DNA from: Gemmatimonadota bacterium
GTDB lineage: Bacteria; Gemmatimonadota; Gemmatimonadetes; Gemmatimonadales; Gemmatimonadaceae
DNA: 36,418 bases
Direction of reading: 5' to 3'
Assembly: GCA_003171215.1 (NCBI GenBank)
Contig: PMYN01000078.1
Location: 2,452 to 38,869 of the forward strand
Shown: in pieces, positions 1 to 36,418 of the stretch
How positions within the stretch are numbered: the first letter of the stretch is position 1
How the letters are laid out: every line of letters begins with the position of its first letter
Translations under genes and position numbers: made by a program
Notes under the pieces: model-generated
What the model saw: the letters and a program-made list of their open reading frames with translations, nothing else
What the model was told of the DNA's origin: nothing
Database searches by the model: none

Positions 1-2
1 AG

Positions 3-3000
3 AACGAGCGCTGCGTCTCGAGCCAGTTCTTCAGCGTCGCCGCGCAGTGCAACGCGTCGTTCCAGCCGCTGTTCGATTTTCAATTCGGCGTCAAGACCGG
101 CGGCACCTTCGCCGACCGCGTGCACGTCAACGTGGACTACAACTCCACGCGTGAGTTCGACGCGTCGAACAACATCTCGCTGTACTACGAAGGGAAGAAG
201 GGCGACTGGCTCCAGCGCGTGGACGTGGGCAACGTCACCTTCGCCGTGCCGGTCTCGCGGTACATCACGACGGGAATCCCGCAGGGCAACTATGGAGTCC
301 AGGCGATCGCGCAGTTCGGCTCGCTCACACTCCGCGCGATCGCCGCACAGCAGAAGGGAAACGTGGTCGCCAACAAGGTGTTCACCGTAGGCGGCGGGTC
401 GCAGACGCAAGCCCAGGTCACGCGCGACATCGACGACTACCAGATCGAGGCGCGGCGGTTCTTCTTCACCGTCGATCCGCGAGCGCTCGGCGGATATCCG
501 AACATCGATATCCTCAACAAGGTGCAGATGGGGTCGCTGGCCGCGTCGCTGCCCGATTCGATCCGTCCCGTTCACATCGTGCTGTACCGGCTGCTGATCG
601 GCGGGCAGCCGCCGAATCCCAACGGGCCGCAGTTCCAGCTCATCGGCGATCCGAACTCGCGCCGCGGACAGGTCTACGAGGTGCTGCGCGAGAATGTCGA
701 CTACATCGTCGATCCGTCGCAGTTGTGGGTGAAGCTCACGCAGCCGCTGAACGTGAACAATGAGCGGCTCGTCGTCGCGTACACCGTCCGCGCGGCCGGC
801 GTCGAGACGACCAACACGCGCACCGGCGGCACGCCCGACATGACCTACGTCGCGTCGCGCCCGCAGTACGCGAACCTCCTCTGGGATCCGCAGGTGCAGC
901 CTGGTGACCCTTCGTCGTTCCGCGAGCTGCGCAATGTGTACCGCGTCGGCGGGTCCGATGTGCAACGCGGATCGGTCGGCATCACCATCGTCACCGGCAC
1001 GACGTTTGACCAGGAGAAGCCGGCCGTCGGTATTTCCGCCACCTTCCTCCAGCTCTTCGGCGTCGCCCAGCCGGGAAATCCGGGGTCGTTCGACACCGAC
1101 AACCGCCTCTGGCCGCGGCCGGGAGATCCGGGGTTCAGCATCGCGCCGATTTCCGGCGCCGGCACCGTTTCATCGGCCACCGGCGCGACCGACCAGTTCC
1201 TCGTGTTTCCGTCGCTGCAGCCGTTCGCGCGCGCGGGACTCGCCCAGCCGGCGGGAAATCCCGCGAACGACGCGATCTACACCACGCCCGGTATCTACCT
1301 GTATTCGCCGCAGCATCCGCAGCCGGTCTTTCGCATTCACCTCAGGTACCAGTCCGACGGCAGCGGCGACGGCACCGGCATCACGCTTGGCGCAAACCAG
1401 CTGCGTCCGCTCTCGGAGCGCCTCACGCTCGACGACGGCACGCTGCTCAAGCGCGACGTCGACTACACCATGGACTACGACCTCGGCCGCGTGACGTTCC
1501 TCCACGCGGACACGCTCTTCGCGCAGCCGCGCAACGTGACCGTGCGCTATGAGGAGAATCCGCTGTTCGTCACGGCGCCGACGTCGATCTTCGGACTCGC
1601 CTCGACGCTGCCGCTCAGGTTCGGCGACATCAACTTCATCGCGCTCGGGCAGTCGCAGAACACCTCGTTCACGAGGCCCCCGCTCGGCTACGAGGCGCAG
1701 TCGTCGCTGATCGCCGGCATCAACGGCAACTTCACGTTCAACGCGGACCAGGTCGCGCGCTGGGTCGACAAGCTCCCCGGCGCGAATCCCAACGCGCCCG
1801 CGCGCCTGCGCACGATCTTCGAGTTCGCGACGAGCCGGCCGCAGATCGGCGGATCGTCGCAGGCATACCTCGAGACGTTCGAGGGAGACGGCGGCATCAC
1901 GGTCCCGCTGTCAGACCCGAACTGGTACCTCTCGAGCCAGCCGGCGCTCGGCAACAGGCTCACGGGGCTGATCGGCGGTGCGACAACGCTGGATCTCAAC
2001 CGAGCGTCATCGATGGCGTGGCAGAACAACGGCTTGAATCCCGCCGGCCAGTCCGTGACGTTCACGATTCAGCAGATCGATCCGCTCACCGACATCGTCG
2101 GCGCCGGCCTGCAGCAGCCGGAACCCGTGCTCTGGATGACGCTGTATCCGCTCGGCATCGGCGGCGCGTACAACGACCAGGCGAAGCGCTACCAGTGGCT
2201 CACCCCGGGCGCACCGGCGGGGCGGCGCTGGCGTTCGATTCGCCAGTCGCTCAATACATCCGGCACCGACCTCTCGCACGCACAGAACATCGAGATGTGG
2301 GCGCTCGTCGACACTTCGCTCGCGCGCCGGCAGCACAATCCGGTGCTGGTGATCGACGTCGGCGACATTTCGGAGAACACCGTCGCGGTGGGACCCACGA
2401 ACCTCGTCGTCACGCAGGGGAGCACGGGGCGCGACTCCACGTACAGCGGCCGCGCGATCTACGGGCGCGACACGCTGCAGTCGGAACGCGATCCGTTCTC
2501 GCGCGCGTTCGACCAGTCGAAGAACGACACCGGCCTTCCGGGCGACGTCATCCCGAATCTCGCGTTCACCTCGCCGGATTCTTCGGGCACGATCAGGAAC
2601 TTCAAGATTTGCTCGAAGGGCAATACACAACTGCGCCAGATCGGCGACACGAAGACGAACTGCACCGTGAACAACGGCCGTCTCGACGAATGGGATCTCG
2701 ACGGCGACAACGTGCTCAACTTCGACGCGGCGCAGCGCGAGCAGGAGCGATTGCTGCGCTTTGCCGTGGACCTGAGCGACCCGAAGAGCTATGTGCGCAT
2801 CGGCGGATGCGCGGCGTCTCCCACCGACTCGCTGGGGCTCGCCGGCGAGCGCAAGTGCTGGGTGCTCGTGCGCATCCCGTTCGGCACGCCGCTCGACACC
2901 ATCAGTGGCGGGCCCAACATTCAGCGCGTCCGCACGGTACGCATGACGATGATCTCGGGACCGGCCGCCGACGACAACGAGTTCACGCAGGTGCCCATCG

Positions 3001-5873
3001 CGCGATTCCGCTTCACCGGCGCGAGCTGGCTGAAGCGCTCGCAGCAGTCGCTGGCGGGCGTGGCGGGCGAGCGCACCTCGATCGGCGTCGTCGCCGCGTC
3101 GACGATCGGCACCGCCGACAAGGACTCCACGAGCGGCCTCGTGTACGACTCGCCGCCGGGCGTGGTCGACCAGTCCGAGCAGAAGCTCAGCGGCCTCGAG
3201 AACCAGCGCATCGTCATCAACGAGCAGTCGATGCGCCTCACGACGACGGCGCTCGCGAGATACGAACGCGCCGAGGCCTATTACCGGTTCCCCGAGGGAG
3301 CGAAGAACTTCATGCAGTACGGCCAGCTGCGCGCGTGGGCTCGCGGCCGCGGAAACGGGTGGGGCCAGAACGGCGACCTGCAGTTCTATGTGAAGATCGG
3401 CCGGGACGACAACAACTTCTATTTCTATCGCAGTCCGGTGAATTCGGGTCAGGGGCAGGCCGCCTGGCTCCCCGAGGTCGTCGTGGACTTCGCACAGCTC
3501 AACGCCCTGCGACTCAAGCTGCAGAACGCGTACCTGCAGAACAGCAAGGACACGCTCTCATGCACGGGAGTGGACTCGGCGCTCATCGCGCGAAGCGTGC
3601 TGCCGGCCGGGCAGATCTCGCGCCGCTTCGCGGCGTGCGGCAACGGCTACATGGTGTATACGGTCGATCCGGGCGTCAGCGCGCCGAACCTCCGCGCCGT
3701 GCAGGAACTCGCGGTCGGCATCATCCGCGTGGACAGCTCCGGACTCGGCGCCACGCGCATCATGCCGGGCGACACGCTCGAGGTATGGGTGGACGACATC
3801 CGGCTCGCGAACAGCGTGAACACGCCGGGGTACGCCGGGCAGGTGGGCGTCGATCTCGAGACCGATCTCGGATCGTTCCACGCGAACCTATCGCATCGCG
3901 ACGCGAACTTCCGGCAGCTCGGCGAGGCGGCATCGAACGTCGCGGATGATGACGTCGAACTCAGCACGACGGTCCGGCTCGAGCGCTTCTTCGGCCGCGG
4001 CTTCGGATACGCGCTACCGGTGACCGTCACACACTCGACCATCGTGAACACGCCGGAGTACTTGACGAACTCCGACATCCTCGCGCACGGCATCGCCGGC
4101 CTTCGCACGCCCAGGGACGAGGCCACGAGCGTGTCGCTCGGCGTTCGGCGTACGACGCCGCTGCAGGAGGGCTGGATCGCGCCCATCGTGAACAACCTCG
4201 CGCTGACCACATCGATCAACACCGCGACTTCGCAGGACGAGTACTCGACGGCGAGTCATTCGCTGTTCACCGCCGGCCTTGGCTACGCGGTGGGAGGAGG
4301 GGCACAGTTGCAGCCGATGCCCGGCTGGTGGAGCCGCGCGTTCGATGGACTTCCCGCGTGGCTGCAGACGTCCGAGTTCGCGCAGGAAATGAAGAACGCG
4401 CAGCTGCACACGGATCCCGCGGTCTTCCGGCTCAGCAGCATGTACGCGAAAAGCGACGACCGTCGGTCGAGTTTCACCAAGCCGGCGGCGTCGCTCACCG
4501 ACACCGCGTCCATCGTCGCATCGCTCGCAAACTATTGGCGCAATGCCACGGCGCTCGAGCTGCGCCCGTTCGACGCGCTGAGCGCGCGCTGGGAGTTTTC
4601 GTCGCTTCTCGACATGCGCCACTATGGCGACAGCACGCCTGCCGGCGTGGCCGCGACGAACGAAAGGAGCAGCTTTCTTGGCCTCGACGCCGGCCTCGAG
4701 CGCCAGCGATCGATCAACACCGCCGTGAACTTCACGCCGCGGCTGAAGGGATGGCTCCGGCCGCGATTCGACTTCTATTCCGGCTACGCGATGCTGCGCG
4801 ACCCGAACACCACGCAGTTGCTGCACGCGGGCGACAGCACCGCCGCGTACCGGCTTCCCGCGCGCCTCAACGCAATGCAGTCGCTGAACACGGGTGCCGC
4901 GCTCGATCTCGTGCGTGTGGCGAGCGCGTGGACCTCGGATTCCGTCTGGCTGCGGAAGCTCAACAACACGTTGCTCCCCGTCGACTTCAACTACTCCCGC
5001 ACGCTCAACTCGGCGTTCGACGGCACGCCGTACTCGCCGGGACTCGGCTACCAGTTCGGGTTCATCGGGACTCGCGGCTACCTCCTCGATCACGGGTTGC
5101 TCGCGAGCAGCGCGGGAAGCAACACGGCCGTGACGCTCACCGCGGGACTCAAGCTTCCGTACGGCATGACGCTCACGGCGCGCACGCAGCGCATGGCCAC
5201 GCGCAATTGGATGAGTGGCACCGACACGAACCAGACCGTGATCGACGGCGAGCAGGTCACGCTGCCGGATCTCTCGTTGCGCGCGACGTACCATCCGAAG
5301 GCCCTCGCGCAGTACATCACCAGCTTCACCGCCAACGCGCGCTTCGTGCTCACGCATCAGCGATCGGCGGCGCCCAGTATTTCCACGCTGCTTCCCGCCG
5401 ACATTCGCACGAGCCGGGTGATGAGCTATCCGGTGGGTGCGAGCATTGTGTGGAACGACATCGGCAGCCTGACCACGGGCTTCAGCGTGGGCTCGTCGTA
5501 CCGCGTGGATTCGGTTCCCGGGAGCGTCACCGACTCGCACTCGCACGACATCAGCGCCGACGCGTCGCGGTCGTTCAAGCTGCCCGCGGCGTGGCAGATG
5601 AAGAGCGCGCTGCGCACGCGGTTCGGATTCCAGCAGACGACGTCGGTGAGCGACGTTTCGAACGGCCTGGCCGCGGGGCTGCGCAGCCGCCTCGCCGACA
5701 ACGGCCGTCAGGCGATTACGTTGAATGCGGACACCGATATCGCCGAGAACCTCACGTTTTCGCTGCAGAGCGCGCGGATCGTCACGTTCGACAACAATTT
5801 GAATCGCAGGTTCACGCAGATCGTCCTGTCGGCGGTCCTGCAGATCGCGTTCTTCGCGGGGGAGATGAGATGA
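3..5873 (+). CDS. sprA: SprA-family outer-membrane protein (T9SS translocon), 5'-truncated by window edge
   Basis: The reading frame is open from the first full codon of the window to TGA at 5871-5873, so the gene starts upstream and about 1,956 residues are visible. The visible N-terminal part carries the SprA pattern: a VNVDYNSTREFD stretch, then ISLYYEG, VDVGNVTFAVPVS, YGVQAIAQFGSLTLRAIAAQQKG. In Bacteroidetes SprA is the giant 36-strand outer-membrane barrel that forms the type IX secretion conduit; homologues occur across the FCB group. The rest is Thr/Ser/Asn-rich beta-strand sequence with no transmembrane helices, as expected for a barrel. The C-terminal part (about 4,000-5,870) has alternating hydrophobic strands. 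The stop overlaps the start of the next gene by 4 bases (ATGA), so the two are translationally coupled. Family call is firm; a working T9SS here is inferred, because no gld/por genes are in view. Confidence 0.85.
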   Translation, partial: NERCVSSQFFSVAAQCNASFQPLFDFQFGVKTGGTFADRVHVNVDYNSTREFDASNNISLYYEGKKGDWLQRVDVGNVTFAVPVSRYITTGIPQGNYGVQAIAQFGSLTLRAIAAQQKGNVVANKVFTVGGGSQTQAQVTRDIDDYQIEARRFFFTVDPRALGGYPNIDILNKVQMGSLAASLPDSIRPVHIVLYRLLIGGQPPNPNGPQFQLIGDPNSRRGQVYEVLRENVDYIVDPSQLWVKLTQPLNVNNERLVVAYTVRAAGVETTNTRTGGTPDMTYVASRPQYANLLWDPQVQPGDPSSFRELRNVYRVGGSDVQRGSVGITIVTGTTFDQEKPAVGISATFLQLFGVAQPGNPGSFDTDNRLWPRPGDPGFSIAPISGAGTVSSATGATDQFLVFPSLQPFARAGLAQPAGNPANDAIYTTPGIYLYSPQHPQPVFRIHLRYQSDGSGDGTGITLGANQLRPLSERLTLDDGTLLKRDVDYTMDYDLGRVTFLHADTLFAQPRNVTVRYEENPLFVTAPTSIFGLASTLPLRFGDINFIALGQSQNTSFTRPPLGYEAQSSLIAGINGNFTFNADQVARWVDKLPGANPNAPARLRTIFEFATSRPQIGGSSQAYLETFEGDGGITVPLSDPNWYLSSQPALGNRLTGLIGGATTLDLNRASSMAWQNNGLNPAGQSVTFTIQQIDPLTDIVGAGLQQPEPVLWMTLYPLGIGGAYNDQAKRYQWLTPGAPAGRRWRSIRQSLNTSGTDLSHAQNIEMWALVDTSLARRQHNPVLVIDVGDISENTVAVGPTNLVVTQGSTGRDSTYSGRAIYGRDTLQSERDPFSRAFDQSKNDTGLPGDVIPNLAFTSPDSSGTIRNFKICSKGNTQLRQIGDTKTNCTVNNGRLDEWDLDGDNVLNFDAAQREQERLLRFAVDLSDPKSYVRIGGCAASPTDSLGLAGERKCWVLVRIPFGTPLDTISGGPNIQRVRTVRMTMISGPAADDNEFTQVPIARFRFTGASWLKRSQQSLAGVAGERTSIGVVAASTIGTADKDSTSGLVYDSPPGVVDQSEQKLSGLENQRIVINEQSMRLTTTALARYERAEAYYRFPEGAKNFMQYGQLRAWARGRGNGWGQNGDLQFYVKIGRDDNNFYFYRSPVNSGQGQAAWLPEVVVDFAQLNALRLKLQNAYLQNSKDTLSCTGVDSALIARSVLPAGQISRRFAACGNGYMVYTVDPGVSAPNLRAVQELAVGIIRVDSSGLGATRIMPGDTLEVWVDDIRLANSVNTPGYAGQVGVDLETDLGSFHANLSHRDANFRQLGEAASNVADDDVELSTTVRLERFFGRGFGYALPVTVTHSTIVNTPEYLTNSDILAHGIAGLRTPRDEATSVSLGVRRTTPLQEGWIAPIVNNLALTTSINTATSQDEYSTASHSLFTAGLGYAVGGGAQLQPMPGWWSRAFDGLPAWLQTSEFAQEMKNAQLHTDPAVFRLSSMYAKSDDRRSSFTKPAASLTDTASIVASLANYWRNATALELRPFDALSARWEFSSLLDMRHYGDSTPAGVAATNERSSFLGLDAGLERQRSINTAVNFTPRLKGWLRPRFDFYSGYAMLRDPNTTQLLHAGDSTAAYRLPARLNAMQSLNTGAALDLVRVASAWTSDSVWLRKLNNTLLPVDFNYSRTLNSAFDGTPYSPGLGYQFGFIGTRGYLLDHGLLASSAGSNTAVTLTAGLKLPYGMTLTARTQRMATRNWMSGTDTNQTVIDGEQVTLPDLSLRATYHPKALAQYITSFTANARFVLTHQRSAAPSISTLLPADIRTSRVMSYPVGASIVWNDIGSLTTGFSVGSSYRVDSVPGSVTDSHSHDISADASRSFKLPAAWQMKSALRTRFGFQQTTSVSDVSNGLAAGLRSRLADNGRQAITLNADTDIAENLTFSLQSARIVTFDNNLNRRFTQIVLSAVLQIAFFAGEMR

Positions 5874-6826
5874 GTGGACTTCGGATGACCGGGCTTCTCG
5901 CGCTGGCCGCGGTGACCGCGTGCGGCGCGACGAGCGACAAGCCGGCCGCGGCGACTCGGGCGTCGAACGAGTTCAACGCCGACTCGGCGATGAGCTACAT
6001 CCGCCAGCAGCTCGCGTTCGGTCCGCGCGTGCCGGGCACCGAGCCCGCTCGGAAGACCGGCGACTGGATCGTCGCGCACCTGCACCGGACGGCCGACACG
6101 GTGCTCGAGCAGCGATGGACGCACACGCTGGCGAATGGGAAGCCGCTGCCGATGCGGAATATCTTCGCGCGCTTCAAGCCGAACGCGAAGGAGCGCATTC
6201 TCTACATCACGCACTGGGATACGCGACCGGTGGCCGACATGGAGTCCGATCCGGTAAGGGCGGGGATGCCGATCCCGGGTGCGAACGACGGCGCGAGCGG
6301 TGTCGCCTTGCTGCTGGCGGTCTCGGACGCGTTGAAGAAGGCGCCGCCGGGTATGGGCGTCGATCTCCTGTTCGTTGACGGCGAGGACTGGGGCACGTTC
6401 ACGCCGGACGTGGACGTGCTGATCGGCGCGAGCTACTTCGCCCAGCACCTGCCGAGCGCGGATTACCGGCCGCTGTTCGGCGTGCTGTGGGACATGATCG
6501 GCGACGCGGATCTCAACATCTATCAGGAAGTGAACTCGGCGCAGGCGGCGCCCGAGGTGGTGCAGAAGGTGTGGGGGCTCGCCAAGGACATGGGATACGA
6601 GAAGTATTTCATTCCGGAGGCGAAGGAGCCGATCACGGACGATCACGTGCCGTTGATCAAGGCCGGGCTGCGCGTGATCGACGTGATCGACATCGACTAC
6701 GGGCCTCGCAACGCATCAGGGGTCGTCACGACGAGCTATCACCACACGCTCGACGACACGATCGACAAGGTCTCGGCGAAGTCGATGAAGATCGTGGGGG
6801 ACGTGGCGGTGGCGTTGTTGCGGTAG
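5870..6826 (+). CDS. M28-family glutaminyl-peptide cyclotransferase-like lipoprotein
   Basis: A 318-residue protein. The ATG at 5870 overlaps the sprA stop and has a strong ribosome site (GGGGGAG, 5858-5864). A lipoprotein signal is visible: hydrophobic residues 8-17 and lipobox V15-T16-A17-C18. The rest is a single M28 zinc-peptidase fold. HWDTRP at 115-120 and GANDGASGVA at 138-147 supply the first metal ligand (D140). DGEDWG at 170-175 supplies E172 and DDHVPL at 257-262 supplies H259. The D/E/H set and the DDHVPL context match animal-type glutaminyl cyclases (QC), which convert N-terminal Gln to pyroglutamate, better than M28 aminopeptidases, which normally bind two zinc ions. Co-translation with sprA suggests a role in maturing exported proteins in the periplasm. 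An aminopeptidase activity cannot be excluded from sequence alone. Confidence 0.85.
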   Translation: MSGLRMTGLLALAAVTACGATSDKPAAATRASNEFNADSAMSYIRQQLAFGPRVPGTEPARKTGDWIVAHLHRTADTVLEQRWTHTLANGKPLPMRNIFARFKPNAKERILYITHWDTRPVADMESDPVRAGMPIPGANDGASGVALLLAVSDALKKAPPGMGVDLLFVDGEDWGTFTPDVDVLIGASYFAQHLPSADYRPLFGVLWDMIGDADLNIYQEVNSAQAAPEVVQKVWGLAKDMGYEKYFIPEAKEPITDDHVPLIKAGLRVIDVIDIDYGPRNASGVVTTSYHHTLDDTIDKVSAKSMKIVGDVAVALLR

Positions 6827-6855
6827 CGCTGCGATGAATTGGTGACGCTTGTCGG

Positions 6856-6872
6856 CGTTCGTGATGCGAACG
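6856..6872. other. small hairpin between the M28 gene and intI
   Basis: CGTTCG (6856-6861) and CGAACG (6867-6872) pair across a 5-base loop and can be extended by one G-U pair. It sits in the 53-base gap before the integrase. There is no U-run, so a Rho-independent terminator is unlikely. It could affect integrase translation. Confidence 0.35.
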
Positions 6873-6895
6873 TCGAACGATGCGAATTGTCGAAC
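6863..6895. repeat. imperfect tandem repeat across the intI start codon
   Basis: GATGCGAACGTCGAAC (6863-6878) is followed directly by GATGCGAATTGTCGAAC (6879-6895). The integrase ATG (6880) lies inside the second copy. No clear ribosome site precedes it, so the exact integrase start is not certain. Confidence 0.5.
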
Positions 6896-7887
6896 CACCC
6901 CATTCGGTTGTGGCTGCGGCCGGTCCGGTCTCGTTGATCGGACAAGTGCGTCGGCGGATGCGAGCGCGGCATCTCAGTCCTCGCACTGAAGAAGCGTATG
7001 TGATGTGGATCAAGCGATTCGTTCGGTTTAGCGGAACGAAACACCCGTCGCTGCTTGGCGAGCCGGAAGTGACCGCGTTCTTGACGCATCTCGCCGTGAC
7101 GGAGCGCGTGGCGGCGTCGACCCAATCGCAGGCGCTCGCGGCGATCTTGTTTCTTTATCGTGATGTGTTGCGAGCTCCCCTGTCGTGGCTGCACTCCATC
7201 GTGCGGAGCAAGCGACCGGCGCGGTTGCCGACGGTCCTGACACGCGATGACGCGCGCGCAGTGATCGCAGTGATGCGCGGCGTTCCAAGGTTGGCAGCGC
7301 TGGTGATGTACGGAGCCGGGCTGCGCTTGATGGAAGCGCTCACGCTGCGCGTGAAGGATCTCGACTTGGATCGGCTCGTGGTGACTGTGCGAAGCGGGAA
7401 GGGAGGGCGCGACCGCGTTTCAGTGTTGCCTCGGAGCGCCGTGATGGCCCTCGGAGTTCATCTCGAGGAAATGCGCGAGCAGCACCGCAATGATCTTCGA
7501 AGCGGTGCCGGGTTTGTCGAGCTGCCCGACGCTCTGGCGCGCAAGATTCCGGCGGCCCGGCGCGCGTGGGAGTGGCAGTGGGTCTTTCCCGCCACGCGTA
7601 CGTACAAGGATTCCAAAACGGGTGAGATGCGGCGACATCATCTTCATGAAACCGTTCTCCAGCGCGCCGTGACCGAGGCCGGCCACCGTGCGCGAATCGC
7701 CAAGCGCGTCACCTGTCATGCGTTCCGTCACTCGTTCGCGACGCACCTCCTCGAGGACGGCTACGACATCCGAACGATTCAGGAACTGATGGGGCATCGT
7801 GACGTCAGCACGACGATGATCTACACGCACGTCCTGAATCGCGGCGGTCGCGTGGTCACCAGTCCCGCCGACAAGTTCGGCTCCTGA
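6880..7887 (+). CDS. intI: integron integrase (tyrosine recombinase, IntI family)
   Basis: 335 residues. The N-terminal SAM-like DNA-binding domain (about 17-105) has the IntI pattern VRRRMRARHLSPRTEEAYV. The catalytic domain carries the full tyrosine-recombinase set: R149 (GAGLRLMEAL), K174 (SGKGGRDR), H280 and R283 (HAFRHSFATHLL), H306 (MGHRD) and Y315 (MIYTHV). The IntI-specific insertion that separates integron integrases from XerC/XerD is present at about 219-237 (KIPAARRAWEWQWVFPA). The enzyme recombines folded single-stranded attC sites with double-stranded attI. No frameshift or missing catalytic residue is seen, so it should be active. Its orientation is unusual: the cassettes lie beyond its 3' end and read the same way, instead of diverging from its 5' end. 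No ribosome site is obvious before ATG 6880, and no recognised LexA box was found. Confidence 0.93.
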   Translation: MRIVEPPHSVVAAAGPVSLIGQVRRRMRARHLSPRTEEAYVMWIKRFVRFSGTKHPSLLGEPEVTAFLTHLAVTERVAASTQSQALAAILFLYRDVLRAPLSWLHSIVRSKRPARLPTVLTRDDARAVIAVMRGVPRLAALVMYGAGLRLMEALTLRVKDLDLDRLVVTVRSGKGGRDRVSVLPRSAVMALGVHLEEMREQHRNDLRSGAGFVELPDALARKIPAARRAWEWQWVFPATRTYKDSKTGEMRRHHLHETVLQRAVTEAGHRARIAKRVTCHAFRHSFATHLLEDGYDIRTIQELMGHRDVSTTMIYTHVLNRGGRVVTSPADKFGS

Positions 7888-8142
7888 CGACTGGCACAAG
7901 AATAGTTGTCACGCTCGGCTTCGATTCTCCGTTGGAGCACCCTCTGCACCTTAATCATCAACACACAGTCTTATGCGACTGCCGCGAGACAAAGCCGTTG
8001 AAGTCGGCGATGGCGCGATTCCGTCGAACCTGAGTTGCTACAGAGAGTCATGCAATTTCGAATTCTCGCCGAACCGAGAAGAAGACGATAGAGTTCGATT
8101 GAGTCGTGTTTCTAGGCTGTATAACAACTCAGCCTAATTCTC
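7888..8142 (+). other. attI-side region of the integron, non-coding
   Basis: About 255 bases with no credible open frame and base composition clearly richer in A/T than the flanking chromosome. It links the integrase stop to the first recombination core site and contains the candidate cassette promoter. Shifts in composition of this kind are usual around integron attI sites. Confidence 0.5.
8099..8125 (+). promoter_or_regulatory. candidate cassette promoter (Pc)
   Basis: TTGAGT (8099-8104) and TATAAC (8120-8125) are separated by 15 bases. The -10 matches the consensus at five of six positions; the spacing is shorter than the ideal 17. It lies about 20 bases before the attI core and points into the first cassette, where an integron Pc is expected. 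Confidence 0.35.
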
Positions 8143-8149
8143 GTTAGGC
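8132..8149 (+). other. attI core recombination site
   Basis: The core GTTAGGC (8143-8149) fits the integron consensus GTTRRRY. GCCTAA (8132-8137) and TTAGGC (8144-8149) form an inverted repeat around a 6-base spacer, similar to the CCTAA...TTAGG arrangement at the end of attI1. The crossover point would lie between G8143 and T8144. Cassette 1 starts immediately after it, which supports attI rather than a chance match. Confidence 0.65.
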
Positions 8150-8173
8150 GGCGGTGGAACCGTAGGAGCGACA

Positions 8174-8659
8174 ATGACTGATACTCTGCGTCGTCAGTGG
8201 GCGCGCGTTCGCTCCGGTGCTCTGGTTATTGCCTGCTCCGACGGGCGGCTGCAAGAGGCCACGGACGCGTTTCTCGCCGACGAACTTGGACTCACAGAAT
8301 ACGACCGCTTGTACATGCCCGGCGGCGGCGGCGCACTGGCCGCCAGCGGCCGTGACTTCCTCCGCGCTCAACAGCTACGCCGCGAGTGTCATTATCTCGT
8401 GGAACTCCACCACGTCGACCGAGTCCTGCTCCTCTTTCACGGACCGAGCACTGATGGGCCGGCGGATGCCACGTGTGCCGACTATCGCCGCAAGCTCTCC
8501 GGTGCCTCAGCAGCTGTCATTCGCGCACGGCAGGTGCGCGACGCCTCGGAGCTCATGGAGCGGCGTGATGAGTGGGCCGGGCCCGCCGCCGTGTCAGCCT
8601 ATTGGTGCGAGGTCGGCCCTACGCTTCGGATCACGTTTCGCGCAATGGAGCCGGGATAA
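8174..8659 (+). CDS. cassette 1 protein, beta-carbonic-anhydrase-like
   Basis: 161 residues, with a ribosome site GGAG (8164-8167) 6 bases before ATG. No signal peptide or membrane segment is seen. The early motif CSDGR (C21, D23, R25) matches the C-x-D-x-R zinc/dyad motif of beta-carbonic anhydrases. A Gly-rich turn (MPGGGGALA, 48-56) sits where the family has its R-x-A-G-G segment. A strand followed by LLLFHG supplies H89. In typical beta-carbonic anhydrases the last ligand follows as H-x2-C; here the next Cys is C101, 12 residues after H89. The protein is therefore a divergent member of the fold, and carbonic anhydrase activity is not assured. It lies between attI and an attC, in the cassette direction, and is an integron cassette gene. 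The specific function is unknown. Confidence 0.6.
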   Translation: MTDTLRRQWARVRSGALVIACSDGRLQEATDAFLADELGLTEYDRLYMPGGGGALAASGRDFLRAQQLRRECHYLVELHHVDRVLLLFHGPSTDGPADATCADYRRKLSGASAAVIRARQVRDASELMERRDEWAGPAAVSAYWCEVGPTLRITFRAMEPG

Positions 8660-8694
8660 GGCGATGGCTAACGAGCGAAAGTGCGCGCGTCGCC

Positions 8695-8807
8695 ACCTAA
8701 CCCGCGCTTGAAGCCGACGCCGCAAACTCTATGCGGATGGCGCCGCCGCGATGCGCGCGCTGGCGCTCTGTTAAAATGCGGCGCAGCTTAAGCGCAATCC
8801 GTTGGGC
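8695..8807 (+). other. attC site of cassette 1
   Basis: R'' is ACCTAAC (8695-8701) and R' is GTTGGGC (8801-8807), both fitting the RYYYAAC/GTTRRRY consensus. The inner boxes pair as GCGCTTgAAGC (L'') with GCTTAAGCGC (L'), leaving one unpaired G. That extrahelical base is the hallmark that sets strand choice by IntI. The total is 113 bases with an imperfectly paired middle. Crossover would be between G8801 and T8802. Confidence 0.85.
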
Positions 8808-8843
8808 GGACCACCGTCTGTTGTGCTACGCGATGGAGAGACC

Positions 8844-9446
8844 ATGAGGACGTTCGACCATCGTGCCCCTAGCTACGATCGCAGCATCCGCCAAAGGCTT
8901 GTCTTCGGGCCCGTCCATGATGCCGTGCTGAACGCCTTCACTGCGGCAGGCGGCACACCTCAGGATGTCCTCGATGTTGGTTGCGGGACTGGCCGCTTGC
9001 TTGAAGCTGCCGCTGACCGCTGGAGTCGAGCACAAATGACGGGCGTCGACGTGTCGGCAAAGATGATCATCGAGGCGCAGCGGAAGCACGAGGGAGATCC
9101 CCGCTTCAGCTTCAAGCAGGGAGATGCGTCTGCGTTGCCGTTTGGGGCTGCCTCCTTCGACGCCGCATTCAGTACCATGTCCCTTCATCATTGGGGGGAG
9201 CAAGTCTCCGGCATCCGCGAGGTTGCGCGAGTGCTGCGCCCTGGCGGGCTATTCGTGCTAGCGGACGTAGATGCTCCATTCATCTTCGTGATTGGCCCGC
9301 TCTTCAACTGGATCGATGGCTCGCGGTTCCGGGCGCCGGAGGACATCCGACGCCTCCTCGAAGGCGCCGGCTTGTCGGTTGTAGGATTTCGTCGTTTCTG
9401 GCCGCTTTCACGAGCCCAGCTCTTCGTCTCCCGCAAAAAGGACTGA
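8844..9446 (+). CDS. cassette 2 protein, class I SAM-dependent methyltransferase
   Basis: 200 residues. The ATG at 8844 has a good ribosome site (GGAGAG, 8835-8840); the in-frame TTG at 8802 is part of the attC core and is not a likely start. A single Methyltransf_11/UbiE-like domain is seen. Motif I is VLDVGCGTGRLLEAA (about 42-56), the motif II acidic residue is in GVDVSAKM, and QGDASALPF is the adenine-contact motif. Next come FSTMSLHHW and EVARVLRPGGLFVLADVD. The N-terminal FDHRAPSYDRSI is typical of small-molecule methyltransferases of the ubiquinone/menaquinone and malonyl-ACP type. The substrate is not evident. Its place between two attC sites marks it as a cassette gene, so it is mobile and expressed from the integron or its own promoter. 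Confidence 0.85.
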   Translation: MRTFDHRAPSYDRSIRQRLVFGPVHDAVLNAFTAAGGTPQDVLDVGCGTGRLLEAAADRWSRAQMTGVDVSAKMIIEAQRKHEGDPRFSFKQGDASALPFGAASFDAAFSTMSLHHWGEQVSGIREVARVLRPGGLFVLADVDAPFIFVIGPLFNWIDGSRFRAPEDIRRLLEGAGLSVVGFRRFWPLSRAQLFVSRKKD

Positions 9447-9490
9447 TCCCGACGTGCTCCGGGGTGTGAACCAAACGGCGGGAATTGGCC

Positions 9491-9553
9491 GCCCAACCCG
9501 GCGTTGAACCCGACGGCGCTTGCGCGCCGCGGGTTAATGCCAAATCGTTCGGC
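9491..9553 (+). other. attC site of cassette 2, with an imperfect R' core
   Basis: R'' is GCCCAAC (9491-9497). L'' (GCGTTgAACCCG) pairs with L' (CGGGTTAATGC), again with one extrahelical G, and the apical stem GGCGC...GCGCC closes a short loop. The R' site would be GTTCGGC (9547-9553), which has C at the fourth position, where consensus wants a purine. The total is 63 bases, a usual length for attC. The damaged core lies exactly where the array ends. Confidence 0.75.
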
Positions 9554-9625
9554 ACCGTGCAGTTCATGCGCGAGGCCGACGGTCAATGGAAGTACGTCGT
9601 CGACGTCGGCAGCGACCGCCCGTAG
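9554..9625 (+). pseudogene. truncated 3' end of a gene abutting the last attC
   Basis: An open frame without its own start runs out of the attC into FMREADGQWKYVVDVGSDRP and a TAG at 9623-9625. Coding-like composition and the pattern W-K-Y-V-V-D-V-G resemble the last strand of SnoaL/DUF4440-type proteins. The upstream part of the gene is missing and is replaced by the attC, which suggests a deletion or an off-target recombination. The family assignment is tentative. Confidence 0.4.
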
Positions 9626-9712
9626 CATCGTAGTGTCGCGGGAATGACTGGCCATCGCGCGCTCCGCTCCAGACGTAGCGCGGAATGGATTGTCGCGACT
9701 TACAAAACGCTT

Positions 9713-10672
9713 CTAGTGACACTTCCCGCCGCTCGGATCCCACACCCGGCCGTTCGTCTCGATCCACGCGGACCGGTATTCACCGCCGCCGAGGGTCAGC
9801 ACCAGCACACCAAAGCGGCCTTCGAGACGGTAATCACTGTTGCGGATCTTCTTGCCGCCGAATCCGCGTAGTTCCTCACCGCCGGTGCCCACGACGATCT
9901 CCGGTATTCCGCGCAGCGTATCGGGCAGTCCCGCCGGAGTCTGCGGGAGGAATCGCTCGTAGTCGTGATCGTGGCCGTTCAGGACCAGATCGACGTTCGC
10001 ATCATAGAGGATTTGCCAGATCGGCTGAAAGCGCGCGTCGCTTCCGTGCCAACCCGAACTGAAGCGCGGCTCGTGCCAGTATGCGATGGTGCATGGCTTC
10101 GGCTTGTCTTTGAGATCCTTCTTCAGCCAGTCTTCCTGCGCCTTGCGGTCGAGATCGCTGAACTCGCTCCGCACGACGATTTCGCTGTTGAGCACGACCA
10201 CGTGCCAGGTGCCTACTTCGTAGCTGTAGTATCCGGCGCCGGCGGCGCCGGCCTTGTCGCCGAAATAGGCGAAGTACGGGTTGGCCGCCTTGCTGAGATA
10301 ATCGTGGTTGCCGGGGGTAGGGTGCAGCTTGTTCATGATGCCCCGATTCGGATTGCCCCACGTCGAGCCGAAGCAATTCGCGAACTGCTTCGCTGTGCCC
10401 TCCTGATATGCGTTGTCACCGAGCGTGAATACCGCATCGGTCACTTTCGCCGCGCTGTCTGCCTTGAGAATGCTGTCCACCAGCATCGCTGTCTTGTCAT
10501 CGCCGCCGGCGTCGCATCCGGCAATGTCGCCGACGCCCATGAGTACGGACGCTCCGGCGAGCTTGACCACCGCGGCCGGCGCAGCCGCAGGTGGCGGCGT
10601 GACTTGAATCGCCGGAGTGCATCCGAGCGCCGCCACCAGCGCACCAACGATGACACGGAGGGCGAGTCGCAT
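9713..10672 (-). CDS. lipoprotein metallophosphoesterase, purple-acid-phosphatase-like
   Basis: 319 residues, last gene of a three-gene minus-strand operon; its ATG (10672) follows the upstream stop by 2 bases. The leader has hydrophobic residues 7-17 and a lipobox-like A-L-G-C18, so it is probably membrane-anchored outside the cytoplasm. The calcineurin-like metal motifs appear in order: GDIAG, GDNAYQEG, GNHDY, YWHEPRFSSG and NGHDHDYERF. The GDNAY and WHEPR forms are typical of the purple acid phosphatase/alkaline phosphatase D-like branch. The substrate is not evident; a phosphomonoester or phosphodiester on a surface component is the simplest guess. As I recall them, several Bacteroidetes proteins of about 1,200 residues join such a domain to a barrel protein like the product of the neighbouring gene. 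Confidence 0.85.
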   Translation of the reverse strand: MRLALRVIVGALVAALGCTPAIQVTPPPAAAPAAVVKLAGASVLMGVGDIAGCDAGGDDKTAMLVDSILKADSAAKVTDAVFTLGDNAYQEGTAKQFANCFGSTWGNPNRGIMNKLHPTPGNHDYLSKAANPYFAYFGDKAGAAGAGYYSYEVGTWHVVVLNSEIVVRSEFSDLDRKAQEDWLKKDLKDKPKPCTIAYWHEPRFSSGWHGSDARFQPIWQILYDANVDLVLNGHDHDYERFLPQTPAGLPDTLRGIPEIVVGTGGEELRGFGGKKIRNSDYRLEGRFGVLVLTLGGGEYRSAWIETNGRVWDPSGGKCH

Positions 10673-10674
10673 GA

Positions 10675-13266
10675 TCAGATACCCAGTCCCGTTTGACAGT
10701 GCATTCCCTTGTGGCCCAGTTCGTTGGTGACGGTGCAGCTGACGATGAACGACTGGTTCGACAGGCCAATCCAGATCCCCGCTCCGGTCGAGGCGTGCCA
10801 TCCGCCGGGCGAACCCGAGTTCACGTACACGCGGCCGGCCTCGGCGGTACCCAGTACTCCGGCACGCATCGGCACCATGAGTGCGAAACTCATCAGTGGA
10901 ATCCGCAGTTCGGAACTCGCGTAGATCGCCGCATCTCCGGCGAGGCGATCCGGATCCATGTTGCGAAGCGTCCGGCTGCCGCCGATGAACGCCGCGTCGA
11001 AGAACGGAAAGGTTCCGAAGACTTTCGTCGCGCCGGCTTGCCACACGAACACGGGGTCCGTTGGAATCGAAAACGTCATGAACGAACCGACATGGGCGCT
11101 GACCACCTCGTACGCGCTGGTGACGTCCATCATCACCGGATAGTACGTCCCTTCGATATCGAGCAGGAACCGCCGTTGCGGCGACTTCGGATTGTCCGTC
11201 AACTCGTGATGCAGTCCGAGCTGCACCCCGGCTTGGCCGAAGCTGCCGACGCCGTAGGGACGAGTGCGCGAAACGAGTCGATTCAGTGCGCTGTCGGTGC
11301 GCGTGTACCGGAGAATCGGACCGAGTGACAAGTCCGTCGTCTCGCCGATTGCATACGCGAGCGCAGGATGAAACCGCCACTGCCGTTGCCGCACGTCGAA
11401 GAATCCCGACGCGGAATCCGGCGTGTCATTGCCCAGGCCGTGGAACGAGAGGACCGCGAACTGTGAGACGGACGCCGTCAGCTCCGTGTGAAATGGCGTT
11501 CCCTCCCATCGCTTGTCCGCAACCGCGTGCAGGGCGGATCCTTCGAGACCAAAGGCGTACTCGCCCACGAGTCCCGCCATGCTCGAATACGGCCGGTTCC
11601 GGAATCCGTACGTGTATCGCTCGACGCCGATCGTCGGCGTGACTCCCAGCACCAGTTCGGATCTGAGTCCCACGACTGGACTGAGCTTGGAGCCTCGATC
11701 CAGGCTCGGCGGGACGACTTTGCCGCGCGACTCGATCCAGGGCAGCCGGTCGAACAGCGTGTCCTTCCCATATGTCACTCCTGACACCGTTCCGGTGTCG
11801 AGGAGCTCCGTTGGATTCCCGCGATCGTCCACTCGTGAGGAATCGGTCAGCCAGTTGATGCCGTTGCCTCCGATGATCTTCACGGAAATGCTCTCTCGCA
11901 CGTCGCCCCGCACGATCGACGTGTCGTTGCCGCCGTGGAGATAGACGCGGATCTCCCGGGTCTCGAGGAAATCGAAACGACGCGCGAAGAACGGGTCGTC
12001 GCCGGCAGTCTCGAGCCTCACGTCGACGAGACCGTTCGACTCGCGCGTCACCGTCAGACGATCTCCCGCGTCGGTGCCGTGGACGTCGACGATGCCGGAG
12101 AGGTACAGGTAGAAAGTCGTCGCGGCCTTCCTGAGATGTTCTCGGCGAAGCCTGAGCGTGGCGGCAAGCGCCGGCGCCCACCAGTGGTACTCCGCCGGCA
12201 GCGCGCGGACGGCGCTGTCGATCACCGCATCGGTGAGTCTGCCGGTCAGATCGTTCGCGATGGAATCCCACACCGGGCGTTCGAGCCCACTCAACAACCG
12301 GCGGTCCATTTCCAGGCTGTTGTATGTGAGACCGGGAATATTGATGTTGCCGTCGAACTTCAGGAGATTCGGCACGGCGAACCGCGCCGCCGCGAGGAAC
12401 GCGCCGCGATACGCGACGAACACCTGGTCTCGGTCGCGGGGGATCGGTTCCCACGGCGACGCGTGACCCTTCTGCATGCGCGCCCACTTCCACTGGCCCG
12501 GATGACGGTCGTTATCGTTGAGGAAGAGGTCCATCAGTCGCGCCTTGAGCAGGGCGCGCGCGTCGACGCGCTGGCGCCCGTCGCTGTCGAGCAGTTTCCG
12601 CAGGGAGTCGCTGTCGATGATCTCCAACGCGCCGGCGAAACCTTCGCCATGCGCCGTCTTGCTGGGCGAGAGCTCGATCATGCCGAGCCGGCCCGCGAAC
12701 TCGGCCGAATACTCTCCGAGGATCGAGTCGTGAGGCATGACCACGAGCTGCGGCGTCGCATGGAGCACGCCGGCTGCCTCGAGCAGAGAGGCGGCGACGA
12801 GCGCGGCGGCCGGGTGTTCGGAACTGACCTGGTCCTTGAAGACTTCCATCGCCAGCGCGCCGGCCATGCCCGGCGGAAGGTGAGCCCGCTTGTCGACTGA
12901 CCGGAACGCGTACTCCTCGCCGTCCTTGGCGACGAAACGCAGCGATTCCGTCTGCATGCCGCCGCCCTTCTTCTTCGGCTCGAGACCGCCGGCGAACCGG
13001 CGCAGGTCGAGCACCGGCACGCGAATGGGCGTCGTCCAGAATACGCGATAGTTCTCGCCGAGCAGGAAATCGTGGAATCCGTTTGCTGCGTACTCCGGCC
13101 CCGGTGCGATCGTCACGCTGTCGGCGCCGGATACCGTCGGCGGCGGCGGGACGACGGCTTGCGCCGCGATCGGCGCGGGGAACGCGGCGCAAAGAGCGCC
13201 TGCGGCGGCCGCACACACCACCGGCGAGAACCGGGTGAAGTCGATCAAACGCTTGAACGTGCCCAC
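10675..13266 (-). CDS. outer-membrane BamA/D15-type barrel protein with a kinase-like segment
   Basis: 863 residues from a GTG start (13266), preceded by AAGGGA and 4 bases after the upstream stop. A Sec signal peptide ends near residue 35-37 (PIAAQA). Residues about 105-290 resemble an atypical-kinase fold: an FRSVDK strand with a lysine, LNDNDRHPGQWKW (D253-R254-H255) and PIPRDRDQVF (D278, D280). The DRH then D-x-D order recalls CotH/Fam20-type kinases. Residues about 400-520 are beta-rich. About 560-863 show amphipathic strands and GGSRTLRNMDPDRLAGDAAIYASSELRIPL, the BamA/TamA-type strand-and-loop signature, so the C-terminal part should be an outer-membrane barrel. I recall the same two regions, fused to a metallophosphoesterase, in Bacteroidetes. 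The role is unknown; a surface phosphorylation/dephosphorylation system is an inference. Confidence 0.7.
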   Translation of the reverse strand: MGTFKRLIDFTRFSPVVCAAAAGALCAAFPAPIAAQAVVPPPPTVSGADSVTIAPGPEYAANGFHDFLLGENYRVFWTTPIRVPVLDLRRFAGGLEPKKKGGGMQTESLRFVAKDGEEYAFRSVDKRAHLPPGMAGALAMEVFKDQVSSEHPAAALVAASLLEAAGVLHATPQLVVMPHDSILGEYSAEFAGRLGMIELSPSKTAHGEGFAGALEIIDSDSLRKLLDSDGRQRVDARALLKARLMDLFLNDNDRHPGQWKWARMQKGHASPWEPIPRDRDQVFVAYRGAFLAAARFAVPNLLKFDGNINIPGLTYNSLEMDRRLLSGLERPVWDSIANDLTGRLTDAVIDSAVRALPAEYHWWAPALAATLRLRREHLRKAATTFYLYLSGIVDVHGTDAGDRLTVTRESNGLVDVRLETAGDDPFFARRFDFLETREIRVYLHGGNDTSIVRGDVRESISVKIIGGNGINWLTDSSRVDDRGNPTELLDTGTVSGVTYGKDTLFDRLPWIESRGKVVPPSLDRGSKLSPVVGLRSELVLGVTPTIGVERYTYGFRNRPYSSMAGLVGEYAFGLEGSALHAVADKRWEGTPFHTELTASVSQFAVLSFHGLGNDTPDSASGFFDVRQRQWRFHPALAYAIGETTDLSLGPILRYTRTDSALNRLVSRTRPYGVGSFGQAGVQLGLHHELTDNPKSPQRRFLLDIEGTYYPVMMDVTSAYEVVSAHVGSFMTFSIPTDPVFVWQAGATKVFGTFPFFDAAFIGGSRTLRNMDPDRLAGDAAIYASSELRIPLMSFALMVPMRAGVLGTAEAGRVYVNSGSPGGWHASTGAGIWIGLSNQSFIVSCTVTNELGHKGMHCQTGLGI

Positions 13267-13270
13267 GCTG

Positions 13271-13900
13271 TCAGTTCCCTTTTCTTGCGATCCCGAATTT
13301 CACCGGAAATTGCGAGACGATGCCGTCGGTGAGCATGTCGGCCATCATGAGAACGTGTTTCTCGATGGCGTCGAAGTCCTGGATGTCGGCGGTGTAGTCC
13401 TTCTTCAGCCGATGCTCCGCCTCGGAACGCGTCTGGTCGCAATGGGTGTACATCGCGGTGCGCACCCGCGCCGTCGCCCAATTGTTGGGGTTGGCGTGAT
13501 GCAGGAACTCGGCAATCTCATCCGCGTTGGCGCGCCACTTGGTATTGACCGAGTCGGTCTTGGCGACGTTGCCGGACTTCGCCGCCGCGATCAGCTCGCC
13601 GGCGGTGAGAATGTGCTCCTTCAGCAGACCGGTCAGTTTTCCACCCGATTCCTCGCCATAGTAGCGCGCCATCGCGGCGCCGATATCCGTCTGGTTGAGC
13701 AGGAGCCGCTGCGTGGTCGCGTCCTTGTCAGGCAGGCCGGCGGCCACGCTGACGATGTACTGGCGGGTCCATGTGGCATGCTCCGACCACAGCTTCCGCA
13801 TGGCGTCATGGAGTTCGGTTCGCGACTGCTGCGCGCCCGCGACCATGGGCCCAATCAGGAACGCGGCGATCACCGACAGGCGACGCGCGACATGGGACAT
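13271..13900 (-). CDS. exported protein of unknown function (LLxEHI helical family)
   Basis: 209 residues. The ATG at 13900 has a strong ribosome site (GGAGG) and is preferred over an in-frame start at 13939. The signal peptide covers residues 1-23 (AAFLIGPMVAGA), with QQ next, giving Gln at +1. The mature part is all-helical with a repeated theme: HATWTRQYI, RLLLNQTDIG, YYGEESGGKLTGLLKEHI and FLHHANPNNW. I recall this pattern from a family, common in Bacillus and soil bacteria, that is often mislabelled 'acetylglutamate kinase' or 'glycosyltransferase' in databases; no enzyme motif is visible. It is the first gene of the operon with the kinase-like barrel protein and the phosphoesterase, so it may be a periplasmic partner of that system. 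Confidence 0.65.
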   Translation of the reverse strand: MSHVARRLSVIAAFLIGPMVAGAQQSRTELHDAMRKLWSEHATWTRQYIVSVAAGLPDKDATTQRLLLNQTDIGAAMARYYGEESGGKLTGLLKEHILTAGELIAAAKSGNVAKTDSVNTKWRANADEIAEFLHHANPNNWATARVRTAMYTHCDQTRSEAEHRLKKDYTADIQDFDAIEKHVLMMADMLTDGIVSQFPVKFGIARKGN

Positions 13901-14030
13901 ACTGCCTCCTCTCGGGGTACCGGCGACGGAACGGCGCAATCGCTTCCTCTATGGATTGGAGGATAGGCGCGGAGGATGAGCCGGAACATCGCTCAAATGG
14001 GCGGTTTCCGGTGTAGTGCCAGAGAGCTAG

Positions 14031-15992
14031 ATGCCACCGCATTACAAAAGTGCTGGGCCGGCCAGCTTCCTCCGGCGCAGGCGCTGTTTCGGGGTGCTCC
14101 CGCACTACCGTCCGCTCCTCCATGTTTCAGCTGTGACGACCCCGCCCGCCAGCCCGGCAGCGACGCCGGCCAAGCCCGGCGCCGCCCCCGCGTCTCGATC
14201 ATGGTCCCGGCGGCTGAGGATCATCGACCTCGTTCGGCCGCACTGGAAGCCACTGTCGATTGCGGTGGTCGCGGTGATCGGCGAGACGCTCGCCGACGTT
14301 CTCGACCCTTGGCCGATCAAGATCGTCGTCGACAACATCCTGAAGTCGAAGCCGCTGACGGGAATCCTGGGTCGCATTGTGACCGGGACCTTCGGCCAAG
14401 GGCCGCACGCGGTGCTGAATTTCGCGGTGGCGGCCGTGGCCGTCGTGGCGGTCATCGGCGCTGTCAGTGCGTATTTCGAGAAGTATCTCACGACCAGCGT
14501 GAGTCAGTGGGTGGGACACGACCTGCGCCTTACCCTCTACCACCACATCCAGCGCCTCTCACTCGAGGAACACGACAAGACGCGAACGGGCGACTTGATC
14601 ACGCGGGTGACGACCGACATCGAAGTCATTCAGGACTTCATCGATTCCGCACTGCTCGGCATTCTCATCGACCTGCTGACGATGCTCGGCATGGCCGGCG
14701 TCATGTTCTACCTCAACTGGCGCTTCACACTGATTGCCCTGTCCGTGATGCCGGTGCTCTTCCTCGTGGTGTTCCGCTACACGCGACGTATCAAGAAGGC
14801 CTCGCGGGCGGTGCGCAAGAAGGAAGGCGATCTGCTGTCCATCGTGGCGGAGGTGCTGGGATCCATCCGCGTGGTCAAGGCGTTCGCGCGCGAAGACTAC
14901 GAGGAGAAACGGTTCGAGGTTGAAAGCCTCGCCAATGTCGACGCCGGCATGCAGGCGCGAACGCTCAAGGCGAGGCTGGCGCCGGTCGTCGAGTTGATCG
15001 TCGCCGTCGGTACGTGCCTGGTGCTGGGCTACGGCGCGCGCCTCGCCGTCGCCGGTACGCTCAGTCCCGGCGTGCTCATCGTCTTCCTGCTGTATCTGGG
15101 CAAGATGTACAAGCCCATGCGCGATCTCTCGAAGATGACCGACACCGCCTCCAAGGCGATGGTCGGTTACGAGCGCATTCAGGAAGTGCTCGGCATCGAA
15201 AGCGTCGTCTGCGATCTGCCCGGCGCGCGCCCGGCGCCGAAATTCACCGGTCGGATCGAGTTCAGGAATGTCAGCTTCGGCTACGCAGCCGACACGCCGA
15301 TCCTCACGGATGTCAGCTTCAAGATCGAAGCGGGACAGGTTGCCGGTATCGTCGGTCCGTCAGGAGCGGGGAAGACGAGCATCGTGAGCCTGATTCCGCG
15401 GTTCTACGATCCGGTGTCCGGAGAGGTGGTCATCGAGGGCACGGACATTCGGAAATATCAGCTGAGGTCGCTGCGCGACCAGATCAGCTTCGTGCTGCAG
15501 GACACGCTGCTCTTCAACACGACCGTCTGGCAGAACATCGCGTATGGCAAGCCTGGCGCGTCGCCCGATGAGATCAAGCGTGCAGCCGAGCTGGCCAACG
15601 CGAGTGAGTTCATCGACGCGATGCCCGACGGCTACGACACGATGGTCGGCGAGCGCGGCGTCACGCTCTCCGGCGGTCAGCGCCAGCGCATCGCGATCGC
15701 CCGCGCGGTCATTCGCGACACGCCGATCCTGATTCTCGACGAACCGACGGCCGGCCTGGACGCGGGTTCCGAGAAGACCGTCATGGAAGCGCTGGATAAA
15801 TTGATGAAGGGCCGAACGTCGGTCGTCATCGCGCATCGGCTCGGCACGATCCGCCACGCCGATGTCATCTTCGTTGTGAAGGACACCGGATTGTCGGAGC
15901 GCGGCACGCACGAGGAACTCATGGCTCTCAATGGCGTGTACGCCGAATTGTTCAGAATCCAGACCCCCGAGGAATCCGCGACGCCGGCCTGA
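14031..15992 (+). CDS. ABC exporter, fused membrane and ATPase domains
   Basis: 653 residues from ATG 14031 (weak AGAGAG upstream). GTG 14133 is an alternative start, because residues 1-34 look non-coding in character. Six transmembrane helices fall within about 70-350 (for example LLGILIDLLTMLGMAGVMFY and LSPGVLIVFLLYL). The ATPase half follows: Walker A GPSGAGKTS (about 443), Q-loop FVLQDTLLF, signature LSGGQRQRIAIARA, Walker B ILILDEPTAGLD and switch His in VIAHRLGTI. All catalytic residues are intact. The layout is that of a homodimeric type IV exporter of the MsbA/multidrug class. The substrate is not evident. It diverges from the 13271-13900 operon across a 130-base gap. Confidence 0.9.
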   Translation: MPPHYKSAGPASFLRRRRCFGVLPHYRPLLHVSAVTTPPASPAATPAKPGAAPASRSWSRRLRIIDLVRPHWKPLSIAVVAVIGETLADVLDPWPIKIVVDNILKSKPLTGILGRIVTGTFGQGPHAVLNFAVAAVAVVAVIGAVSAYFEKYLTTSVSQWVGHDLRLTLYHHIQRLSLEEHDKTRTGDLITRVTTDIEVIQDFIDSALLGILIDLLTMLGMAGVMFYLNWRFTLIALSVMPVLFLVVFRYTRRIKKASRAVRKKEGDLLSIVAEVLGSIRVVKAFAREDYEEKRFEVESLANVDAGMQARTLKARLAPVVELIVAVGTCLVLGYGARLAVAGTLSPGVLIVFLLYLGKMYKPMRDLSKMTDTASKAMVGYERIQEVLGIESVVCDLPGARPAPKFTGRIEFRNVSFGYAADTPILTDVSFKIEAGQVAGIVGPSGAGKTSIVSLIPRFYDPVSGEVVIEGTDIRKYQLRSLRDQISFVLQDTLLFNTTVWQNIAYGKPGASPDEIKRAAELANASEFIDAMPDGYDTMVGERGVTLSGGQRQRIAIARAVIRDTPILILDEPTAGLDAGSEKTVMEALDKLMKGRTSVVIAHRLGTIRHADVIFVVKDTGLSERGTHEELMALNGVYAELFRIQTPEESATPA

Positions 15993-16059
15993 TTCCTCGC
16001 GGTTTGCCTGCGACGCCCGCTATCATGTTGCCACGCACTCAACCGGACGCGATTGAATT

Positions 16060-17148
16060 GTGAAACTGATCATCGAACCGACTGACGCCGTGGCACCGAT
16101 TCTCGCCGCCATCACGAGCGCCAAGAAGAGCGTCGAGATTGCGATCTTCCGATTCGATCGCAAGGACCTCGAAACGGCGTTGACGGCGGCCGTCGTGAAG
16201 GGCGTCCGCGTGACCGCGCTGATCGCGTTCGCCAACCGCGGCGGCGAGGCAAGCCTTCGGAAGCTCGAGTTGCGCTTTCTCGCGGCGGGAATCATCGTGG
16301 CGCGCACCTCCGCCGACTTGACCCGCTATCACGACAAGTATGTGGTGATCGATCGCCGCGTCCTCTGCGTGCTCTCGACCAACTTCACCCGCCTCGACAT
16401 CGACCACAGCCGCGGCTTCGGCATCGTGACCACTCGCGCGAATTGGGTGCGCGAGGCCCGCAGACTTTTTCGGGCCGATTGCAGCCGGACGAAATACGTG
16501 CCCAAGACGGAGACGTTCGTCGTCAGTCCCGCGAATGCCCGGAAATCGCTCACGGCGTTCCTGCAACGGGCCAAGAAAGAGTTGCTGATCTACGATCCGC
16601 GAATCACCGACAGGGAGATGCTTCGTGTGCTCGCGGAGCGCAAGAAGGCGGGTGTGACGATCCGGGTGATCGGCACCGTGGGCGGACGTTCCCAGTTCGA
16701 CGTGCAGAAACTCGGCGGCGTCCGGCTGCACACGCGCACGATCATCCGCGATCGGCGCGAGGCGTTCATCGGGAGCCAGAGCCTGCGTGCGCCGGAGCTC
16801 GATTCGCGCCGCGAGCTTGGACTGATCATTCAGGACGTGAAGGCCGTAAAGAAATTGATCGAGACGTTTGAATCCGACTGGGATCCCCAGCGCTCCGCCA
16901 AGGTGAAGGCGGACAAGAAGGAGACAGCCGTGGCTCAGGACAAGGAGTCGGCGAAGGCGATGAAGGTCCTGACGAAGGACATGAGCCCTATCATCAGCAC
17001 CATGAAGAAGGCCGTCAAGAGAGCCGTCGCCAAGGCCGGCGAAGACGTCCTGCACGACAAGGGCGTCAAGGAAACGATGAAGAGAGTCGTCAAGCAGGCG
17101 GTGAAGGATGCGGTCCACGAAGCGGTTCGCGAGAGCCGAAAGTCGTAA
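16060..17148 (+). CDS. phospholipase-D-like protein with Lys/Ala-rich C-terminal tail
   Basis: 362 residues from GTG 16060. Two PLD half-domains are present. The first has H91-x-K93-x4-D98 (RYHDKYVVID) and the following STNFT. The second has H224-x-R226-x4-D231 (LHTRTIIRD) followed by GSQSL and the family's SRRELGLII. In the second motif the usual Lys is Arg, so activity may be altered. The order matches cardiolipin-synthase-like or nuclease-like PLD proteins, but there are no membrane helices. Residues about 280-362 are rich in Lys and Ala with repeated KKAVKRAV/KQAVKDAV, resembling a histone-H1-like nucleic-acid-binding tail. That suggests a DNA or RNA substrate, by inference. It is followed in the same direction by the plant-type glutaminyl cyclase. 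Confidence 0.75.
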   Translation: MKLIIEPTDAVAPILAAITSAKKSVEIAIFRFDRKDLETALTAAVVKGVRVTALIAFANRGGEASLRKLELRFLAAGIIVARTSADLTRYHDKYVVIDRRVLCVLSTNFTRLDIDHSRGFGIVTTRANWVREARRLFRADCSRTKYVPKTETFVVSPANARKSLTAFLQRAKKELLIYDPRITDREMLRVLAERKKAGVTIRVIGTVGGRSQFDVQKLGGVRLHTRTIIRDRREAFIGSQSLRAPELDSRRELGLIIQDVKAVKKLIETFESDWDPQRSAKVKADKKETAVAQDKESAKAMKVLTKDMSPIISTMKKAVKRAVAKAGEDVLHDKGVKETMKRVVKQAVKDAVHEAVRESRKS

Positions 17149-17197
17149 TGACGTGGCGACGACTACTTCGGGCAAGTCGTGATGGTCGTGGATCCTC

Positions 17198-17992
17198 GTG
17201 ACATCGCAATCGTCTTGCCCCCTCTTCTCCATGCCGGCCGCATTCGTGGTGAGCCTTGTCCTTTCGGCATGCGGAAGCGGCGAGCGCCATCAGTCTGCTG
17301 CGTCCTACGAGGTAACAGGTCGTTTCCCGCATGATCCAACGGCCTACACGCAGGGTCTCGTGTGGGCTGACGGTATTCTCTTCGAGAGCACGGGGCTGTA
17401 CGGCCAGTCAGAGTTGCGACGCGTCGATCTTCGCTCGGGTCGAGTACTGGCGTCGCGACCGCTCACAGCGGATCGCTTTGGCGAAGGACTCGCCTTGCTG
17501 AACGGCCGCCTGTATCAGCTCACGTGGAAGGAAGGCGTGGCCTATACCTACGATGCAGCCACGCTCGCGCCTCGCGATTCATTTCATTATGCCGGACAAG
17601 GATGGGGACTCGCCACCGATGGGACGTCGCTGATCATGAGTGATGGTTCCGATTCCCTTCGTGTCCTGTCACCGGCGACCTTTCATGTGCAACGCGTGGT
17701 GCACGTTCGGTACAACGGCGCGCCTTTGTACCAGCTGAATGAGTTGGAGTATGTCAACGGCGAGGTGCTCGCCAATGTCTACCAGTCCAACTGGGTCATG
17801 CGGATCGATCCTGCTACAGGCACCGTGCGTGAGGCGATCGACTTTGCCGACCTGTATCCGGAGCGCCCTGCAACGGCCGAAGTCATGAATGGCATCGCGC
17901 TCGCGCCGGACGGTCATCAGCTGTTGCTGACGGGTAAGCTGTGGCCCGTGCTGTTTCAGGTGCGACTTGGCGCGCCACTCAGCCATCGCTGA
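17198..17992 (+). CDS. glutaminyl-peptide cyclotransferase, plant type, lipoprotein
   Basis: 264 residues from GTG 17198; ATG 17231 (residue 12) is an alternative start. Hydrophobic residues 14-24 end in lipobox L22-S23-A24-C25, so the protein should be lipid-anchored. The mature part is the five-bladed propeller of the plant-type QC family: FPHDPTAYTQGLVW, LFESTGLYGQSELRRVDL, FGEGLALLNGRLYQLTW, GWGLATDG, LNELEYVNGEVLANV and MNGIALAPDG with LLTGKLWPVLFQV. These cover the conserved E-S-T-G, Q-L-T-W, N-E-L-E and T-G-K-x-W positions. It forms pyroglutamate from N-terminal Gln and is unrelated in fold to the M28-type enzyme at 5870. Its 3' end lies 11 bases from the convergent cyclase gene. Confidence 0.88.
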   Translation: MTSQSSCPLFSMPAAFVVSLVLSACGSGERHQSAASYEVTGRFPHDPTAYTQGLVWADGILFESTGLYGQSELRRVDLRSGRVLASRPLTADRFGEGLALLNGRLYQLTWKEGVAYTYDAATLAPRDSFHYAGQGWGLATDGTSLIMSDGSDSLRVLSPATFHVQRVVHVRYNGAPLYQLNELEYVNGEVLANVYQSNWVMRIDPATGTVREAIDFADLYPERPATAEVMNGIALAPDGHQLLLTGKLWPVLFQVRLGAPLSHR

Positions 17993-18003
17993 ACGCGAAC
18001 GCT

Positions 18004-18780
18004 CTACGCCGGCGAAATCGCCAGCACGCGCAGCGGACTGCCGCTCCCGTCCACGATCTTGAGAGGCGCCGCGATCACCACCGCGCCCGTCGCCGGGAGC
18101 TGCTCGAGGTTGCACAGACTCGCCAGCCCGAACTTGCCGTTGCCGTGCATCGTGGAGTGATTCGGGAACGGCGGATCGAACGTGCCCGCCTGGCCGGCGT
18201 CGGTGCCCACCGTCTCGACGCCAACGCCGAGGACGTCGCGGTCCTTCGCCAGCAGCTCGGACGTGCTCCTGTGGAATCCGGGGCTGTGCGGGCCGTCGGT
18301 CTTCACATTGAGGAACTTCGCCGGATCGGTTCGCTTGCTCCAGCCGGTGCGCAACAGAACCCATGCGCCGCGAGGAATCGGGCCGTGCTGCTTCTCCCAC
18401 GCCGTCATGTGGTCCGGCATCAGCAAGAAGTCCTCATTCTTCGCGACATCGGCCGTCACGTCGATCACGCAGGCGGGGCCGACGAAGCGACGCACCGGAA
18501 TGGTGTCGCACCGGTTGTCTGGGAAATCCTTGCCTGTGATCCAGTGCACCGGCGCGTCGAAGTGCGTTCCCGTGTGCTCACCCATCCGGATCGTGTTCCA
18601 GTACCACCCCGGTCCCTTGTCGTCGTAACGGGAGATGACGTCCATCGAGACGCCGGGCGACGACGCGAAGATCGGTGGCAGCCCGATCACCGGCGTATCC
18701 GGTCCGAGCGGCTGCGTGAGATCCACGATCTTCAGTTCGCCCGAATCGAGCGAGGCGATGAGGTCGGCGAGAACGGACAT
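18004..18780 (-). CDS. cyclase-family metal hydrolase, kynurenine-formamidase-like
   Basis: 258 residues from ATG 18780. It belongs to the cyclase family (PF04199), with the metal-binding motif HTGTHFDAPVH at 69-79 (H69, H73, D75, H79). VDLTQPLGPDTPVI at the N-terminus is the family's opening strand and turn. Members open amide or lactone bonds, for example N-formylkynurenine in tryptophan breakdown, but many have other or unknown substrates. There is no signal peptide. It is the last gene of the five-gene minus-strand operon, 50 bases after the transporter gene. The class V aminotransferase fold upstream is the one kynureninase uses, and the transporter family includes a bacterial tryptophan carrier, so an aromatic amino acid route is possible. 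This is not shown by the sequence. Confidence 0.82.
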   Translation of the reverse strand: MSVLADLIASLDSGELKIVDLTQPLGPDTPVIGLPPIFASSPGVSMDVISRYDDKGPGWYWNTIRMGEHTGTHFDAPVHWITGKDFPDNRCDTIPVRRFVGPACVIDVTADVAKNEDFLLMPDHMTAWEKQHGPIPRGAWVLLRTGWSKRTDPAKFLNVKTDGPHSPGFHRSTSELLAKDRDVLGVGVETVGTDAGQAGTFDPPFPNHSTMHGNGKFGLASLCNLEQLPATGAVVIAAPLKIVDGSGSPLRVLAISPA

Positions 18781-18830
18781 TGATCAATTCCTGATTTGAA
18801 GAGTTGGCCGCAAGAGGAAAGCGGCGTGCG

Positions 18831-20168
18831 TCAAACGCCGCTAAAGGTGCGGAACACCTGCGTCAGCAGCCAGTACGCGCCGACACCGAGGATAATCACC
18901 GGAATGCCGAAGCGGATCCAGTTGAAGACCCACATCGGCACCGGTTTCTCGCCAGCACCGAACAGCTCCTTCAACGCCGCGGCGCGGTTCATGCACCAAC
19001 CGAGCGTGACCACGGCGAGGAGCGACCCGAGTGTCTGCATCCCCGAGCCGAACGTCAGGTCCCAGGGAACGAAGATCGCATTGTTGATGCTCGGCGGAAT
19101 CGCGAGGATGAAACAGGCGGCGGACATCACCCACACCGCGCGCTTGCGCGTGAGCCGCGTGTTGTCCGTGAGCCCAGCGACCAGCACTTCCACCGCGCCG
19201 ATGTCGGACAGGTAGCCCGCCCCGAAAAGGCTGATGAAGAAGAGGGAACCGAACAGCCATCCCGCGGGCATCGCCGCGAACACCCTGGGCAACGTGTTGA
19301 AGATGAGCCCCGGACCCGAGGCCGGCTCGAGCTTGAACGCAAACACCGCCGGAATGACAGCGAGCCCGGCGATGAGCGATGAACCCGTGTCGCCGATCAC
19401 GGTCCACAGCGCGGGACGTGCGAGGTTCTCGTCGGCATGCAGGTACGACCCGTACACCACCATGAACGTGCCACCCAGGGACAGCGCAAAGATGGCGTGT
19501 CCGATGGCCGCCGCCATCACGTTCGCGGTCAAGTCGGCGAAGCGGAACTCGAGCAGGTACCAGCGCACACCCGCCATCGCGCCGGGCAGCGTCAGCGAGC
19601 GGATCATCACGAGGATCGTCACGATCGTCATCGCCGGCAGCACGATCGTGCTCACCACCTCGATCCCCTTGCGCACGCCCCTGAGGACGACCACCGCGCA
19701 GGCGAGGATCACGACGCCGGTGCAGGCGAGCTGGAGGAGGAACGACTTGAGGACGAAGCCGTGGTCGGGGGGCAGGATGGCCGCGGCGTCGAACGGGACG
19801 TGCGCAACCATCGCTACCTGGCCGACGGTGTAGTACAACACCCAGCCGATCACCGCCGAGTAGTAGCCGGTGGCCGCGGTGACGACGAAGAAGAAGAACC
19901 AGCCGACGTATCTCCCGAGCGGCAAGCCTCCCAACTGGAACGCGCCCACCGGTCCGCGACGCGTGTGGCGGCCGAGGGCGAACTCGGCCATCAACGCCGG
20001 CACGCCGATGACGACCGACACGAGGGTGTAGAAGAGCACGAACGCGGCGCCGCCGAACTTTCCTACCATGTACGGAAAGCGCCACACATGGCCGAGGCCC
20101 ACGGAAACGCCGACGATCGTCATCAACCCGCCGAAGCGGGATGCGAACGTCTCACGGGCCTCGCTCAC
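18831..20168 (-). CDS. Na+-dependent neurotransmitter-symporter-family (NSS/SNF) transporter
   Basis: 445 residues from GTG 20168. The start overlaps the aminotransferase stop as GTGA, so translation is coupled. The first helix has the SNF signature VGVSVGLGHVWRFPYMVGKFGGAAF, which forms the Na+ and substrate sites in LeuT. About eleven hydrophobic segments follow, as in bacterial SNF proteins. ALSLGGTFMVVYGSYL corresponds to helix 6, and YLSDIGAVEVLVAGL to the helix 8 region that completes a sodium site. Substrates of this family are amino acids and amines, taken up with Na+. In this operon it is probably the importer of the compound the enzymes degrade. Confidence 0.92.
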   Translation of the reverse strand: MSEARETFASRFGGLMTIVGVSVGLGHVWRFPYMVGKFGGAAFVLFYTLVSVVIGVPALMAEFALGRHTRRGPVGAFQLGGLPLGRYVGWFFFFVVTAATGYYSAVIGWVLYYTVGQVAMVAHVPFDAAAILPPDHGFVLKSFLLQLACTGVVILACAVVVLRGVRKGIEVVSTIVLPAMTIVTILVMIRSLTLPGAMAGVRWYLLEFRFADLTANVMAAAIGHAIFALSLGGTFMVVYGSYLHADENLARPALWTVIGDTGSSLIAGLAVIPAVFAFKLEPASGPGLIFNTLPRVFAAMPAGWLFGSLFFISLFGAGYLSDIGAVEVLVAGLTDNTRLTRKRAVWVMSAACFILAIPPSINNAIFVPWDLTFGSGMQTLGSLLAVVTLGWCMNRAAALKELFGAGEKPVPMWVFNWIRFGIPVIILGVGAYWLLTQVFRTFSGV

Positions 20169-21319
20169 GTGGCGTGCTCGAGTTCGGCGAGGAGGTCGAG
20201 CGCGCGGTCGACGTCGTCGAGTGTGGTGTAGAAGTGCGGCGCAAGGCGGATCACCTCGCCGCGCGCCGAGGGGAGGACGCCGCGCGCGCGCATCGCCGCC
20301 TCGACCGCGTGCGAGTTGCGCACGATGAACGCGGTGGTCGCGGTCTTGCGAGTGATGTCGTCCGAACCGTGCAGCGTGAGGCCGCGTGACCGGCCGCCCG
20401 CGATCAGGCGCCGGCCGAGCACCTCGTGCCAGGCACGGATCTTCGCGGGGCCGAGCTCGTTGATGATCTCCATGCCGGCTCGCGACACGTACGCATTGAT
20501 CACGGGCGGCGTGCCGCTGTCGAACCGGCTGGCCGTCGGCGACCAGTCGAGCGACTTGGCGTCGAACGCAAATGGATTGGCCCGGCCGAACCAGCCGGTC
20601 ACGCTCGGGTGCAGTGACTCGACGATCTCCGGTCGCACGTACAGGAAGGCGATTCCGGGAATCCCCATCAGGAACTTGAGATTCCCCGACGCCAAAAAGT
20701 CGACACCGAGCGCGCGCACATTCACCGGTATCGTGCCGAGGGTCTGGTAGACGTCCAGGAACGAGAGGGCGCCGGCCTCGCGCGCCCGCGCCGCGATGCG
20801 CGCGGCGTCCTGGATGAATCCGTTGACGTAGTAGCCGTGACAGGCCGAGACGAGCGCGGTGCGGTCGTCCACGAGCGCGTCGTACACCGCCGGATCGATC
20901 GATCCGTTGCGCACCGGTGCCCACGACACGCGTGCGCCGCGCCGTTCCTGCGCCAGCCAGACGTGGGCGACGGTCGGAAACTCGGCCTCGCTTACGACAA
21001 TTCCGGTGCGGCGACCGCCGAGGTCGAGCGCACTGGCCACCGCGCTGGCGGCCTCCGACACCGAGCTGAACACCGCAATATCGGCGGCCGTCGCCCCGAT
21101 GAGCTTCGCGAACTCGGCCTTGGCCAGCGCCACCTCGGCCATCCATGCGTCCCAGTCCATCCCGCTCGTGTTCCACGAGTCGAGGTAGCGCTCGGCGGCG
21201 GCGCGGGTCGCGTCGGTCTGCGGCGCCTGCGAGCAATTGTTCATCGGAACGCACGACGCGAGCAGCGGAATCCGGCGGCGCCACACGCCGAGGTCGTACC
21301 CGGGCCGCGCGCCGGTCAA
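20165..21319 (-). CDS. class V PLP-dependent aminotransferase
   Basis: 384 residues if translation starts at TTG 21319, which overlaps the upstream stop as TTGA and follows GGGGGTGG. GTG 21286 is the alternative. The opening IPLLASCVPMNNCSQAP is the fold's usual N-terminal 'LNN' segment. FSSVSEAASAVASAL supplies the cofactor phosphate contact. The Asp facing the pyridine nitrogen is in FLDVYQTLG (D189) and the Schiff-base lysine in LASGNLKFLMG (K215). The C-terminal domain ends in VIRLAPHFYTTLDDVDRALDLL. The class includes serine/phosphonate aminotransferases, cysteine desulfurases and kynureninase. It is more like the aminotransferase/kynureninase-type members than desulfurases. The substrate is not evident. 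It sits between decarboxylase subunits and the transporter. Confidence 0.85.
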   Translation of the reverse strand: MTGARPGYDLGVWRRRIPLLASCVPMNNCSQAPQTDATRAAAERYLDSWNTSGMDWDAWMAEVALAKAEFAKLIGATAADIAVFSSVSEAASAVASALDLGGRRTGIVVSEAEFPTVAHVWLAQERRGARVSWAPVRNGSIDPAVYDALVDDRTALVSACHGYYVNGFIQDAARIAARAREAGALSFLDVYQTLGTIPVNVRALGVDFLASGNLKFLMGIPGIAFLYVRPEIVESLHPSVTGWFGRANPFAFDAKSLDWSPTASRFDSGTPPVINAYVSRAGMEIINELGPAKIRAWHEVLGRRLIAGGRSRGLTLHGSDDITRKTATTAFIVRNSHAVEAAMRARGVLPSARGEVIRLAPHFYTTLDDVDRALDLLAELEHAT

Positions 21320-21906
21320 GAGGCCACCCCCGCCGAACGCTTCCGGTCGAGGATCCAGCGCCTGAAGCGGAAGGCATTCTCGGGCAACTGCAGGTCCATT
21401 CCGTAGTGCTCGGGGCCGACGGCAGCGACCTTGGCGACGATCACGCTCAGTTCGTCGCGCTCGAGCGCCGCCATGAACGCCTCGCCAAACTCGACCGCGC
21501 TCGCTGCCGACGCCACGTGCTCGATCCCTGCGCCGCGCGCGATCGCGGCGAGGTCGGTCACGCCCGAGGTCGTCTGCGAGTGGAAGCCGCCGGTGGAGAG
21601 GAGGCTCCCGTTGTCGAAGACGACGTGAATCAGGTTCTTCGGCCGGTAGCGGGCCAGTGTCGCGAACGTGCCGAGGTTCATCAGCACCGAGCCGTCGCCG
21701 TCGAGCACGATCACCCGTTCGCCCGGGAGGTGCATCGCCAGCCCGAGCCCGATGGACGACGCGAGCCCCATCGCGTGCTGGAGGTAGAAGAAGTTCTCGC
21801 GATGGCCGAGGTTGTACAGCTCCTGGGCGCACGCGCCCATGATCGTGACCACGAGCTTGTCCTGCAGCTCGGGGTAGATCATCTCGAGACAGCCGGCGCG
21901 TTCCAT
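21316..21906 (-). CDS. thiamine-diphosphate decarboxylase, TPP-binding (beta) subunit
   Basis: 196 residues from ATG 21906, which shares one base with the alpha-subunit stop (TAATG). It carries the C-terminal TPP-binding domain alone: AMGLASSIGLGLA, then the GDG...N diphosphate/Mg2+ motif (GDGSVLMNLG, 70-79), HVVFDNGSLLSTGGFHSQT and a short C-terminal helix. Stand-alone subunits of this size are typical of sulfopyruvate decarboxylase (ComE) and phosphonopyruvate decarboxylase-like enzymes, which decarboxylate 3-sulfo- or 3-phosphono-pyruvate to the aldehyde. The exact 2-oxo acid cannot be read from the sequence. No PEP mutase or sulfolactate gene is nearby. Confidence 0.85.
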   Translation of the reverse strand: MERAGCLEMIYPELQDKLVVTIMGACAQELYNLGHRENFFYLQHAMGLASSIGLGLAMHLPGERVIVLDGDGSVLMNLGTFATLARYRPKNLIHVVFDNGSLLSTGGFHSQTTSGVTDLAAIARGAGIEHVASAASAVEFGEAFMAALERDELSVIVAKVAAVGPEHYGMDLQLPENAFRFRRWILDRKRSAGVAS

Positions 21907-22415
21907 TAGTCCTCCATCAGGTCGCGCGTGAGCAGAAGCGCGACGGGAGAGAGGGAACTCTGCGAGAACGTCCACGCCTCGCGAATCTGCTTCGCGACCT
22001 TCTGCGGGTCGCGGGCGTACTCGAACGGGATGCCGAGCGCGCGGATCACGCCTTCGGTGACGATGCCGCCGCGCGTGTGCCACGGGTATGGTTCCCCCCA
22101 GTGGCCGCGCAACGCGATCAGCATGCACAGCGGAATGGAATAGAGCTCGGCGAGCGAGACGATGCCGTTGATCGCGCCGAGGAAGCCGTGGTTCTGCATG
22201 AGGAGGATGTGAGGTGTGCCGGCGAAGTACGCGCCGGCGGCGATGCCGACCGCTTCCTCCTCCTTGGCGACCTGGACGAGCTGCATGTCCGGGTCGTCTT
22301 CCGCGCGCTGGAGGAGAAGGCCGAGCCACGTTTCGGGAAGCGCCGATACCGACCTGATGCCGGCGGCCTTGATTCCGTCGAAGATGATCTTGCTGTTTTC
22401 GTACGAGACGGTCAT
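21906..22415 (-). CDS. thiamine-diphosphate decarboxylase, pyrimidine-binding (alpha) subunit
   Basis: 169 residues from ATG 22415; an in-frame TTG at 22427 is less likely. This is the N-terminal PYR domain of TPP enzymes. The catalytic Glu that activates the cofactor lies in VAKEEEAVGIAAGAYFAG (E52-E54). FDGIKAAGIRSVSALPETWLG forms the first Rossmann-like unit, and MQNHGFLGAINGIVSLAELYSIP completes the active-site wall. It corresponds to ComD of sulfopyruvate decarboxylase. It leads the five-gene operon and diverges from the MscS gene across a 199-base gap. That gap should hold the operon promoter, but no convincing -35/-10 pair could be picked. Confidence 0.85.
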   Translation of the reverse strand: MTVSYENSKIIFDGIKAAGIRSVSALPETWLGLLLQRAEDDPDMQLVQVAKEEEAVGIAAGAYFAGTPHILLMQNHGFLGAINGIVSLAELYSIPLCMLIALRGHWGEPYPWHTRGGIVTEGVIRALGIPFEYARDPQKVAKQIREAWTFSQSSLSPVALLLTRDLMED

Positions 22416-22614
22416 TGCGTGATCCAAAAAGACGGAAAAAGACCTTCAGTCGCCCGCCGGAAGTATCGTGCGCATCGCTCGGCGTGTCGAGCGCGCGGCT
22501 CGGATTCGTCACAAGCGTCTGCCGCGTGCGAGCCGTTCGGTTGCCACATGCCACCGAGCCGCCCGATTATCCTATGGAGATCGGATTCGTCTCACCTCGG
22601 CTCCAGTGCCCGCC

Positions 22615-24378
22615 ATGAGGCTCAAACAGAACGCTGGCGTTCTCGTGATCGTCGCCGCGTTGCTCGCGGTCGCCTACGGCGTCTCTCGAACCGGCAGCCA
22701 GGCCGCACCTCCGTCGGTGCGTACCGCTCCACGCGCGCCATCCGACCGAACGATCGTCGTCGATCAAAGCTCTCTCATCACGGCAGAGCAGCTCGTCCGC
22801 ATGCCCACGACCGCCGACGAACGGCCGTTCGCCGAAGACGCCCTGCGCAGCGCCGATGGGGAGATGGATCTGGCGTTCGCGCAGGCTGTGCGGCGGACGG
22901 CCAACCAGCCGCCCGCGAAGTCGGAGGACGCCAAGGAAGCCGATTCGCGCCTGCAGCGGGCACTGCGCGCACTCTCGGCTGATCAGGCTCAGGTTGCCTC
23001 GCTCACGGCCGCCCTGGGCAAAGCGAACGTCGCCGGCGCCGAGTCGCTCCACGACCGGCTCGACCTCGTGCAGGCGCAAGCCGCGCTGGATCAGGACGAG
23101 GTGGACGACGCCCGGCAGGATCTCCGGCGCGCGGGCGGCGACCCGCAGGGCCGGATGCAAGACATGATCGCAGAGCACGACGCTGCATCGAAAAGCTCCG
23201 ACAGCATACGCGTCGTCGTCGCGAATCCCGTCGAATTGCACGGGCTTGTTCGCCGCCTGCAGGCTCTGCAAGCCTTGTACGCGAAGGAGGCGCTGGTGAG
23301 GCGGGCCAAGGCGGCCGCCGATTCGCTCGCCGGCCTCTTCAGGCAGCGCCACGACAGTGTGGAAGCGCGCACCTCGGCCGTCGTGCGCGACTCGGCGACC
23401 GCGCACCTGAGCCACGACTCCTCGGCGGCCCTGCTCGCGATCACGCAGCGCCGCGCCCTCGACGGGAAGATCCGGGCGACGCTCGACCAGCGCGTCGACA
23501 ACCAGCACCGACTCGCCGACGCCTACACCGGATGGATCGCGGTGCTGCGCACGGAGGAGATCGGCGTCGTGAACCGCGCACTGCGCGGCGTCGAGCTGAT
23601 ACTCGTCATCGTGCTCGTCACGCTGCTCCTCGCCCGCTGGATCGAGCACGTGCTCGGCGCCAAGTCGCTCGACCGCCGTCGAACGCAGACGCTCTACATG
23701 CTCGCGCGGGTGTCGCTGCAGGTGCTCGCCGCGCTGCTGATCCTCCTCGTGATCTTCGGCAAGCCCGACAACCTCGGCACGATCCTCGGCCTTGCCGGCG
23801 CCGGCCTGACCGTGGCGCTCAAGGACTTCATCATCGGCTTCATCGGCTGGTTCGTGCTGATGGGCAGGAACGGCATTCGCCTCGGCGACTTCGTCGAGAT
23901 CAACGGCGTGACCGGGGAAGTGGTGCAGCTCGGTGTGTTCTACACGGTGCTGCTCGAAACGGGCGACTGGACCGAGTCGGGTCATCCGACCGGCCGACGC
24001 GTGACGTTCATGAACGGTTTTGCGGTCGAGGGACATTACTTCAACTTCTCGACGTCGGGACGGTGGCTTGGGGACGACGTGCGAATCGTCGTGCCGGCGG
24101 GACGCGACCCATATCCCATCGCCGAGGCGCTGCAGAAGCAGGTCGAGGCGGCGACGGCCGAGAATGCGCGCGAAGCCGAGGAGCAGTGGAAGGAGGCGGG
24201 GCGTTCACCGCAGTCGACCGCACCGGCGGCGGCAAGCGTCAGTCTCAGGCCGGTCGCGAGCGGAGTGGAAATCACGGTTCGCTACATCACGCGCGTGGCG
24301 GAGCGCGAAGAACTGCGCGGGAAATTGTATCACACGGCGGTGGACATGCTCGGGGGAACGAAGGCGTCCGCCGGGTGA
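22615..24378 (+). CDS. MscS-family mechanosensitive channel with long periplasmic coiled-coil domain
   Basis: 587 residues from ATG 22615; upstream in-frame sequence lacks a good start. Residues 5-22 form a signal/anchor helix. About 60-320 are charged, Ala-rich and heptad-like (for example QAVRRTANQPPAKSEDAKEA and DQDEVDDARQDLRR), as in MscK-like channels with a periplasmic extension. Two helices follow (VELILVIVLVTLLLA and VSLQVLAALLILLVIF), then the pore helix TILGLAGAGLTVALKDFIIG and the cytoplasmic beta domain beginning GIRLGDFVEINGVTGEVVQLG. The conserved Gly/Ala packing of the pore helix is present. It should open under membrane tension to release solutes during osmotic downshock. Confidence 0.85.
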   Translation: MRLKQNAGVLVIVAALLAVAYGVSRTGSQAAPPSVRTAPRAPSDRTIVVDQSSLITAEQLVRMPTTADERPFAEDALRSADGEMDLAFAQAVRRTANQPPAKSEDAKEADSRLQRALRALSADQAQVASLTAALGKANVAGAESLHDRLDLVQAQAALDQDEVDDARQDLRRAGGDPQGRMQDMIAEHDAASKSSDSIRVVVANPVELHGLVRRLQALQALYAKEALVRRAKAAADSLAGLFRQRHDSVEARTSAVVRDSATAHLSHDSSAALLAITQRRALDGKIRATLDQRVDNQHRLADAYTGWIAVLRTEEIGVVNRALRGVELILVIVLVTLLLARWIEHVLGAKSLDRRRTQTLYMLARVSLQVLAALLILLVIFGKPDNLGTILGLAGAGLTVALKDFIIGFIGWFVLMGRNGIRLGDFVEINGVTGEVVQLGVFYTVLLETGDWTESGHPTGRRVTFMNGFAVEGHYFNFSTSGRWLGDDVRIVVPAGRDPYPIAEALQKQVEAATAENAREAEEQWKEAGRSPQSTAPAAASVSLRPVASGVEITVRYITRVAEREELRGKLYHTAVDMLGGTKASAG

Positions 24379-24391
24379 TGGCGTCGACATT

Positions 24392-24895
24392 ATGACCAGG
24401 ACATTCCTTGACCGTCACCATCCTCGCTTGCTCTGTGAATGCTGCGGTTTTCCGACGCGAGCTGTTTCAGCGCTCGCCCCGGGAATAGCCGATTATTCAA
24501 GCACGGCGAGGGACTGCCCATTGTGCGGGTGGGAGAACGCCGCGGTCGATGCACACGGCGAGACTCTCGAGGCCGCTGCGGACGAGGGCGCCGCGCGCAA
24601 CGGCGGCCACTCGCTCGCCGAAGCGCAGTCGAACTTCCGGCGATTCCTGTCGATGTACGATCCGGCGCAGCCGGAACCCTGGATGCCCGAGCCGCCGACG
24701 AGCGAAGAAATGCGCTGGAAGGAGGAACTCGTGCGCCAGTACAAGAGGATCGTGGACCCTTACGCCGTGGATGGGCCCAACGCGCTGGAACAAATCCTTG
24801 CACTGGAGAGCGCGCTGTCGGAAGCGGAAGAGATGCGTGTCGAGGAGGCGCAGGTTCCCATCGAGCCGTCTGCCGAAGAGTCTACCGACCAATGA
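24392..24895 (+). CDS. CPCC-type cysteine-rich protein
   Basis: 167 residues from ATG 24392, 13 bases after the channel gene. Near the N-terminus are C15-x-C17-C18-G and, 24 residues on, C42-P-L-C45-G-W, the arrangement of the CPCC family (PF14206), a putative zinc-binding domain. The rest is acidic and helical (EEMRWKEELVRQYKRI and LEQILALESALSEAEEMRVEEA), with no signal or membrane segment. Function is unknown; members are often found beside toxins or in defence-related and uncharacterised contexts, which is not evident here. Confidence 0.7.
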   Translation: MTRTFLDRHHPRLLCECCGFPTRAVSALAPGIADYSSTARDCPLCGWENAAVDAHGETLEAAADEGAARNGGHSLAEAQSNFRRFLSMYDPAQPEPWMPEPPTSEEMRWKEELVRQYKRIVDPYAVDGPNALEQILALESALSEAEEMRVEEAQVPIEPSAEESTDQ

Positions 24896-24952
24896 GGAGA
24901 CTCGCCCGCCGAAGATGTAGATCTCGAATCTTTTCCGTCTGGAGGCATGCGT

Positions 24953-25126
24953 ATGAGCCAGTTCCTCCTGAAGGAGCCGAGCGCCTATCTCCCGCTGGCC
25001 ATGTCGCTCGCCGCGCTGGCCATCGTGCTTGCGCACTATGCCGTGTACGGTATCGTCCATCTGCTTTCTCACTTAGCCGAACAGCCAGCCTCGTGGTATT
25101 TTGGGATCGTCACCCGTTCCCCATGA
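24953..25126 (+). CDS. small membrane protein, 57 residues
   Basis: ATG 24953 is 7 bases after a perfect GGAGG (24941-24945); an in-frame ATG at 24947 is too close to it. The stop is TGA 25124-25126. One hydrophobic segment runs from about 14 to 42 (LPLAMSLAALAIVLAHYAVYG, then IVHLLSHLA), flanked by a charged N-terminus (KEPSAY). The segment is long enough for one tilted or two short helices. No family is assigned with confidence. The stop lies 7 bases before the GTG of the dipeptidase gene, so the two are probably coupled. Confidence 0.55.
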   Translation: MSQFLLKEPSAYLPLAMSLAALAIVLAHYAVYGIVHLLSHLAEQPASWYFGIVTRSP

Positions 25127-25133
25127 GGCTCCC

Positions 25134-27239
25134 GTGTACTCTGCACTTCGCGCCGCCGCGGCCGCAGCACTGTTCGCGCTCCCGCTCGCCGCACAGCAGG
25201 ACGATCCCGCGCTGATCGCGAAGGCCAAGGCGATCCATGCCAGGGCGATCAAGATCGATACGCATGTCGACATCGATCCCTCGATGATGACCGACGTGAA
25301 GCCCAACTACGTCACCGGCCACGCGCATCAGGTCGATCTCCCGAAGATGCGAAACAGCGGCGTCGACGCCGTCTTCTTCAGCATCTTCGTCGGCCAGGCG
25401 CAGGACTTCTCCGACAGCGGCTACGCGAAAGCCAGGGCGGGCGACGTCGCGAAGTTCGAGGCCGTCCACTATCTGGCCGAAAAGCTCGCACCTGATCAAA
25501 TCGAAATCGCCTACACGGCGGCCGACGTCCGCCGCATTCGCGCGAAGGGGAAGCTCGTTGCGCTCATGGGCGTCGAGAACGGCTACGGCATAGGGACGGA
25601 CATCACGAACGTCAAGAAGTTCTACGACTACGGCGCGCGCTACCTCTCGCTCGCGCACAACGGGCACAACCAGCTCTCCGATTCGAACACCGGCGAATCC
25701 GACGATGTCTGGAAGTGGCACGGCGTGAGCCCGCTCGGCAAGCAGGTCGTCGCCGAGGCGAACAAGTACGGAATCATGCTCGACATTTCGCACCCGTCGA
25801 AAGAGTCGAACATGTGGGTGATGGCGAACAGCAAGGCGCCCGTGATCGCGTCGCACTCCGGCGTCCGCGCCTTGTGCAAGACGGCGTCGCGCGATCTCGA
25901 CGACGAACAGCTTCTTGCCCTCAAGAAGAACGGCGGCGTCATGCAGGCCGTCGCATTCGCCGGGTTCGTGAAGTGCGATCCGCCGTCGGCCGAGCGCACG
26001 GCGGCGCTCACGGCGCTCGCCGCTCAATACGGAATCCCCGCCGCGCAGGCCGGACGGTTGGGCGGCGGTGGCGGCGGGCGCGGCGCGGCGATTCCCAGCG
26101 GCGTCTGTGGCATCGGGTACGATGCGAACGCGGCGCCGCGCGGCGGCGGTGGCCGTGGCGCGGGCCGCGGCGGCCGCGGCAACCCGCTCGCCGACATGGA
26201 TCCGGTGAAGCGCGCCGAGTTCCAGGCGAAGCTCGACGCGCTCGACGTGAAATACCCGGTGCCGGCGCGCGCGAACGTCCAGGATTTCGTGAACCACATC
26301 GACTATGCCGTCAAACTCATCGGCGTCGACCACGTCGGCATCAGCTCCGATTTCGACGGCGGCGGCGGCATCGACGGCTACAACTGCACGAGTGAGGCGA
26401 TCAACGTCACGATCGAACTCGTCCGTCGCGGCTATACGGAGGAGCAGATCATCAAGATGTGGGGCGGCAACGTGCTGCGCGTGATGGAGGAGGTCGAGAA
26501 GGCGGCGAAGAAGGCGCAGGGAGTGAAGTCCACCGACGACGCGCTTCCCGAGACCGGCACGTTTTCCATCATCGCGTACGATACCGCGACCGGAGAATGG
26601 GGCGGTGCAGTGCAATCGCGGGTCTTCTCGGTCGGCAACGGCGTGCTCTCGGCGGAGGCCGGCGTGGGCGTCGTGGCGACGCAGGCGGTCGTCGACGTGA
26701 GTTACGGCCCGCAGGCCCTCGCGTTGCTGCGGCAGGGAAAGTCCGCCGGCGAAGTGGTGAAGTATGTGTGGGAGCACGATCCCGATCCCGACACCGCGCG
26801 CTGGGCGAAGACGGGGCGGCAATTCGCGGTGGTCGACGGCAAGGGAAATGTCGCGGCGTACACCGGGCCCACCGCGCCGACGGCAGCGGGTGACAGGCAG
26901 GGCGCGCACGTGACCGCGCAGGGAAACACGCTGGCCGACAAGTCGGTTCCGGATTCGATGGTCGCGGCGTTCAATCGCGCGAGCGGCCATCTCGCGTTCC
27001 GTCTGCTGGCCGGGATCGAGGCGGGTCAGGCGGCGGGCGGCGACAAACGCGGCAAGCAGTCGGCCGCGATGGTCATCGTGAAGAAGTGCGGCGGGGTATG
27101 GCTGCACAACGACGTGGTGCTCAAGCTGCAGGTGGACGACAGTCCGGAACCAATCGTCGAACTTCGCCGGCTCGTGGAAAAGGCGCCGCTGCCGCCGCGG
27201 GGCGTGACGAACGCGCAGAACGATCCGGCGTGCCGGTGA
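25134..27239 (+). CDS. M19 membrane-dipeptidase-like enzyme fused to DUF1028
   Basis: 701 residues from GTG 25134, chosen because GAGG lies 5 bases upstream and a Sec signal peptide follows directly (ALFALPLAA, then QQ). Residues about 30-470 are an M19 metallopeptidase: DTHVDID (H44, D46), VALMGVENGYG (bridging Glu), LAHNGHNQLSDS, MLDISHPS, VIASHSGVRALC and HVGISSDFDGG. Inside this domain, at 26058-26187, is a Gly/Arg-rich insertion (runs of GGGGGG and GRGAGRGGRG) with one Cys. Residues about 485-690 form DUF1028 (TFSIIAYDTATGEWGGAVQS and GVGVVATQAVVDVSYGPQAL), an Ntn-hydrolase-like fold. The product is exported and should cleave dipeptides or related amides. The DUF1028 role is unknown. Confidence 0.85.
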   Translation: MYSALRAAAAAALFALPLAAQQDDPALIAKAKAIHARAIKIDTHVDIDPSMMTDVKPNYVTGHAHQVDLPKMRNSGVDAVFFSIFVGQAQDFSDSGYAKARAGDVAKFEAVHYLAEKLAPDQIEIAYTAADVRRIRAKGKLVALMGVENGYGIGTDITNVKKFYDYGARYLSLAHNGHNQLSDSNTGESDDVWKWHGVSPLGKQVVAEANKYGIMLDISHPSKESNMWVMANSKAPVIASHSGVRALCKTASRDLDDEQLLALKKNGGVMQAVAFAGFVKCDPPSAERTAALTALAAQYGIPAAQAGRLGGGGGGRGAAIPSGVCGIGYDANAAPRGGGGRGAGRGGRGNPLADMDPVKRAEFQAKLDALDVKYPVPARANVQDFVNHIDYAVKLIGVDHVGISSDFDGGGGIDGYNCTSEAINVTIELVRRGYTEEQIIKMWGGNVLRVMEEVEKAAKKAQGVKSTDDALPETGTFSIIAYDTATGEWGGAVQSRVFSVGNGVLSAEAGVGVVATQAVVDVSYGPQALALLRQGKSAGEVVKYVWEHDPDPDTARWAKTGRQFAVVDGKGNVAAYTGPTAPTAAGDRQGAHVTAQGNTLADKSVPDSMVAAFNRASGHLAFRLLAGIEAGQAAGGDKRGKQSAAMVIVKKCGGVWLHNDVVLKLQVDDSPEPIVELRRLVEKAPLPPRGVTNAQNDPACR

Positions 27240-27432
27240 GCGAGGGGGCGGCGCACCGATTGCGCCCGCGACGGATGGTTCTCCGCCAGCGGCCGCCTGA
27301 CCCGCGTTGCTGCCGATGCGTGACCGCTGACTTCAGGAGCCCTGCAGGCTGTCGTGCACCCTGAAACGGTATTGGTTGCGCGCGCGATGAATCGATGACG
27401 CCCGCCGTCGCGCCCGCGCGCATCTTGCGCGC
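27240..27432. other. intergenic region, no gene recognised
   Basis: 193 bases between the dipeptidase and the HhH gene. It begins with a GC-rich imperfect hairpin (GGCGGCGC...GCGCCCGC, about 27246-27270), which could stop transcription but lacks a U-run. Nothing else is recognised. Confidence 0.3.
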
Positions 27433-28326
27433 ATGCCGACCCCCGGAGAACGCCGCGCCCTGATCTTCATCGCCTCCGTCGCCGCACTCGGCGTGGCCGT
27501 GCGCGGCTGGAGAGAGTTTCATCCGCAGGATTCGAGCGCGCTCGCCGGCAATCGCACCGCGCTCGCGCGCCAGATCGAGGCCGTCGATTCGGCGATTGCC
27601 GTCAGCAGCTCCAAGCGAAAGCCGCGCCCACCGCGCGCGCCGAGTCCACCGCGCGCGGAAGCGCCGCGCACCGCGCCCACGCCTCGCGCATCAATGACTC
27701 GCGGTCGAACGCCGGCGCCGGCCGACACGCAGCCGCGCGACCCGCGCCAAGCCTACTGGGACCGCAGCCTGCACTTCGATTCCGTCCGCCTCGCCCTCGA
27801 AGCCAGGGCCATCCCGGCCTCTGCGCGCCAACGTCGTTCTGTCGCACAACCGCCGCCGTCTGCCGTCCGCCGTCCGCCGTCTGCGGCGGCAACGCCGCCA
27901 ATCGACCTCGACGTCGCCACGATCGACGAGGTTGCCGCGATCCCGCTCATCGGTCCTGCCCTCGCCCGTCGCATCGTCGCCGACCGCATCGAGAACGGCC
28001 CGTTCGGTTCCATCGTCGAATTGGAGCGGGTCCAGGGCATCACGGCGGCGTTTGCCCGGCGCCTGTCGCCGTTCGTGACCTTTTCCCGTCCCCCCCGTCT
28101 TGGAAGTGCGGGAGAGAGGCGGCCTCGGACAAAAGTGAGCGTCGCCCGGGGGGGGTGGGTCGCGTCCTTGACACCACTCCCGCCGCCGGACAGCTTCACC
28201 AAATCGGGTTCGCGCATCTATAGTATGGTGGCGAGCCCGGTATTTTCACACGAAAGAACCCGACGACGAGCACTGACGCGACATGGCTTCCCCCGTTGCC
28301 ACCAAAGACAGCGAACGCATTGGTGA
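27433..28326 (+). CDS. ComEA-like helix-hairpin-helix protein, possibly frameshifted at the 3' end
   Basis: 297 residues as read from ATG 27433. Residues 8-24 form a signal/anchor helix (ALIFIASVAALGVAVRG). A Pro/Arg/Ala-rich linker (about 55-155) follows and includes a 7-base tandem repeat. Then comes a double HhH DNA-binding unit (TIDEVAAIPLIGPALARRI and FGSIVELERVQGITAAFARRL), as in ComEA competence proteins that bind incoming DNA in the periplasm. The frame after residue 220 loses protein character, runs through the likely pilB promoter and overlaps pilB by 44 bases. A run of 7 C (28090-28096) lies at the change point. With 6 C the frame would stop at 28138, so the natural end may be there. 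Neighbouring pil genes fit a role in DNA uptake. Confidence 0.6.
   Translation: MPTPGERRALIFIASVAALGVAVRGWREFHPQDSSALAGNRTALARQIEAVDSAIAVSSSKRKPRPPRAPSPPRAEAPRTAPTPRASMTRGRTPAPADTQPRDPRQAYWDRSLHFDSVRLALEARAIPASARQRRSVAQPPPSAVRRPPSAAATPPIDLDVATIDEVAAIPLIGPALARRIVADRIENGPFGSIVELERVQGITAAFARRLSPFVTFSRPPRLGSAGERRPRTKVSVARGGWVASLTPLPPPDSFTKSGSRIYSMVASPVFSHERTRRRALTRHGFPRCHQRQRTHW
27855..27882 (+). repeat. heptamer tandem repeat GCCGTCY inside the HhH gene
   Basis: Four head-to-tail 7-base units (GCCGTCT, GCCGTCC, GCCGTCC, GCCGTCT) lie in the Pro-rich linker. Three units equal seven codons, so expansion by single units would shift the frame. Confidence 0.8.
28195..28224 (+). promoter_or_regulatory. 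candidate promoter for pilB
   Basis: TTCACC (28195-28200) and TATAGT (28219-28224) are 18 bases apart. The -10 matches five of six consensus positions. Transcription would begin about 50 bases before the pilB ATG. Confidence 0.4.
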
Positions 28327-30118
28327 TCTCCTCGTCCGTGAGGGGCTCATCACGAAGGACCAGTTGGACAAGGCGCTGCAGGAGCAGCGCCAGAACGGCA
28401 CGCGCGTCGGGTACAACCTCGTCAAGCTCGGATTCATCCAGGAAATCGAGCTAACCAAGCACTTGGCCCGGCAGTACAAGATGCCGGCCGTGGATCTCTC
28501 GAAGTTCGAGGTCGATCCCAAGATCGTGAAGCTCATCCCCGCGGATCTCGCGATCAAGAACCTCGTCCTCCCGCTGAAGCGCGACGGCCGCACGCTCACG
28601 GTGGCCATGGCCGATCCGACGAACTTCGCGGTCATCGACGACCTGAAGTTCATTACGCGCTACGACATCTTCCCGGTCATCGCAGGCGAGTTCACGCTCC
28701 GCAACTACCTCGACAAGATCTACGAGTCGGCCGACGTCCAGATCTCCGCCCTCCTCGACGACATCGCGGGGATGGATACGGGCGAAGAGCTCGAGGTCCT
28801 GGAGAACAAGGAAGAGGAAGTCAACGCCACCGCGCTCGCCGCCCAGATGGACGAGGCGCCGGTCGTGAAGCTCATCAACGCGCTCCTCACCGACGCCGTG
28901 AAGCGCGGCGCGAGCGACATCCACTTCGAGTGCTTCGAGCACGACCTCCGCGTGCGCTACCGCATCGACGGCGCCCTCGAGGAGATCATGAAGCCGCCCA
29001 AGAAGATGCAGGCGGCGCTCGTCTCGCGCTTCAAGATCATGTCGTCGCTCAACATCGCCGAGCGCCGCGTGCCGCAGGACGGCCGCATCAAGCTGAAGAT
29101 GGGCAAGAAGGTTGTCGACTATCGCGTGTCGACCCTGCCGACGCTCTTCGGCGAGAAGGTCGTGCTTCGAATCCTCGACCAGGGAAACCTCACGCTCGAT
29201 CTCGAGAAGTTCGGCATCGAGCCGCGCGCCGAGCGCGAGTTGATGGAGGCGGTGTCGAACCCGTACGGCATGGTGCTCGTGACCGGCCCCACCGGGTCCG
29301 GCAAGACCACCACCTTGTACTCCGCGCTCTCGAAGGTGAACGCGATCGACGTGAACATCATGACCGCCGAGGATCCCGTGGAGTACAATCTCTACGGCGT
29401 CAACCAGGTGCTCGTTCGCAACGAGATCGGCATGACATTCGCCGCGGCGCTGAAGGCGTTCCTGCGCCAGGACCCGAACATCATCATGGTGGGCGAGATC
29501 CGCGACCTCGAGACGGGCGGCATTGCCATCAAGGCCGCCCTCACCGGCCACATGGTGCTCTCGACGCTGCACACCAACTCGGCGCCCGAGACGGTCACGC
29601 GACTCCTGGACATGGGCCTCGAGCCGTTCAACGTCAGCTCCGCGCTGAATCTCGTGCTCGCGCAGCGGCTCCTCCGTCGCATCTGCTCGAACTGCAAGGT
29701 GAAGTACGATCCCGACGACCTCGAACTCGACGCCGCGAAGGTCAAGCGCACCTCGACCTTCCGCGAGCTCCGCTTCACGGAAGAAGCGCTGCAGGGAGCG
29801 AAGGGCCGCGCGACGAAGGAAGCCGCACCCTTCCTCACGAACCTCTCGCTCGACACCAAGATCGGCGACGTCCCCTTCTTCAAGGGCACGGGCTGCGAGA
29901 GCTGCAACGGCACCGGCTTGAAGGGCCGCCAGGGCCTCTACGAAGTCATGTTCATGACCCCGAAGCTCCGCAAGCTGATTCTCCAGAACGTCGGAGCCGC
30001 GGAGATCAAGGACGGCGCCGTCGAGGAAGGCATGCTCACGCTGAGAATGGACGGCTGGCTGAAAGTGTTGAAGGGCATCACCACGCTGGAGCAAGTGATC
30101 CGCGAAACCGCCGCGTAA
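28283..30118 (+). CDS. pilB: type IV pilus assembly ATPase PilB
   Basis: 611 residues from ATG 28283. The N-terminal MshEN/GspE-N domain (about 10-150) begins RIGDLLVREGLITKDQLDKA, the repeat that in some PilB/MshE proteins binds cyclic di-GMP. The central ATPase carries Walker A GPTGSGKTTTLYSAL (about 334-348), the Asp box AEDPVEYNL, Walker B IIMVGEIRDLETGG and the His box LTGHMVLSTLHTNSA. A zinc motif follows in C-x2-C pairs (ICSNCK, and CESCNGTG some 70 residues later), normal for extension ATPases. The hexamer powers pilus extension on the cytoplasmic face of the inner membrane, with PilC. It is the first of three pil genes in line. Confidence 0.96.
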   Translation: MASPVATKDSERIGDLLVREGLITKDQLDKALQEQRQNGTRVGYNLVKLGFIQEIELTKHLARQYKMPAVDLSKFEVDPKIVKLIPADLAIKNLVLPLKRDGRTLTVAMADPTNFAVIDDLKFITRYDIFPVIAGEFTLRNYLDKIYESADVQISALLDDIAGMDTGEELEVLENKEEEVNATALAAQMDEAPVVKLINALLTDAVKRGASDIHFECFEHDLRVRYRIDGALEEIMKPPKKMQAALVSRFKIMSSLNIAERRVPQDGRIKLKMGKKVVDYRVSTLPTLFGEKVVLRILDQGNLTLDLEKFGIEPRAERELMEAVSNPYGMVLVTGPTGSGKTTTLYSALSKVNAIDVNIMTAEDPVEYNLYGVNQVLVRNEIGMTFAAALKAFLRQDPNIIMVGEIRDLETGGIAIKAALTGHMVLSTLHTNSAPETVTRLLDMGLEPFNVSSALNLVLAQRLLRRICSNCKVKYDPDDLELDAAKVKRTSTFRELRFTEEALQGAKGRATKEAAPFLTNLSLDTKIGDVPFFKGTGCESCNGTGLKGRQGLYEVMFMTPKLRKLILQNVGAAEIKDGAVEEGMLTLRMDGWLKVLKGITTLEQVIRETAA

Positions 30119-30180
30119 AGATGTTGCAGTTCGCTTTGTTCTAACGTCTCATCTCTACTCGTATCTCACGTCTCCACCCA

Positions 30181-30239
30181 GCATCCCGCATTCCTCTTCC
30201 GCATCCTGCATCAGGTAGTTGACCCGCATCCCGCATCGA
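30181..30239 (+). repeat. GCATCCC-type heptamer repeat in the pilB-pilT spacer
   Basis: Degenerate 7-base units lie in the spacer: GCATCCC and GCATTCC (30181-30194), GCATCCT and GCATCAG (30201-30214), GCATCCC and GCATCGA (30226-30239). Together with the preceding pyrimidine-rich TCTCATCTCTACTCG stretch they fill the 128-base gap. No promoter or terminator is evident within it. Confidence 0.65.
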
Positions 30240-30246
30240 TTAGTTA

Positions 30247-31401
30247 ATGACCGCTCCCCTCGCCACCGGCCTGAATCTCCGGACTCTCCTCGAGGAAATG
30301 ATCGAGCGAGACGCGTCCGACCTGCACATCACCGCCGGCGAGCGCGCGAAGATGCGCATCGACGGCGACATCGTGAATTCGAAGAACGACTACGTCCTCT
30401 CGCCGAAGGACACGCTGCAGATCGCCTATTCCGTCCTCACGGAACAGCAGAAGAAGCGCTTCGAGATGGACGACGAGCTCGACTTCTCGTTCGGCATCCA
30501 GGGCCTGGCGCGCTTCCGCGGCAACTGCTTCAAGCAGCGCGGCTGCGTCTCGATGGTGATGCGGCAGATCCCGATCACCATCAAGACCTTCAGCGACCTG
30601 AACCTGCCGCCGGTGATCGCGCGCATGGCCGAGAAGCCGCGCGGCCTCGTGCTCGTCACGGGTCCGACGGGCTCCGGAAAATCGACCACGCTCGCCGCGA
30701 TGATCGACAAGATCAATCGCGAGCGAAAGGGCCACATCATCACCGTCGAAGATCCGATCGAGTTCATCCACCGGCATCAGGGCTGCATCATCAACCAGCG
30801 CGAAGTCGGGACCGACACGAAGAGCTTCGCCAACGCGCTCAAGTACGCGCTGCGTGAAGACCCCGACGTGCTGCTCATCGGTGAAATGCGCGACCTCGAG
30901 ACCATCCAGGCCGCGCTGACCATCGCCGAGACGGGGCACCTCGCATTCGCGACGCTGCATACGAACTCCGCGGCCGAGGCCGTCAACCGCATCATCGACG
31001 TCTTTCCGGCGCACCAGCAGTCGCAGGTGCGCGCGCAACTCGCGTTCGTGCTCGAGGGGATCGTCACGCAGACGCTGCTGCCGCGCCGCTCGGGGAGGGG
31101 CCGCGTGATGGCGGCGGAGATCCTGGTGGTCACGCCCGCGATCCGCTCGCTGATTCGCGACGACAAGGTGCACCAGATCTATTCGTCGATGCAGTCCGGC
31201 AAGAAGCACGGCATGCAGACGATGAACGACGCGCTGTACCAGCTGTACATGGCGCGTGAGGTGGACGAGGAGGAGTGCCTGCGCGTCTCCAGCGACCCGG
31301 TCGAGTTCTACCGGCTGATCGGGAAGACGATGGTTGAGGGGGACACGGCGCCGCGTGAGGGCCCTACGAAGGCCGGGTCGGCTCCGGCCGGACGCCGTTG
31401 A
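30247..31401 (+). CDS. pilT: type IV pilus retraction ATPase PilT
   Basis: 384 residues from ATG 30247. Early MIERDASDLHITAGERAKMRIDGDI is the PilT N-terminal PAS-like domain. The ATPase core has Walker A GPTGSGKSTTLAAMI (about 138-152), Asp box VEDPIEFIH, Walker B LLIGEMRDLETIQ and His box ETGHLAFATLHTNSA. The conserved C-terminal AIRSLIRDDKVHQIYSSMQSG matches the AIRNLIREGK motif needed for retraction. There is no cysteine zinc motif, as expected for PilT in contrast to PilB. It depolymerises the pilus and drives twitching and DNA uptake. It is followed 32 bases later by pilC. Confidence 0.96.
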   Translation: MTAPLATGLNLRTLLEEMIERDASDLHITAGERAKMRIDGDIVNSKNDYVLSPKDTLQIAYSVLTEQQKKRFEMDDELDFSFGIQGLARFRGNCFKQRGCVSMVMRQIPITIKTFSDLNLPPVIARMAEKPRGLVLVTGPTGSGKSTTLAAMIDKINRERKGHIITVEDPIEFIHRHQGCIINQREVGTDTKSFANALKYALREDPDVLLIGEMRDLETIQAALTIAETGHLAFATLHTNSAAEAVNRIIDVFPAHQQSQVRAQLAFVLEGIVTQTLLPRRSGRGRVMAAEILVVTPAIRSLIRDDKVHQIYSSMQSGKKHGMQTMNDALYQLYMAREVDEEECLRVSSDPVEFYRLIGKTMVEGDTAPREGPTKAGSAPAGRR

Positions 31402-31433
31402 GTTCCGCCACGAAGTCATTCGAGGAGTAAGCG

Positions 31434-32630
31434 ATGCCAACGTTCACGTATACCGCACGCGACGCCAAGGGCGATCTCAAGACCGCGACGATCGACGCGG
31501 CCAACCGCGAGGACGTCGTCCAGCAGCTGCGACGGCTGCGGATGAACGTCGTCAAGGTCGAGGAGCAGTCCAAGTCGAAGCAGAAGACCGGCGGCTCGGT
31601 CTCGATGCGCGACATCGTGATCTTCACCCGCCAGTTCTCGACCATGATCAACTCGGGCCTGCCGCTCGTGCAGGCGCTCGACATTCTCTCGAAGCAGAGC
31701 GAGAACAAGGCGCTGCAGGCCGTGACGCGCCAGATCGTGTTCGACGTCGAATCGGGCCACACCGTGGCCGACGCGCTCGCCAAGCACCCGAAAGCGTTCA
31801 GCGACCTCTACGTGAACATGGTGGCCGCGGGCGAGGCCGGCGGTATTCTCGACACGATCCTCATGCGACTCGCGACGTTCATGGAAAAGAACGACGCCCT
31901 GGTGCGCAAGGTGAAGGGCGCGATGATCTACCCTGGCGTCATCATGAGCGTGGCCGCGATCGCCATCAGCGTGCTGCTCATCTTCGTGATCCCCGTCTTC
32001 CAGAGCATGTTCGCGTCGGTGAACCTGACGCTGCCGTTCGCCACGCGCATCGTGATCGGGCTCTCGGGATTCCTGAAGGGCTACTGGTGGGCGGTCGGGC
32101 TCGGCGGAGCCGCCGCCTTTTACAGCCTCAAGAAGTACTACGCGACGTCGGGCGGCCAGCTCGTGATCGACCGGGCGCTGCTCCACTTCCCGGTGCTCGG
32201 CGACGTGCTCCGCAAATCGGCCGTCAGCCGGTTCACGCGCACGCTCGGCACGCTGATCAGCTCCGGCGTGTCGATTCTCGACGGACTCGAGATCACCGCG
32301 AAGACCGCCGGCAACCGCGTGATCCAGGACGCCATCATGGCGAGCCGCTCGTCGATCGCCGGCGGCGACACCATCAGCGCGCCGCTCGCGAAGTCGAATG
32401 TCTTCCCGCCGATGGTCATCTCGATGATCTCTGTCGGCGAGCAAACCGGCGGTCTCGACGAAATGCTCGCGAAGATCGCCGACTTTTACGACGAAGAAGT
32501 GGACGCCGCGGTGAGCGGACTGCTGGCACTGCTCGAGCCGGTGATGATCGTGTTCCTCGGCGTCGTGGTCGGCGGCATGGTGGTGGCCATGTACCTGCCG
32601 ATCTTCGACATGGTGAACGCGGTGCAGTAG
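31434..32630 (+). CDS. pilC: type IV pilus inner-membrane platform protein PilC
   Basis: 398 residues, ribosome site GAGGAG (31422-31427). The opening PTFTYTARDAKGDLKT is the family's usual N-terminus. Two T2SSF cytoplasmic domains (about 60-180 and 265-380) each start with the FTRQFSTMINSGLPLVQAL or FTRTLGTLISSGVSILDGL pattern. Membrane segments lie near 165-190 (VIMSVAAIAISVLLIFVIPV), 215-235 and 365-390 (LEPVMIVFLGVVVGGMVVAMYL). It anchors PilB and PilT at the pilus base. It is the last pil gene in view; the next gene converges on it. Confidence 0.95.
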   Translation: MPTFTYTARDAKGDLKTATIDAANREDVVQQLRRLRMNVVKVEEQSKSKQKTGGSVSMRDIVIFTRQFSTMINSGLPLVQALDILSKQSENKALQAVTRQIVFDVESGHTVADALAKHPKAFSDLYVNMVAAGEAGGILDTILMRLATFMEKNDALVRKVKGAMIYPGVIMSVAAIAISVLLIFVIPVFQSMFASVNLTLPFATRIVIGLSGFLKGYWWAVGLGGAAAFYSLKKYYATSGGQLVIDRALLHFPVLGDVLRKSAVSRFTRTLGTLISSGVSILDGLEITAKTAGNRVIQDAIMASRSSIAGGDTISAPLAKSNVFPPMVISMISVGEQTGGLDEMLAKIADFYDEEVDAAVSGLLALLEPVMIVFLGVVVGGMVVAMYLPIFDMVNAVQ

Positions 32631-32652
32631 CGAGCTGATATGGGCAGACGCG

Positions 32653-32709
32653 GATTCTGTCCGCTTCTTCGCCATTGATTCTGTCCGTTTCGCCTTTCGG
32701 TTCTGTCCG
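32653..32709. repeat. three direct repeats GRTTCTGTCCG, transposon-end-like
   Basis: Copies at 32653-32663 (GATTCTGTCCG), 32677-32687 (identical) and 32699-32709 (GGTTCTGTCCG) start 24 and 22 bases apart, about two helical turns. Read on the minus strand they are CGGACAGAAYC. Repeated short sites near an end, each on the same face of the helix, are typical of transposase-binding sites. No transposase gene is adjacent, so this would be a remnant. Confidence 0.55.
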
Positions 32710-32736
32710 GCGGCGCTGCAGCACGAGCGCCGCCGG
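32707..32736. terminator. strong GC hairpin between pilC and the convergent gene
   Basis: CCGGCGGCGCT (32707-32717) pairs perfectly with AGCGCCGCCGG (32726-32736) around an 8-base loop. The 11-pair stem lies where the two converging transcripts end. No U-run follows, so a terminator role is possible but not typical; it could also be part of a mobile-element end. Confidence 0.4.
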
Positions 32737-32787
32737 AGCGCAATGCCTTGGCTAACAACCAAGCGATTGCTCTGATGCGCTAACTTA

Positions 32788-32806
32788 CGCTCCAAAGTTT
32801 GGAGCG
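32788..32806. other. 19-base perfect palindrome
   Basis: CGCTCCAAAGTTTGGAGCG has 9-base arms around a central G. It sits 24 bases beyond the stop of the primase-helicase gene. It may be a terminator stem for that gene on the minus strand or an element end; no partner copy was found in the window. Confidence 0.5.
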
Positions 32807-32829
32807 CCCTCGTTCGTCGTCGGGGGGCG

Positions 32830-35250
32830 TCAGGTGGCGTAACCGAGCGCTCGATAGCCGGTTTGGCGCTTCGCGGCCATCCGAGCCAGCACCGGCACAG
32901 ACCCGTCTACATAGTCGTGCACCACGACTTCATGCTTATCCTGATAGTCTCGATGGAGCCGTCCGACGTATTGTGCCAGTGTTCCTTTCCACGCGATCGG
33001 CATCGTAAGGAAGAGCGTATCGAGGCGGGGGTCGTCGAACCCTTCGCCGAGATACCGACCCGTCGCGAGAATAATTCGCGTGGCTGATTCGTCAGAATGA
33101 AGCAGTGCGTCCGCATCGCGGCGTTCTTTCGCATTCATTCCACCGCGCAGGACCACGATTCGAGAACAGAACGGTTCGAACGCCTGCCGCAATATGTCAA
33201 GGTGATCGCGCCGTTCGGTCAGTACCAACGGTGTCCGGCCGGCGGCGAGCGCGGCGCGCACGTCCTCGATAATTCTTGCGTTGCGGGCGTCGTCATGTGC
33301 CACGCGCGCAGCGATAGCGGGCATTGAAGCCTTCTCGACGCCGTCGCCTGCGGGCAGTCGAAACGCGGTCTCGTGGAAGTTTACGCGGTGTACGAAGCCT
33401 CGACGAACCGCTTGGGATTTCGGATCTGTGCGATATCGAACCGGCCCGCACTGCATGAAGATGATGGGATGGTGCCCATCGCGCCGCGCGACGGTGGCGG
33501 AAAGGCCGAGCACGTAGCGCGCCTTGGATCGACGGGCCACCAGTTCGAAGCTGGCAGCCGAGAGGTGGTGGCATTCGTCCACGATCAACTGGCCATAGCC
33601 AGCGAGTAGATCGGACACTTCTCCTTTGCGCACGAGGCTTTGGATCACGGCCACGTCGATGCGCCCTGTCGGTTTCTTGCGGCCGCCGCCGATCGTGCCG
33701 ATGTCACCTGGCTCGACCGACAAAAATGTCTTAAGACGTTCGACCCACTGCGCCAGCAGTTCGCGTCGATGTACAAGAATGAGAGTGCTGCATGCGCGAT
33801 GCGCTGTGAGTGCGGCCGCGACGACGGTCTTCCCGAAGGCGGTCGTCGCCGCCAGCACGCCGAAGTCCTTCGCCGCGATCGCGTTGAATGCGGCGATCTG
33901 TTCCTCGCGCAATGTGCCGAGGAACTGCACGGAGAGTGGCGTTCCGGCTTCTCGCCGGTCATCAATCCGGGATTCGATACCATGTGATCGGAGTAGCTCA
34001 ACCGCCTCGTCCAGACATCCTCGCGGCAGGGCGACGTGACGCGGGTGAAGCATGGCGCAGGATACGATGCGGGGCTTGCCGAACGTGGACAGGCGCATCG
34101 CCTGCGCCCGATAGAACTCGGGATTCTGAAAGGCGGCAACACGGGTGAGTTGCGCGACTATTCCTGGCGACAGGCTCGTCCGATCGATGTAGACTTCGTC
34201 GGCCAGCGTCAGATCCACGGCGCTCGGGTGCGGCTCCGCAACGGCCCTGACGCGAGGCCGGCGCGACGGAGACATGAGCCACGGTTGGTCTGCGTCCTCA
34301 TCTTCGACGGGCATTCTCACGCCAAACACGCGACCGCTGAGTTCCGCCTCGCGCACGAGATGAGTCACCGCATCGCGTGATACCCGCGGCAACGCGGACA
34401 AGAATGCCCATTGATCCTCGTGCGGCTGCAGTTGATCGTCGATGAACACGCTATTGCCGCGTTCGCGCGCCGCGCGTTGCAGCGGGAGCGCGATGAGATT
34501 CCCAAACCCGCCGATGGGCAACGTGTCTTGGCTCGGGAAGAGCCGGTCGTAGGATTCGAAGCCGATTTCCGGGCGGCGTTCCATCGTGTCGGTTATCAGC
34601 AACGCCCCAAGCTGCCGCGCCTCTCGCGCCGGAATGGCCTCTGCGAAGAAGATCCACACGTGCCCACCTTCACCAGACCGCGATCGCTCGAGCGCCGCGC
34701 TGACTCCCTTCTGCTGGCACGTTTCAAAAAACGCGAGCGCATCGGCACTCCAGTGCTCGCCGTCGAAGTCCGCCGCAAGAAACCAACACGTCTCGTCGTG
34801 CAGGAGCGGATAGACACCGGCAACGAACATCGTCCGTGACGATTTCGAGCGGTCGAAGCCGCGTAGATGATTTCCGATCATATCGTCGGCGACAGGAACA
34901 AACGCCTGATTCGAACATTCCCCACATTTGACTTGGGGCTTGTTGCAAATACCTCGAATCCACTCGTTGGCACACGCCGGCGCATAGCCGGACCGCGCGG
35001 TCTTCGTGTTCTCCCATCGGAGCGGGAAGACATCGTGGCGGCCGGCGAAGAGGCGTCGGAACAGAGTGACTTTTGCCGCGGCCCTTGACTCCGCTGTCAC
35101 CAGACCGGTTTCACTCGGCGGTGGCGTGGAAACCGGTGTGGCTCGTTCGATGCGAACGAGTGTGTTTGCGAGATCCGCGCGCTGGCGATCCAACTCGGCC
35201 AGCTGCGCACGGATCCGTTCGGCTTCGGTTTCTGTAGCTCGGTCGGGCAT
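32830..35250 (-). CDS. TOTE-type archaeo-eukaryotic primase fused to SF2 helicase
   Basis: 806 residues from ATG 35250. Residues 5-40 are a coiled coil. The primase part (about 62-290) begins LFRRLFAGRHDVFPLRWE with Cys residues C93, C102, C109 and C112. It carries the AEP catalytic D-x-D (AADFDGEHW, D161/D163), SGEGGHVW (H197) and the GGFGNLIALPLQ strand. This matches the TOTE conflict-system primase family. The helicase part follows: Walker A ATTAFGKT (468-475), DECHH (558-562), LGLSAT (581-586), and VGRLHR near 780. All key residues are intact. In the family, primase-helicases act in genome-conflict modules with nucleases. No nuclease partner is visible here, but a toxin-antitoxin pair lies directly upstream on the same strand. 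It is convergent with pilC. Confidence 0.85.
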   Translation of the reverse strand: MPDRATETEAERIRAQLAELDRQRADLANTLVRIERATPVSTPPPSETGLVTAESRAAAKVTLFRRLFAGRHDVFPLRWENTKTARSGYAPACANEWIRGICNKPQVKCGECSNQAFVPVADDMIGNHLRGFDRSKSSRTMFVAGVYPLLHDETCWFLAADFDGEHWSADALAFFETCQQKGVSAALERSRSGEGGHVWIFFAEAIPAREARQLGALLITDTMERRPEIGFESYDRLFPSQDTLPIGGFGNLIALPLQRAARERGNSVFIDDQLQPHEDQWAFLSALPRVSRDAVTHLVREAELSGRVFGVRMPVEDEDADQPWLMSPSRRPRVRAVAEPHPSAVDLTLADEVYIDRTSLSPGIVAQLTRVAAFQNPEFYRAQAMRLSTFGKPRIVSCAMLHPRHVALPRGCLDEAVELLRSHGIESRIDDRREAGTPLSVQFLGTLREEQIAAFNAIAAKDFGVLAATTAFGKTVVAAALTAHRACSTLILVHRRELLAQWVERLKTFLSVEPGDIGTIGGGRKKPTGRIDVAVIQSLVRKGEVSDLLAGYGQLIVDECHHLSAASFELVARRSKARYVLGLSATVARRDGHHPIIFMQCGPVRYRTDPKSQAVRRGFVHRVNFHETAFRLPAGDGVEKASMPAIAARVAHDDARNARIIEDVRAALAAGRTPLVLTERRDHLDILRQAFEPFCSRIVVLRGGMNAKERRDADALLHSDESATRIILATGRYLGEGFDDPRLDTLFLTMPIAWKGTLAQYVGRLHRDYQDKHEVVVHDYVDGSVPVLARMAAKRQTGYRALGYAT

Positions 35251-35321
35251 CGCCTAGGGGTGTAGTACCAGTTGGTGCGCGCTGCAGGGATCGTGCTGAC
35301 GATCCTGAACCCCTCGCGCGA

Positions 35322-35879
35322 TTACGGTCGTCGCTTCGGCGCTGCGCGAAAAACGCGCGGAGCCTTGGCCGCCGCTTCCGTGCCCTGCGCGAGCAGCGTG
35401 TCCCAATCTGTCGGCGGATTGCCGTTGGCGAGCATCGTGCCGAAGACCGCGTAGGCGTCAGTGGAGCTGCCGTACGTGCGCAGCGTGTCCGTGTCGTTGA
35501 TCCACGCATAGACGATCACACACGCCACGCTGTCGAACCGATAGAAGAGCCGGTAGCGTCCGTTGCCTGTCTTACCTCGGAACCATTCGCGGTGACCGCC
35601 GGGGATCGTCCCGCCATGCCGGTACTGCGCGGCTCCCGGGTCCTGCGGAATCTTATCGAACATCAAGTCGTACACGTGGGCGAGCAGCTTGCGGTTCGGT
35701 CCTGGGAGCGCCGGTGGCGCCGGTTCGCGTTCCGCTGCTTCCGTTAAGCGCGTCAACTGCCCCACGAGCAGCGGGTGCGGGAGCAGCGTGTACCCGTGCG
35801 CGAGAATCCCCAGCGCGAGCGACGGGCTGGCGACCGCGGCCCTACGCGCTCGATGCTTGCCTTTGCGAGGCTTGGTCAG
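35322..35879 (-). CDS. yhaV: YhaV-family toxin (RelE-like endoribonuclease), probable CTG start
   Basis: The C-terminal two thirds match YhaV: KIPQDPGAAQYRHGGTI, HREWFRGKTGNGRYRLFYRFD, VIVYAWINDTDTLRTYGSSTDAYAVFGTML and PPTDWDTLLAQ. YhaV cleaves mRNA in a translation-dependent way. From GTG 35765 the protein would be 147 residues, but family-like sequence continues upstream (HGYTLLPHPLLVGQL). In that frame there is no ATG, GTG or TTG before an in-frame TGA. CTG at 35879-35877 overlaps the antitoxin stop as CTGA and would give 185 residues beginning with a basic stretch (TKPRKGKHRARR). That coupling is why I place the start there; GTG 35765 remains possible. The gene is followed 71 bases later by the primase-helicase on the same strand. 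Confidence 0.85.
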   Translation of the reverse strand: MTKPRKGKHRARRAAVASPSLALGILAHGYTLLPHPLLVGQLTRLTEAAEREPAPPALPGPNRKLLAHVYDLMFDKIPQDPGAAQYRHGGTIPGGHREWFRGKTGNGRYRLFYRFDSVACVIVYAWINDTDTLRTYGSSTDAYAVFGTMLANGNPPTDWDTLLAQGTEAAAKAPRVFRAAPKRRP

Positions 35880-36199
35880 AGTGCCACGGCGCCGTCGAGC
35901 GGCGCGTCGTGGTCAATCCGGATCTTGGCCGTCAATCGCTTCACACGCGTCACCAGTTCGCGCGGGAATCCGCGCAGGCGCTCGGGGTGATCGGCGATGT
36001 CCCGACCGAGCAGAGCCAAGAATGGCGCGAGCGTGGGATCGGTGTGGGCGTGTTCCTCGAGATTCACGAGACGTACGTCGAAGCCCTCAATGACGTAACC
36101 CACGCGGTCGCCCGGGCCGACGCCCAACACCTTCCGCACGCCCGGCGGCAGCGTCGTCTGCGACCGGGACGTGATCTTGCTCGCGATGAGTCCGGACAT
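35876..36199 (-). CDS. prlF: PrlF-family antitoxin (AbrB/MazE-like DNA-binding)
   Basis: 107 residues from ATG 36199, with AGGAG upstream; an in-frame start at 36286 would place the promoter inside the gene and is rejected. Residues 5-45 form the swapped-hairpin AbrB fold (SKITSRSQTTLPPGVRKVLGVGPGDRVGYVI). The PrlF-specific second half follows (DPTLAPFLALLGRDIADHPERLRGF), the segment that binds the YhaV toxin. The antitoxin is expected to neutralise YhaV and repress its own operon by binding palindromes upstream. The gene order antitoxin-toxin and the 4-base overlap are typical for this pair. Confidence 0.9.
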   Translation of the reverse strand: MSGLIASKITSRSQTTLPPGVRKVLGVGPGDRVGYVIEGFDVRLVNLEEHAHTDPTLAPFLALLGRDIADHPERLRGFPRELVTRVKRLTAKIRIDHDAPLDGAVAL

Positions 36200-36221
36200 C
36201 GTGGCTCCTGGCAACGGGTTG

Positions 36222-36257
36222 CAATGCACTTGCATTGTACAGTAATGCGTTTGCATT
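36222..36257 (-). promoter_or_regulatory. twin palindromic operator of the prlF-yhaV operon
   Basis: Two near-identical palindromes occur: AATGCACTTGCATT (36223-36236) and AATGCGTTTGCATT (36244-36257), each AATGC-4-GCATT and both followed by GT. They start 21 bases apart, two helical turns, so two antitoxin dimers could bind one face. They overlap the predicted promoter. Confidence 0.7.
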
Positions 36258-36267
36258 GTTTCGTCAA
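36239..36267 (-). promoter_or_regulatory. candidate prlF promoter
   Basis: On the minus strand TTGACG (36267-36262) lies 17 bases before TACTGT (36244-36239). The -35 matches five of six positions; the -10 keeps T1, A2 and T6. The second palindrome lies between these elements and the first follows the -10, so antitoxin binding would block polymerase. Confidence 0.45.
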
Positions 36268-36337
36268 CCTGCCCCGCATCCGTCACGACACCGGATACCG
36301 CGGGTCCGACGTTCGCTGGATTCGACGGCCTTTCCTA

Positions 36338-36360
36338 AGCGTCGGCAGGTCGCCGACGTT
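36338..36360. other. hairpin near the window end
   Basis: CGTCGGC (36340-36346) and GCCGACG (36352-36358) pair around AGGTC, extendable by a G-T and an A-T pair. It may be the terminator stem of a gene outside the window. The remaining bases to 36418 show no gene. Confidence 0.35.
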
Positions 36361-36418
36361 GTAAGGACGTCTTGGTGGACCCTCAGGAGCATAAGGCCCC
36401 GGCGGCCACCCCAAACTC

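Follow-up and report, generated by a model that had tools for sequence, protein, structure and literature searches.

The window, a 36,418-nucleotide stretch of a Gemmatimonadota genome (C96:2452-38869 of assembly G000, which comprises 4.14 Mb in 162 contigs), opens inside a gene for SprA, the outer-membrane translocon of the type IX secretion system (T9SS). The sprA frame matches TIGR04189 with 676 bits (cut-off 200) and PF14349 with 28 bits, and it runs into a gene of the M28 family (PF04389, 101 bits) that encodes a homologue of type II glutaminyl cyclases (QCs). The features of this gene pair are listed below.

3..5873, + strand: sprA, T9SS outer-membrane translocon, 5′ end beyond the window edge (TIGR04189, PF14349)
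5858..5864, + strand: GGGGGAG, inside the 3′ end of sprA and 5 nt before the QC ATG (read in the sequence)
5870..5873, + strand: ATGA, overlap of the sprA stop and the QC-gene start (read in the sequence; recurs in relatives)
5870..6826, + strand: type II glutaminyl-cyclase homologue, predicted lipoprotein, 318 aa (PF04389, bacteroidal QCs in the PDB, AlphaFold model)
5912..5923, + strand: lipobox VTAC with the predicted lipidation cysteine C18 (Cys invariant in two family alignments)
6287..6289, + strand: D140, likely zinc ligand (alignment with the Porphyromonas gingivalis enzyme, PgQC; invariant in two family alignments)
6383..6388, + strand: E172 (predicted catalytic Glu) and D173 (likely zinc ligand) (PgQC alignment, family alignments)
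6740..6745, + strand: H291 (at the position of PgQC Trp298) and H292 (likely zinc ligand) (PgQC alignment, family alignment)

The TGA of sprA occupies 5871-5873 and the ATG of the QC gene begins at 5870, so that the ATGA shared by the two genes, which had been claimed from a sequence-only reading of this DNA, is indeed there. The GGGGGAG at 5858-5864 is presumably a Shine-Dalgarno-like site for the QC gene. The pair is probably translationally coupled.

The M28 gene product is a type II QC homologue whose cyclase activity is predicted. In a phmmer search of PDB sequences bacteroidal QCs ranked top (6qro, 6qql, 7cje and 3tc8, E about 1e-59), and the renaming of 3tc8 as a QC is proposed in PMC7948796. 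The AlphaFold model, built from a 37-row alignment, has a pLDDT of 92.3 and a pTM of 0.88. Its fold matches come in the order bacteroidal QCs, QCs of the planctomycete Fimbriiglobus and of an Acidobacteriales bacterium, and animal QCs, and ranks 1–9 are all bacteroidal QCs or entries proposed as QCs in PMC7948796. The sequence-only reading had described a lipoprotein with D140, E172 and H259 as its residue set. The lipobox and all three residues are present, and D140, E172, D173, H259 and H292 are invariant in both family alignments used (22 and 37 rows), but the trio is probably not the set of zinc ligands. The zinc ligands of PgQC are Asp149, Asp183 and His299 (PMC7948796), and the alignment makes D140, D173 and H292, with E172 as the catalytic residue, the more likely assignment, with H259 forming part of a conserved DDH motif. 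Among 28 M28 places in the source genome, eight fit the motif pattern, and the window protein alone of these eight combines D-G with E-D; six of the other seven have D-N or D-D with E-E and one has D-S/E-P.

The pocket of the window protein differs from that of PgQC, where Trp298 and Phe294 align with H291 and V285, so that the aromatic pair is absent. PMC7948796 describes this pair as common to animal QCs and different in aminopeptidases; it is an accessory hallmark, which the paper does not state to be required for activity. Among the 80 named loci (the 80 best relatives of the window QC in named genomes) the Trp298 position holds His in 58 and Trp in three, with 19 unscored by the pattern. 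His is found in most Gemmatimonadaceae seen, and Trp is kept in three rows of family f2 (L051, L056 and L057). Because the Trp and Phe of the pocket are replaced by His and Val, we refer to the window protein as a QC homologue.

Adjacency of sprA and the QC gene in relatives was judged by coordinates: the sprA profile match and the QC match had to share a strand and be separated by under 1.9 kb. The pair is adjacent in 38 of the 56 genomes that have both sprA and a type II QC, so that its conservation extends beyond one strain, and an adjacency confined to this strain, which the earlier reading had named as refuting, is not what is seen. In the remaining 18 the two genes are near each other once (3.5 kb), far apart on one contig twice, and on different contigs in 15 cases, some of which are perhaps contig breaks. 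By family, adjacency is found in 18/20 genomes of f1, 15/18 of f2, 2/2 of f3, 2/2 of f4 and 1/1 of f8, and in 0/8 of f5 and 0/5 of f9; each of the five f9 genomes that have both QC and sprA carries them on separate contigs. In the named loci sprA is upstream of the QC gene in 53 of 80, and 45 of these 53 have a candidate start codon in the QC frame whose overlap with the sprA stop is exactly 4 nt. The remaining 27 divide into 13 that show no sprA over 10 kb upstream and 14 with a shorter stretch of upstream DNA. In maps of six loci, divergent permease genes, lptF/lptG-like by similarity to annotated genes, are followed by sprA and the QC gene and further on by ATPase and platform genes that we take to be pilus-type. 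In three loci that lack sprA (L196, L255 and L261, all mapped) the QC gene stands alone between those flanks. This gene order argues that sprA and the QC gene are an old pair and that the QC gene can outlive sprA.

The window carries a second, unrelated QC gene of type I, which lies in the region of ∼20 kb between the type II QC gene and the pilus-type genes (from 28283):

6880-7887: integron integrase, at the start of the ∼20-kb region
17198..17992, + strand: type I glutaminyl cyclase (beta-propeller family), second QC (PF05096; alternative start 17231 possible)

Its PF05096 match reaches 298.8 bits. It matches the QCs of papaya (2faw) and of the Xanthomonas type (3mbr), to which it is alike and whose fold is unrelated to that of type II. 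The Gln, Glu, Asn and Lys motifs to which catalytic roles are assigned in PMC5837995 are conserved in the papaya alignment, and catalysis is predicted. The gene has a different codon composition (GC3 of 0.68 against 0.90) and is absent from the five congeneric genomes sampled. In L196, L255 and L261 the type II QC gene and the pilus-type genes are about 1 kb apart. A cassette array of an integron, sought with Rfam beyond the integrase, gave no match in 6500-28500. The type I QC gene at 17198-17992 was probably acquired.

Both QC types are widespread in the phylum. Among 101 Gemmatimonadota genomes surveyed, with type II matches accepted at E up to 1e-20, 69 have a type II QC, 78 have sprA and 40 have a type I QC, the match being weak in two of the 40. 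Type II occurs alone in 55 genomes, type I alone in 26, both in 14 (two of the type I matches being weak) and neither in 6. At least one QC is thus kept in 95 of the 101, and both doubles (14 versus 27.3 expected) and empties (6 versus 19.3) fall below independence. The exclusion of the two types has a Fisher probability of 7.6e-9 by genome, which is overstated because the genomes are related, and of 0.042 by genus. A profile search for type II QCs yielded at most 50 bits in the six QC-less genomes, versus 518 in G057, and 42 bits in G019, the sole one of the 26 type-I-only genomes rechecked in this way. Of the 69 genomes with a type II QC 13 lack sprA, and of the 78 with sprA 22 lack a type II QC, 18 of these 22 carrying the unrelated type I enzyme. 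Bacteroidetes likewise possess two unrelated kinds of QC that seldom occur together (in 574 and 507 species, of which 63 have both; PMC5837995).

Three exported proteins of the window had been noted for a Gln at or next to the first residue (+1) after the predicted leader cut, here marked by a hyphen:

10675..13266, − strand: exported protein, leader IAA-QA, model cut after AQA (leader prediction)
13271..13900, − strand: exported protein, leader AGA-QQ (leader prediction)
25134..27239, + strand: exported M19 peptidase/DUF1028 protein, leader LAA-QQ (leader prediction)

All three leaders are real, with Gln placed at +1 by our predictor in two and the site of the third set two residues on. We sampled 20-kb stretches from 15 Gemmatimonadota genomes, among them the source genome with ∼436 kb, using a home-made gene caller and a home-made n/h/c-region leader model that is blind to residues −2 and +1. 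A first signal-peptide score (17/67 for the source genome) misplaced many sites before an evident A-Q and was dropped after its result had been seen. The gene caller trained poorly on AT-rich DNA (139 genes in 450 kb of Prevotella) and was corrected before the control counts.

An excess of Gln at +1 over background, the absence of which the sequence-only reading had named as refuting, is found in this genome-wide sample. In the source genome 25 of 50 predicted leaders (50%) have Gln at +1, against a background of 2.8%, and over the 15 genomes the count is 92 of 231 (40%), a 13.6-fold excess over other proteins, with the same home-made model underlying these values and the Bacteroidota control fractions. 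The Gln peak sits at +1, positions +4 to +12 averaging 3–5%, and the motif [AVS]xA-Q is found in 64 of 159 leaders having the motif versus 474 of the 16,847 [AVS]xA sites counted in other proteins. Asn (1/231) and Glu (3/231) are each 0.2-fold at +1 versus other proteins, and their scarcity argues against a mere preference for polar or amide residues. Gln at +1 was counted in 23/61 leaders from genomes with type II QC only and sprA (5 genomes), 22/51 with type II only and no sprA (3 genomes), 19/55 with type I only in family f1 (4 genomes) and 3/14 with type I only in family f5 (2 genomes). Low counts came from G039 (0/6), G058 (1/3), G080 (2/12) and G017 (2/11). The 80 named loci, kept outside the 231, gave 32/89.

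Among the controls, Prevotella gave 14/35, Persicobacter 14/19 and E. coli 0/25; with Bacteroidota fractions of this size from a home-made model, the true Gln fraction is uncertain. Gln at +1 is also frequent on Sinorhizobium meliloti pSymB (8/22) and in Cupriavidus (4/6) and Paracoccus (3/10), all counted without regard to QC content; a pooling of E. coli with pSymB as negatives was dropped, pSymB being rich in +1 Gln. The bias therefore extends beyond Bacteroidota and Gemmatimonadota, and these proteobacterial counts mean that by itself it is no proof of cyclisation. In Bacteroidetes, 332 of 334 species exceed 48% Gln at +1 (PMC5837995), a pattern known as the Q-rule and so far called exclusive to that group. 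Because Gln is enriched and Asn and Glu are depleted at +1, the Q-rule very probably operates in Gemmatimonadota as well, a reading of sequence statistics that is well supported, not proved.

The processing had further been claimed to be genetically tied to SprA. The data support the Gln bias, a QC-type enzyme and a conserved gene pair; they do not support a tie of Gln processing to T9SS export. As in known T9SSs with SprA/Sov, the translocon (TIGR04189) and PorV-family proteins are present; in contrast to those systems, C-terminal-domain cargo is hardly recognised in any family but f9. The source genome has one weak match to the T9SS tail profile TIGR04183, which may miss divergent tails, and genomes with the adjacent pair have 0–5 tail matches, against 11–33 per genome in f9. 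GldL was found in 0 of 101 genomes, the control genomes being silent too. Among SprA proteins of the named loci, 22 of 36 have Gln at the predicted +1 (the N-terminus of the source-genome SprA lies outside the window), and in the 30 better-scored ones conservation within the mature part peaks at this position (20/30, the next best being 10/30). From these sequences SprA looks like one QC client among many. T9SS components and cargo proteins of P. gingivalis are likewise QC clients (37 of 43; Table 1 of PMC10653852), and QC is reported to be essential in that species. Bochtler et al. 2018 (PMC5837995) also make a case against a controlling role in type IX secretion. On the present evidence, what links the pair to type IX secretion is gene order and one client, and not a common function.

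We propose, as the likely reading of these data, that Gemmatimonadota use a type II QC for general capping of exported proteins, that sprA and the QC gene are an old pair with SprA as one client, and that the enzyme can be replaced by a type I QC. The M28 gene would encode a lipid-anchored periplasmic type II cyclase. A cut by signal peptidase I would leave Gln as the first residue of many exported proteins, and the cyclase would convert this Gln to pyroglutamate, which would probably keep aminopeptidases off the N-terminus, as has been reported in P. gingivalis. Capping would be a general export modification of the phylum and not a T9SS sorting step, and the QC would be kept when sprA is lost, and replaced or joined by the unrelated type I enzyme, the latter as in the source genome. 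It appears rather doubtful that capping is a phylum-wide need for which at least one cyclase is maintained by selection, two unrelated enzymes taking each other's place, with sprA and QC coupled since the giant SprA barrel needs a capped N-terminus.

Alternatively, Gln at +1 could reflect a preference of signal peptidase I or Sec that is unrelated to cyclisation, with the QC acting on few proteins. The proteobacterial replicons rich in +1 Gln, counted as they were without regard to QC content, are in keeping with this, as is the continuum of Q-values reported outside Bacteroidetes (Bochtler et al. 2018, PMC5837995). We nevertheless consider it unlikely, given the five-fold depletion of Asn and Glu at +1, the 0/25 in E. 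coli and the presence of at least one QC in 95/101 genomes with two unrelated families interchanging. A further step down in probability is the case in which the M28 protein is an aminopeptidase and not a cyclase. The exchange of the pocket Trp/Phe for His/Val would suit a peptidase, many peptidases are found among the annotated M28 families, and the weak matches in NCBIfam are peptidases. This is very unlikely in view of the D-G after the zinc Asp and the Asp third ligand, which the protein shares with bacteroidal QCs and not with its scorable paralogues, of top sequence and fold matches that are QCs, and of a +1 Gln that persists in genomes with type II QC only.

Least probable of all, in our judgement highly improbable, is a dedicated link, with the QC acting on SprA or T9SS cargo and the two genes coupled to that end. 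The conserved pair with its 4-nt overlap and the N-terminal Gln of SprA as its most conserved mature position would both be expected under such a link. Against it, and against any tie of Gln processing to T9SS export, 13 of the 69 type II QC genomes lack sprA and +1 Gln is as evident there (22/51) as in those with sprA (23/61), 22 of 78 sprA genomes do without a type II QC, and neither f5 nor f9 has the adjacency, though f9 is rich in T9SS tails.

The closest known counterpart is PgQC (PG2157) and the Q-rule of Bacteroidetes, with the same enzyme family, a lipoprotein, Asp as third zinc ligand and Gln enriched exactly at +1. The two belong to different phyla and differ in the pocket, with Trp298 in PgQC versus His in Gemmatimonadaceae, and in gene context, the P. 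gingivalis QC gene heading a three-gene operon with PG_2158 and hemG (PMC10653852) whereas that of the window overlaps sprA. The same fold and family occur outside Bacteroidota in PDB 7d18 and 7d1b, type II QCs from an Acidobacteriales bacterium and from Fimbriiglobus ruber, which share 30–33% identity with the window QC in the structural match. Possible T9SSs in Gemmatimonadetes are mentioned in PMC11285876, and we found no report in the open-access literature of the Q-rule or of the sprA-QC pair in Gemmatimonadota.

The observation of the sprA-QC pair and of N-terminal Gln is confirmed and is wider than had been claimed from the window. If the rule works here, the Q-rule pathway would reach a second phylum, with the same interchangeable pair of enzymes. 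Gemmatimonadota would then offer natural experiments, in genomes that have a QC without sprA, type I or type II, both, or neither (6/101), and such genomes would let one ask whether capping serves general protection or the outer-membrane translocon. The present evidence favours general protection of exported proteins.

The integron integrase gene lies immediately 3' of the type II glutaminyl cyclase (QC) gene in the window, which encodes QCs of both types, I and II. The further features are:
6880-7887, forward strand, integron integrase (TIGR02249, 425 bits)
17198-17992, forward strand, type I QC (sequence family match)
32830-35250, reverse strand, TOTE-type primase-helicase protein
35322-36286, reverse strand, YhaV/PrlF toxin-antitoxin pair

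On gene maps, the ∼20 kb that open with the integrase are missing from the three mapped relatives, and an Rfam search of window positions 6500-28500 gave no matches. The type I QC gene (17198-17992) has an atypical codon composition and was likely acquired. The genome itself (G000, 4.1 Mb) contains 28 M28-family places.

Gln at the predicted +1 position is also frequent in certain alpha- and beta-proteobacterial replicons, with 8 of 22 in Sinorhizobium meliloti pSymB (loci L282-L284 and L292), 4 of 6 in Cupriavidus (L288-L289) and 3 of 10 in Paracoccus (L290-L291).

Family f9 is a sister lineage within the phylum (G001, G003, G005, G007, G009 and G011), and each of its genomes encodes 11-33 proteins with a T9SS tail and 5-19 PorV-family matches. 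The remaining sprA-bearing families have 0-5 tails; sprA families besides f9 thus possess the translocon with scarcely any recognised cargo. Where such a tail occurs in f2, a PorV-family gene adjoins the single tail-protein frame. This lone protein, seen for example on G044:C2 (around 1048918-1050337) and at comparable loci of f2, lies in a long frame of about 1300 aa, which is perhaps a PorU-like sortase.

Follow-up and report, generated by a model that had tools for sequence, protein, structure and literature searches.

A complete and probably functional reverse (inverted-integrase) integron in the chromosome of a Gemmatimonadota bacterium

Does an integrase gene that reads in the same direction as two neighbouring gene cassettes, in a Gemmatimonadota genome of 4.14 Mb distributed over 162 contigs, belong to a complete integron that may still recombine, and is such a layout particular to this genome or carried by the lineage of its integrase? 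The locus lies in the window, i.e. the whole stretch of 36,418 nucleotides that was analysed, itself part of contig C96. An earlier note on this DNA had described a complete small integron at 6880-9625, with its integrase and cassettes in the same direction. This structure was recovered between 6880 and 9553, with intI, an attI core and two attC-ended cassettes all lying on the (+) strand (Table 1), and the coordinates first proposed proved correct within ~70 bp. On sequence evidence, the locus very likely represents a chromosomal integron with inverted integrase (reverse type), complete and probably functional. It is an additional case of the already described reverse integrons, and an ordinary one for Gemmatimonadota.

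Table 1. Features of the integron and of its immediate borders (positions in the window)
Feature	Position	Strand	Basis
GAATTGGTGACGC-type element (AATTGGTGACG), candidate intI promoter element or platform left edge	6832..6844	+	common to G027
intI, integron integrase, 335 aa	6880..7887	+	TIGR02249 profile, 2a3v match, catalytic motifs
attI core, R box GTTAGGC 8143-8149, predicted exchange G8143/T8144	8129..8153	+	profile from 45 other loci
Cassette 1, 658 bp, junction to junction	8144..8801	+	attI R box to attC1 R' box
Cassette 1 gene, 161 aa, distant likeness to putative carbonic anhydrase	8174..8659	+	Pro_CA_2, weak
attC1, 113 nt, R'' ACCTAAC, R' GTTGGGC	8695..8807	+	model R1 50.7 bits, E 9.6e-12
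Cassette 2, 746 bp, junction to junction	8802..9547	+	attC1 R' box to attC2 R' box
Cassette 2 gene, class I SAM-dependent methyltransferase, ~200 aa from ATG	8844..9446	+	Methyltransf_25 E 1.1e-26
attC2, 63 nt, R'' GCCCAAC, R' GTTCGGC	9491..9553	+	model R1 37.5 bits, E 4.5e-8
Truncated gene, 25 codons + stop, starting exactly at the distal junction	9548..9625	+	in-frame likeness, G397 ORF

The intI reading frame is open and uninterrupted over its whole length, and the profile search assigned its product to the integron integrase family with 425 bits against TIGR02249 (cut-off 265), compared with 140 bits against XerC (cut-off 335) and 134 bits against XerD (cut-off 330), far under both thresholds. 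The top match among solved structures was the Vibrio IntI4 (2a3v, E 1.2e-82), with which the IntI-specific segment LPDALARKIPAARRAWEWQWVFP (residues 215-237) aligned with one single-residue gap only. The catalytic motifs were all in place (GLRLMEAL 147-154, GKGGRDR 173-179, TCHAFRHSF 278-286, LMGHRDV 303-309 and MIYTHVL 313-319), in line with the first reading of the sequence, which had credited the protein with all catalytic residues and the IntI-specific insertion. Grouping of the integrase with XerC/D did not occur. Both the profile scores and the tree presented below identify it as an IntI, and a XerC/D identity is excluded by the far-below-cut-off Xer scores together with this tree position. 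It is also the only integron integrase of the genome.

Past the 3' end of this gene, 255 bp beyond its stop codon, lies an attI-like core, GCCTAATTCTCGTTAGGC. A profile of the sequence 3' of intI, trained on the 45 other loci and reading about GCAGTCTAATACTCGTTAGGC, scored this core at 27.3 over both strands of the window, against 10.9 for the runner-up place, which agrees with the attI-like core that had been suspected there. In 43 of 59 sequences the same profile exceeded 11 bits in the first 450 bp past the intI stop, and on the 5' side of intI it did so in none of the 59.

The two attC sites that follow were recovered by a covariance model (R1) built from 32 attCs of other genomes, the window being excluded. 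In the structure named by this model 91.5% of cells pair, with a covariation of 0.462 against 0.142 when shuffled and at most 0.097 in slid versions, and its search of the 36-kb window with E-values up to 10 gave no match besides attC1 and attC2. An independent pattern scan, looking for R''/R' boxes that enclose a paired stem, also made only these two stand out from the 36-kb window (18.5 for attC1 and 17.5 for attC2), ten shuffled windows reaching a maximum of 14.5. Chance palindromes are excluded as an explanation of these sites by the shuffled-window scores and the R1 E-values, and the two forward attCs that the earlier note had recognised thus withstood the covariance-model test. In single-strand folding both sites adopt the stem expected of them, but only attC2, the shorter, is clear of its shuffles (z -3.0 vs -1.6), so that folding energy alone constitutes weak evidence.

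Around the intI of 60 other Gemmatimonadota loci, the same pattern scan returned 89 more sites, of which 86 lay 3' of intI. Extrahelical bases on one arm are a known mark of attC direction. Extra unpaired bases were present in the left arm of 87 of the 88 3'-side sites (the window's two included), with two such bases each in attC1 and attC2. The R' box of attC2, GTTCGGC, is one base off GTTRRRY. From the placement of the R boxes of attI and of both attCs, the junctions are predicted at G8143/T8144, G8801/T8802 and G9547/T9548. The search for attCs in the rest of the genome, which the earlier note had recommended, yielded at least 7 further sites among the 150 best candidates scored, on four other contigs that carry no intI (C118, C101, C3 and C56; L184-L187). 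They represent either attC clusters or the ends of broken arrays in this genome, and their presence supports the integron reading of the locus.

The gene of cassette 1 reached 25.9 bits against Pro_CA_2, under the Pfam cut-off of 30. Its distribution in the family is patchy (11 of 179 genomes at E 1e-10), and at this same threshold the remaining genomes of the genus yielded no homologue. In a genome of another genus (G031), a gene 81% identical to it has an attC nearby (L224, G031:C36), and from sequence comparison appears to be the same cassette gene in a second array context. This homologue contains a TGA inside the matched region. The methyltransferase gene of cassette 2 had no homologue at E 1e-30 in the 178 other genomes of the family, genus included. 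At these thresholds both cassette genes are therefore missing from the rest of the genus, a distribution in keeping with recent capture.

At the chromosomal scale, the integron is preceded by an M28 peptidase gene and followed by a metallophosphoesterase gene on the other strand. Collinearity of the left flank, which comprises a large SprA-like gene and the M28 peptidase gene, extends in G258 (83%) and G027 (78%) as far as the M28 stop (to 6828), where it breaks off. For the right flank, collinearity starts at 9714 in G395 and at 9930 in G307 (95%), whose contig ends within the phosphoesterase gene. An empty site, with left and right flanks joined, was found in none of these four relatives, and the intI genes of G027 and G263 are located elsewhere. 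At the distal end, the 9548-9625 segment resembles the C-terminus of a 323-aa ORF in G397 (L222 584-1555), with which it shares a common SGSDRP/VGSDRP end motif, and this truncated gene marks the end of the array. The unjoined flanks, the different location of intI in G027 and G263 and the truncated neighbour together place the platform at a lineage-specific spot.

Beyond this locus, intI was detected in 144 of the 395 sampled Gemmatimonadota genomes, a phylum-wide prevalence that is more useful than the present locus itself. When the layout was counted only at loci where R1 could place attCs, 32 of the 33 scorable Gemmatimonadota loci (window included) had same-direction attCs on the 3' side of intI. 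The sole classical locus (L126, G346:C347), with attCs on the 5' side and the opposite strand, encodes an integrase placed outside the same-direction clade, pointing to its separate acquisition. By our own count, Gemmatimonadota intI genes lying at most 1.5 kb from a contig start comprise 39 minus-strand and 2 plus-strand genes, a bias that is expected if assembly-breaking arrays lie 3' of intI. Among other phyla and origins, the same-direction layout was observed at 21 loci, including Chlorobiaceae, Cyanobium/Synechococcus and Acidobacteria, and the classical one in Shewanella, Marinicella, Lysobacter, a Spartobacteria and an Argoarchaeum locus. At an Aminicenantes locus (L110, DRHQ01000047.1), attCs flank intI on both sides, with the orientation expected on each.

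In the integrase tree, constructed without Treponema integrases, one branch parts 44 same-direction from 9 classical rows (support 94/88). This branch occurred in 93% of bootstrap trees, and none of 500 shuffles was equally clustered. The IntI of the window groups with those of G027 and G263, two species of its own genus (100/98), and falls among the same-direction loci, Chlorobiaceae and Synechococcus/Cyanobium included, which is the placement against the inverted clade that had been called for. These are taxa of the sort that Treponema IntI joins in published work (PMC3607928). The earlier reading of the locus is supported: the integrase does belong to the same-direction clade, with the caveat that within Gemmatimonadota this layout is the norm. 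We conclude that the same-direction layout is inherited with the integrase, in a lineage that spans Gemmatimonadota, Chlorobiota, Cyanobacteriota, Acidobacteriota and others. No description of integron orientation in Gemmatimonadota was found in the literature searched, outside of which subscription papers mostly lie. With its many genomes, the Gemmatimonadota set allows one to ask what led a single integrase lineage to settle on the reverse layout, and how this lineage times the expression of cassettes.

The locus thus combines an IntI bearing its specific segment, an adjoining attI and, on the array side, one or more cassettes bounded by attC, all of which define an integron, with the same-direction cassettes 3' of intI and the membership of the same-direction clade (in a tree from which Treponema is absent) that define a reverse one. 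Some points nevertheless weigh against a functional platform, namely the short array of two cassettes only, the distal end lying against a truncated gene and the off-consensus base in the R' box of attC2. These would suit a relic whose integrase and sites are still recognisable but which no longer recombines, its two genes being now fixed in the chromosome. We consider this improbable, since intI is open with all its motifs kept, attI and both attCs score as the sites of longer arrays do, and the absence of both cassette genes from the rest of the genus is what recent capture would produce.

An even smaller probability attaches to a classical integron whose intI was turned by a local inversion or an assembly error in this genome only. 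L126 does provide a classical layout within the phylum, but its integrase stands outside the same-direction clade, while 32 Gemmatimonadota loci and 21 from other phyla have the layout of this integron, which corresponds to one change on the tree. Moreover, attI is a conserved 3'-side site in the phylum. It lies there in the nearest relatives G027 and G263 too, which in effect refutes this alternative. Least credible of all, to the point of being negligible, is the absence of any integron, with a XerC/D-like recombinase lying beside chance palindromes: the protein has the general tyrosine recombinase fold, yet its score against the integron family, the Xer scores far under cut-off and its tree position oppose this, as do the attC E-values (9.6e-12 and 4.5e-8) obtained from an independent model. 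The complete reverse integron, which we retain, offers a clean two-cassette example of this layout and a pointer to the large Gemmatimonadota set.

Regarding expression, neither promoter-like nor terminator-like sites were found on the + strand of 6700-9750, with a sigma-70 consensus that may not fit this phylum. No conserved -35/-10 was found before attI in 42 loci of the phylum, nor any LexA-like box near intI with the three patterns tried. That no cassette promoter was found also counts among the points against the reading retained. The 53 bp separating the M28 peptidase stop from intI contain the AATTGGTGACG element, which stands at nearly the same distance from intI in G027 (L118) despite different neighbour genes (chance 0.03 per 280 nt). 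This element is excluded as an intI promoter common to the whole phylum, being well conserved in close relatives only. The negative promoter and terminator searches on the (+) strand, the negative search for a conserved promoter before attI and the element shared with G027 make read-through from the intI side possible. Cassette transcription would most likely come from this side, through either the own promoter of intI or read-through, and intI transcription may plausibly run into the array, where, as the earlier note proposed, it could affect attC folding. In classical integrons, cassette transcription likewise crosses the attCs in this direction, so that the reverse layout would add at most more read-through and no new strand situation.

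Following the known chemistry of integrons, IntI would recombine the folded bottom-strand attC of a circular cassette with the double-stranded attI at G/TTAGGC. New cassettes would thus be expected to enter the adjoining attI, at 8143/8144, and excision to proceed by attC x attC recombination. It is conceivable, though we find it rather unlikely, that Gemmatimonadota reverse integrons in general have no separate cassette promoter and express their cassettes by read-through from the intI side. If so, integrase and cassette expression would increase in parallel, whereas in classical integrons the two compete.

Reverse integrons have already been described in Treponema denticola and its relatives (PMC3607928, PMC7691350). 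The Treponema integrases fall together with those of Kuenenia, Synechococcus, Chlorobium phaeobacteroides and Blastopirellula (PMC3607928). Inverted integrons form a sub-clade of soil/freshwater integrases (PMC8352920), and Gemmatimonadota are listed among the integron-bearing phyla in a review (PMC10500605). Compared by description, the integrons of T. denticola and relatives resemble the present locus in their R-box core GTTAGRY after intI and their attC-bounded cassettes (PMC3607928, PMC7691350). They differ by their phylum and by their long arrays, against two cassettes here, the window integrase belonging to the Gemmatimonadota branch. The loci of Chlorobiaceae and Synechococcus/Cyanobium share the same-strand 3' attCs, the same side of the tree and 52-56% integrase identity, but their integrases form their own branches, apart from that of Gemmatimonadota. 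Within the phylum, plasmid 1 of Gemmatirosa kalamazoonensis (NZ_CP007129.1; L155, G080:C3 848000-866000) has the same reverse layout, attI core and attC type. Its integron is carried by a 1.1 Mb plasmid and holds at least 16 attCs, with an integrase 57.6% identical to that of the window. Finally, the class 1 integron (IntI1, 48.6% identical to the window integrase) and the Vibrio superintegron (IntI4/IntIA) have in common with the present locus the integrase family, the attI x attC logic and the cassette structure, whereas their array lies 5' of intI and diverges from it, as illustrated at L190 by a dfrA14 cassette located ahead of intI1 on the opposite strand.
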